64,000 nucleotides of DNA, from assembly GCA_001692895.1 (NCBI GenBank), contig KV748183.1, forward strand, positions 558,001-622,000. The letters run 5' to 3'. This DNA comes from Cenococcum geophilum 1.58. Its lineage: Eukaryota > Ascomycota > Dothideomycetes > Gloniales > Gloniaceae. Shown here piece after piece: positions 1 through 64,000 of the stretch; within the stretch, counting starts at the first letter, position 1, and every line of letters begins with the position of its first letter. A model generated the notes under the pieces. That model was given only the letters and a program-made list of their open reading frames with translations, was not told the DNA's origin and made no database searches. Made by a program: the position numbers and the translations under genes.

Positions 1-1231
1 TGCTAAGGGTAGGGATTATATTATATTAACTTCGGAGTTAGTAAACGTTTAGGCTTAAGTTAATAAATTCGGTCTAGTTTTAAAGGTAATTATAATTCGT
101 CAGACTGGTAATTCCCTTAGTTTAAATAGTAAGCCACTTATTAAACTGCCGAAACTTAACTATAATAATTAGTTAAACTACGTCCTACCTAACTGGGTTT
201 AACAAGACAAGGTTATTAAGGATGTTAAAGCCTTTATTAACAATCTTAGAGTAGTGCTGCGGTTAAAATGGGAAAAGTAGAGGTAAGAATAGGAACGAAA
301 ACATCCTGGCTAATGTTATCCTATTAGATAGGCTATAGGTCGTTTTAAGGCATTATAATACTAAATGAGACCAATATACTCCTTCCTAGGTCTAATGAAG
401 ATCAAAAAGGAGTTTAATAGAGGCTGGAACTTACAGAATTTGGATAAAAAGGGCTAGTTTGATAATAATAGCAGCGACTCGCTAATAAAACGCCATATTA
501 ATATATTATACGACACTAGCGTAAAGCTCCATTACCTTAATAAAGTTTTAAACAAGATATACGTAAATAACTAGGCAATTATCTAAAACCCTACGGACTA
601 GGACGGTAAGAAGAAGAAAAAAGATAAGATTGTTATTATATCTTGTTTTCCTATATATACCCTAATTATATATAAATAGGCGCGAAAGTTCTATCTAGAG
701 TTCTATATTGCCATTTATAGGTCTTATTAAAGTCTAAAACACTAATAGGAAATTATCTATAGCTATTAAGAAACAATAACTGTTTCTAGTAATAAGGTTA
801 TTTATCTGGTCTCGGCCGAAATGGATATCATTATTAGAACAATAGGAACTATTGGCATAGGCCATACCTTATACTACGGCAGACGTATTATACTCCTTAA
901 ATTACAGCACTTATTAATATATAAAGAGCAAGCTATAAAGTGAGCTTACCGCTTAGAGCAAGATTGTAAGGTAATTGCGAATCGTATAGTTAACAAGGAT
1001 ATAATATTAGAAGCTATCCTTAGTAACAAGACTATATTACGTAAATTTATTGCTAGTATTATATAGCTATTAACCGCTGACAATAAACGGGACGCTGCTA
1101 ATTTTACTAGTAAACTCTATAAAAATAAACGCGTGGCTAAAAAGTTTAAGGTTACTAATAAGAAGAGATATAAGGGTAAAGAGCGCGTAGAGGAGCAGAA
1201 CTTCTATAATAATAATAATATGATTATTTAA
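1..1231 (+). pseudogene. Decayed open frame of unknown function, left end outside window
   Basis: One reading frame (starting at base 2) can be followed for about 410 codons to base 1231. It is interrupted about twenty times, nearly always by TAA or TAG, as expected when CAA, CAG and TGG codons are hit by RIP. The C-terminal part is rich in lysine and arginine (about 1120-1200) and ends in an asparagine run. I do not recognise a domain. It may be an old transposon ORF or a duplicated host gene; its start lies upstream of the window. No promoter or intron could be supported. Confidence 0.35.
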
Positions 1232-1469
1232 ACAATAGTATAGTTGCTATAGGTAGGGTAGTTATAAAGGTTATATTTCAGCTTAGGTGGTTTAGTTAGG
1301 CGTATATCCTTTCTATATATATATAAGGCCTAAGTATAAATAAGGAAGTAGCGTCTATCTTATTATTAGCAAATTACTACTTCCTATTCTAGGGCTATTA
1401 CTTAGAGGTTCTGTGTTTGTGGGTTAGTTTTAATAGTAGAGTTCTATATTTAGGTAGGGAGTCTATTTA

Positions 1470-2515
1470 ATAACTTTTTACTTATATCTAGTATACCGTA
1501 AAAGTTACTTTATTCCACTCCTTTAAAGGTAAAAGGGTAATGCACTTTCTACTACTCTCTACTAGCATTAACTATACTGTAGAATCTACTATATTCTATA
1601 TCCCTAGAGGTAAAAGGATAATCTACTTTCTATTACTCTCTACTAGCATCTACTATACCATAAAATCCACTATATTCTATATTCCTAGAGGTAGGAGGAT
1701 AATCTACTTTTTATTGCTCTTTACTAGCGTCTACTATATTATAGAATTTACTATATTCCACATCTTTAGATATAAGGGGATAGTACGCTTTCTATTACTC
1801 CCTACTACCCTTTACCGCACTATAGGGTCCACTATACTCTACCTCTTTAGATATAACATGGGGATACTCTTTCTACTACCCTCTACTCCCCCCCACCGCA
1901 CTGCAGAATTTACTATATTCTACCTCTTTAGATATAATATAGGGATGCTATTTCTACTACCCTTTACTATCCTCTATTGTACTATAGAATCTACTATATT
2001 TTACCTCTTTAAACGTAATATAGGGATGCCCTTTCTACTATCCTCTATTCCCATCTACCGCAGTATAAAATCTACTGCATTTTACTTCTTTAGACTAATA
2101 TAAGGAACTCTTTCTACTACCCTCCACTATCCTCTACCGCAGCGCAGAATCTACTAAATTTTACCTCTTTAGACGTAATATGGGGATACCCTTTTTACTG
2201 TCCTTTACTCCCTTCTACCGTATTATAGAATCTACTATATTTTACTTCTTTAGATATAACATAAGGATACTCTTTCTACCACTCTCTACTCCTATCTACT
2301 GCACTATAGAATCCACTGCATTTTACTTCTTTAGACGTAATATAAGGATACTCTTTCTATTACCCTCTACTGTCCTCTACCGCACCGCAGAATCTACTAA
2401 ATTCCCTTTTTACTGTTCTCTACTACCCTTTACCGCACCATAAAATCCACTATACTTTTCCTCTTTAGATATAATACGGGGATGCCCTTTCTATTACCCT
2501 CTACTAGTATTAACC
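1470..2515. repeat. 81-bp minisatellite, about 13 copies
   Basis: A unit of 81 bp is repeated in tandem. The landmark reading 'aatctactatattct' or a variant recurs at about 1582, 1663, 1744 and 1825 and onward to about 2500. Copies differ from each other mostly by transitions. Because 81 is a multiple of three, a stop-free frame in one unit stays open in all of them. This produces two apparent plus-strand ORFs (1540-2103 and 2180-2443) with a hydrophobic 27-residue repeat. I do not regard these as genes. Confidence 0.9.
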
Positions 2516-3896
2516 AGTTCCTTTAAGTTGTCCTAGATATATAGTAATTGTATTATACTATATTATTTAATTAAAAAGGTAACTATTAATTTATACTATA
2601 ATTCAATTATTTGCCTTATTATGGCCTACTATCTATAGCTAAGAAGACTATCTAATCTAATTTCCCCTATTTGGTTATGTAAGCTTAGACCACCACCCCT
2701 TATATATACGGCCTACTATCGCGACTTAATATATTGGAGCTGGCGCCTATTTTTAAGAACTACAGAACAGCCTATATAAGACTGTAATTATTAACATTAG
2801 AAAATAGGATTGCCGACTAAACTATAATAGGCACAACATATTACTAATATAGAAATCCCTTTTTTTCCCGGCGTACGCGTTATATACCGCTGTTAGCCCT
2901 ATATTAGACTCCAATAGCTTATCCTAGCGGCCTTATTAAGGACGTGATGTAAGAAATAGATCTTGGTTAGTTTAACGGATTAAGGATAAGATAGGCATCA
3001 CTAATACGTAATATAAAACAATATATAATATAGTTAAGGATGCGATGTAAGCGTCTAGTCTACTAGAGAAGCCCTTAAATACTAAGCAAAAGAGGAATAA
3101 ACTTTATAATGCCACAACCTACTTATACACGTAATTTTATTCTATTTTTATAGATCTTACGGACGTAGATAAGGAGCGGTACATTTAAGCAGTTACTTAA
3201 CGCTATAACTATAATAAGAAGCGACAAATAGAATATAAATATGCTAAACCCTTACCTTTAAAGCACTCTTAAAAGAGCCTTAAAGATCCTATTACTAAAT
3301 TAACCGCAGATAGAATAATAGAAAAATGGTAGTAGGTGGTTAAGACGTTTGGGGCGATAATAATATACGTTAAATAATTTCTAGACACTAGAGTATTAAT
3401 ATATATACAGCTAAGAGATCTGCTTCCTAAAGGAAAGAGTATAGATAATATTTCTGTAGATAAGCTTATCTTCTTAATATTTAAGGATACCCTAAAGTAG
3501 GACGTAGGCTTTAAAAAGGACTACGATATATTAATATACGTTTTTCAGAGTGGAGACCGGTAAAAGATTACCAGTAAATGGATATAGAAGACTATTATAG
3601 ATTATACGTTTACGCTTAGTCTAAATTTTATTAATTTTACAATTAAATAAAACCACCTAAGTACGCTATAAATTCTAGATTAGAGTTAATTCCACGTACT
3701 AACTTATATAGTAACAACTATATTAAAGAATTTACTACCTATATTAGAGCAATAAAGCTATACACTACTACCGTTAAAAGTATATACGCCAACTCAACCT
3801 TACTAGGATATTTTAACACCACTAACTGCTAATGTGCTAGCGGATATACTATGTTTATCTCCTCTAAATTAATCTAAAACTATTAAGACGCCGGTA
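2516..3896. other. RIP-degraded DNA, unassigned
   Basis: AT-rich sequence full of TAA/TAG in all frames. A plus-strand frame is fairly open from about 3370 to 3896, but no family was recognised. Gypsy-1 is inserted at its right edge, so the continuation of this DNA should be sought from 11697 onward. Confidence 0.5.
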
Positions 3897-3901
3897 AAAA
3901 G

Positions 3902-4303
3902 TGTAATGGAATTCCCTAGAAGGTACATATTAGATAAGATAGAAGGAGGTCTTATCTATATTCCAGAAGGAGGTCTTATCTATATTCCAAAAGGAGGTCT
4001 TATCTATATTCTAGAAGGAGGTCTCACCTATATTCCATCTATATCCTAGAAGACACGGTTAAACAGATAAGGGGTAAAAGGTTTTGCTAGCGTCTTAGAA
4101 AGATTATATAGGGAGCTGGTTCTCCTCTAGAGAAGAACTAGCAATTAGTCTCTAAATAGAAGTAGTTAAAAGCATTTGTCCTTTAATACACAAAACTTAT
4201 TTTACCTTTAACTTACCTTTTATTTACCTTTAACTTACCTTCTACTTACCGGTAATACTATTAATTAGATAATTATACGTTCTGGTTAAACTAGCCTCTT
4301 ATA
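3902..4303 (+). repeat. 5' LTR of Gypsy-1
   Basis: 402 bp, starting TGTAATGG and ending in a mutated form of TTACA. It contains four copies of a 24-bp unit (3942-4037, landmark 'gaaggaggt') where the 3' LTR has two, which accounts exactly for the 48-bp length difference between the LTRs. Confidence 0.9.
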
Positions 4304-5560
4304 ATTCTAATCACTTACAATCCGTTAGGAACGTACGGCTATTAATTAATAATAACGAACTATACTCCTATACCCCACAAAGCAACGCCCTTACCGTAAG
4401 AAGCTTAAAGAGTCTCCCTAGAGGAGCGCATTCCCTCTTCCTATAAAGAAGCCACGGCTAGTCCGTCTAACCTTACAAGACCCTTAAAAACGATTACCGC
4501 TGGGGAGTTATTAGAGCGGTCGCTATATAAGACCCTATAAAAAACAAAGGAGTTAGAGATATAATTAAGATAAGTATATTAAGACTACTAAGAACAATTA
4601 TAAGGATAATTAGGGGAAGCACAGACATCCTAGACACGAAGTAGACTCAAAGGGGTAACGCTATACTATGCTATAACGTTAGAAAAACCTAAATTTCGCA
4701 TAAAGAAACCTGATGAGTACTATAGTAATAGTCTCCGGAACTACAATTATTTTATCCAATAATACGAAACTAAGTTCCGGCTAGATCCGAAACGTTACTC
4801 TAACAAGTATAATTAGACACTAATTACTTCTACCTTCCTACATAGCACTATTAAGAGTTTATAGATACGCTATAAAAAGAAACTTACTATACCCCTTAAA
4901 TTTAGCGAACTTAGGACCTAGTTAGTTAATTAGGTCCAAGACCCTACTAATTAAGGGATAGACTATAACTAGCGATACCACAACGCTAAACAGTAGGATA
5001 GTTAGACTGTGGTCTAGTTTATAAACTACTTAAAAGAACTAGAAGATAATATACCCTACTTAGATCTATAGGATAACGCTATATAACTTTACTAGCTACT
5101 TGCTAAGCTATAACCTAAGATTTAATAGGCCATATAAAAGAAGGGCGAAATTCCTACCTCTTAAGAAAAGATTATCTCTAAAGCTACTTAGATCAAAAGT
5201 GCTAAAAGAGACTATCTAGGTAAGTAAAAGGAATAAGACGCTAATAATAAAGAGCGTAGGACTAGACCTAGCTTTAATAATAGGGGTAGATTCTAACCTA
5301 ATCGCTCTGCGGAAGGACAACGCGAGCAGGCCTCGCAGCCCTAGAGCAACGCTAGTTAACCCTAAAATAATAATAGGCAGAGACCTAATCCGTAGGAGGG
5401 GAACCGGGAGATATATACCTGTTATAACTACGGCAAGAAGGGCTATATAAGCCGCTTCTACTGGCAGAAGAAGTAAGAGTTAGCCTAATTAGGAAAAGAG
5501 ACAGCCTAGTAGATCTTTACTCCCTTACACTAGGCTAGTAAGAGAAGGAGGGAGTAAACT
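4304..5560 (+). pseudogene. Gypsy-1 gag remnant with CCHC zinc knuckle
   Basis: Leader and capsid/nucleocapsid region. A zinc-knuckle pattern (C-x2-C-x4-H-x4-C, some positions mutated by transitions) lies at about 5420-5461, after a stretch rich in asparagine, arginine and glutamine codons. This is typical of Ty3/Gypsy nucleocapsid. Broken many times. Confidence 0.7.
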
Positions 5561-8500
5561 ACCGTATGGTTATTCCTATCTCTATTTAAGTTAATAATAA
5601 ATAGGTAACGCGAGACTGCCTTATGGATAGTGGCGTGAGTATAGGGTTCATTTCTTAATTATTAGTAAAAGAATTAGATTTGGACCTTAGCGGCTCGCAG
5701 GTGCGCACTATTTAAAGCATTAGAGGCTACCGGATTCCATATTATAGGGAATAGGCTTTTTCTATAGCCAGCTAGGACCGTGATGGTTTATAGGACACAC
5801 AGGAAATGCGCTTTTATGCCGCAGAAATTAAGGGGTATAACCTTGTTTTGGGATACCTATAGCTTCGCTAAGTTAATTCGGATATTAATTAGCCTTTAGC
5901 CTTATATTAATATTAGAATTCTTAACCACGCATTATAGTTAAAGATTAAGAGACTTTTTTAAACTATATATAAGAAGAAGGGTGGGCATATACTATATAT
6001 ACTACTCTTAACACTAAGAACGGGGATACGGGATATTCATTTTTGGATATCCGGCTATATATAGTTAAGGAACCAGAGATTCCATAGGAATATGCGGACT
6101 TAGAGGATATTTCCAGTAAAGAGGCTATATAAACCTTACCTAACCCTATATTAGTTAAGTATAAGATAGATATAGGGGATAAATAACCTCCTTTTGGACC
6201 GCTATATAACCTATTAAAAAATAAGCTAGCGGTACTGCGTTAATATATAGTAGATAATCTTTAAAGAGGATGGATTTAGCTTTCTATAAGCTTAGTAGGG
6301 GTACTAATTATATTTATACCTAAGAAGAACAGGACCCTTCGCCTCTATATTAACTATTAGGCGCTAAATAAGATTACTATAAAGAATCGCTACCCATTAC
6401 TCTTAATAGGGGAGCTTATTAATAGGCTATTAGGCGTAAAGATATTTACAAAATTAGATCTAAAAGATATATACTATTAAATCCGGATTAAAGCCGGCGA
6501 TAAGTGGAAAACGGCGTTTTAAATATAGTACGGCCACTTTAAGTACCTAGTAATACTATTTAGGCTTACTAACGCACCAGCGATATTTTAGGCCTATATT
6601 AATAAAGCATTATTAGGCCTATTAGATATAATATATATAGTCTACCTTAATAACATTATAGTCTACTCTAATAACTACAAAGCATATACGCACTATATAT
6701 AAATAGTACTAGAAAGACTATAGGAATATAAGCTCTATATAAACCTAAAAAAGTGCATATTCTATGCTACTAGCATTAATTTTTTAGGCTTTATCGTTAG
6801 CGTTAATAGAGTGTTAATAGAGAAAAGTCGGGTGGACGCTATTAGGGAATAGCCCTACCCTATAACATTTAGAGAAGTATAGGTTTTTTTAGGCACGGCG
6901 AACTTCTACCAAACGTTTATTATTTACTACTTATAAGTAATACTCCCAATTACTAATTTACTAAAAGGATTTAAGAATAGCAGGAAGTTAGGACCCTTTA
7001 TATTTAGGGAAGCTGCTAAGCAGACTATAGACTGGTTAAAGGATTTATTTATATCGGCGCCTATCCTAATATACTTCTGCTAGAAGCTATATATATACCT
7101 TAAAACGGATATATCTAGCTTTACCCTAGGGGCAATTATATCTTAATTAAAAGACGGAAAATAGCATCCTATGGCGTTTTAGTTAAGGAAAATAACCCCT
7201 ATAGAGTAGCGTTATATAACGCATAACTAGGAGCTACTTGCGATAATTATAGCAATAAAGTACTGGCGATATTATTGTATAGGAAGCAATTATCCCATTA
7301 AAGTCCTTACAGACCATAACAACCTAGAATACTTTATAACTATAAAGGTATTAAGCGGTTAACAAGCTAGGTGGGTAAAGGCACTATTATAGTATAATTT
7401 TAAGATTATGTACCGCCTAGGAAAGACAAATCCTGCTAATAGGTTATTAAAACGTCCGGATTATAAGACAGGGAGGATCTAGGATAGTATAGGGGAAATG
7501 ATCCCCATATTGCAAAATTTGCTTAAAAAGAAAGAAGACTCTTTCCCTAGAACTATAGAATTTCGCGGTAGGGTAGAGGTCCCAGCGATATAGCTGCGAA
7601 GCGATATAATTATAGAGCTGTAGGATATAGTTATAGACTAGGTTATAGACCAAGCAGATATTATAAAGTTGGTATACCCTAGAATTAGCGAGAATTCTAT
7701 GGGATGTGCTAGAGGTGTCGCGGTACCTTTAACTTAATAGCGTATTAGCTATAAGTTCTTAGATCTAAGGGGGATAGGTAAGATACCTATCTATAGCGTA
7801 GTATACTGCACAACAGTAGGAGAATCTACTAGCACTAATGGTTCAAAACGTCTCGTGCTATGCCTTAAGTCTATAATAGCGGCAGGCGAAATGGAAGCAA
7901 GCGATCTATACAAAACCTTTCTAGATCTTCTTCTTTAAGCTTAATAAAGGGACGCCTTCGCCTCTAGGGAGAGGTAAAAAGATATAGTAGAGACCGACTT
8001 AGCCGGAGTTACTAAGAAGCTATAGTAGCAAGACTAAAAGGGTCTATTACGCTTTAAGGGTGCTGTATATATTCTAAAGGACTAAGCAATTTAAGACGAA
8101 ATTCTAAAGGTCTTCTATAATGACCCTTTTAGGGGTTACTATAGCGCTAATAGAACCCTTAAGGCCGTTTAAAGGAAATACTTTTAGGACGGAATCTCTA
8201 AAGAGGTTAAGGACTATGTATTAAGGTATAATACGTGCCAAAGGATATAGATATCTAGGTATCGCCTATACGGCGAGTTATTAGTGCTTTCTATTCCGCA
8301 GGGACCCATATTAGAATTAATAATGGATTTTATTATAGGCTTACCCCCTACTAAAACAAGAACTAAAGAGGTTGCTAACGCTATCCTAGTAATCGTCGAT
8401 AGGTATATAAAGTTTTTAGGATACTTTGCTGTTATAATAATGATTATAGTAGCAAAACTAGCAGACCTGTTTTTGGAACGGTGGCTTTTATTTAGCACGC

Positions 8501-9340
8501 TAAGGGGAATTGTATCTAATAAAGGCACCATATTTAACAGTACATTTTAGTCTTTATTCTGTCTCTTATTAAAAATACAGTAAAGAATAAGCACTACCTT
8601 TTACCTGTAAACAGACGGGTAAACAGAGCGTCTAAATATATTATTAGAATACTACCTCCGCTACTATATTAATTATCAACAGGATAATTAGATATTATAG
8701 TTAGCTTTAGCGTAGCACGTGTATAATATAAGCATCTATAGTAGTATAAAAATGACCCTTTATAAAGTATTGTTTGGGGTAAAAGTAAATAACCCCTAAA
8801 ATATTAAGGACATCGTTTCTAAAAGAGAGGTACTAGCAGCGTCTAAAAGAATTAAGTAAATAAGAATTCGCAAAGAGGAACTTAAAAAGCACTTACTAGA
8901 CGCCCAGGCCGTATAAAAAAGGTACTATAATAAAAAATATATACCAAAAGAATTCGAGATAGGAGATAAAGTCTTACTATCTATAAAAAATATCTAAATA
9001 AAACGCATTAAGAAGAAGCTGGATTACCAGTAGCTCAGACCCTTTAAGATAGTTAAGAAAACTAAAGAAAACTAAGCCTATAAATTGGAATTACTGAAAT
9101 CTTATCTAATATATCCTATATTTTATATTTCTTTGCTAAAGCTATACCGGAGAAGAGATAGTACGGAACCGCCCCTACCTAGCAAAATTAATAGGGAACT
9201 GGAATGGAATATAGAAGACATTCTAGACTAAAGATGGCGCTAAAAGAAGCGCGAATTTTTAGTTTATTAGGAAGGATACTTTTAGGTATATAACAGTTAG
9301 GAACCTAAGGAGTACCTTTAGCTAGAATATAACACCGTAA
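5561..9340 (+). pseudogene. Gypsy-1 pol remnant (protease, RT, RNase H, integrase, chromodomain)
   Basis: An aspartic-protease-like DSG lies at about 5626-5634. RT fingers and palm lie at about 6180-6900, with the YxDD-box region around 6640-6666. RNase H lies at about 7090-7450. The HHCC finger of integrase is at about 8110-8250, followed by the DDE core at about 8290-8900, of which the stretch 8284-8550 is still open. A chromodomain-like segment with a W-x-I-E-D-I-L-D pattern lies at about 9190-9320. Such chromodomains are known to steer chromoviruses to heterochromatin, which fits this setting. Heavily interrupted. Confidence 0.85.
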
Positions 9341-11323
9341 TTAAAACCTTCCTAAGAACTAAAGGTAAAGACTTAGAAATGGTTCCGGATATACTATAAG
9401 TAAAGTAATAGGGAAGACCCCGTAAATTAAAACTATAGGATTAAGCATAGGCATTAAGAATAAAAACGTTTCGCTATTATAACAGGGATCCTAGAATCCT
9501 ATAAGAGGAAGCCTATAGGGATCTATAGGAGAACTACTAGGGATACTATTTAAAGAAGACGCTGTATAAGAAGGAGTAGTAGCACTATAAGAAGTGGCCT
9601 CGGGGATTTAGAAAGATCCCCTAGGGATAAAAGGAGAGTATCTGGCCTAGCACTAGAGATACGCAATAAAGTTAATAGTATAAAGAGGAGCAAAAGGACA
9701 GCCTATAAAGAATTAGAAATTTTAAGGAATTATAAGGCACCTATAGGAACACTACCCATTTATTATATATGGGGATTATAATAGTGCACTGCGTTTATAT
9801 AGATTATTACTAAAGCTTAGAATAAAGGCATCCCTAAAGTATAAAGTTAATTCCCAATAATAGGGCATCCTGGAGGCACCTAAGAGGCACTATATAAAGC
9901 TATTCTATAAGAAGAAGGAAAGAGCTAGGTAATAACTTAAACACTAGCAGCAGCAATAGGAGCCTCCTCTTCTATCTTAACGTTATTATTAACGGTATTA
10001 TCGGCTCCTCTATCCCTAAAAGTATTAGCACTTCTACTAAAATTCTTCTTAAAATAATGGGTACTAGAAGGACTAGCATAGGCGGAAGACTAGCGAGGAG
10101 AACGTTTATCTTAACCTTTATTACTATCCTTAGTATCCCTAGGTTCTAAATTGGCGTCTAAGTAGGGATTAAAGAGATATTGGCTAAAGGAGTTAGTATA
10201 GTTCCCAAGTAAGTTACTAGAGAAACTTACTTAGCTAAAGTAGCCCATATAAGAGTATAAATGTTATTATTAATAAGGACGAGCTATTCGCATATACGCT
10301 CCTAGACACTATATATCCAAAAACATTGCGTCTCCATAGTAGTGGAAACCCTTATAGAATTAAAGAGTCTGCAAGCGAGGGAAGACACCTTCTATCCCCG
10401 CCTATTACTATTAGGATATTAGCGGAAATCTTAGATAGCGTATTAGAGCCTATAAGTCTTATACGCATAGATAGCGGGGATCTAGTATAATTAGCAAAAT
10501 CTAAAATAGAACGGAATAGGAAATACCAGGACACAGGTCTTTCTCCTGCTGCGATAATAGGAGCACTTAGATTTATTTTTACTAGAGCAAGGCATCTTAT
10601 AGACGTGGGAAGGATCCTGCGTAAGAGTATAAACGTAGTAACAATAGTATTTTAGGGAAACTGCTATAGGAGTAATAGACGCTATCTAGGGCGTTACCGG
10701 GAGATTAATAATACTGCCGCCGGTCTGGGGACCACGAGCCATTATAAGAGAATACTCTAAGAAGTTAGCATTATTATAAGAAGATAAGGTAGGGATTTTA
10801 TTGCTTATAAACGTGTTATAAGAAGAGAATAAAGCAGCTATAAAAGAATAGCTAGAGACACGGAAGCTAAAAGCGGAGATATAGAGGAAATAGTCTGCTA
10901 AAAGACGAGACGAATAGTGTTGTTAATAAAAAGACGCGTAAGAGGCAACAGCTTATAAACTGGAAGAAAATTAAAATAAAGACGTCATTATTAGAATCCA
11001 TTTTAGGTGAATAGGGATAGTAGCTTATAGACGCGTTACACAGGACAACCTCCAGATTAACTTATAACAAACTCTTATAATAAGAAAGGTAAATCCCATC
11101 TAATTTTTATTATTATTATTTTAGTTCCATTATAAAGGCATTATAAGGAACTATAGTAGGAAAAGAGTAGAGGAACTAAGGATAAAGTAAGGTTCCACGC
11201 TAGTAAAGAACTAGCTATAAGCCATATTATAGAGTACCTTTCTACTAAGAATTTCCCTAGTAGTTTTAGCCGGAACTCTATAAAAGCTTAGTAGAGGTAA
11301 AGTCTTAGAGGACCAAGACCCTT
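9341..11323. other. Long 3' internal region of Gypsy-1, no recognised domain
   Basis: About 2 kb between the chromodomain and the polypurine tract. No family was recognised on either strand. A 60-codon open stretch on the minus strand (10352-10534) is the longest. It may be an extra 3' ORF, an old insertion or long untranslated sequence. I saw no terminal repeats or target duplication inside it. Confidence 0.4.
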
Positions 11324-11337
11324 AAAGGGGAGGCAAT
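11324..11337 (+). promoter_or_regulatory. Polypurine tract of Gypsy-1
   Basis: Purine-rich AAAGGGGAGGCAAT sits immediately 5' of the 3' LTR. This is the expected plus-strand priming site. Confidence 0.75.
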
Positions 11338-11691
11338 TATAACGGAATTCCCTAGAAGGTACATATTAGATAAGACAGAAGGAGGTCTTATCTATGTTCC
11401 AAAAGGAGGTTTTACCTATATTCTATCTACGTCCTAGAAGACACAGTTAGATAGATAAGGGGCAAAGGGTTTTACTAGCGTCTTAGAAAGATTATATAGA
11501 GAGCTAGTTCTCCTCTAAAGAAGAACTAGTAATTAGTCTCTAAATAGAAGTGGTTAGAAGTATTTGTCCTTTAATACGCGAAACTCATTCTACCTTTAAC
11601 TTACCTTCTATTTACCTTTGACTTACCTTCTACTTACCGGTAACACTGTTAATTAGATAATTATACGTTCTGGTTAAGCTGGCCTCTTACA
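11338..11691 (+). repeat. 3' LTR of Gypsy-1
   Basis: 354 bp. It matches the 5' LTR along its whole length except for two fewer copies of the 24-bp unit. Most other differences are transitions. It ends in TTACA and is followed by target duplication AAAAG. Confidence 0.9.
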
Positions 11692-11696
11692 AAAAG

Positions 11697-14330
11697 AAAA
11701 GGTATTAAATTAGGAGTTCGCCCCCCCTTAAAGCGCCAGGGAGCTTTAGGCGGATAAAGTTACAAGTAAAGATAGACCTATAACCTATAGCCTTTAGGCT
11801 AGTAGTAAAGGGGGCAAGATTAAAGTATTCACTATTAAAAATACGGTCTCCCTTTCCCTCCCCTTTAGAGGGAATAAAAGCCGGTATAGAGGGCGTAACG
11901 CTTAGGTCCCTATTACTATTAAAACGCTTTTTTAACCGGCCCTCGGTTTCTAGCAATAATAAAGGTAATAGAACTAGGCTTATCTGCAACTATAATAACG
12001 CTTAGAGTTATATTTTAGGGCAATATAATTATAGACTTAAAGTCTTGCCTAAATCTACTATTATAGAATCTTCTATCTATAGCTGTGTTATAAATTAATA
12101 TAATATAGAGCCTGGGTTTGTAATTTCTTGCGTAAATAGAATACTATCTAACTTGCTTTTAGTGTTGGATACCTATAGTGCAATAGTTCTAGAGGCTTAG
12201 TAAGTATATAACACCAGCCGCCGCTATAATAGCGGACTATAAAACAGAGTAGGACAAGGGGTTTAGGTATAGGAGGTAGATGTAGTAAACGGTAGTAGAC
12301 TTAGAGTATAATTTTTAACTGTTGCCTCTATTCTAGGGTCAAGTAGGGCCTTAGTCCAAATATACGTAACTTCTTATTCCTCTATACTGTTAAAGTCCGA
12401 ATTGGATAAAGGTGTTAAGAGGGGAATTAGGTTAGGGTTGGTATCTATTAATAGTAAATAACCCGTAAGCTATCGCTTAAGTAGGGTAGGGGTAACTCGT
12501 CTTTGGCGTATTAGTATATATATCTTCCTTATAATTGTCTTTGAGGTGGTTAATTATATCTTTCTTATAGTTATCTCCGAGATGGTTAATTGTGTGCCAT
12601 ATATAGTACATCTCTTAGTATTAAATCCTGGGCGCGCTATTAAGAAAATTAGTTTAAAGGCTAGAAAGAGTAGACGAAGTTGTAAATTATGGTGTTAATT
12701 TAATATAATTCTGACAGTAGCTTAATGGGAATAGCTTAGCTCGTCTACGTTCCAACTATAAACAACGCACTATAACCCCTATTTTCTCCTATATACTTAT
12801 CCGTCTCTCTAATAATAACCCTTATTATATAAACAATTGCTTCCAATATAGTACTTTTTCTACCGCTATTAGACTATTTGCTTAACCCTATAAATAATGC
12901 CATAAAACTAGAAACTACGAAGTCCCTGTGCTACTAGTCGTATAGAAAGAAGATAATATCGCTAGGCTAAATAAATAGAGGCTACTATAGGCTTATAAGC
13001 TCTATTAAGAGGTGTATTTAATTAACTTATATAATATACAGAGCTATAATACGCCCTAAGAGAATAGTGAAGGTTCTTATAAAGCGGCGCAGACGCGCTT
13101 TTAAGTAGGCTTCTTAGATACTATGTTAATATACACGCGGCTAACGTATAATATACTAATACTAATACCTAAGATACCTTACAAAATAAGAGTAATATAT
13201 TAATGCTAGTGCTAGGCACCCGTAAGAGGCACCTGCCTAATAGTACAACTAAGAATATATCCTCTGTCACTTTATTCTTAAACTATACTACATTTAATTT
13301 GACCAATAAACCGGCTATAGACGCTAAGCTAAGTCTTATAAATAGGACACCTTTAAAATTATATATATAGGGCTTGTCTATATTACTAATTGCGTACTAA
13401 TAGGCAGTTTAATTAGCAGTCCGTCTCTCTTTATTGCATTAGAAGAGGACTAAGGTCTAATATACTAGGCTTACCCAAAATGCTACGCAATATTAAATAT
13501 AAATAGCACCACCTAAAGCCACCTAGCTCGCCTAAAAGAGGCATTATGTACAAAAGCACTTAACCTAAGCGACTATCTCGCACAATACTTGCTTCGGCCT
13601 CACGCCCCCATTAATTAAGCCCTAAATCACTAGATGCCGCATTTATCTATAACATTAATAGTGGTTTTAACTTACCTCCCTATAACAGATTAGCAGAATC
13701 TAATATAAATAAAACTAACTAGAAAAGGATGCGTATATAAGTATAAATATAATATTATCTCGGAGCGCGCTTTATATGGGACTATTATGGATACTATATA
13801 AACTAGAAGGTTAAGAATGCTTATAAAGCCGTTCTCAACCAAGCGATAAGTATATTTCTTGCGAAAATATACACAGGTAAGGGGGTATCCTCAAACCTAT
13901 AAGTTGATCCCTAGGTGGATTAATTTCCTTCTACGTTAGAGACGCTAATTATTAAATTATAGACTGTAACCTGAGCTAGTCTATTAAGGGAGGAATAAAA
14001 ATAAGTAAATCGTGAACCCGATTAAGTTAGCGCGCGTAAGGTACTTTTAGAGTATATTAATATATTAGGGAGTTATACTAACTAAATACGCGTAGATAAA
14101 GGATAGGTTAAGAGACTTTAGAGTTAAGGCAAATTGCAAGTTCTAGGCTATTATTAAGGAAGTATATAGCCTAGGCTTCGGTTATAATGCTAAAAAGGTA
14201 AAGAGGTTACTAAAAGACCACTCTTTTACATATAAACTGGCCGAAAAGGTATATGCTTCTTAAATGCACCCCTCTATTACTATGCCTAATTCTCCATGCT
14301 AGAGATCCGCCGTTTTCCACCCCCTAAATT
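11697..14330. other. RIP-degraded DNA with traces of open frames
   Basis: Continuation of the DNA into which Gypsy-1 inserted. A plus-strand frame with few stops runs from about 11950 to 12690 but matched nothing I recognise. It includes a 36-bp tandem pair at 12522-12593. A minus-strand open stretch at 11705-11989 lies in a somewhat GC-richer patch. No RNA gene or intact gene seen. Confidence 0.4.
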
Positions 14331-15850
14331 CAACCATCCTTTGTATTAAATTTCTTCCATTTTCCACCCAAACTTTCCACTATTTTCCATCTCACAAATT
14401 TATATACTTTTATATAATAATTCTACTTCTTTTCACTATAAATTCTATTACTTTCTATTATCTTCTACTAGTAGCCCCCCTTTTATATATTACCTATATT
14501 ACAAATAAAAACTATACTACTTTGCTAATATTAATAGGTTGGTAAGAGACAATTCTACTATAAAGCAATTGTCGCTGCCTACGCGGATATATTTTAGGCA
14601 AATAGTTTAATAGGAATAGCTTAATATTAGTCTTCCGCTAAATATTTTAATAAGCTTACTAGCGCAACTATATGCTTTATCGCGGTTGGTATAAGGCATA
14701 GTATCCTAGAGTACCTATCTGGCCACTATAAGACTATTAAGTATGTTGGTAGTAAGGAGGTTTGAAGTAGAACAAATTTACTATATCTTATATCTTACTG
14801 CTAATAAGTATAAAGCAATCTATAGGGAGCCACTTACAACATAGGACGCTACGGCACTATACCGCCGGGTTATAATTAAGTTTTGCATATTTAAAGATAT
14901 AAAGACAAGAGCACAACTCTATAATAATGACAATAATAAACAGTACTTCAATGCCGAACCATGGCGGAATCCATATAACAATATCTTAGATAATTTATTT
15001 AAGGATCTAGATAACGAGAGCACTAAAAGCTTAAAGGCTGCCATTTAAATGCGGTGCGGTGGTGCTAATTTAAATTACTCTACCTTATTAATACAGCTCT
15101 ACTTTTTTAACTTACCTAGGCCTAGCCTAATTAGAGGAAGTGCTTTAAAGGGGAATAACCTAGTACAATATTGGGTTTCTTTAATTCTAAGTTTCTTTAT
15201 ACGGTTATATACTAACTCTAAGTATCTATATAGATAACCGTCTATGAAATTGCGAGTATATAGGGTGGCTAAGAGGAAATATTAGATTTCTACTTAATTA
15301 TAACAGGCTAGAAGAAAGTGCGGGCATAAGTACCTATCCACTCCAAATTTACATAGAATAATTTTAAGAATACCCTAGGTTTACCAGATAATGGAGCTGG
15401 CTGGTATAATAGCGACGCTAGTAAGGATTAGTATGTATATAATAATAAGGCATTTTAGAAGTTTATACGGTTTGTAAAAGGTCATAGTGGGGTTATTTTT
15501 TGGTAAAGCAGCGAGGAGGATTTCCAAAGCATATAGCGTTATATAGCATCACCAAGTCTAAGCCTAAGTATTTTATACTCATACCAGCGCACGTGATTAT
15601 AAAACAATATTTATATTGCTTTAATAGTTAGGCCAGGCCTCTTATACTTATAGTCTTAACTTTTATTAATATAGTAAATTATTAAAGTCTTTAGTATTGT
15701 TAAATAATTAAGCTATCTTTTACTTTTTCTAGCTAGCTATAAATGCTAAAGTATTATATTTACTTAAGCATTTTAATAATTTAAAGGTAATAGAAAAACT
15801 AGTATTTTACTAATATACTTAATCCCTAAATCTAGGATTTTATTTGTCTT
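14331..15850 (+). pseudogene. Decayed ORF(s) of unknown function
   Basis: A pyrimidine-rich, weakly mutated stretch (about 14260-14480) could be an old 5' region. It is followed by a plus-strand frame with few stops at about 14520-15048, then an overlapping open stretch at 15049-15237 and a further readable frame to about 15840. Stops are mostly TAA/TAG, the RIP pattern. I recognise no domain. A degraded transposon gene and a degraded host duplicate are both possible. Confidence 0.3.
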
Positions 15851-15851
15851 A

Positions 15852-15927
15852 TTATCCTAATTGTCCTAGTTGTCCTAGTGGTCCTAGTAGTCCAGGTAGT
15901 CCGGGTGGTCCGGGTAGTCCGGGTGGG
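15852..15927. repeat. 9-bp minisatellite
   Basis: About eight copies of a 9-bp unit (variants of 'agtggtcct' and 'ggtagtccg'). The phase gives a short Gly-Pro-rich or collagen-like translation on both strands. It is much GC-richer than its surroundings. Confidence 0.85.
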
Positions 15928-17780
15928 CTCCTAATAGGCTCCTGATAGGAAACCGAGTGTAAGTGTCTCCTAGAGATCCTAGCAGCCCTAACAGGAGCTA
16001 CTAGGAGCCTGTTAGTACTATTAAGAGGCATGAACAATTTCCTAATGTACTAAATGGATAAAATGGGGGAGGTGTCTTATCTAGTATACTACTAGTACGC
16101 TTAATACGCGGTATAATGTTATATACTGCCGCAGTATCGTCTATAGTTTATAGATTTCCTTAGTTCTATCCCAGAGGCTTTCCTATAGCGCGGCTAGTGG
16201 CCTCTTTAAATGTTTTAGTCCAAAAGACGTCTATAGATATTCTAGTTAAAGTTTACTAATTGGTCTTAACTATTATTAGGTTATATACCCTATTAAATAT
16301 TACGGAATTATTATTATAATATATATCCACAGCCCTGTTATTTAGCTTATTAATAATATTATTACCTAGAGCTTATATAGGTGGCTACTTATTACCTTAC
16401 TCTAATTCGGCCTTATAATTAGTTATATAATACCCTTCTAAGGTTTAATAGCATAATAGTATATTGTCGTCTATATATTATATAAGTGGCCACTTATTAT
16501 ATTGCTTTAGTTTAGCCCTATAATAGGCTATCTAATACTCCTTTAAGCTTTAATGGCGTAAGGGTGTATTATTATTTATCTCTTTAATATTAACGCCCTT
16601 ATATCTACCCTTCTTCCGTTTCTATTATCTTAAATAATATTATTTATAATAGGTTAGACCGCCTATGCTTTTTACTTTAGTCCTATACTTTCTATATTAC
16701 CGCTAAATAAAGCTTATTTATAAATTACCGCATTAAGCTATAATTTGCTATAGTTTAGTTAGAAGGAAGCCAAAAATAATATCCGTATAGAACCGTATAT
16801 TTAAAGTAGTGTTTATAGCTCGTGCTATATTATAAGCCAGTTAAAATAGAAGGAGTATAGTAAGAGCATGGCGATGTCCGTGGATACTAACGCGTTAGAT
16901 AGTATAACCCGTTATATTTTACGCTAATTTACACTAGATCGCGTTACGTTAGACTAGAAGACTTTACTTATTACTAATATTACGCCGCCTCTCTATTATA
17001 CTAAGCATAGGATTCTAAATACCACTATTCCCTACTTAGGATATTAGACTGTTTTTTACAATAGAACGCAATATATAATAGCAGTATGCCGTAAATACGG
17101 TATAGTATAGCTTTATAAGCGCCACAGACCTGTAAAAAGATATATAGCTTATTACTAGCTTAGGCATTACTGCGGAGAGACTTAATACTATTAAGCGGAC
17201 TTTTAAGTAGGTTATTATTAAGGACGGCATCCTATATGTTTTATTTCGCAGATAACTAAATAATTTGCTACGTAAGCAGGCGATCTAGAAAGTTATCTAT
17301 TAGGTAGTAGAATGCGAGAAGGCACTAGCGCTATAGGTATATAAGGCTATATAGAATATACTAGCCCACATATAGTTAAATATATGTAAAAAGATAAAGG
17401 CGCTAAGGCGGCCTAGCATTAACTATATAGTAGATGCGGAAAGGAGGCATACGGCTGCTATAAACTTATAAAGTTTATCCTAGCTTAACTATACGCAGAA
17501 CTACGGCTATAATCTTAAATAACTCGTTATACTACTTTATAGGCGAAAACTAGATAGTACGAACTTAGTCCTAAGTATAGACGTAGCCTTAAGTCTAGTA
17601 TTGCTGTCTAATACGCCTTAAGACCTATATATAGTTAAATATTAGCTACTAGTTAAGATGTTTTTAAAGGCCGGGGTGGATTATAATAAGGGGTGGATAT
17701 AGGCCGCCTATATAGAGACTATACCTATCTAAAACAATAGGGCCTTAAGGGCTGCTTTATTAATAATAATAGATTTAATT
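15928..17780. other. RIP-degraded DNA with a 105-bp tandem pair
   Basis: A tandem duplication of 105 bp (16381-16485 and 16486-16590, recognisable by 'gtggctacttatta' and 'gtggccacttatta') is followed by about 1.1 kb in which plus- and minus-strand frames are both partly open (for example minus 17036-17230). No domain was recognised with confidence. A faint ankyrin-like look at about 17580-17700 is too weak to call. Confidence 0.45.
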
Positions 17781-18300
17781 TACCGTCCGACCCGGTCCCC
17801 CTAATGGGTCCGCGCAAACTAATTCCTATGGTAAAAACTCAATATATATACTGAGAAAAACACATTTTTTGGGTGAACAAAAAACCCCCAAGGGAAACGT
17901 AAGAGGTAATACTTCCAGATAGCATTCGTACTACATCAACGGGGGGAAAAACACCGTCAGGTTACTGCTCAGAGACCCCTAAGGAAGGTGTCTCGAATGC
18001 CTGTCTTGCCCTATCTGCCTTTTAAACCACTTTCCCTATCTGTTATTACCTATATAGAATTATATACCTACCCTTCCCCTACTCCGCCCTGTATACATAC
18101 ACATATACTATTTACAGCTTCCCTACTTACAGTATAATCCAATCTTATTATTATACCTTCTAGTATAATCCACTGCCCTCCTATATAATGCATTTATATC
18201 CAGTCCTGTATAACCTTTTTTTAAAACCAAAACAACAGGACAGTAATTAGTGCTAGGTGTCTTCTCCTAGAGCCCTAACCTAGGTCCTTTGTAACACAAA
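17781..18300. other. Weakly mutated patch starting with a motif shared with 32046
   Basis: From 17781 the sequence is less TpA-rich. It starts with a roughly 48-bp stretch that resembles 32046-32093 in the same orientation (shared core 'gtccga..cgg.tccc'). It then carries homopurine and homopyrimidine runs and a hairpin at 18233-18310 ('tcctttgtaacacaaagga'). It could be the non-coding end of an element or a promoter region. No coding capacity seen. Confidence 0.35.
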
Positions 18301-19930
18301 GGAGGACATATACCGCGTGCGGCAAGTCTAAGCTATTAGGTAATAATAAAGGCGGGTAAATAAGAGGCCTTAAAAGGTAATAGACGAGCAGGTAGTTATA
18401 TAGTAGAGTTTGACATACCTACTTATCCAGGCCTCTACCTTAGTTTTTAAGTAGCTCTCCCTTACTAAGCCTAAGGGCCTAGGGCTTTCTATAAGCAGTT
18501 AACTGCTACTACTAATAATATAGGGAATTTCACCAGTTCTCTCGGGTATCTTATAATAGGTTATAAGCCTAAGTACTAGTCTGCCCCCCAGCAGTCTATA
18601 TAAGAGTCTCCTCCTAAAGTTAGTACGCTTTTATATAGCTTAGGAGCCTTCTATAGCCTCTAGTTTCACGCCTCTTATTATTATTTCCGCTGGTATAGGT
18701 ATAAGCTGCTATTTATAGGGGTCGCAACTCCTATCTTACACGCCTACTAACGTAATCCTATAAGGGCGTTGTAGCTGCATCCTGCAATGTAGAAGCCTTA
18801 GGTACCTTTTACGGTTAAAGCCTAGCCTAAAGCCTCCCCCGCCTAAGTAACTCCTATTTACTCCTTAAGCGTACCTCACTAGCGTACTACCTTAGTGAGC
18901 AGCCGTACTACCCTGGCGAGCAGCCGTACTGCCCTAGCGAGTAGTCCTATCTATTAGTACACCGATATACGCATCTATTCTCTTAAGCCACGTAGTAGTT
19001 TCTCCGGCTAGGACGTAATCCTACCTACCTATTAGGTGTACTAGGGGTTAAAGCCTAGCTAAGGGGTAAGGTCCCTAGAGCTAGCAGTAGCTACTACGCA
19101 CTACGTCCCGTAGGAGGCTAGTAGTAATATAGGGGCGTAACACCCTATACTACTGCCAGTTCCTATTTCGCGTTGCCTATAAGAGTCTCCTTATAATAGG
19201 CCGACTGTGTCTTATAAGAGGAGTTGTAAATACTTAGTCCCACGCCAGACGACCTACTCTGCCCTCTCCTACTAACTAAGCTTATATCCCCCCTCCTTAT
19301 AAGCTAGCCTGTGTCTCTAACTTATTAAGTCCTCGTATAACTAGCCTATGTTTCCTTAGAGCCTCCCCCATATATATACGCAGGTTACGTGCACCACGCC
19401 TATTAAGACCCTTCTGTAAGTCACCTAGTCGAGCGCCATAGAGCCGTTAAAGCTGGCCTATATTTCCGCTGCCTAGAGCTTTGCCCGTGTTTCTACCTCG
19501 ACGAGCTATCTAGTCGCCGTCGCGTCGCTATTACGTCGCTATCGCGTCTCTGTCGTCTAGGTCGCGCGCACTATGCCTATTAAGGCCCTCTTTTAAGTCA
19601 CCTGGGTATCGTATACCAGATAGGCCCTTATAGAGGGGCCTTAATAAGTTCTCTAGGTAGGGCCTTAATAAGTTCTTCGCGGTGGCCTTAGGGCCTTAAC
19701 AAGTTTCATATAATTCTGCGACGCGTTAACCTTAACAAGTTCTTATAAAAAAGAGGTTCCCTACGCCCTCGCCGTGTCCCTACGGTCTCAGAGCTAGTGT
19801 AAGCCCAAGGGTGTCCTATTATACGACTAGGACGCGTCTACGTCGACTAGCTAGGTAATAAGGGTAGTTTCGGGCCTGGCTACAAGCCAGATAGTCGTAT
19901 ATCGGGTAGTTTTCATATCCCAGTTTCCCT
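18301..19930. other. GC-richer decayed region with short tandem repeats
   Basis: This stretch keeps many CpG and CpA dinucleotides compared with the rest. It contains a 21-bp tandem (three copies, about 18897-18959, 'gagcagccgtact') and four copies of a 15-16-bp motif ('ggccttaataagttct') at 19637, 19661, 19692 and 19729. A proline/serine-rich plus-strand frame can be followed in parts, but no family is recognisable. Confidence 0.4.
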
Positions 19931-20175
19931 TAATGGCCCCCCTAGATAGTAGAGCAGGAGCCCTAGGCGGGGGCAGTAGGACTCCTGGTGTTGTTAAGGG
20001 CGATGCTTTATACGATGCTTCGTACGCGTCGCAGGCTCAACACCACAGAACCGCGACGACAGCGCGCTGCACGCGCTGCGACGGCTCCCTACCATCGCCT
20101 CTGCACTTGGCCATCAAAAGAAACAATTTCCTAATGATGTTTCCACCCGCGGCGACGTAAACGCGTACAGTAGGG
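19931..20175. other. Nearly un-mutated GC-rich patch of about 245 bp
   Basis: Base composition jumps to GC-rich with abundant CpG and CpA (for example 'gcgctgcacgcgctgcgacg'), between AT-rich neighbours. An ATG-initiated 75-codon frame (19933-20160) spans it without stops, but it has no recognisable motif and such a frame is expected by chance in GC-rich DNA. It may be a recent insertion or a short unique segment that RIP did not reach. Confidence 0.5.
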
Positions 20176-22600
20176 CTTCGCGGGCGGGCTGCTTTATTAA
20201 GGGCAGTTTATTATAGGGTAGGCCAGGTTATATTTACGGCTATCTATAAAGATGGTATATAGGTATCCGTTATAATTATAATATATTACTAATATTTATC
20301 TAGCCCTATCTTTAGCGTAATACATTTTGCTAGGCGGGCTAGAAGGTATTAATTAATTATAGTTAATCTAATCTACATAGAGATAGTGACTTTAGTTAAG
20401 TTTATCTTGCAGTAAGACCTCCTATTGTACTAGAAAGCCCTAAGATTATTGCCTATATATATAATTTTAGATTATCTAGATATAGTATAGTAAATTGCCT
20501 TTACTATAGGCTCTTCTATTAGGGGCAACTATATAAACATTATATTTATCCTATATTTTGCTAGCTAGTAGCTAGTATAGTAGGACAGGTATTATTCTAA
20601 GGGCCTATAGTATTAGCGACAAGTTTCTTAAGATATAGTAACGGCGTATTAATGCTAGAAATAGCATACCTAATATAAGTAGGAGAGGGCGTTAGGTTAT
20701 ATTGCCTTAGCGGCAGCTATAGCAAGAAAAGGATTAGATCCTATTTAAGGTTATTATAGTTTAATAAAAATAGAGGCGGCCTATACTATATAAAGAGTAA
20801 TTAATAATAGTTACGGTTATTAGTGAGATATTTAGACTATAATCTAACTAGTTAAGTACTTAGGAAACATTTAGTTGTAAGTTTAGATTAGAATAAGGGC
20901 TTTAGAATAGAGTTAATCTAAAGCTCTAATCTAATTCTAAGACGACCATTTAGTTAAATTCTAGTTTAACTTAACTTTAGCTATAAATTTTTGATGTTCT
21001 AAAAAATATGCTAAAAGTTACTAAAAAGTTAGTAACTTACTATATATAGAATCTAAACTAAGGTCTTGGCGTTAGTTTAAATTTAAAGGCTTTAAATTAT
21101 ATACGTCCGTATAACCTATAGAGCTATAAACGCGTATTAAATTGGAAAGGAACGCGTTCTTTCTACTAGACTTTTAGTTTAGATTTAAAAGTAATAAATT
21201 ATAACTAAACAACCCCTTAAAATCTGGATTATAGATTAGTATTAATTAACCGCTAGCCTAAAAGGGATAGAAACTAGGATTACTAGGCTTTATAAATTAG
21301 GCTATCTTTACTATAATACGCTTATCTATTTTAGAGATTATAATTATTAAAAGTCTACCTTATTTAGCTGTAACATATAATGTCGTAATATACCGTATTT
21401 TACCTAGTGCTATAGCAAAATTGTAAATATTAAAGGCCTATAGCTACTACCACTCTTAACTTCTATCTAGTGTCCCTATTTAAGGGTCTCGCTACTAGTA
21501 AAGTTTATAATATCTATCCTTACTACCCTCCTTATATTCCGACGCCACTAATATCCTCTCTATTATTATTATCCTTGTTATTATTACTAGTACCGCCCTA
21601 GCCGTTATTATTAGCGCCCTCTCTATTAGCCTTATTCCACGCTTTAGTATAATTACTAGTGCTACTAATATTTACTACACCTGCAAAGTCAGGGATAGCA
21701 ATATTAAAGTTAATATCTATACTATATAAAATAGGCGTATAATCGGCTATACGCTAACGGTAGATATGCTATATAGTTTTGTTAATGTTAAACGGGGCAA
21801 TAAGTTACTAAAAGTGCTCTTTTTACTTAGGATTCTTAAGGTTAATAAATACCTTATTATCCTTACACCACTTCTTAATTTTATAATACGCGGTATTTAT
21901 AAAGGTCTTATCGCCGGTATAATAATTATAGACTACCTAGGGACTACTAATAATAATAAGGCCCGTTCGTGGTCTAGTAATTATAAAAAGGTTCCTCGCC
22001 GTATCCTAGACAAATTTTAGTAGACTAGCAACTATTATATTATATACTAATAACTCTACCTAGCCACCTTAGATGCTATTAACGGTAAAGACCTTAATCT
22101 TACTAACTACTAGCGCAAATTCCCGCCACTTGCTGCCATCTTACTAGGCGTAATACTATTCTTTAAGCGCATGCAGCGCTGCGGAGTAGATAGTAAGTTA
22201 AACTATATATAGAATGGTAAAGCTAACCTCTAATAGCTTAAATCTAAAGTCTATTAGCGCTATGGCTACCTAGAATACACATTAAGCGTAGACTAGGTTA
22301 TACGTTAATTAGCTAAGCTTATTTACCTATATAGTATTATTAATAGCGAGGAAGGCAATAGGGTGGTTATAGCGCAGCACATCCTTAAAAAAGCTCGCCG
22401 CCAGCTTTAACTGCTCTCGGTTCTTAACTATTAGGCTTATTTAAAGCTGGCTATACGGTAGGACGGCATTTATAAGATATATAATATCTTTAACAAATTA
22501 ATATTATAGCGAGAACTATACTATATCCGCACTAGCCGCAAGGAGACGCGTATAGAGGGAGATGGATTTTTAATAGTAGAACGGATTATTAAAATCGGGA
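20176..22600. other. Decayed DNA at the left of the helicase block
   Basis: Both strands have partly open frames. The clearest is plus 21766-22020, but it lies downstream of (and may be a shadow of) the minus-strand helicase remnant. Contains the TIR element at 20863-21216. No confident gene call. Confidence 0.35.
20863..21216. mobile_element. PIF/Harbinger-like MITE, 354 bp
   Basis: Flanked by TTA (20860-20862 and 21217-21219), the 3-bp target site typical of PIF/Harbinger. Its ends are imperfect inverted repeats sharing 'TTTAGTT.TAA.TTTA'. The interior resembles the larger element at 34395-41312: both contain 'gggctttag' or 'aggctttag' next to 'agttaatct', and a 'tcttggcgt' segment. No transposase; non-autonomous and heavily RIP-mutated. 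Confidence 0.6.
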
Positions 22601-25420
22601 CTAAGGATTGGTTTTGGTTAGTATATATTACTAAAGAAAACCTAAGGTATAGGGTCGCTAGCCTAGATTTATAGACCTCCCTAGATTAAATATAGTCCGC
22701 TTTAGGCAAACCTAGTAAAACTACTTAGCTTAGACGCCTTCCTAGCCTTGTTATAGAAAACTATATATATAGCGCTAATAGAATATATATAAGTCTATAA
22801 GACCATATTAGGTATTATAAGAATAATATTAGCCTTCTTAGCTAGGTTTGCGATAACTATATTAGCCGTAAGTATTAATCCTATTTTATTATCTTGCGTT
22901 ATATTATTACTAAGCGTAAATTAGTGCAAGTATTAGCGGAATTTAGTATATTTAGTTATATTAGGGTTTATAATAGAATGTAGGTTTCCGTTACTATCTA
23001 AAACACCTATAAGGCGTAATAACTACTAACCTTTAGATAAATCTATAACCTATAACTACTTATTAAAGCTAGGAGTATTACTAGCCTTAAACATACGGTA
23101 GAGTAGGAATGCTATATTTAGTATAGACGCGTCTTTATTAATTATAGTATAGTTATCCTATTCCTTAAAATACTTAGAATAAGTATTAATACCTGCCGCT
23201 ATTCGCTATATAACGGCATCTTACTTATAGACCTTAGTTTCCGTTAAGCGTATATAGCGGCGAAGGATAATAGGAAATTTAGCGGGATGGCCTTGCGTAA
23301 TTAGTACCTTATAGTCCTCTATAAGTATATTATTAATTATCTTAGCTAGTATATTTAGTTAGCAATTAAGCGGCGATAGGACCTAAATTTTAGTAGGATC
23401 CTACTAGGGTAACCTAAGTTAATACTGGTATTGTACTAAGATAGTTAGGAAGGTTAATTTCCTAATACTACTAGGGCCTTATATTAATAAAATACCGCCT
23501 ATTATATATTTAAGCGCAGTATAGGCACCTATTTACTCTTTGTTAAGTAGCGGTAAGATAGCCTTAGGGGCATTATTAACCGAGTTCTTTTTATACTTAG
23601 TAATATTATAGTTAAAGTAATTAATACGCGGGAGATCTATAAAGTTGTTAAATAGCGTAATTTAGCGCTTAATATAGAAACTGTCGCCTTTTTACTATAG
23701 GTGGCGTAGAGTATTAATCTTTTAGAAGATTCCAACCTTAGGGACACACTTAATTATAAGATATTTAATACCCTATACTGTAATTAGGGCCTTACTTAGG
23801 TTACTAACTATTATAAAGTTGTTACTGCTTAGGATATACTCTAGAGTAAATATAGGGTTTAATATAAACTTATAACCCACCTATAATTAAAAGATAAAAG
23901 TATAGTAGTTATAGCCGGAGCTAAAGGGAGTGGTATTAATAATAACTCCTTTCTAGCTAACCTAGCTATTTACGTCTTTACCTAGGAATAAGATATTAAT
24001 AATAGAGTTAGTGTAAAGGGCAAGACTATTAACCATCTAGATGGCAGCGTAGTAGATTTAGTCTATGCTACCTAAAAAGGTAATAAGATAAATAATAGTG
24101 GGTACCTAAGGGTTCTAATTAACGGCCTTAAGGCTTGTAACTACGGTATAGAACTAGACCGTAAAATACTTAAGAACGCTATTGAACTAATACCTCGCGG
24201 GAATTTTATATAATAGTTAGTCCTTTACTAAAAGCTATATACTAAGCTAGACATTTATATTATGGTTCTTCTACTAGCAACCTAAAGGATTATTAACGCT
24301 CTGCTATTATAGGCTTACGTTTAGGCTCGCGATATAACTATTAAGCTATCTAGTGCCTAGTATAAAAAAGTAAATAACGACTATAGGACTATTTAATAGT
24401 ATATCCTAAGCTTTATAGATTTATAGCGTAAATAGGCCGAAGTCCCTATTAATAAAGAAGTACTTATTAAGTAATATGCGCATACCTAGTATAAGTTTAT
24501 TAGAGGCGATAATAAACCTAATATAGTAAAGTTATAGGGTTATAGTATCTTACGGGAGAATGTAAGTAAGATATTTAAGCGTGGTTGGATATAATAGTTG
24601 TTAAGTAACTAAAAAATCAGTATTAGTAGTATTAACCTTAACGTCGCTAGTAATATTAGCATCCGTAAATTGGATAGACGCCGTCTTATATAAATAATAA
24701 GTAGGTATTCTACTAGTCTTATAAGACACCTAGAACGTAATGCTATATACTATAATATACTCTTTAATAATTTGCATAACAAACTAAACTATAAGGTGGT
24801 TATTGTTTAGAAGCTAGATTATATCTAAAGGTTTAGCCATTATAGAATCGCTGTCCTCTATATAGGTGTCTAGATTATCTATTAAGCCATTCGCTACTAA
24901 ATAGAAGCCGGCTATATTAAGAGGTTTAGGTAATAAAGAGGTGGCAGCTATACTTAAAGCGGTAGTACCTAGTATATCTACCTTACCTAGAGCGGTTGCG
25001 GCGTCTATCGCCTGAATTAAAGTAGGTCCACTTATACAATTATTAATATTATGCCCTATAACTCCGTAGTTCTTATATACCTAACTATAAAAGATAGTTT
25101 AATAGTCTAGGGAGCTATAGTTTAGGTAAGTCCGCTTTTTCTTACCTAATAGCTAGGGACAGTCTTACTTTTTATAGCCTATAGCACTACATTAGTTGCA
25201 TATTACACTAGAATAGTTACTCTTAAGATAACCGGCTTCCCTATAATTATTATATATAGGGTTAAGGCAGTTAGCTTTAAGATAACTAGCCTTACTGTAG
25301 CCGTAACAAAGTTAAGAAGCTTTCTTAAGAGGATAATTAGCGTATATATAGCTAGTAGATAAACAGAGATAGTATTTTAGAGCATTATTAGCCAAAAAAT
25401 ATAGACTGCTAAGCTTTAAA
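22600..25420 (-). pseudogene. Decayed CCHC zinc-knuckle / SF1-type helicase gene
   Basis: On the minus strand, four zinc-knuckle patterns (C-x2-C-x4-H-x4-C, some Cys/His changed to Tyr by G-to-A transitions) occur between about 25310 and 25030. Further downstream one frame (about 23640 to 23220) reads an SF1-type N-terminal core. A Q-motif-like 'LLNKE.IGAYTALK' is followed by 'GGILLI.GPSSIRKLTF', a degraded Walker A of the GPPGTGKT type at about 23455-23478, then motif-Ia-like 'VLSPLN', then 'GHPAKFPI'. A segment near 22900-22800 resembles the stretch leading to motif II ('GLILTANIVIANL'). SF1 Upf1/Dna2-like helicases unwind RNA or DNA; zinc knuckles bind nucleic acid. Interrupted many times, mostly by TAA/TAG. 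Plus-strand frames through this region are shadows. Family membership is inferred from motifs only. Confidence 0.55.
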
Positions 25421-27450
25421 AGAAGAGGCTTATTAAGTATAGGGCCCTTACTATTACCTTATAAGACACTAAAGCCTATAATTACTACAGTTAAGGCAAT
25501 CTTAAAAACTATAATACCCTTAGCAAACTTTTTATAGTTACGAATGTAGTTAATATCGCGAGTTATAAAATAATTAGTAGGTAGGTCTATTTTGGTGGCA
25601 GGCTATATTAAGCGGTGGTTTATATAAACGTATTAGTAAATATAAATTCTCTATTATATAGCTAAGGCTAAAGATAAGGCAGCTAACTTACTATATTATA
25701 AGGCTCTATAGCTTAAATAGATCTGCAAAGGTACTAGCCGTAAAGGTAGATACTAGTAGGGTAGAAGTAAGGGTAGATAGTTAGTAAAGTTAGGTTAACT
25801 AGTAAAGGTAAGGAAATAAGGCGTACCCTAATAAAATTATATAAGTAAGGCCTTGGCGGTAAAGTATATAGTTATATACTCCGTAGGTTAAACGCGTATA
25901 AGGGTAAATCTATAGTAACAAAACTAACTAATAAAGGAAGATATAGTATAATGTAAGTTACGGGGACTATCTTACCTAGCCTATCTCTTAATATAGGCCA
26001 GGCGATAGTCCAGTACTATTAAGCTCTTATAGTTTATAATATAAGTATATAGACATATAGAAGGGTAAGGGAAAAGAGAAGTATATAGTAAAGTAAAAGC
26101 ACTTTACTATAGGCAGGCTAATTATGTTATAGGTAAATAGAAACTCAAATACTATAATCCGTTAAAAATATCACTAATAAGTATAGCTTACTACTACTAG
26201 AAAGTACAAGTCTTTTCCTCCCTTAATTAGTAAGAGAAAAGGCATTATTAACTAAATAATCTCTTACTAGAGTACTAGGTGGGGAGCGGGATATTATAAA
26301 ACTATATATAGTTTTAAACAGATCTAAAATAAAGATATTAAATTTAAGAGACTCTAATATAATAAATACTATAGTAGAATACTAACCTCTTATATAACAC
26401 TAAATAGATAAATAGTAAGATAAGTTAACGTTGCTAAGCGGCTAGATACTAGTATATACAATATATCTACTATCCTAAAATACCCTAAAATGCTATAAAA
26501 TACCGCAAAATGCTATTAATTATATAAACTTATAATATAAGATACAAAACCTCCTACTACCTTTTGTGGTAGATATACGTTTAAATAAGCACTAGATGTT
26601 TATATATAGACGTAAATCCTACACACTAGATAATTATTATTCTAGATAAACTTATTTAGTAGGCCCTTAAGTGCTATATAGTATAATAATAACACTAGCG
26701 ATTACGAAGTAAGTATAATACGTTACTGTTTACTAGAAGTACTACCTATTATATACTAAGCACTTTACAGTAATAGAGTCTGTATATATAAATATAGGCC
26801 AGCCCTCTAACTCTAGTGGCGCGTATATCTACTAACTTTATATAATAATAAGAAATATAGTAACGCCTATAATAAGTGCAATACGTTGCTATCTACTAAA
26901 AATACTACCTGTTATATAATAAACACTTCACAGTAATAGAGCCCGCACGTATAGATATAGGCTAGCCCTCTAACTTTAGTGGCGCGTATATATACTAACT
27001 CTATACAATAATAAGAAATATAGTAACGCCTATAACCTCCTATATTTTACTATACCGTAATAACTAGTTACCCCTTTATAGGTATTTAATAAATCGCTTA
27101 TATTAAAAACTATAAAAGTTTAATAGTACTAAACCGCCACCTAGCCCTAAATAGGCTAGGTAGGGTAGTCCCTATAAGTTATATAATTATACCCTTATTT
27201 AACTGTATAGTACTAAGTCTAGCCGTATTTACCCTAACTAGTAGTAGTAAACTATAGCTAATTTTACCTCTATACGGGCACATACGGGCAATTATAAGAT
27301 TTACCTCTTTACCTCTTCTTAATTAACTTTACTTACTCTACCTTTTATCTCTCCTATAACTAACCTCTAACTATATCTAATACTAGAGTTATAGTAGTAT
27401 AGCATTAGCTAGCTACCATATAAAGCCCTTCTACTTAATATATGCTGTAA
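25421..27450. promoter_or_regulatory. Spacer between two divergent helicase remnants
   Basis: About 2 kb separating the minus-strand CCHC/SF1 remnant from the plus-strand SNF2 remnant. In a divergent pair this would hold both promoters. It contains the 163-bp tandem duplication and short repeats around 'aaaatgct' (26480-26515). No coding frame supported. The promoter role is inference from gene orientation. Confidence 0.35.
26711..27036. repeat. 163-bp tandem duplication
   Basis: Two adjacent copies (26711-26873 and 26874-27036), recognisable by 'aatacgtt.ct', 'tctagtggcgcgtat' / 'tttagtggcgcgtat' and 'tagtaacgcctataa' at the same spacing. Differences are mainly transitions. Confidence 0.85.
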
Positions 27451-27499
27451 TATTATACGTACCTAACTAAACAAGCGACTTAATAATAATGTAAATATG

Positions 27500-30400
27500 G
27501 GTAAAGCCGGACGTATAGTATAAGGCAAACTTAAAGCTAACTAAAGATATAGATATTACCTAAGGCTTCGGAATAAGTATTAAAAACTATAATAGACTAA
27601 AAGAGACGGTTAAAGATATCGCAATTAAAGTTAAGCCTAAGCACGTAATATATTACGGCAACTTTATAATAATAAAAGAAGGGCATATTAAGGAGTTTTA
27701 TAAGCAACTCTTATAATTTACTAATACTCTACCGGATTAGAAACTATAGGTAATCCTAAAAATTATAGAAAGTGCTCGTTCTAATCGCGTAAGGAGGGTA
27801 CTAAGTACCTCTAAGAGTAGGCACGCTCTGTGTAAATATATATTACCCCTAAAGACTAAAGCATAAGATAAAATAACGCTACCTTAGCTACTGCATGCAA
27901 TACAGCCCATAGATATTACCACAACCCCACTATATAGTATCTCTTTGCCTTAGCTAACAACCCTAGCGGTAAGCAATATAATTAATATAGGAGATATTAA
28001 GATTAAAATCTAATCTATAGGCTTAACGGGTAGGTTAATAGTTAGGGTAATCTAAGTCTTATATCTAATAAGCGGAAACCTATATATAGCTCTAGGTAAG
28101 CTATAAAAGGAACTACAAGCCTATACAGAGCTTAACATTAATAGTCCGCCTAAAAAGAATATTTATATATCGCTATAGAGATATAAAAACCTCGCAATAC
28201 GGTTAGAAGGCACACTTATTATAACTTTTAGCAAAATAGCAAGAAATAGCATAAAGGAGGTTATACTTATAGCATTACTCTTACCTTCTAGCTTAAACTC
28301 CTAAGTTACTACTGCTAATAATATACCGCTAGCTATTAAACCTAAGGCGCTTAGACGTAACAGATATAGTATAAAAGATAGTTAGTAAGTCCTAATACTA
28401 TATAAGGCTAGCGGTAAGAATAAACTAGGAGAAGGTAAGAAGCGGAGTTAATTAGAATTAGCAGTATATAGCTCTAAGGAAAATAGTAAGGGCGAGCCTA
28501 TTAGATATAAGAAATTAAATAACGGTAAAACTAAATTAGGTAGATATAATAAGTAGCCTTAACTAAGATTAGTAATAAGTGCTCTAGCGGAGGATAATAA
28601 AAGCGAGCCGGCCGCGCCTAGGAAGTTAAATAGTTATAAGGCCAACCTAAATAGAAGTAGGAAACGCCCTTAAGCAGAATTAGCGGTAAACACCCTTATA
28701 GAAAATAGTAATAATAAGCCGGTTATACGTAGAAGGTAATTAGTAAAGGGAAAACGTAACCTATTTACCTATAAGCCCATATTAGCGAGTAACAGCAGTA
28801 CTAAAGAAATTGCCGCAGATAACCGCAAATTGCCGTAACCTATTACTAAACCTAAAGGTATACACTAGCCTATTAATATAATAGATAACCCTACTACCGC
28901 ATCGCTAACTGTTAATACCCCTTAAGATATTACCGTAGAGGACAGCAAATTGCCGTAACGTACCAGTAGATACAATAATTAGTTCTTATATTACACTAAC
29001 TCTAAGGATATAAAGAGTAAAGATAAAGATAAAGATTTAGTTAATAATAACAACTAAGATAAGGATTTAGTTAATAATAATAACTAAGATAAGAATTTAG
29101 TTAATAATAACGACTAAGATATAGACGCAGAGGAAGAGCCTAACTAGTAATCTTTCTTAGCCCAGCTCTATAAGGCTAGGAAGGATAACCTAAATAGCGT
29201 ACTAGCGTATATAACGGAGGCGGATCTTCTACTTACTCTAGAGTATTTCCTACTTATTTTATTAAAAGTACTTTCTAAAACTACCCTAATCGAACTCCCT
29301 AATTGGGGCCTTGTATTAGGCTTTAAATTTAGCCTATACTAAGTAGTATATATAGCTTAGGCATTTAAGCAAAAGAGGACAATTAAAGGAGGCAGTATCT
29401 ATGCAGACAAACCTAGCGCGGGCAAGACTATATAAATAATTACTTAATAGCTAATAAACTACTTTTATTATTAGAACGTAATAGACATTTAAAAGGCCTA
29501 AGCCGCTAGGGATATAACCCGCCACTTACCTAAGATGTATTTACCAGATATAAAATACCTATAGGTAGTAAAGCAGCCAATTATATGCTACTACGAAGAC
29601 AACTTTAAGAAACTATACCCTATAGACCTATAGTAAGGCTACTTAGTCGTCCTTACGCCAACTTTATGCCTGCTAGGATTCCTAAAGGACGCAAGTATAA
29701 TGTTATAAGATGGCGCGATTATAAAGCGCCCTAACCCGCCCCAGATTATAATTCTTACCCCTAGCTACAATAAAGTTAAGATATTTAGTAAACTAAAAAA
29801 GGACAAATAGCCGCAAATCTGTAAGGCTCTTAAGTGGACTAATAAGAAATAATAGGAGAATAATAATAACACATATCTGGTTAGTAAGACTCTCCTATTA
29901 TACCTATAGGGTAAGCTAAGTTTAAGAATAATTATTACCCTACCCCTAATATAACGGAACTATTAGCGCTAAGACACTTAACCTAATTCCTTCTAATTAC
30001 TACGCAAAATTATATTACCACATAACTAATATACGGGTTTATTACTATATAAACTAGTATATAGAAACACCTAAAGGGCAAAACCCTTAAATTATATTAG
30101 AAATTAAAGAGTGCAATATAGGTTAGGCGTATCCTCTAGGACAAATACCACCTAGACACAACCAGTAAAGTCTTAATATCGTTTATTAAGGATATAGTTA
30201 AGAAGTACCGCATCGCGTATAATTACAGCCCTACTATATAGGGTGCGTCTAGCACACCTAATAACGGGAACCTAATATAACTAATGCGGTTCATTATAGC
30301 AGGATTAAAGAGGCCTAAGTAGGAAGAAGTAGATAAGCTAAAGGGAACGGAGTTTAAAGTACTACTTAAGCTTAAAGAAGAAAATATCCAGCTAAAGAAA

Positions 30401-31520
30401 AAGGAATTTAACCGTCACTATAAGGATACGAAAACCAACCCATCTAAAGTAATAGTAGATAAGAAATTTGGCGAACTGGCTGCATTTTTCCGTATAGTTA
30501 TTCTAATATTTTAGATACGTAGAGGGGAGTTAATACTCTAGTTTAACTAGCAAAAGCTTATCCTAAAGAATAGCTGTCTTAAATTAGTTATATTATAGGC
30601 CAACCCTAATAACACTAAGGCGGCTATAATTACAGCTATAGAGGACTAAGTAAGGATAGAGTAGAGGCGCTAATATAAGGAACTTCTGGCTATATAGGAA
30701 GAAGATAGTAGCGATCTAAATACTAAACCTAAGATACTAAAACTCACCTAAGCTAAGTTATACACTAATGTGAAAATAGTAGTAAGTATAGCCCAGGTTA
30801 TCTAATACTAGGACTAGTATACCCCTATTATAATTAAGTCTAATAAGTCTAATAAGTCTAATAACAAACGCCTAAAAACTTAAAGTTGTACACTTAAGGA
30901 CCTAATTATCGCTAAGTAGACTACTAACCCACTTAGTAAGGAGTTTACTAATATACTTAACCGCTATTTTTAACAGAATGCAAAGTTCTTTTAAGCTGAA
31001 AAAATCTATAATTACGTTTATGTCAAAAAACAAACGGATAGTTTAGTGTATAAGATTATTATTACCACTCGCTCACTTCTTATACTAGCTTATTAGTTTA
31101 ATAGGCTATATAATGAATATAGTAAAGATAAGGTGCTTCGCTATATAGCCAGTATATCTAATATTAAAAAGCCCGAGGCTAGGTAAACCTTTAACACTAA
31201 TAACTCTAAGTAGATCCTACTTTGCACCTTTATATTAATTAGGCTGTCTATTAACCTATAGCGCGTAAATTACACTATTATAGTTAAGCTAAGCCATAAG
31301 CTCTTAGAGGTAAAGTAACTATTTGCTTAGATAGATTAATAAGGACAGACTAAGCCTGTCTGCTATAGTACTATTATAGCTAATCGGAAGTTAAGTATTA
31401 AGTAAAGGATATTAAAGTTAACTAAATTTACGTTGTTACTACACAAGTTAGTATATAAGGAGAAGGCTAATTTAAGCTTAAAAGTAGGCTAAGGTAAAAA
31501 GGAAGACACTAAGACTATCT
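27500..31520 (+). pseudogene. Decayed SNF2-family ATPase/helicase gene
   Basis: Motif I of SNF2 ATPases reads 'GGSIYADKPSAGKT' at about 29389-29429, followed by a motif-Ia-like 'VLTPTL' near 29650. A motif-III-like 'SSTPNNGNLI' lies at about 30250-30275. The helicase-C end is clear: 'NSK.ILLCTF', 'LSINL.RVN' and the motif VI block ending 'GQTKPV' at about 31200-31365. The N-terminal 1.7 kb (27500-29200) is charged, repetitive and unrecognised. SNF2 proteins use ATP to translocate on DNA and remodel chromatin or repair DNA. Stops are mostly TAA/TAG, so RIP killed the gene, which implies that it existed in at least two copies. It diverges from the CCHC/SF1 remnant. It could be element cargo or a duplicated host gene. 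Confidence 0.7.
29014..29120. repeat. About 36-bp tandem repeat, three copies, within the SNF2 N-terminal region
   Basis: Three near-identical copies of a unit containing 'gatttagttaataataa' and 'aactaagataa'. They encode an acidic/asparagine-rich repeat in the SNF2 frame. A shorter 10-bp repeat, 'agtctaataa', occurs three times at about 30838-30865. Confidence 0.75.
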
Positions 31521-32045
31521 AATGCTAGTAATAATTGTAAGAGTATAATAGAACTATAGATAGTTCCAAACACTATATATAGCCGCCATATAGTAAAACC
31601 TGTTATAATTATATAGTGGCGTATACGTAGGCCAAGGGACGTGTCTTCTAGTAACTTATAGGTAGTAGCGTAGCGTATATAGTAAACTTAGTCAACTAAA
31701 ATATTTTTAGTATTATTATTTCTAAGAGAGTATTAAGTTATAGCTTGCAGCACTTTTATTATTAAGGCAGCGTTTAGCCGCAAATTATAGCATTATTATT
31801 AGTGGTATAGTATATAGCCGCAAAATGCAACTAAATACGGCTAAATACCGAAATTGCTTAATTAGCATAAACCTAATTTAAGATACTAGTAAATTTTTTT
31901 ATAATACCGCCCCGCCCCCTATACTTACTAATATTAATAAAATATATATAAAATATAAAATATATTATTTTTATTAATAATATTAAATTTATAAAATTAT
32001 ACTTTTTTATATACTTAGTAATATTATTATTATTATTCATTACTT
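31521..32045. other. AT-rich tail of the helicase block
   Basis: Contains degenerate 'gccgcaaa' and 'taccgaaa' motifs, then 'ctagtaaattttttt' at about 31884-31899. The same 15-mer recurs at about 33863. After it comes an AT-only stretch (31925-32035) that resembles 32860-32995. No gene. Confidence 0.5.
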
Positions 32046-32850
32046 AACGTCCGATTCGGATCCCTATTGGGCCCACGCGGACTACTCCTTATATACATGT
32101 GGGGAGAAAACTCTATTTAAGAAAACCCCGTAATCCATCTCCCCGCCTTTTAGGACTCGCCTATAAGGCGCCTACAAGGCGCCTACGAGTCACCTATAGT
32201 GCTCTACTACCTTACTTTTTAACCTCTTTAGGAACCACTGCTGCCGTAACAAGCCTACGAACGCGCTAGTATCGCAAACTTTACTCTACTACTATAGAGT
32301 CATCAGGGGGCGCCCGTTGCTCGCCCCCCCGCCCTCTATTACCATTTCCTTTATAACCCGGAACTGGTTTAGTACATTTTAGCTAATAAGCCACTAGGTA
32401 ACCGCCTTAAGGCCTTTTTATATTAAGAGCAGTGTATTATAGTTCTCTGTGCTAGCTACTAAGAGTATTACTTCTTAGTTAGTGCGTAAGGGGCATAACA
32501 GTATTACGTGTTTTGGTGTCTGTCTTAGCCAGCCACATTCGCATCTCGGGCTACCTACTAGGACACCCACCTAGTAGAGCCAGTCTTTTAGTCCTATTAT
32601 TCCTATTCTTAAAAGTGTTGCCATTATATTTTCTGCCTTCGTTAGGCCTTCTCGGAGCCCTAGAGTGTTTACCCCCTATGGCGTTAACCATGCTACGGCT
32701 TGGGTTCCTCTTGCCTTAGTTAGCCTCTGTACCTTTAACTCCCATGCGCCTCTCTAGCGTTGGTCCAACCAGTATTGTATTGCGGTAGATGGTTTCCTGG
32801 CGTTCTTTTATGCTCTACTTTGGCTCCTTTCTCTCTCTTACTGTTATCTT
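32046..32850. other. GC-richer patch between two AT-rich repeats
   Basis: Starts with the motif shared with 17781. It contains tandem 'aaggcgcctac' units (about 32166-32190) and a G/C-rich run near 32308-32332. The 68-codon plus-strand open stretch at 32513-32719 has no recognisable domain. Less RIP-mutated than its flanks. Nature unknown; it may be the non-coding part of an element. Confidence 0.35.
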
Positions 32851-32859
32851 TGCTGGTAG

Positions 32860-33000
32860 TAATATTAATAAAGCGTATATAAAATATTAAAATTATAAAA
32901 ATTATACATTTATATATGCTTANTAATATTAATAAAGNGTATATAAAATATTAAAATTATAAAAATTATACNTTTATATATGCTTAGTAATCTTATAGTT
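32860..33000. repeat. AT-rich tandem, unit about 63 bp, two copies, with N bases
   Basis: Two copies of a unit containing 'aataaag.gtatataaaa' and 'ttatatatgctta'. It is related to 31925-32035, so similar AT-rich repeats bracket 32046-32850. Ambiguous bases at 32923, 32938, 32972 and 33002 suggest mixed or uncertain reads. Confidence 0.7.
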
Positions 33001-33015
33001 ANCACTTAGTAGTTA

Positions 33016-33840
33016 AATACTAATACTTAATTATAAATGCCGCATTTAGCAGCTAAATACTAAGGCCACTGCTAGTTATACACCCCCTAAACGATACGCA
33101 TATACCCCCCACCTCATTTAGTTTAGACGCTTCCTCATTAAGTTAGGTGCTTCCTCATTAAGTTAGAATATCACGTGCGTTTGACTTGTTTGCGCCTGCA
33201 TCGCGAAAATTAAAGTGCGAGCCTATGGTGTAGCCAGTATTTCGCTCAAATGCTGAGGGCTCTCTACAAGTAGATCTGTCGACGCGATTGGTAATTATAG
33301 AGCCGGTTGTAGGGTTGGTTGACCGACCACCGCGACGCTCTACAATTGCAGGCCCTTGGATGCGAAGTAGAGGTGTTGATTTGGGTCCCACCGGGCGCGA
33401 AGCAGGTAGCAGTACCTGAATCAGTTTGCGCGACGCCTCATAAAATACTGCGCAATCTAATTAATCGGCTCAGTCGCGATCCAAATTTAGACTCCACTAC
33501 TTATACTATAACTAAAATCAATACTTAATCGTGATGTTGCAGTTATAAAACTTACATGACGCGTACTTTGATTTTCGCGATGCAGGCGCAAACAAGTCAA
33601 ACGCACGTGATATTCTAACTTAATGAGGAAGCACCTAACTTAACGAGGAAGCGTCTAAACTAAATAAGGTAGGGGGTGTATGCGTATCGTTTAGGGGGTG
33701 TATAACTAGCAGTGGCCAATACTAACACTTGATTTTAAATGCCGTATTTAGCGGCTAAATGCTAACACTTGATTCTAAATGCCGTATTTAGCAGCTAAAT
33801 GCTAGGAAATGCTAGAAATGCTAAAAAATGCTAAAATGGC
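33016..33840. repeat. 40-bp satellite interrupted by a TIR element
   Basis: Units of 40 bp start at 33016, 33056 (interrupted), 33758 and 33798 (degenerating), with the remainder of the interrupted unit at 33718. Each contains a short palindrome 'tttagcagctaaa' or a variant. The right end degrades into 'gaaatgcta' repeats. Confidence 0.75.
33064..33717. mobile_element. Non-autonomous long-TIR DNA transposon, 654 bp, 8-bp target duplication
   Basis: The arms are inverted repeats of about 155 bp (33064-33219 and 33562-33717), starting GGCCACTGCTAGTTATACAC. An 8-bp direct repeat AATACTAA flanks it (33056-33063 and 33718-33725). Removing the element and one copy restores a continuous 40-bp satellite unit, which supports a true insertion. 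The interior is GC-balanced and little affected by RIP. Overlapping open stretches on both strands (33158-33391 minus, 33319-33528 plus) show no transposase motif. An 8-bp duplication fits hAT, P or Merlin; the long arms recall Mutator or foldback elements. Class undecided. Confidence 0.8.
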
Positions 33841-33871
33841 AGAAAAGTAAAATTAAATGCTAGTAAATTTT

Positions 33872-34391
33872 TTTCTAACAAAGTCTAAGGTATAGGACTT
33901 CTATTTTATAAAACTTGTATTTATCTATATCTAATTATAGACTAGCTCCGTATAAGGCTTATAAAATAAGGTCAACGTATTTTTAGTATTTAGTTAGGTT
34001 ATTACTATATATTAAAATATCGTTAATATAAGCGGTATAGAAGATATCTAGGTAGGGACGTAGGGTGTTATTTATATAATATTTAAACAAGCTTAGGGCA
34101 TTTTATTAGGTAAAACCTAAGTAGATAATTATATAGCCGTAAGGTATAGGCGACCCTAGGGTAACCTAGGGGTAACTCGCCCGTAAGTTATATGCTCTAC
34201 ACATACCTAGGGAAAACCCTTCTTACCTTACATACAGACTCCTCCTTTTCCCTTAAGGATTTGTCTCTGTCTATACAATATACCTATTGTTCTATCATTA
34301 GACTCCCTATCTATATCCTTACCTTATATATTTATAAGGCCAAATAGCGTTATTAAGTATTTAAATAATCTATACTAAGTACGAAATATAG
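33872..34391 (-). pseudogene. Gypsy-3 RT, downstream part
   Basis: Minus-strand reading shows the RT palm including 'ILIYSNNLTK', preceded by the 'TLRPYLDIF' type region. It ends abruptly at about 33872 against the 'ctagtaaattttttt' / satellite junction. An unrelated segment at about 34150-34330 lies within it. Confidence 0.75.
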
Positions 34392-34414
34392 TAAGGGCGT
34401 ATTCGGTTGCAGCT

Positions 34415-34607
34415 TATTACGGAACCCCACCGTAGAGGCCTCCATAGGAGAGCCCCGTGCTCTCGCGTACACCTCACGTACAGCTTATATTAGCTACGCG
34501 TAGGTATATTACCTCCTTACGCCCTCAACCCTTACGATTGATTGCGTAACGTCTTATAGACTCCTTAAATACATACACTCTATAGCCACTGCCCTCGTTC
34601 CATAACA
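34415..34607 (+). repeat. 5' LTR of Gypsy-2
   Basis: 193 bp. The inverted termini are variants of TGTTATGGAAC ... GTTCCATAACA (first G mutated to A in this copy). Confidence 0.92.
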
Positions 34608-36300
34608 TTACGTTACGCCTTTTTACCACTAACGCTTAGCCTATAACCAATTCTACGTCTCTATAATACTATAGGCACTGCTAAAAGCAGCGTATCTACG
34701 AACTACCCCACCCTATACCCCCAAGAAACCCATAATAGTAAGACGATATTCCTTACTAGCTACTATATTAAACCTAAAGAACAATCTAATACCTATACTT
34801 AACCTACAACGCCAATTAATCCTAGGAGAATTTGATTTATTAGCCCTAACCCCTAAGGAGATAGATACTGATAATATCTTATCTTTTATTAACTATATAA
34901 CTACGGACAAGCAAATAAAAGGACTACTACCTATTAAAATTAAAATATAAGACGCCAAGACGTTTGCAAAAATAGTAGTATAAGACCCTAATAAATACTA
35001 CCGCCTTCTATAAAACTACTACCTAAAGCTTATATAAGCTAAGATGCGTACTACTTAAGATTGCGATATTATCCAAGACCTATAAGCTTATAAAGCGCTC
35101 GCTAATAATATACGTTAAGAAACCAAAGACGACCTCCGTATATCTAAACGCGATATCTAACAGTTAAAGAAGAATAAAATTGCACTAATTACTACGGTCA
35201 CTAAAAAAGAAGGCACAATTAAATACCTATAATCTTAGCTTAATAAGCACATTTGTAACAACGCTAAATACCTCTTTACTATATATAACGCCACCTAAGT
35301 CTCTACGCCCCCGGCAACTTTACCTACTTAATACTTAATAGAGGGTTAGCGCTAAGCAGCTTTACCTAATAGGAACCCCTACTAAAGCAGCGATAATAAA
35401 AGCTATAATAATCGGACCTAAACTGCTACTATAGGATTTAATATACGTTACCCTAATCCCCTAGTCTTCTAAGGAGACCGTAAGGAATACAGCCACTAAA
35501 AGATATAAATCCGTAAGAAACTAACTTAAAGCGCCTACCTTTTTCCTACGGAAGACACTAAGATTGGCTATATTATTGGGTAAATAAAGGGTATACTATT
35601 TAATAGACTCTTCGCCTAATAGGAGACTAGTGGCCCCTAAAAGTGGTAGTCTTACTAAAAAGTTCTTAATAATCTCAACCTAATATACCGCGACTACGAC
35701 CTACTGGCCACCAACTAAGCTAAACTATGTACCCTAAAGATAAGCCCTACTAAATCATTTAACAAGTTTTATGTTAAATTTTAGGAATATACCGGAGCCC
35801 TTACCTAAGACAATACTAAAGACTAGAAGGATCTCCTTAAAAAAGTTACTTATTGCCTTAGTTACGCAGCCGCTAGCCATAACTATAACAATATTTATAA
35901 AATGGTAGCAGCCCTACGGAAGATTAAATAACGACTAAATTAGATTGCTACTACTAACCCTTACTTAAAAACCTCTCTATAGAAGCCCTCCAGGCCTACT
36001 AAACCTATATATACTAAGCCACTAACGCCTACTACCTTAAGTACCACTAGAGCTAACATTGACCTCTCTATACTAACCTTTCCGCAAAAACTCCTAGACG
36101 GAGAGCGCGAGCTACTTTAGAAATTAGGACGTTGCTATAAATGCTATTAAGAAGGCTATTATTATAATAACCTAAACTACCTAATAGCTAGGTTTAGTAC
36201 CCGCCACCTAATACCTAACCTAATGCCCCAAATACTAAATACGTCGCTACGCGCCACTACTATATAAGATAAAGACGTAGTAATAATAGTAAAATCGGAT
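34608..36300 (+). pseudogene. Gypsy-2 gag remnant
   Basis: A long plus-strand frame with RIP-type interruptions. A CCHC zinc-knuckle pattern starts at about 36133 (C-x2-C, then the mutated H and C positions), preceded by a Pro/Thr-rich linker at about 35980-36060. Nucleocapsid-type end of gag. Confidence 0.75.
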
Positions 36301-39300
36301 ACGGAAGCGGAAAACGCTAAGTCTTAGCCCTAAGTCACGGGTTAGGACGCCCTAATAATAAAGGGATCTATATATCGGCCTACTTAATAGATAACTTAGT
36401 AAAGATAAATAGACGGAAATAGATAGCTTTACCTATAATAGGAACTACTGCTATAAAACAATATAAAAGCCGTTCTATAATTAACTGCAGAGCTACTAAC
36501 CAATTTATAGATACCTAACTCGTATACACTTATAACCTACTTACTTTACCCCTTACTAAAGCCCGCGCCCTATAACTCGCTAACAGTAGTTATACCATAT
36601 AGAAGATTACCTATATAGTATAACTTTACTTAAATATAAACGGGCACTAGGAAGAGCTCTAGGCCTATATTACACTACTTACTAACTCCTCTATTATCCT
36701 TAGAATAAGCTAGCTTAAATAATATAACCCCGCTATTAACTGGGAAAAGAGAAAAGTAACCTTTAACTTTAAATACTATAAAGAGACTTACCTAGGACAT
36801 AGCCTAGCCGCCTCTATTTACTCACTAGGATATTAACCTACGAAACCCCTTATTACCCTACCTATAACTAACTACCACTATATAAGTGCCGCGGCCTTCT
36901 ACTATATAGCACGTAGGAAAGGCTAGACCGTTACTATAACTTCCTAATTATAACTATATAAGCTTAATAAAGAATAAGACTACGTCCTCTATAGTAATAA
37001 AATAGACATAGTTAACCTTTTAGAAGACGACGCCCCCGCGGAACTCTATAAACTTTTACCTTTAAACTTTAAGAAGTTTATAAAACTTAAAAAAGGACTT
37101 ACTAACGAAGAACTCCGTAAGCTCCTCCCTAAAAGGTACTACGACTTTATTAATATATGCTTATAAAAGGGCGTAGATATACTCCCCCTATATTAACCTA
37201 ATGACTATACTATTAATATTAAATAAGGAAAAACGCTACTTTATAAAAGACCCTACCTAATATTAAAAGATAAACTTCTAGTTATAAGAAAGTATATTAA
37301 TAAGCACCTTAATAAAGGGTTTATTTATCCTAGTATATTACTAGCAGCCGCCCCTATCCTTCTCGTTAAGAAGCTAAAAGGAGGTATCTAATTCTGCATT
37401 AACTATAGAGGACTTAATACTATTACAATTAAAAACTAATACCTAGTACCGCTTATACGGGAGACCCTTAAGCGGCTTAGCTAAGCCAAAATCTATACTA
37501 AGCTTAATATTATCGCCGCCTTTAACTATTTCTAAATATAGAAAAGTAACGAATGGAAAACCGCATTTATATCGCGCTTTAGCTAATTTAAATATACTAT
37601 TATGCCCTTTAGCGTATATAACGGCCCAGGCACCTTCTAAAGCTATATTAATAACGCCTTACAGGATTACCTTAATAACTTCTACTCCGCGTACCTAGAC
37701 AACATACTTATTTATAGTAATAACCCTTTTAAGTATACCGAACACATTTAAAAGGTCCTATAGCGCCTTAGGGACGCAGGACTTTATATTAATTTAAAGA
37801 AATATAAATTCTTAGTTATAGAAGTAAAATACCTTAGACTAATTATTACCACTAAGGGTGTCTGTATAGACCCTAAGAAGGTACGCATAATTACTAAATA
37901 GCAAGCCCCTAACTGCATTAAGGACGTATAAGCCTTTCTTAGTTTTACTAACTTCTATTAGAAATTTATATATAACTTCTTAGGTGTAGTAGCACCACTT
38001 ATAGCAATAATATAAACGAAGGGCCTTTTTATAAAAGGAAGAAAAACGCACCTACGCTTTACCTAGACGCCTAAATATAAGAAGGCGTTCTAAGACCTTA
38101 AAAATGCCTTTACCAAAGCACCTATCCTAGCCCACTTTATACCAGGACGACAACTCTATCTTAAAACCGACTCCTTAGACCATATTAACGCAGGCGTCCT
38201 CTCCTAGATGGGCAATAACGGTTTCCTTTACCTAGTTATATTCTACTCGTCTAAGCTTATACTATAAGAGTATAACTACGAGATCTATAATAAAGAACTC
38301 CTTATAATTATATAAGCGTTTAAAGAATTCTAACTAGAACTCTCCTTAGCAGAGCCCGACTAGCTAACTAAAGTCCTTATAGACTATCGCAACCTTAAGT
38401 ACTTTATAACTATAAAGTAGCTAAACTAATGCTAAGTATATTAGAACGAGTTCCTTTCTAGTTTTAACTTTAAAATCGTATATAGACTAGAAGTATAAGG
38501 TACTAAACCTAATAGCCTAACACGCCGCTTATAAGACCTTCCTTAGTCTAAAGATAACCCCTATAATTAGTTCCAATAATAGATAATCCTAAAAGCACAA
38601 AATTTGGCCTTAGGTATACTACCTATAATAGAGCTAACTGTACCTTAGCTTTATACTACAGAACTAGAGTTACCTCTCAAAATTAATAAGCTTATTACCA
38701 TAGTATATAACACCCCTATTAACCTATTACTATATTAACTTATTACCGCAAAGACCGCTAGCGCCTATATACTGCCTACTAACCTCTAAAGCTTAGGCTA
38801 GATTAATATAGCAGCCTTAGAAGTAAAAGAGAATAGGCTCTATTACAGAGGTCGCCTATTTATCCCTAACTTAGAAAATCTATAACGGCAACTAATTTAA
38901 ATGGCCTATAACCTCCAATTAAGCGGCTACCTAGGTAGAGAAGAAATCTACAAGCTTCTTAGCCAATATTACTTCTAGCTAAAAATAATAGACTTAGTTA
39001 AACGCTTTATAGGCGCCTGCTATAGTTATAAGCGCGCTAAGGCCTTTAATATAAAGTACTAAGGACTACTGCACCCTCTATTAGTACCTATATAATAATA
39101 GGCAGATATCGCTATAGATTTCGTTATTAACTTACCACCCTATAAACGACACGGCCGTACCTATAAGAACATCCTTATAATAATATACCGACTTATAAAA
39201 GAGCGCCACTACGTCCCAACTAAAGGCGTAGCCGTTAGCAATATTACTAACGCCTTTCTCCGCGAAGTCTACCGACTATATAGGTTACCTAACTTAATTA

Positions 39301-40230
39301 CGTCCGACCAAGGCATATAATTTAACTTCAATGTATGGAGACGAATCTACTAACGCCTTAGCATCTCCGTTAAGATATCTACATCCTTCTACTATAAAAC
39401 TGCTAGGTAACTAAAAAACGCTAATGCTAGTATAAAAGCGTACCTACAATAGGTAGTCGCCTATAGTTAAGATAACTAAGTAGATTACCTCCCACTAGGT
39501 GAATTTATAGCGAATAACTACGTCTTAACCACTATAGGACTTACCCCGTTCTTCGCGAATAAGGGTTATTACCCCTAATCTAGTATAGAGCCACTAGAAC
39601 CTATTAATAAGAAACTGCCGTATGGAAAACGCCTTAAGATACTACTTGCCAACCAGCATACAGACCATATAAAAAATCTACTTAACTACTGCAAGGGAGA
39701 AATGGCCTAGGCTTAAGCAAAGTAGGCCTATTTTGCTAACTGCTATAAAACGCCACCACCGGAGATGCGTGTTAGTAACTAGGTATAGCTAGATATACGT
39801 AATATCTCTATATAGAGGCCTATAAAGTCACTTAATTATAAGAACCTCGGCCCCTATCTAATTAAACAAGTTATTAATAGGGGAGCCACATATAAGCTAG
39901 AACTCCCGCCTACCCTAGCTACCCGCGGGATATAGCCTATATTTTACCTATAGCTACTATACCTCTATTAGCCTAACCCCTTACTGGGGCAGATATAGCC
40001 TAAACCCCTACTAGTACTAATCTGAGATAAGAATAAAGACGAGAACTATAAGGAGTGGACTATTAAACAAATTATCGACTCTAAATACTTTAGTAAAGGC
40101 AGAGGACAACGGCTCTATTACAGAGCTATATATATAGGATTCGATATAGATTAGCCAAAATAGCAATTATAGGAAGACTTTAAAAACGCAAAGGATCTAA
40201 TTAGCAACTTTTACTACGCGAACCCATAGA
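36301..40230 (+). pseudogene. Gypsy-2 pol remnant with chromodomain
   Basis: Protease region at about 36300-36700. RT at about 37230-37850, with the 'ILIYS' box region near 37700-37725. RNase H at about 38060-38420. Integrase finger and core at about 38880-39640. A chromodomain pattern ('EWTIK.IIDSKY') lies at about 40050-40090. The frame is easy to follow because almost all changes are transitions. Many interruptions. Confidence 0.88.
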
Positions 40231-40552
40231 AACTGGGCCTAAGTAGAGATTTTATACCCAATCCTCTATAGGAGCCTTTATAGAGTTAAACCGTTATACA
40301 TTACCACGTAAGGGTAAATTACCATTAGATTACGGCAAAGTGCGATTATATAACTAGAATATTTTTAAGATGTTTAGGAACTTTAACCGGCGGTTAAAGT
40401 TATCTAATTAGTCGGATTCTTAGATGCCAAGTCTTATTATATAACGTTGTTTTAAAACCTTTAGCAATACCCCCCTTTCTTCTTTTCTATACCTTAAGTG
40501 CCCCTTTTATATATATATAGTAACCACAGCATCGCCGGAGCTCCGCCTCTAT

Positions 40553-40563
40553 AGGAGGGGGGG
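40553..40563 (+). promoter_or_regulatory. Polypurine tract of Gypsy-2
   Basis: AGGAGGGGGGG, just 5' of the 3' LTR. Confidence 0.8.
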
Positions 40564-40566
40564 TAG

Positions 40567-40759
40567 TGTTATAGAACCCCACCATAGGGGCCTCTATAGG
40601 AGAGCCCCGTGCTCTTACATATACCTTACGTACAGCTTATATTAGCTACACGTAAGTATATCACCTCCTTACGCCCTCGACCCTTACGATTAATCGCGCA
40701 ACGTCTTATAGACTCCTCAAATACATACGCTCTATAGCCACTGCCCTTGTTCTATAATA
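40567..40759 (+). repeat. 3' LTR of Gypsy-2
   Basis: 193 bp, the same length as the 5' LTR with no indels. It starts TGTTATAGAAC and ends in a mutated GTTCCATAACA. Confidence 0.92.
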
Positions 40760-41315
40760 TAGCTCTAGATTAAATCTAAAGGCTTTAGAACTAAGTTAAT
40801 CTAGAGCCTTAATCTAATCTAGAGGTGTCTGTTTAGTTAATCTGGCGACTTTCTAATCTAAAGCTCTTTTAGATTAGCAACCGCGTCAAATTCGCACGCT
40901 TTACCGTATATAGTAGTTAAACTTAAGCTCTTGGCGTCAGATCAATCTGGAGTTTTTTTCTCCAGATTAATCGTTAAGTCAAATCTGGAGCTCTGCTCGT
41001 GCGTTTGCCCACTATGCCCCTAACCGCTACCACCCTTACTAACGACAGATTACTACTGCAGCTGCAGGCCTATACGATGTCCTCTTAATTAATTCTTATT
41101 ATTACCGTTTAGATCTGACTAGGTAAAAGACGTCGCTAATCCTAAGCCCCATCTAAGGCCTTTTATTAGAACGATTAACTAAATAGTCGGCTTTATTTTA
41201 GATTGAGTACGACCACCAGATTAAGCGCCACTAATTATCTTTTAATTGACGCCGGTAAAAGCACGGATTAATATCAGATTGAAAAAGCTCTAGATTGTAA
41301 CTAAATACGCCCTAA

Positions 41316-41760
41316 GCTATTTATCTCCTTTAGCTATATGGAGATAGTTAAATATAGAGATAATATTAAGCTTCATATAGTAGCGAGCCTTACTTAATTA
41401 GTTTAGCGTCTTTTATATTAACGGGATTAAATATTAGTTCTTAATAGTAACGGCGTTAAGAGCTTAGCAGTCTATATAGAAGCGTAGACCGCTACTAGGT
41501 TTCTCAATAAAGATTACTAGTATAGCTATAGGCAACAAGCTTACTCTAATAACTTCTTTACTTAAGTTCTCGTCTAAATACTTTTATAGCACTTAGAGTT
41601 TATTTTAGGATATCCTATATAGGGGTCCAAATCTAGGCCACTTTCCTTTTTTAAGTATAATCTTATAGTCGTATAGTTAGTATTCCGGTAGCTTATTAGC
41701 TTCCTTTTATAAAAATATATCTAGGCGGTAATAATACTCTATTAGTACCTTTATAGTAGG
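41316..41760 (-). pseudogene. Gypsy-3 RT, N-terminal part
   Basis: On the minus strand the standard lead-in to RT is readable ('WPRFGPLYRIS', 'PSSGLRFYID', 'TIKN.YLIPLI'). Its downstream half lies on the other side of the nested insertions at 33872-34391. Confidence 0.8.
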
Positions 41761-44100
41761 GTTAGTATACTTCTTTAGTGCTAAGGCCTTCTTAATATCG
41801 GCTATTATAATAGCGAAGATTGTATACTCGGGTTTCTTAGTAAGTTATGCTAGTAGGGTAGCTCTAATTATACGGATATCTAGGGTGCCGAGCTTGCTTA
41901 GATTTTTTATAGTTTCTTATTTAGGTTTAGGTTTGGTATTAGGTATAGAGTTAGTATTAGATTTAGGTTCTTTAAAAATCCTTTTTATAGTAGAATACCA
42001 GTCCTTCTAGTATTTTCGTATATTAAGCTTAAGCTTCTGCTTAGCTTAGGGCGGTATAGTAGTTAGAATCGGTTTGTAGGGTTCAGTAGAATTTTTAAAT
42101 CCTTAATAAATATTAGTAAAAGTCTTATATTAGTAGAGTTTAATAGAATTCCTAGGCTAGTAGAATTGGGTAGACTTCTTAGGTATAGGGCAGATTTAGT
42201 AAATTTTTTAAATTTTAGTTTTAGGTCTAAGTAGTAAGCTATAAGTCACTTCTGCTTATAGCGGGAGGTAGTAAATAAAAGCTTAAGGTTGTCCTAATTA
42301 ACAGTCACCTTATATAGCTTTATCTAGGGTTATTTAAGGATTACTAAGTAACCTAGGGTGGTAACGAAAAGTTTAATTAATTCTTTATAGTTTAGGTATT
42401 AGAGTCTTAGAAATACTACGTAGGTAATATAACTTAAGATAGTGCGTTTACTATTAAATCTAAATACGTTAATATACCGGTTAAGGTAGGTTAGAGTAAA
42501 ACTATTATCTTATATAAAGATCTTGTTAATAAATCCTATACTACTAGCTCCTATATTAATTAAGACTTAAGTATTAACCTATTAATTGTTCTACTAAAGA
42601 CGGCAGTTAACGGTTATACTATAATCCTAAAAGTTAGAGTTCGTAATATCTAAAGCATTTAATAAGATCCTAAGGTAGAGCCGTTCCGGAGAGTAACTTA
42701 GCTCTAAGACCTTTCTTTTAGAGGTAATTAGGGCGAAGTCCTTATAGCGTATTAGTTATAGCTTTATCCTTATAAGTGGTACTTACTAAGTATAAGGCTA
42801 GAACTAGACAAGAAAGGCTATAAGCGATAACTTGTTACGGCACTAACCTAATATATACTATTTAATACTGTCTCGTACTATCTTATACTATTTTCTACTA
42901 TTAGCTAGCCTACTACTAGCGCCTTAGCGGCTGGCCCTACTATTTATATACAATACCCCCTTTTACCTTCTTCTCCTCTTTATACCATAACGTAGTTATT
43001 TAGTCTACTTTATTATAGCACCGTAATATAACTTAAGGTTAGGCGCAGTAGATAGTTACTAAAATTAGCCATTTATAAATAGTTTTAGGGCGTAGATAAA
43101 GGGACGGAATAGTTTTTTAAGATATAGTCTTTGCTTCCGCACTTAAAGTAAAGGCCTAGCTTAATGCGTTGTTCTTATTTAAAGGACCCTACTAAAGCAT
43201 ACTCTAGTATTCTAGTGTCTATATCTATAGCATCCGGATCTTTACAAGTTTTAGGCGGCTAAGGGGCGGAGTATTAGGGTGTATATTTTAGGATAAGGCG
43301 TAGTATATTATTATATAGGCCATTAATAATATTAGTATAGGCGGTAAGGGTATCTAGCAGCTTAACTCCTATAAGGGAAGCCTTTAGTTTAGAGTTTAGG
43401 GACTCTACTAGGCGATTAATTAAGGCGGGTTCGTTCTATCTAGTCTCTTTAGTATAGTAGTCTCTTTAGTAAAGTATAATGGAAAGCTCTTAAAGCCTTA
43501 TATTATCTTATTTAGTTTTCTTTATACTATAGTAATTTGGTTAGGGTCGCTATAAAATACTTCTAGTATAGTAACTAGTTCTTCTATAGTGTTTAGCTAA
43601 AATAGGTATATAGTTTCTACGGCGTCTTCTATTAGGCGGCTTATAGCGTAACGCAACTAGCTATTAAAGGTTAGGTAGTAATTAATATTACTATTTAGCT
43701 TATTCTTAAGTTAGTTAAGGAAGGAGCGTAGTTTACTCCTTTTACCTAAATAGGTAGGAGGATTAGGGAGACATTTAGTTAACTTTTTTCTAGGGGTACT
43801 AGTTAGTAAACTTGGGGTTAAGGAGCTAGTTCTAAATATATTCTTTCTACCTAGTATTTATAGGTTAATACTAGTGGCAGTAAGTAGGGATAATAGTAGG
43901 GTAAATGGTGGGTTTCGGCGGATCTCTTTAATTTTTTTTTTAGAGATTTGATTAACTTATAATATTAGGCTTTTTAACGGGTAAGGGTGTCTATAAAAGC
44001 CTATTATAAAGTTTCTATTTATTTAGTAAATATAGTATATAGGGTTTTTTTTATAGATATAAAGGCTTCTAGGTTATTTTATATGCTAATTAGGCTAGTA
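41761..44100 (-). pseudogene. Gypsy-3 gag and protease remnant
   Basis: The CCHC knuckle at about 43108-43150 reads with 'FKCGSKD' on the minus strand. A protease-like 'IGASSIGFI' lies at about 42510. A charged gag domain occupies 43300-44050. Heavily interrupted. Confidence 0.7.
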
Positions 44101-44476
44101 TAAAGTATAGGTTTAACGTAATATAGTATTACGGAGTAAGTATAAGCAACAATAATATATAGTAAAGTAGATATTATTAAGCCATATATATAAGGAAAGA
44201 GGGTAGGAAAACGGGAAGAAAGGGTATATATTATTAACTTAGTTGCTTAGTTAATATATATATAAAGCAGAATAGGATTTAGGTTATAGTCCTAGTAAAA
44301 CTTAATAGGATTTAGTAGAACTTAGCGGAATATAGTAGAATTTAGTAGAACTTAGCGGAATATAGCAGAATATAGCAAATTACCGTTAGATTGCCATAGG
44401 TCGCAGCAAATTACGGTCTCGTAGTTAGTAGAAACAGGTAGGCGTATATAAGGTATTATAGGGGTGTTCCGTAACA
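44101..44476 (-). repeat. Probable 5' LTR/leader of Gypsy-3
   Basis: Begins TGTTACGGAAC at 44476 on the minus strand, like the Gypsy-2 LTR start. It contains a degenerate 10-16-bp repeat ('tagtagaacttagcgga', 44290-44390). The inner boundary is not determined because no second LTR lies in the window. Confidence 0.5.
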
Positions 44477-44489
44477 ATAAGTTCCTATA

Positions 44490-45300
44490 GGGATTATATA
44501 GTTAAGCAAGTATTAGTAATAAGGAAGTTAACACACTTAAAGTCCAAATCTATATTATTTAGCACTAAGCTTTAGTAAGTTTTAATATACCTTACAAACT
44601 AAGTAAATACTTAATCTCCTTTCTAACCCATCTAAATATCTATTCTGTATTATATTTTGCCCCTAGATCTACTACTTCTAATTTAATATAAAGTATACTA
44701 TTCGGCGTATTGTAATAGAGGTTAATTACACACTCGTAGAGTATATTGCTGGACTCGTCGATAATAAAGTTAAGGTATTTTTAGGTGCTAATATACTGCT
44801 TAACATCCTTTATAGTTATAGCGTATATCTCCTTAAGTAGTATCCTAGCAAACGTTATTCTATTAGGTATCTTAAATAAATTATTAAGACTTAATATAAA
44901 GTCCTATAAGGCTATATCTTAACATAGTTAAAACGGGCGAGCGTTGTATATAATTATGCATATAGCCTTCCTTTTTAAAAGGCGTTGGCGTATATAGGTA
45001 GTGGAATTCGTCTTCAGCTTTTTCTAAGTAGGTTTATTGGTAGAGTTATTACAGGCCTTAAAAGCCTTTTAAGTAGTAGGAGTTACTTTGCCTTTAGCCT
45101 TATAGGCGCTTAGATAGCTTTAGCAGCGTATAAGGTGGTTAAATTAGCGAAAGGTATTCTTTATAGCTTTGTCACCGCAGTATAAGCAGCGTATATAATT
45201 ACACTGGTAGAAAAGTTAGCTTTAGGCCTATAGGGGTTATAAGGAACTTACCAATTAATTAGGACATATAAAAGACTTAAACGCTAGCAATACTTTATTA
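44490..45300 (-). pseudogene. hAT-like transposase remnant (BED finger and start of core)
   Basis: On the minus strand a BED-type finger is visible at 45123-45188 (C-x2-C-x13-H-x4-C, 'CLYCGDK' ... 'FNHLIRC'), with the cysteines and histidine intact. Downstream at about 44700-44820 one frame reads 'KYLNFIIDESSNILYE', like the first catalytic-Asp region of fungal hAT transposases. hAT transposases cut and paste DNA in the nucleus. The gene is cut off near 44490, where Gypsy-3 begins, so the C-terminal dimerisation part is missing. Several TAA/TAG interruptions. No TIR of this element found. Confidence 0.65.
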
Positions 45301-45613
45301 TTTAAAAGCCTTATTACAGATCAATATAGTAGTAGAGGTAGTAGTTAATAATTTAATAATGCGCGTTAAGCGCGTTAAACATTACAGAAGGTCCGTGCGG
45401 TCACGTGTTTTAGCGTATTTTATATCACACTGGGCGTATATTATAAACTACCACCAGCCCCTGAAAAATACCCAATGTCACGGTATTGAGCAAAAATACG
45501 CTCAATACGCCAAGCTTACTGTTACCTTCCAAAGATACACTGTAATTCTCACCCCTACGCTCAGCTGCGCCCCGGTTCCGGGGCTCTGGACAGTCACCAA
45601 CCAGCTCTGATCA
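45301..45613. other. Left edge of the un-mutated island
   Basis: Composition changes at about 45355 from TpA-saturated to normal. It contains the near-palindrome 'gcgcgttaagcgcgttaa' (45361-45378). An 83-codon plus-strand open stretch (45359-45610) has no recognisable motif. Probably non-coding flank. Confidence 0.4.
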
Positions 45614-45618
45614 CCTGG

Positions 45619-46201
45619 TGTTACCTCAGCGAGCTCAGACGTGATTTTTTAGCTAGCACGCCGTCTTCCGAATTGCAAAATCACGTCTGAGAGGCTTTGG
45701 CGAGTTTTGTTAAAAGCATAAGCAAAAATCTTAGTTTTAGCAATTTTGTATGGGGATTTTCTCTACAACATAATAAAATAAAGTCTTCAAAAGTTCATAG
45801 ATATATCTTGGGTGGCTACTTTATATACTAACAGCTTTAGAATTATAATATCCCCTCCTGAATCTAAGATTAATTTCGTTAAAGTTAAAATTCCTGTTGT
45901 TAAAAGCATAAGCACCTTTACGTACCCTTATATATGGGCCTACGTAAGGTATAAAAAGCCTAAAATCTTATAATTTATAGAGCTAGATCTCCTAAGTAAT
46001 TTAATATAATTTTTACCTTAAAATACGTTGTGGGGAGATTAATTAATTTTGTTGGGGTTTATAAGTTTTCCTTACAAAAAAAGCTTATGCTTCCATACAA
46101 ATCTCGCCAAAGTCCCTCAGACCAAGAAATCGATCAAATATCCGAAGGAGTTTAGCGCGCCAGCGCAATCGATTTCTTAGTATGAGTCCACTGAGGTAAC
46201 A
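45619..46201. mobile_element. TIR/foldback-like element upstream of the NLR gene
   Basis: Perfect 11-bp inverted ends TGTTACCTCAG ... CTGAGGTAACA, flanked by CCTGG on both sides (45614-45618 and 46202-46206). The outer ~120 bp of each side form longer imperfect inverted arms (shared 'ctttggcgag' and 'aagcataagc'). Each arm also holds its own hairpin (45637-45690 and 46128-46179). The centre is AT-rich. The 5-bp duplication with TG...CA ends would also suit a solo LTR, but the nested inverted arms favour a foldback-type MITE. It ends about 240 bp before the NLR start codon. Confidence 0.6.
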
Positions 46202-46206
46202 CCTGG

Positions 46207-46439
46207 TGGCCCAATAGGGCCGTGCGCGAATTCGGCTACTTGTTCTGCACGTGCACCCTAGCCTCATGATGCCGACGGGACCCTCCCTCCACATGCGACG
46301 TCCGATTTAGATGTGTCATGGCAAGCCAGCGATACTTATCACATCGGCATCCTAACTAAAACGCTTGGAGTGACTGAGGGCAGCAAACTGCCGCTCCCCC
46401 GCCATTTTCGCTCCCGCTACTTAGTTGCCAGCTTGCATA
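46207..46439 (+). promoter_or_regulatory. Presumed promoter/5' leader of the NLR gene
   Basis: GC-balanced sequence with no RIP signature directly upstream of the ATG at 46440. It contains a pyrimidine-rich stretch ('gccgctcccccgccatttt') common before fungal transcription starts. No TATA box was identified with confidence. Overlapping open stretches here are shadows. Confidence 0.35.
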
Positions 46440-49400
46440 ATGGAGGGCCTTGGGGTCGCAGCAAACGTTATCGCAGTTGTAGAACTGTCCGCGAAGGTCG
46501 CCTCACTTTGCGTCCAGTACTCCCTCGCCGTCAAGCATGCTAGAGCCGATATCGAACGCCTTGGAGGAGAAGTTAATAGGGTTACCGATTTGCTTCGAGC
46601 AGTAGAGAAGCTGCTCCAAAGGCCAGACAACACGCAGCTCTCGACTTCCCAGAAACTACAAGATGCGCTTAAGGGTTGCTTCTCACAGCTAACACAACTA
46701 GATACACAACTGCATTCTGGGAAGACGCGGAAGATTATGAGCCGTTTCGGAATTCGAGCTTTAAAGTGGCCATTCGAGAGCAAGGGGGTGGAAAAGGTTA
46801 TCAACGATCTCGAAAGGTGCAAGCAGACAATCTCTCTGGCTCTACAAGTCGATCAAATGTAGGTTTAGGTTACTAATCCTTATTTCCTATCCTGTAAGCT
46901 GTGATTGCTAACGGTTCTAGTGCGCTTGTTCTCGGCATACACCAGAAGATTGACCTAGCTAAACTGCCATCTGCAAATGGCGCAGCTTTCGACTCGCACC
47001 TCGATGAGCACGATGCAAGATGCCTTTCGAATACTAGGGTTGACCTGCGGCTGCAGATCACGGAGTGGGCGGAAGATACGCGAGGCAAATGTATATTCTG
47101 GCTAAATGGTATGGCTGGTACTGGAAAGTCTACGATCTCCCGCACAGTTGCCCAGTCTTTCGCCGACAAAGGCCAACTAGGAGGTAGCTTCTTCTTCAAG
47201 AGAGGCGAAGGCGATCGGGGCAACGCAGCCAGGTTCTTCACTACCATCGCTGCTCAGTTAATAACTAAGGTACCTAGTCTAAGCCCATTCATCAGGGATG
47301 CGATCGACGGCGACCCTGCCATTTCGGCAAAGCCTCTAAAGGAGCAATTCGAGAAGCTTATCTTTCAGCCTCTATCTAGGATACAAGGCGTTTCTCCGCA
47401 AGCTTTGAGACTAGTCATTGTGGTTGACGCGTTGGACGAATGTGAACGAGAAGAAGATATAAAAGCTATTCTTCTTCTTCTATCGCAATTCCGGGATATG
47501 ACATCGGTGTATCTACGAATCTTTGTGACTAGTAGGCCAGAGCTGCCCATTCGGCTTGGCTTCAAGAACATGGAAAGAGGTACATATCAGGATCTGGTTC
47601 TTCACGAAATATCTCGGGCAACGATTAAGCACGATATATCCACATTCCTACATTACGAGCTTACGAAAATACAAGTCGACCGGTCGCTAACTATAGATTG
47701 GCCCGGACGAGAGAACATCAAAGTTCTAGTTGAGATGGCGGTTCCTCTTTTCATTTTCGCCGCGACCGTGTGTCGCTTTGTTGGAGATCCAAGATGGGAC
47801 CCGAAAAAGCGCCTGGCCACTATTCTCGAGTACCAAACGGCAAGTCAGGCGTCGAAACTCGATAGAACGTACCTTCCAATTTTGGACCAGCTGCTTGTTG
47901 GACAAGACGAAGTAGAAAAGGAGAAGCTAGCTAGGGAGTTCCGAGAAGTAGTCGGTGCAATCGTCATCCTTGCCAGCCCGCTCTCTATCATTTCATTAGC
48001 AAGCCTCCTTCGTATTCCAGAGGATGATATTATTTGCAGACTAGACTTATTACACTCTGTTCTCAGCATTCCTACCAGCCAAGCTCACCCTGTGAGATTG
48101 CTGCACCTTTCTTTCCGGGACTTCCTTCTCGATCCCCTGAAACGTGAAAAAAGCCCATTCTGGGTAGATGGAAGAAATACACACGAGATAATAGCCGGCA
48201 GGTGCATTCAACTAATGGCGACATCCAAGTATCTTAAGAAGAACATTTGTAACCTACAGAGACCTGGAGCGCTTCGAAGTGAGATCGATAGTCAAGTTAT
48301 AGATATCTACCTGCCAGCAGAAGTCCAATATGCTTGTCGTTACTGGGTCTACCATTTGGAGCAGAGCAAAAGAAGTATCTATGACGAAGATCAGGTCCAC
48401 GTCTTCCTTCAAGCGCATTTGCTTCATTGGCTTGAAGCTATGAGTCTTTTAAGAAATACATCAGAGAGTATTACGATGATTACAACTTTACAGTCCATTT
48501 TAGAAGTAAGTCTTTAGAGTATGCTGGAGAATCCTGGCTAATCTATACCAAGGCTGATAAAAGTCCCAGTCTACTGGCGTTCGTCCACGATACGAAGCGA
48601 TTCGTCCTACACAACCGATCAGTGATTGAACAGGCACCCCTCCAAATATACTGTTCGGCCCTCGTCTTTGCCCCAGAGAAGAGTATCGTTCGGAGACGAT
48701 TTGAGGAGTATATCCCACCTTGGATCAAAAGGAAACCGAAAGTGAAAGCAAATTGGAACGCTATGCTGCAGACGCTCGAGGGCCATTCGGACCGGGTCAG
48801 GTCAGTAGCCTTCTCGCCAGACGGCAAGCTGGTCGTGTCAGGGTCATATGATAAGACGGTCAGGCTCTGGGACGCCGCGACAGGAGCGGCGCTGCGCCGC
48901 GACAGGAGCGGCGCTGCAGACGCTCGAGGGCCATTCAGACTCGGTCAGGTCAGTAGCCTTCTCGCCAGACGGCAAGCTGGTCGTGTCAGGGTCAGATGAT
49001 AAGACGGTCAGGCTCTGGGATGCCGTGACAGGAGCGGCGCTGCAGACGCTCGAGGGCCATTCGGGCTGGGTCAGGTCAGTAGCCTTCTCGCCAGAACGGC
49101 AAGCTGGTCGTGTCAGGGTCATATGACGAGACGGTCAGGCTCTGGGACGCCGCGACAGGAGCGGCGCTGCAGACGCTCGAGAGCCATTCAAACTCGGTCA
49201 CGTCAGTAGCCTTCTCGCCAGACGGCAAGCTGGTCGTGTCAGGGTCAGATTGATAAGACGGTCAGGCTCTGGACGCCGCGACAGGAGCGGCGCTGCAGAC
49301 GCTCGAGGGGCCATACGGGGCTCGGTCACGTCAGTAGCCTTCTCGCCAGACGGCAAGCTGGTCGTGTCAGGGTCATATATGATAAGACGGTCAGGCTCTG

Positions 49401-50373
49401 GGACGCCGTGACAGGAGCGGCGCTGCAGACGCTCGAGGGCCATTCGGGCTCGGTCCAGGTCAGTAGCCTTCTCGCCAGACGGCAAGCCTGTTGTGTCAGG
49501 GTCAGGGGACAGGACGGTCCAGGCTCTGGGACGCCGTGAACGGGAGCGGCGCTGCAGGACGCTTCGAGGGGCCATTCGGACTGGTCACCGTCAGTAGCCT
49601 TCTCGCCAGACGGCAAGCTGGTCGTGTCAGGGTCATATGACGAGACGGTCAGGCTCTGTGGGACGCCGCGACAAGGAGCGGCGCTGCAGACGCTCGAGAG
49701 AGCCATTCAAACTCGGTCACGTCAGTACTAGCCTTCTCGGCCAGACGGGCAAGCTGGTCGTGTCAGGGTCAGATGAATAAGACGGTCAGGCTCTGGGACG
49801 CCGCGACAGGAGCGGCGCTGCAGACGCTCGAGGGGCCATACGGGCTCGGTCACGTCAGTAGCCTTCTCGCCAGAGACGGCAAGCTGGTCGTGTCAGGGTC
49901 ATATGATAAGACGGTCAGGCTCTGGGACGCCCGTGACAGGAGCGGCGCTGCAGACGCTCGAGGGCCATTCGGGCTCGGTCACGTCAGTAGCCTTCTCGCC
50001 AGACGGCAAGCTGGTCGTATCAGGGTCAGATGGCGAGACGGTCGGGCTCCGGGACGCCGTTACAGGAGCGGCGCTGCAGACGCTCGAGGGCCATTCGGTC
50101 AGATCAGTAGCCTTCTCGCCAGACGGCGAGCTAGTCGTGTCAGGGTCAAGGGACGAGACGGTCACTTTTGACACATCATCAGATTCGTTAGAGCAGTTAC
50201 ATGGTCTATTTGTGTCGAATGATTGGGTAGTAGAAAGGTCAGGAAAGGTTCTTTGGCTTCCACCAGACTATCGAGCGACTGATGTGGCTGTTTGGAACGG
50301 AATTATCGTGTTAGGACATTCATCAGGCGGTATTTCGTATCTTGAATTTAAGCAAGGGTCAAAGCTTATATAA
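46440..50373 (+). CDS. HET-E/HET-D-like NLR: fungal STAND N-domain, NACHT, 11 WD40 repeats; frame disturbed in the WD array
   Basis: Exons 46440-46858, 46921-48505 and 48553-50373. The start is ATG 46440 ('[10 protein letters not shown]'), not the upstream non-ATG codons. Residues 1-140 form a Helo-like or NACHT-associated fungal N-terminal domain. The linker '[12 protein letters not shown]' is followed by NACHT at about 195-360, with Walker A 'GMAGTGKST' (about 203) and Walker B '[11 protein letters not shown]' (about 308). WD40 repeats begin near residue 740. Intact frames would give about 1,260 residues, usual for the family. Known members are cytosolic STAND receptors controlling heterokaryon incompatibility and xenorecognition: WD repeats bind ligand, NACHT oligomerises, the N-domain signals cell death. 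Exons 1-2 show no RIP. Small net insertions disrupt the frame among repeats 2-10, but the C-terminal exon part returns to the starting frame. Either a pseudogene or a poor consensus. Confidence 0.85.
46859..46920 (+). other. Intron 1 of the NLR gene (62 bp)
   Basis: Donor GTAGGT, branch-like 'gctaacg' at about 46907 and acceptor TAG at 46918-46920. Removing it joins exon 1 (419 nt, two nucleotides into a codon) to the third codon position of exon 2, so the frame continues exactly into 'LVLGIHQKI', the normal linker of the family. Confidence 0.85.
48506..48552 (+). other. Intron 2 of the NLR gene (47 bp)
   Basis: Donor GTAAGT, branch-like 'gctaatc' and acceptor AAG ending at 48552. It lies between complete codons (phase 0). 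Splicing joins the end of the helical region after NACHT to '[13 protein letters not shown]', which then runs in frame into the first WD repeat. Without it the reading frame ends at 48517. Confidence 0.8.
48766..50190 (+). repeat. WD40-coding array, 11 units of about 126 bp
   Basis: Unit starts ('ctgcagacgctcgag') at 48766, 48914, 49040, 49167, 49293, 49423, 49552, 49684, 49818, 49948 and 50074. Perfect spacing would be 126 bp (42 residues). Observed spacings are 148, 126, 127, 126, 130, 129, 132, 134, 130 and 126. The units are almost identical except at a few codons: the residue after SGS is Y, D, G or R; K, E or R precedes TV; and the loop after GHS varies. Units 3-6 and 7-10 share the same order of variants, so a four-unit block was duplicated. 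Excess bases are mostly one- to three-base insertions, plus one 22-bp duplication. Confidence 0.9.
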
Positions 50374-51302
50374 TACTAAATAGTATCATACAGATCAGTA
50401 GTAGGTTTGTAATAGCCTAATTCATAATATATTATTTTCTTCATATCTCTATTTCATAGAGGGTCAAGGGTAGCATACGTCTTTATAGTAGTCTATGATT
50501 GCCACTTGATTTCTAGTATCTTCTGGGATAGTTATACACTGTTCCATGTATCCCTTCCCCTAGTAGGGTTCTGCCGAATCAAAAGTACGTGTAGGATTAA
50601 GGCTTTGTAATCATGCGCGTACTTTTGGAGGATAGGCCAGATAGCCCTCTCGGATAATAGACCTATTAGCTAATAGTATCCGGATAGTCTTAGCAAAATC
50701 CCCTAATATACTTACACTTATAATACGCCCCCCAATATTAAATAAATAATTTTTCTATTAGTATATATTTATAGAGCTTATAAAGCGCTTTAAAATGGTA
50801 CCACTTTTATCTAAATATCCTAAGGATAAGTAATATTATATAGATATAAAGCCTATAAAAGCTCTGCGGAATAAGGCTTAGGGGGAGCCCTATACAGAGC
50901 TCTACTAAAGCTTAATAAAAGCTGTAACCGACTACTAAAGCTTCCAACACCTCGTGACTTACTACCTTATTTCTTGATATCGTATACCTTACTACCTATT
51001 TCCATTACCTATTGCCGACTGTAAGCGCTGTCTACCGAGGCAATTATGCATCGTTGTTATTATCTTCTTACTACCTACCTTATATATATATAGAGTCTTT
51101 AGGGCTACATTTATAATTAAGTCGCTTATTTAATAGTTATAAGCCTAGATCGCGGTAATAAAGCCTTATAGGAAATACTACAGTGGACTTGTTAATGGGC
51201 TAGGTATATAGGTATAAAATAGTTAACAATATAAATATAACTAGTAGAGTAGTTACCTAATAGATTAACTCTAATTATATTCTAAGATTTACTATAAAGA
51301 AG
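50374..51302. other. 3' flank of the NLR gene, grading into RIP-mutated DNA
   Basis: The first ~250 bp keep normal composition and would hold the 3' untranslated region and polyadenylation site. A 9-bp inverted repeat ('aaaagtacg' at 50581 and 'cgtactttt' at about 50620) encloses about 30 bp. From about 50640 TpA richness returns. No gene. Confidence 0.45.
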
Positions 51303-51545
51303 TGTATAATTACAGCACCTGTTATACTAACCGCGTACTTACGCGTTTAGTATACTAACCACTCGCTTACGCGTCTGGTGCACTTATAAAGCACTAACTA
51401 ATTAAGGGGGAGGTGCATTAGTATATAGACCACGTAGTCTGCTTTATACAATCGACAGTTACTATTATCTAAAAGAGCATACGATATTATACGTATTTCG
51501 TGCCCCTAGATTTGACTTACTTGTGCTATAAAATTGGTACAAATA
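51303..51545 (+). repeat. 5' LTR of Copia-1
   Basis: 243 bp, TGTATAATTACAGC to a mutated ...AAACA. It holds two copies of a ~28-bp 'cttacgcgt' unit. Confidence 0.92.
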
Positions 51546-53690
51546 CTAATTAGTAAGCGCGTATAGATTAGTAATTACTTAACACCTCCTACCAAGCGAT
51601 ATATAATAGCGACCACCCGTTTAGACTCCTAGTACAACCTGTTAGAAGGTCGGAAGTTAGGGATTATGGACTATTACTAACTCTATATACTTATTTAAGT
51701 CTTAGTATAGTTTACCGGAAGTTTATAAACGTAAATATAGACCTTTACGGAACCCTCTACCCTCCCGCAAACTATTACGGACCTGCTAATTACCTTTACA
51801 GACCGTTATAAGACCTTACGGAAACCCCTTACCCTCCTATAAACTGTTACGGACCTATTAACTGCCTTTACAGACTACTATAAGACCTTTTCTACCCGCT
51901 ACGTACTATACTATATAGTATGGCAGATATAAGCAAGTAGATTAATAAAGGTTAAGAGAAATGGAGCTAAGGAGTCGACCTTATATCTATAACTAATGTT
52001 AATAACTATATTAAATACAAAATCCTTAAATACGGATATTTTAAGCTTATAAATAACGACCTGTGGGAGTAATATAAGGAAGACTTTACGGACTTTACGG
52101 AAGATATCTTTAAGGCTTACAACCCTACTGCTATCTATAACCTATAAACCCTTTTACGTCACTAAGGCGTATAGGTTAAAAGGGACAAATGAGTTACTAT
52201 TGCACGGTCTCTATATAATACACTATATAAGAAGGACCAAACAGAATAGACTAAAGAGTAAATCTTAAATCACATTAAAACCAATAACCTCTTTACCTCC
52301 TTTAAACTTAATAGAATCTCTAGCCTTATAGCTAACCTATTTAACTAAATTTGTTTTATAAACCTAAGTAGTATTAGAATTAATCTTACTAGCTAAAGTA
52401 TACCTAATACTTAAGTTACGGACTATAATACTACCGTAACCTAAATTACGGACTATAATACCCCTATAAACTAAAATACGGACTAAACCTCTTTTATTAC
52501 TTAAGTTATAGATCCGCAAACTACCTAAGTAAAGACCTATAGTAAGGAGCTAGCTAACCTAGCCAAGCTCTATACCAACAAATCTAAGTATAGCAGTAAA
52601 AACGATAACTTTAACTTTAAACTAACTATCTTTACGGACCTCTGCTAGAAGGCTAATATTCCTAAATAGGAATTTAGCTAAGCCTACTCTACTATACTGC
52701 GCGGCCTAGTACTTAACTACTACTACACTAACCTTAAGAGTAACCCCTTTGGTATTCCCTTTAATAAGCTATATAAAGCCATATACAACTACTTTAAAGG
52801 ACTAGAATATAAGCGTAATATCCTTACCTAATAGAATACAACTAAGTTACGGACCGTTATAGATAAGAATACTAAAAAATCGACTATAGAGTGCCTGTAA
52901 ATCCTTATTAAAGACCTCCGCCACCTATAGCATGGTCTTAATATTAAGCTTTAAATGGATAACTTCCTGTATAATAAACTTATTATAGCTTACTAGAAAA
53001 TAGAACTCTGTAAATACGCCTATTATAAGCCTATAGATACTATAGCTGGCCTTATTAACGATTTATAGTCCTCTATTATAATGTACAAAGCCTTAAACCC
53101 GCTAGGTAGTACTTAAGCCTTTATTACAGACCTATAAAATCCGCAAACTAACTTAGATGCCTACTTTACAGACCGCTGCTACTACTAGCAGCACCTATAT
53201 TGACTAGGTCCTACCTGTAACCCCTATAGCAACTTCTATATAAAAGTATACCCCTATAGACAAACTAATTAGAGGTGCTTTATATATGGTAAGGAAGGAT
53301 GTTAGTCTATAAGGTATACCTAGAAAGAACGTAATAAGTCTAAGAAAAGATTCAATAATTAGATTAACTAGTTTATCTTAAACTACAAAGAAGAGGAAGC
53401 GGAGGAGTCTCCTAACAAGTTAATGGAAGCCCTTATAATTGACTTTAACTTAAATACTTAAAAATAGGAGACCTTAGAGATGTTCCTAACTACTTTTAGA
53501 CCTTTTACGAATAACTAAGCCTTTAATATTACGACCGTATTAGCTAACCGCTCCTTTATATACTTAATTATACCCGAAAACTAGCCTATAAATATACCCG
53601 TTAAACCCGTTACGGACGTTATAGACCGCGAATAGGACCTATTTATATATATCACCACAGAACGCTATACCCCTAAAGAATTCTATAGCG
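51546..53690 (+). pseudogene. Copia-1 leader and gag remnant
   Basis: Gag-like frame from about 51920. A zinc-knuckle-like segment near 53275-53320 reads 'CFIYGKEGC', a variant common in fungal Copia gags. Heavily interrupted. Confidence 0.65.
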
Positions 53691-56600
53691 TTATAATTGA
53701 TATAGGTGCCTCTAAGAAGTCTACTATAGGTTACGGATAATACCTTATATATAAGACCACTATAAATAATAATACGGACATTAATACTACATAAACTAGG
53801 GCCGTAAACGTCTAATTCGGCATTGGCTTAACCGCATTAATTAGATTAGTTAAAGTTAAAACTCTAATTAGCCTAGTTAACTTCCATATAGTAAAAGCGG
53901 ATACCCCTTTTTTACTCTACCTTGCGGATATAGATAGGTTATAGGTCTACTATAACAACATTACGGACACCCTAATTGGCCCCGCAACTACCCTAGAAAG
54001 CAAGCATATTACCCTACTAATTGTATAACGATTTAAACACCGGTTCCTTATATAGGGAGAGACTTTATAGACCTATATTTAGGAATCTTTTAACTATAAC
54101 CCGTACTACCTTACTAGTACTAAGATCTACCGCCTATACCGCCATTTTGGCTACCTATTAGCCGAAAAACTATATAAAGTCCTTAAATGCTCTAGACACG
54201 ACGACGTTAATAGGAAGGTAATTAACCACCTAACTAAATACTGCTTCTACTGCTAGAAATACGGACGTTCTCTAGGCCGATTTAAGTTCACCCTTTATAA
54301 GGATCTTAACTTCAACTATTTAGTGTACGTAGATATTATATACATTAACAGCAGTCCAGTACTATATATAATTAATAAGGCAACCCGCTACTAAGCCGCC
54401 TATTAGTTGTAAAATATATCCGCAAAGTATACTTAGGATATTTTACGGACCTGCTAGATTAATACGTACGTTAGACCCCCTAAGTATATTACCTATAACG
54501 CCAGTAGGAACTTTATTAGTAAGGAATTCTAGCAGTATACTACGGCTATAGCTATATTAATAAAAGCTGTTTTAGTTAAGGCGTATTAGTCCGTTAGGCT
54601 TATTAAGTAAGCTTACTTAGCTTTACAGAAAGCTTACTAGATTATTACGGACGAATATAAGAATATCTAAAAGGAACTGGCCCTATAGATAGCCGTAAAA
54701 GCCGTTAATAATACTACTAGCCCGGACGGACTAGTACCCACCCTTTTAGTTTACGGAGCCTACCTAAGGATAAGTAACCTAAACCCTCCTACCCTATCTA
54801 TTACGGAACGAGCAGCCGTAATATAGAAGGTAATAGCTAAGATAGTTAAACTATAGGCTAAATAAGCTGTTAATAGCGCCCTATACTACCGTAACGGACT
54901 AAACACAACCTTAGTATATAACCTACCGCTTAATTCCGAAGTCCTTATATGGCGTAAAAGCGGCAATTAGAGTAGACCTTATTGTCTACTAGCCGTAGAA
55001 AACGAGATATGCTATATATAACTTCCTAGCGGGCTAAATAGCTTTAGAAGCACGTTTATAAAACCCTACTTTTAGCCCAAAAATACCTATGATGTTAAAC
55101 CAGACAAACCAGAAGCGACTGCCGAATTAGACGAACTAGAAGCACCCTTGCCTACCTTAAAAGTCCTCTAAAAACCCACTAAACCTACTAAACCTGCCAT
55201 AAAGTATAGCTAAGGACGCCTCTAAAAGCACCCCGTAACTAAAAACCTTATAATAGAGAATTACCTAACCTCCATAGGAATATCCGTAAGGCAATCTCCA
55301 CCTATAAATATATTAGTTCTAGTATAGGAAACCCCTTTTATAGACTTACGACGTAAAGAGATTAACGGACTACTTAAGAAGGGCGTCTTTATAGTTATAA
55401 CGGAGAAAGACGTTCCGCAAGGCGTCCGTATATTTAACTTATACTTTATTAACGAAATTAAGCACCCTAGTACTAATAAAGCCTTTAAAAAGTTAAGGCT
55501 TGTTATACAAGCTTATAATAACTAGGGAAAGAACTTAGTCCTTACGTAATTGCCTACAATTTAACGAGTTAGTTAACGGATTATACTTACACTTATGCCT
55601 AGACTATAGCAAACTAAGCCCGTAGCCCTATACTTACGGGATATCTTATAAGCCTATATATAGTCTAACACCTACCTAAGTAGGGATATCTTTATACAAC
55701 TACCCTATAAGCTTAACCTACAACTAGAAACAATTTTATGGGTTATAAAACCCCTATACGGAGTACCAGAAGCTAAAAACTATTAGTTTAAGACGTATTA
55801 CTAGCACTATATTAGTAGACTTAAAATAGAATAGTAGACCTATAACCCCTGCCTCCTATATAGCCTATTAAACGGCCTTGGTATTATTGGACTCTAAATA
55901 AATAATACCCTATTCCTAGTAGACTAGACCTTTACGGACGCTAAAGAAACTAAACTATAAAAGGCCAAGTTCTTAGCAAAGCCGTAAAAGTAGTTAACTA
56001 AGTAGAATCTAATTAAGTTTAATAGAGGCCTAATTATATAAAAGGGTAACCTAATTAAGCTAACTTAGGAATGCTAAGCTTAAAACCTAAAGCCTATTAT
56101 AGTAAAGCCTACGGACCTTACTAGCTCCCGCGAAAAGACCTATAAGACCGTAAATATAAAGGACTAATACGTTATATAGCGTGCAAGAGGCGCCTATATT
56201 GCCACAGTCTATTAACCCAAATCTGCCTATAATTTGTCCTTTATGGCCTAGGCAGTAGATCTATAAAAAGAAAATATTAAGCAGCTTAATAAGCGTATTT
56301 AGTGGCAAATTAATAATATAGTAAGGGGACTTACTTTTATACCACTAGACCTAAGTTCCCTTAGCTTACTGGCATTTACGGACGCCTTTTTTGCTAATAA
56401 TAGGGACCTATTATTACAAATTAGCTTTATACTTATACTTACAGACCGTAATTAGGATGTAAATATTTTATACTAGTTCTTAATTAAATGCAAATAAGTA
56501 ACCCGCAGTGTACTGGCTTCTAAACTATATATATTAGCCTATAGCTTTAATATAGTAGTCGCAATTAAATTAACAGTCTAGAAGATTCTATAATTGGAGC

Positions 56601-56880
56601 AGTTACCCCTAGTCTTATATACCGATTTAAAGTCCCTTTATAACTGCCTAGTTAAACTAGGTATGATATAAAAAAAGAGGCTTATAGTTGACCTAATATG
56701 CTTATATTAGGCCTATAAACAACGTAAAATTATAGAGGTTAAATAGATTAGCGGCGGAAATAACTTAGTAGACGCTATGACTAAGGCAAAGCCGTATTAA
56801 GCCCTTAAAACCCTAATTAACACGAATAAGCTTAACTTAAAAGTTATAAAATAGGTAAAACGGGACTAACGGAGTACCTA
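53691..56880 (+). pseudogene. Copia-1 pol remnant
   Basis: Protease 'DIGAS' at about 53699. Integrase HHCC finger and core at about 54220-54900 ('YGRSLGRFKFTL', 'VDIIYI'). RT at about 55320-56100 ('FKKLRLVI', 'KPLYGVPEA'). RNase H at about 56370-56870 ('LKSLYNCLVKLG', 'DAMTKAKP'). Many interruptions. Confidence 0.85.
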
Positions 56881-57326
56881 CGGTACGCCTACGGCCCGTT
56901 AGAAGGCTGTATAGCTTATTATACGGCCTATTCTACGGACCGTAAGCTATTAGGTGGAAAACAGTAGAAAGCTGTAATAGAACTTAGTAGATTTACGTAA
57001 CCTGCCAAATTCTAACATATTCTGCTAGGGTAGTTAAATTAACCAATTACGATTTTCTATCCCCGGGATAGAAAATTACTATTAGCTTACTTAGTACTAG
57101 CGCCTTAGCGGCCCTTAAAATCTAATTTATGGCCTATTAAAAGGCCGTATGGTTTATTTTACGGACCGTAAGCAGGACTTATAGCTAGCTTAAAGCACCG
57201 TTTGGAAGGCAGCCTAGACGGCACCTTAGAGGAGATTTCCTATATATTTTCCTTTATATTTTATGGTTTTATTAAAGCAATTACGGAGGCTATATATAGG
57301 TGGTTTTATTTTTTAAGTACCGCTAG

Positions 57327-57597
57327 TGTATAATTACAGCACCTGTTGTACTAACCGTATACTTACGCGTTCAGTACACCAGGTACGCGTTTACGCGTTT
57401 AGTGCACTAACTACTTACTTACGCGTCTGGTGCACTTATAAAGCACTAACTAATTAGGGGGGAGGTGTATTAGTATATAGACTATGTAGTCTGCTTTATA
57501 TAATCGATAATTACTATTATCTAAAAGAGCATACAATATTATACGTATTTCGTGCCCCTGGATCTAACTTACTCGTGCTATTAAATTGGTATAAACA
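57327..57597 (+). repeat. 3' LTR of Copia-1
   Basis: 271 bp, ending TATAAACA. It holds three copies of the ~28-bp unit against two in the 5' LTR. Confidence 0.92.
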
Positions 57598-57652
57598 AGA
57601 AGAAAACTATCTAAGTAGAGACTAAGGTCCTTTAAATATATAATACTGCGCC

Positions 57653-57827
57653 TGTCGGGAATGAGGCAATTTGCCCTTACGTGCGGCAAATTGCCGTCAC
57701 GTGCCGTCGTGGCACTAGCGCGGTGAGGAACCTTAAGTTCCTCACCCTCCCCTATCTAATACAACAAAGCTTTTCCATCACTGTATCTACTCGAGTAGTA
57801 TTGGTGATTTCCCCTATGTTACCAACA
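57653..57827 (+). repeat. 5' LTR of Copia-2
   Basis: 175 bp, TGTCGGGAATGAGGC to ACCAACA. It contains palindromic 'ggcaaattgcc' motifs and a hairpin with a 10-bp stem 'ggtgaggaac' / 'gttcctcacc'. Confidence 0.93.
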
Positions 57828-59940
57828 CTGATTAGTGGTTGAATACATAGTTAACTATAGAGCAGCTAGGTCTTCGAATAGAAGAGACAGTCTTATATAG
57901 GGATGCTATATGCGCTTATATGGAATAGATCCTGGCGATACTGTGCTACCTTAGACTTGCGGAAAACTAGTAATAGAAGTGTTACTAAGTACTAGGAGAT
58001 ACCAAGTTGCGTCCATTACGCAGAACAATTGCGTTTACAAAGATTTGGTTGAGTACTCTAGGTTAGAAGTGTTACTAAACCTAGGGTCCTAAATTAACGT
58101 CCGAAACGCGTTAAACAATATCTTAAATTGCCTACCTTTTGACAGCAAACCTATGAGATTCTATAAAACCGAAAACCCTACCTACCTTTGACGTACGACA
58201 CCCCGTTAATTCTATACTAATTATGGCGTTAACCTACCTAAAGAAGTACGAGAAGGACATTAACCTGGAGATATAGTATAAAGATATCGACCCTATAAAT
58301 GCCGAACAATAGGACCTAAACGGATTCTTACTATACTGTATAGTATACTATAAAGACAGCGAATATAACGATACTGTGCTTTAGTATTGTATAAAGAAGG
58401 ACTTTGTTAGATGGATAAAGGAAACATAGGCTCTTGCGATAAAGGTTATCATGCAAGACTTCTATAACTTCCTTTAGGAGAACGGAGTATTTATCCCTAT
58501 AGATGGGGGCGCTATTAGAGATAATATTTAGGAGCATGTTATTAACGCAAAAGAAGAGCATAAATAGACTCTATAAGAAATTAAGCACTAACTACGCACT
58601 ATAAGGAAGCTTAACTTATAATGGAATCTAAATAATATACTAATAGAGATACGTTTTAATTCTATTACTCTAGAGTAAGTATAAAACCCCCTTACTTCGC
58701 GATTTAATAACCTTTAAACTCTACTAGAGTAAGACTAGGTACTACGCCGTGTTCCATTGGGCTCTATATCTCCACTGTAGCCTATAAAGCAATCCCCACC
58801 TTAATCTCTAATACAATTTTAATGTGGCCTAATACCGCTTAAAGGCACCTTAAAGATGCTTATAGAGCTTATAAAGCTCTATTTAGACTAGGAGAAGAGG
58901 TTTAGCGGGGAACTATATAATATCCTTAATTTAAAGCTGCGTATCTTTTATAACTATTGCTAAAAGGTTAAACTAGAACCTAACTAATATTATAACGCCT
59001 ATTCCGTTATACTTAAGGGCCGCGCCAGTACCTTCTATTATAATCGTTTGGTAGGAAAAGGATATAATTTTAACCAAATAATATATGAGATAAGATGCTA
59101 CTTTAAAATAGAAGAGAATAAGCAGCAGTATATATTAGAGTGGAGAGAGACTACCTTCCTAAGAATTATTACTATAAACCTAGGTGTCTCTTGGCTTAAT
59201 TATCTTTAAAAGCTCTTTAATTAACTTTAGATAATTTAGCGTGGTTTATCCGAATTATATTAAAAGGACTTCAGCCTACGCGATTAAGTTATTAGCGTAT
59301 GCTAAGGTATTAAAGAATATAACCTTACTCTCTTTAATCCTGCAAATACTTATAAAGGAGTATATACCTAATTAAGATCCTCTATTGGCATAGCTTTACG
59401 CTCTTAAGAAGTATAGTAATTTAATACCTAACCCTAACCTACTTTAATTAACCTAACTAACTAATACGATTATAACTGGACCGATTAAATATATAGTGGC
59501 CGCGGTAGGGGATATAGCAGAGGGTATAATTAATGTTAACTATAAGGTAATTATGGAGGTTCATTTCGGAGCAATCGTTAGAAGAAGTGCTATATTTATA
59601 AGAAGCCAAATTACTAGTTAACTAGGCACCCCCTTAATAGACGAAAGGAGGTATATAATAAGTTCCGCTAGAGTGTATAAAACGTTAGAAATTGTAAGGT
59701 TACTATAGCCTACTTTTAAAGCTTCCTGGTTTAATATAAAGGTATAGAAGATCTTAAGGGTAAGGTTAATAAGGCTAAATAGCTCCTTATAGATATGGAA
59801 ATTAAAGACTACTTTTTTAACTAATACTTTACTAAATATAGTNAGGTAAATGGNATATAAACTATTNCTNTNCTTAATAACCAATCTANGNTCNATTNTA
59901 TTATAAAGTTAGATATCTTTAATAAGCTAAAGGAAAGTTC
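57828..59940 (+). pseudogene. Copia-2 leader and gag remnant, includes a cluster of N bases
   Basis: Gag-like frame from about 58224. Ambiguous bases cluster at 59843-59897. Heavily interrupted. The open minus-strand stretches here (58331-58561, 59618-59884) are shadows. Confidence 0.6.
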
Positions 59941-62900
59941 CGCGTTCTCCTTTAATAATAGATACTCGGCGAACGTCTTCTATAGTATTATGCCAGATAC
60001 TAGAGCCGCAGGAGTATTTATAGCAGGAGAACCTTAAGTTTAAGCCCTTTAGCAGCTTAATAGATCTATTTAAATTAACCAATTAACGGCAGGCTAATAT
60101 ACAATCCGCTTTGGTAAGGGTACTACAATCTCTTTTGGTATAATTAAGGTCCAAACCCTATTAGGATATATCACTTTCCACATTATTCCTACAAATACCC
60201 TATTCCTATTCTACATCTAAGATATAGATAGATTAGGCGTTAAGCTTAACAACCTTAAGAACGTGCTTATCCAGGGAGATAATTAGGTGCCCGTTGTACG
60301 TAAGTAGGGTCACCCTTAATTGCTTCTTTAATAGCTAAAAAGGAGCATTGCTTAGAGCCATTTAACTAAGTTAAAGCTACGCCAACTATATCATTATTTT
60401 AGTCACCCATCCGTTTACTAACTACTTAGGGTCCTTTAGTAAATAGGTTATAAGGTTAAGGTTAAGATAATTAAGCATCTTATAAAGTACTACTATTACT
60501 ATTAAATAAACCAGAAGTCCCCTAGCCAATTTAAGTTTACCCTTAAAGATAACTATGACTTTAACTTCTATATCATTATTAACATTATATATCTTAGCGG
60601 TAAGTTAGTACTCTAAGTTATTGACTTTTTAACTTTCTTCTAAGCTGCACGTTTCCTAAGGGATATATTAGCTAGGAACGCATAGGATACTCTTTAATTA
60701 TACTAGATTAATGTTTACCTAAAACCCCTTAACCAAGTCATTTATAACGTAGGAAGGAACTTCTTATTTATAAAGTTTCGGTAATAAGCAAAGGCAATAG
60801 TAATTAAGGTTAAGGAAGTCCCTATTAAGGTATATAATAGTATTAAAAAAGTGGAACGATACTACACGCCATTACGCCAAGTATATAAGATTATTTCTTT
60901 AGAACTAAAGGACGCTAGTAAAAAGCTTATCTTATAGATAGCTATTAAGGCTGTTAATAATTCCGCTAGTCTAGATAGACTTATACCCATATTACTAGTC
61001 TTTAGCGCTTACCCTTAAATAACTAATAATTCTTTACTATCTCCCTCTATTATACAATAAGCTGAGGCTATTTATAAGGCAATAAAAGAGGTATAACGTA
61101 TCTACGCCACGCGCTAGGTTAACAACGCACTAGGAATAAGAAATAGCCTAAACACCTTAACTATACTTAATTTACCTCTCTAATCTGAAGTATAGGTATA
61201 GCGTAAGAAGGGAGGATAGTTAGGGCCATATAAACTCATTATAAGTAATAGTTAAACTTGCACTCTTTAAATGCCCTATAGACCCACTTAATTCCGTTTA
61301 ACTGTTATTAAGCCCTATTATAGGAATAATAGTTATAAGCCTTTATAGGATGCCCTAGAGGATTCCCTAGAGGATACCCCAGAGGATACCCTAAAGGAGA
61401 ACCACGATTAATATACTCTAGAAGGAGACCATAATTCTAATATAATTATAGTAGATATACCGCAACTACAACGCGGTAGAGGTTGCCTAAAAGAATTATA
61501 AAATTGCCAATACCTTATTAATTTTAAAGAGTAATTTGTTACTGCTATTAAGAGTAAAAACAAGTTATTAATGGCCTTTATAACAGCTAAAGAGAAGGCT
61601 AACTTTAAGCTCGCAAAATAGCTCCAAAAGAAAGGCCGTATTATAACCCTAGGAGCTCCTTTTTAAGCATCTAACAAACAAGAGATCGATAGTCTTATTT
61701 TAAAAGAAGTCTTTAAATTCAAGAAGTATAACCCTACTAAGTTCAATAGAGTTCGTATCTTTAAGTTAAGAATAGTTAATAAGATTAAGGGTAAAGCTAT
61801 TAACGCCCCATTTAAGAAATTAAGGCTTGTTATCTAAGGTTATAATAATAATAGTAAGGAGGTAATCCTTACGCAATCCCCTATAATTTAACGAGCTAGT
61901 TAGCAAGTTATTATTGTACTAGCTCCCTCCTTAATAAAGAACGGAATGGCAGTTTATTTATAAGATATTACTTAAGCCTACACCTAATTAGAAACGCACC
62001 TTTAGCGCTTAATATTAGCATATCTTCTAGAACAAATTCGCCACTAATATCCTAAAGATATAATTATAGTTATTCTTAAGCCATTATATGGAATTGTAGA
62101 GGCAGGAACCTATTAGTAGGCTACCTATAGCAAGCACTATAAGGAGAAGCTTTTAATAACTACTTCTATATTTAATCTTTGCTTCCTTATTACAACTACG
62201 GGAACCCTATTTAGAATTATTAGTATATAAACCAATAATATAATTATCTTAGGAGACGGCTAATTTTTAGCTCTTAAAGAAGATAAGCTAGTAAAGGTAA
62301 ATCTTATAGCAAAGCTAAAGGAAAGACTTAGTTTAATAACACTATTGCTCTTTAATAGATGCATCCTCTCCCTAAATAAGGATTCTATTGCTTTGCGCTA
62401 GAAGGGTTAAGGCAAGAAGATTAACGTTATTAACGTTAATTCTCTAAAGTAAGGATATGTGGAGTAACGCGCTTGTAAAGCTTATATTGCTTCTATCTAT
62501 TAACCTAAGGCTTCCTTTAATTTCTCTATTGCCGCTTAATACTAGGAACTAACTAAGGATAACGTTCTTGCCCTAAATAAGCGTCTTTCCTAGTAAATAA
62601 ACCATCTTAATTAAGGACTACTCTATATACCTATTAATCTTCCCACCACTAAGCTCTTTGTGTTTGTTAATAGGTTATTTATAAATAATAAAGATTTTAG
62701 CTCTTAGCTAGGATATAAGATTATTATCGCGAACGAATCTACTAGAGAGAATAACTTCACAATCTACGGCAATCTTATCTATTAGAGCTTAACCAAGAGC
62801 AAGCGCGTTACTTAAAGTGTTCTAGTATTAGAGATATATAGAATAGTCGGCGGAGTTAATATAGTAATTGTAATTAGAACTACCTTAAAGATAATTATAG

Positions 62901-63180
62901 ATTAACTTAAACTTCCCGTTATCCCTATAATCGTATACACCGACTTATATTCCCTCTATAAGTATTTAGTTAAGCTTAGTACCATAAAGGAAAAGCGCCT
63001 TATAATTAATATTATAGCACTACGGCAATCTTATAAGCGTTAAGAACTCTTTAAGATTTAATAGATTAATGGCCAAGATAACCTAGTAGATGTAATAATA
63101 AAGGCAAACCCAAATAAGGCGCTAGAGACGTTTATTAATATAAATACTCTATATATATAAGTTAAAGGTTAGGTTAAGAG
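59941..63180 (+). pseudogene. Copia-2 pol remnant
   Basis: Protease-like 'DTRAAGV' at about 59996. Pre-integrase and integrase at about 60330-61150 ('RFKFTLKDDYDF'). RT at about 61740-62400 ('PFKKLRLVI', 'LKPLYGIVEAG'). RNase H at about 62650-63150 ('YTDLYSLYKYLVKL', 'INGQDNLVD'). Many interruptions. Confidence 0.85.
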
Positions 63181-63383
63181 GGAGTAGAAGATACGGTAAG
63201 GGCCGTTAAGGCGCTAGTAGTAAGCAAGCCAATAGCGATTTTCTATACTGGGTATAGAAAATCGTAATTAGCTAGTAGAAGTCCGGGTTAGTAGAATAAG
63301 GCGTGTTACCTGCCAAAGTTTACTATATTCTACCCACTGTCGTATTATCGCATACGGTCTATTTGCATATAGATAGCAACCAT

Positions 63384-63394
63384 AAAAAGAAGAG
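63384..63394 (+). promoter_or_regulatory. Polypurine tract of Copia-2
   Basis: AAAAAGAAGAG, seven bases before the 3' LTR. Confidence 0.55.
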
Positions 63395-63401
63395 TTGCCA
63401 G

Positions 63402-63596
63402 TGTCGGGAATAAGGCAATTTGCCCTTACGTGCGGCAAATTGCCGTCACGTAAGGCAACTTGCCGTCACGTGCCGTCGTGGCACTAGCGCGGTAAGGAAC
63501 CTTAAGTTCCTTACCCTCCCCTATCTAATACAACAAAGCTTTTCCATCACTGTATCTACTCGAGTAGTATTGGTGATTTCCCCTGTGTTACTAACA
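63402..63596 (+). repeat. 3' LTR of Copia-2
   Basis: 195 bp. It matches the 5' LTR with about five transitions and one extra 20-bp unit ('acgtaaggcaacttgccgtc'). Confidence 0.93.
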
Positions 63597-63601
63597 GCGC
63601 C

Positions 63602-64000
63602 TAAGAAATATACTAAGTATATTAATATATTAGTACGTTAGTATATTACCTACGTCTCTATATTTCTACGTTTTTACATTTTAAACTTATAATATAACTA
63701 AAATAATAAAGACTAGAAGAGAAATAAGTTTATATCTTTATAGATAGCTAGGCGGCTATTAAAAGATTATAACTTAATTCTCTTATAGGAGGCAAGAACT
63801 AGTCTTTAAAATTATGTAAATCTGCCTCTATCTAGCTAGTAAAAATATCTTTATTAACTTTTATTAGGTTCCTAGCTACTTAGGAATTTATAGAAATAAA
63901 ATAGTAAATAAACTAGCTAAAAAGGGCCTTTCTAAAAGAAATATATAATCTTTTTATACTTCTTTAACCTACCTAAAGAGATAAGCAAGAGAAAAGATAC
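63602..64000. other. RIP-degraded DNA at the right edge
   Basis: AT-rich, no frame of note and no domain recognised. It continues the DNA in which both Copia elements sit (compare 51100-51302 and 57603-57647). Confidence 0.5.

What the first reader, a model, noticed from the sequence alone, without database searches (positions are those of the whole stretch)
20300..31900. Divergent pair of decayed helicase genes: CCHC-knuckle SF1 type and SNF2 type
Seen in sequence: an SNF2 motif I and helicase-C end on the plus strand (29389-31365). On the minus strand, four CCHC knuckles (25310-25030) and an SF1-like Walker A context (about 23455-23640). Known: both families are ATP-driven nucleic-acid translocases, and RIP only hits DNA present in more than one copy. 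Inference: this ~11 kb unit was duplicated as a block and may be the core or cargo of a large mobile or subtelomeric element that has not been described. It carries no retroelement or ordinary transposase signature that I can see.
Basis: partly seen in the sequence, partly recalled or inferred. Interest (0 to 1): 0.75.

Follow-up and report, generated by a model that had tools for sequence, protein, structure and literature searches.

The report
Giant fungal transposon carrying two helicases
The decayed helicase pair is the inner part of a roughly 20,000-base jumping DNA element that spread through a fungus-like genome and was then mutated beyond use, apparently by the host's repeat-silencing defence; transposons carrying a helicase are known, but this pairing did not turn up in the paper searches made.

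Summary
The minus strand has six CCHC knuckles (25374-25036) and UPF1-like SF1 motifs (23478-21993); the plus strand has an SNF2 ATPase (motif I 29388, motif VI 31343-31360). This copy gives no Pfam hit, but profiles from sister copies match intact SF1 genes (clearly) and SNF2 genes (modestly) of the same genome above shuffled controls. Its right end (33880) carries a terminal repeat matched 631 times genome-wide. Among the 100 exact ends listed, 29 neighbouring pairs face outward and 1 the other way; two long pairs span 19.8 kb, and 16 pairs are 0.5-2.6 kb, probably non-autonomous derivatives. 73 of 100 ends are followed outward by TA, and partners agree in 26 of 29 pairs, suggesting TA target duplication. 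Twelve copies differ almost only by transitions (ts/tv 69): nearly identical before RIP-like mutation. Copies are mostly not near contig ends. The left ~5.8 kb, where a transposase would be expected, lies outside the window and could not be read, so the superfamily is unknown and the helicases' roles are inferred. New variant of a known kind: helicase-carrying TIR transposons.

The parts
16049..33880 (.). Portion of the ~20-kb transposon present in the window (about 13.9 kb not counting three later insertions). The left ~5.8 kb is missing here: an unrelated repeat (11691-16048) abuts at 16048. A left terminal repeat lies at C8:530603, about 27 kb left of the window (partner by position only).
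   Evidence: Left junction shared by 25 of 40 scored places (831 candidates), right edge by many; 11 sister copies continue left of the junction; terminal repeats paired at 19.8 kb in C11 and C13.
17764..20185 (.). Later insertion of 2.4 kb into the element, flanked by a perfect 15-bp duplication (17749-17763 = 20186-20200)
   Evidence: Absent in the sister copies that span the site; flank duplication.
21340..25850 (-). Decayed CDS of about 1500 aa: CCHC knuckle array followed by a UPF1-like SF1 helicase core (ends approximate)
   Evidence: Stop-codon profile; the 3 indels among 10 copies between 21340 and 26640 are all multiples of 3; frame matched at 21 loci.
25036..25374 (-). Six tandem CCHC zinc knuckles
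23452..23478 (-). Walker A (motif I) of the SF1 helicase, decayed; motifs II, V and VI at 22755, 22089, 21993
26710..27035 (.). 163-bp unit present twice in the spacer between the two divergent genes
   Evidence: one of 10 aligned copies lacks a unit (L026).
27160..31400 (+). Decayed CDS, about 1330 aa aligned: basic, low-complexity N-terminal half, then SNF2 ATPase (frameshift at about 29909-29928 in this copy; ends approximate)
29388..29429 (+). SNF2 motif I
31343..31360 (+). SNF2 motif VI
32030..32856 (.). Later insertion into the element's right part
   Evidence: Skipped by most of the listed copies, present with the element in C10:951666.
33064..33717 (.). Later insertion with 156-bp inverted repeats and an 8-bp flank duplication
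33718..33880 (+). Right terminal region: subterminal repeats of an AAATGCTA-type motif, ending in the terminal inverted repeat 33857-33880
   Evidence: 40 scored places (of 227 candidates) at 88% identity or more; terminal repeat 305 forward + 326 reverse matches with up to 3 mismatches, backward control 0/1.

Best explanation
A large DNA transposon, about 19.8 kb, with terminal inverted repeats (TIRs) and a preference for TA target sites. It carries at least two large divergently transcribed genes: a CCHC-knuckle UPF1-like SF1 helicase and an SNF2-type ATPase. Shown: repetition, TIRs in outward-facing pairs, concordant TA flanks, short pairs sharing the TIR, and near-identity of copies before RIP-like mutation. 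Inferred: a transposase, probably encoded in the unread left ~5.8 kb (or acting in trans), cuts at the TIRs and inserts at TA. The SNF2 ATPase would open chromatin at donor and target sites or move the transposase on DNA. The knuckle-bearing SF1 helicase would unwind or clear nucleic acid (RNA:DNA hybrids, replication or repair intermediates) so that a 20-kb element can be excised and repaired. RIP then inactivated the copies: all 21 SF1 loci listed carry many stops.
For: TIR pattern 631 matches vs 1 for the backward control. Of the first 100 listed exact ends, 29 neighbouring outward pairs within 70 kb vs 1 in the opposite arrangement; TA flank concordant in 26 of 29 pairs, permutation p 8e-5. 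16 pairs of 0.5-2.6 kb, and five ~230-300 bp pieces with an inverted copy of 63 bases of the end. 12 copies: ts 39184, tv 568 over 66 comparisons. Divergent order in 12 of 21 SF1 loci (9 within 2 kb, 3 farther), 0 in another order, 9 without an SNF2 place among the 30 listed. Helicase identity.
Against: No transposase was seen. DDE_1 and DDE_3 lists (best 150 of 713 and of 406 candidates), held against the 29 pairs and 25 left junctions, give two DDE_1 hits only: C14:1424839 inside a 28-kb copy, read as a nested pogo element, and C3:5351929, 6.5 kb outside one left junction, ending about 0.1 kb beyond the expected left end. A KDZ search gave nothing, but its controls rang nowhere. Left-end letters and left flanks were not read, so the target duplication rests on counts. 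The window's own right flank is AA, not TA. The Walker A columns show G/S and V/I where four intact SF1 genes of this genome read PPGT, so the SF1 protein is not a textbook member. Variable C/T columns stand before A in 834 of 1798 cases, not nearly always. Two fold predictions were useless (pLDDT 31 and 33).
Confidence: 0.75

Rival explanations
1. Hitchhiker: the 20-kb unit has no transposase of its own. Its ends belong to a small (about 2 kb) TA-inserting transposon that supplied transposase in trans and captured a host helicase pair.
For: Ten of the 29 listed TIR pairs are 1.8-2.2 kb apart, the size of Tc1/mariner-type elements (general knowledge); 631 TIR matches far exceed the 21-40 long-element places listed, though those lists are capped.
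Against: No DDE_1 or DDE_3 hit falls in the 17 short pairs known, among the hits listed (both lists capped at 150). About 5.8 kb of the long element remains unread and could hold a transposase.
Confidence: 0.25
2. Segmental or subtelomeric duplication of a host helicase cluster, later hit by RIP, like the Rad5/SNF2-Rad6 repeat cluster X3X3R8 reported from Stagonospora nodorum.
For: Precedent of RIP-degraded duplicated helicase genes (PMC3017866, passages seen).
Against: The right end is fixed and flanks diverge straight after it in the 10 aligned; 9 of 11 distinct right flanks begin TA; listed copies lie on 27 contigs, mostly internal.
Confidence: 0.05
3. Remnant of a large eukaryotic DNA virus or Maverick-like element.
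For: Large size and two helicases.
Against: No capsid, polymerase or integrase family was reported in the frames scanned, but decay makes this a weak test and only some frames were scanned; TA flanks are unlike the 6-bp duplications of Mavericks (recalled).
Confidence: 0.03

Closest known systems
AcademH and KolobokH (helicase-carrying DNA transposons)
   Same: DNA transposons found in fungi that carry an accessory helicase (PMC10799480, PMC9587614, PMC10045372: passages seen)
   Different: KolobokH carries a RecQ helicase and AcademH makes 9-10 bp duplications (those papers); here UPF1-like SF1 plus SNF2 and TA-flanked ends; no RecQ-like domain was reported in the frames scanned
Inton / Enton (transposons with an SNF2 helicase, cited to Kapitonov et al.)
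   Same: Transposon-encoded SNF2 helicase, one sentence seen in PMC3627910
   Different: No description of their ends, size or transposase was available, so membership cannot be judged; no SF1 partner is mentioned in that sentence
Tc1/mariner superfamily
   Same: TA target preference with concordant flanks, and TIRs
   Different: About ten times larger, two helicases; no DDE_1 or DDE_3 domain assigned to it by the capped searches
Starship elements
   Same: Giant fungal mobile elements with cargo (recalled)
   Different: Starships have a tyrosine-recombinase captain and no long TIR (recalled); this element has TIRs

Membership tests
SF1 UPF1-like helicase (AAA_11/AAA_12) | Ordered motifs I, Ia, II, III, V, VI of the UPF1 type | tested here: met
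   Motif columns across 12 copies; hhalign 62.4 vs at most 19.3 in shuffles; AAA_12 in 2 of 12 copies. Against: the window copy alone gives no hit and the Walker A columns (G/S, V/I) differ from the PPGT of four intact genes.
SNF2 ATPase | Motif I, DE.H motif II, and motif VI followed by GQ | tested here: met
   hhalign 37.2 vs at most 25.8 (modest); Helicase_C in 1 of 6 pieces. PF00176 itself was not hit at the family's listed places.
TIR DNA transposon | Inverted repeats at both ends | tested here: met
   (left ends known by pattern match, position and strand only).
TIR DNA transposon | Target-site duplication | tested here: inconclusive
Tc1/mariner | DDE_1 or DDE_3 transposase inside the element | tested here: inconclusive
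   Among the best 150 hits of each family only C14:1424839 lies in a pair and C3:5351929 beside an expected left end; copies are decayed and the lists capped.
KolobokH | TTAA target duplication (recalled) | tested here: not met
   0 of 11 distinct right flanks begin TTAA; 9 begin TA, 2 AA.
AcademH | Helicase plus Academ transposase, 9-10 bp duplication | not testable with these tools
   No transposase region could be read and the duplication length was not read.
KDZ | KDZ transposase (PF18758) | tested here: inconclusive
   0 hits, but controls rang nowhere.
Helitron | Rep-helicase of the Pif1 type, no TIR | tested here: not met
   TIRs present; motifs Ia, II and V are of UPF1 rather than Pif1 type, though the Walker A columns would also suit Pif1 (comparison with Pif1 recalled).
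Starship | DUF3435 tyrosine-recombinase captain at one end (recalled) | not tested
   Left end not readable.

The most novel reading that the evidence does not exclude
A new superfamily of giant TA-targeting cut-and-paste transposons that encode their own two-helicase machinery, an SNF2 remodeller and a six-knuckle UPF1-like SF1 helicase, as part of the transposition or anti-silencing apparatus, with swarms of short derivatives driven by it.
Probability: 0.3. Interest if true: 0.65.

Novelty: new variant of a known kind. Interest (0 to 1): 0.5.

Why it matters
If the left end holds a transposase, this is a transposon family that carries both a chromatin-remodeller-type ATPase and an RNA/DNA helicase. 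That would give a natural system to ask why some DNA transposons encode helicases, and how a 20-kb element moves through chromatin and past RNA-based silencing. It also shows how RIP can hide an element class from profile searches: this copy gives no Pfam hit.

Tried and rejected
Pfam scan of the window copy, X at stops: nothing. The 16049-17763 region in two frames of three copies: nothing convincing (DUF1615 at E 0.18 ignored), so a third gene there is possible but unnamed. PDB profile searches: only AIR2, a knuckle protein (E 2.2), and a chance ribosomal protein (E 0.69). Rfam on the window: nothing. Fold predictions of the SF1 and SNF2 cores: pLDDT 33 and 31, not used; no fold search was run. 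KDZ, DDE_1 and DDE_3 searches: no transposase that I can assign to the element. Host identity: not resolved; one literature search on a guess led nowhere. Papers: (at least 3 of 6 terms) returned 0; some searches gave the relatives named here; the AcademH paper itself is not held. An early reading of Walker A as the GPPGTGK type was dropped.

Full report
What is there. The window lies at G000:C8:558001-622000 in a 177-Mb, 162-contig genome. Most of it is AT-rich with a strong RIP-like dinucleotide signature, so the host is presumably a filamentous ascomycete (inference). The helicase observation is right: SNF2 motifs on the plus strand at 29388-31360 and SF1 motifs on the minus strand at 23478-21993. 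The knuckle array is longer than stated: six CCHC units between 25374 and 25036. At 20 of the 24 Cys/His columns at least one of 12 copies still shows the residue; the same permissive pattern fits once more in 2233 positions.

Is it more than chance? The window copy alone gives no Pfam family, and genome searches with PF00176 and PF13087 list nothing at this family's known places. Sister copies do better: AAA_12 in 2 of 12 (best E 0.0021), Helicase_C in 1 of 6 pieces (0.0077). Profile-profile comparison of the 12-copy minus frame with 8 intact SF1 genes of the same genome scores 62.4 against at most 19.3 in ten column shuffles and 17.3 reversed; against intact SNF2 genes it scores 21.4, no better than its controls (at most 22.7). 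The plus frame scores 37.2 against SNF2 genes (controls at most 25.8) and 26.3 against SF1 genes (controls at most 20.8; the match is the Walker A shared by both). One intact relative, L046, of which only part is held, matches the SF1 C-terminal half at E 9e-10 in an eight-sequence BLASTP comparison. Both frames are single long frames in sister copies; the window's SNF2 frame is broken once near 29.9 kb. Between 21340 and 26640 the only indels among 10 copies are 3, 18 and 3 bases, whereas 20845-21339 has 1, 12, 1, 39 and 20: few events, but as expected if the CDS ends near 21340.

How big is the unit? Of 40 scored places (831 candidates), 25 share a left junction at window 16049, and the 11 sister copies read there run on beyond it for the 250 bases fetched, so the window copy is interrupted by another repeat. 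On the right, copies end together near 33880 once three later insertions are discounted. The end sequence, used as a pattern, matches 305 times forward and 326 times reverse with up to 3 mismatches, against 0 and 1 for the backward control. Among the first 100 listed exact ends, 29 neighbouring pairs within 70 kb face outward and 1 the other way; ends with mismatches are not in that list, so some pairs may have unseen ends between them. Two long pairs span 19,821 and 19,848 bases (C13, C11); nine are longer, 21.6 to 46.5 kb, probably from nested insertions or missed ends; one is 10.4 kb; 17 are under 7 kb, of which 16 are 0.5-2.6 kb and one 6.8 kb. Five ~230-300 bp pieces consist of the right end and an inverted copy of 63 bases of it (query positions 99-161 of 163).

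Target site. In 11 distinct right flanks, 9 start TA and 2 AA, the window copy being one of the AA cases. Of the first 100 exact ends 73 are followed by TA. Partner ends agree in 26 of 29 pairs (19 both TA, 7 both not; permutation p 8e-5), and in 16 of the 17 short pairs (p 0.0012), as a duplicated target would give. Two of the three discordant pairs are long, C11 among them. Left flanks were not read.

Age and fate. Twelve copies are on average 89% identical, with 39184 transitions and 568 transversions over 66 comparisons. Variable C/T columns, both strands, stand before A in 834 of 1798 cases, before T in 498, G in 324 and C in 137; many CpA sites may already be saturated. So copies were nearly identical before mutation: a burst of spread, then RIP (inference). 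Listed SF1 and SNF2 places fall on 27 contigs; of 21 SF1 loci, 9 have the SNF2 match within 2 kb in the divergent order, 3 farther on the expected side, 9 had none among the 30 SNF2 places listed, and none had another order. Both lists are capped, so copy numbers are lower bounds.

Mechanism. Shown: a TIR-bounded, multi-copy, recently mobile unit with two large divergent helicase genes and short pairs with the same ends. Inferred: a transposase in the unread left part or in trans; SNF2 for chromatin or transposase remodelling; the knuckle SF1 helicase for nucleic-acid unwinding during excision, repair or escape from RNA-based silencing. Nothing here tests these roles. Capped DDE_1 and DDE_3 searches put one hit inside a listed pair (C14:1424839, read as nested) and one just beyond an expected left end (C3:5351929).

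Comparison. DNA transposons with helicases are known: KolobokH with RecQ (PMC9587614), AcademH (PMC10045372, PMC10799480), and SNF2 in Inton/Enton (PMC3627910, one sentence); for all of these I saw passages only. A RIP-degraded SNF2/Rad5 gene-cluster repeat is reported in S. nodorum (PMC3017866, passages). I found no paper with a UPF1-like plus SNF2 pair in a transposon, in an open-licence library only and judged from listings and the passages named. TTAA flanks (Kolobok) are not seen; several other membership tests stay open for want of the left end.

Noticed in passing
window 46425-50370: GC-rich island without RIP signature holding an NLR-like gene: PigL_N/MLKL_N-like N-terminus, NPHP3_N/NACHT, then about 10 similar WD40 repeat units of 127 bp.
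   Followed up: partly
window 17764-20185: 2.4-kb insertion with a perfect 15-bp flank duplication and a TAA-rich edge; looks like a LINE/SINE-type insertion.
   Followed up: partly
window 33064-33717: Element with 156-bp inverted repeats and an 8-bp flank duplication (hAT-like size), inserted in the transposon's right end.
   Followed up: partly
window 3899-11675, 34417-40760, 51301-57595, 57662-63596: Four pairs of direct repeats 5.8-7.4 kb apart, probably LTR retrotransposons.
   Followed up: no
window 1464-2505: 81-bp tandem repeats that keep a 203-aa open frame (1492-2103) inside an otherwise stop-riddled region; no Pfam match.
   Followed up: partly
G000 C75, C71, C36, C100, C72:229322, C93: Another set of decayed SNF2 hits, six of them with the same 202-aa open-frame length, at places other than this element's listed copies: possibly a second SNF2-bearing repeat family.
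   Followed up: no
L046 (G000:C18:2139468-2140058): An unmutated SF1 helicase gene fragment closest to the element's SF1 protein among 8 intact SF1 genes compared; possible host relative or domesticated copy.
   Followed up: partly
window 31883-31906: A degenerate copy of the terminal-repeat sequence (3 mismatches) just after the SNF2 gene, also present in L037 and L038.
   Followed up: no
G000:C3:5351929: A DDE_1 transposase hit ends about 0.1 kb beyond the expected left end of one long copy (left junction C3:5358430); could be chance or a neighbouring insertion.
   Followed up: no
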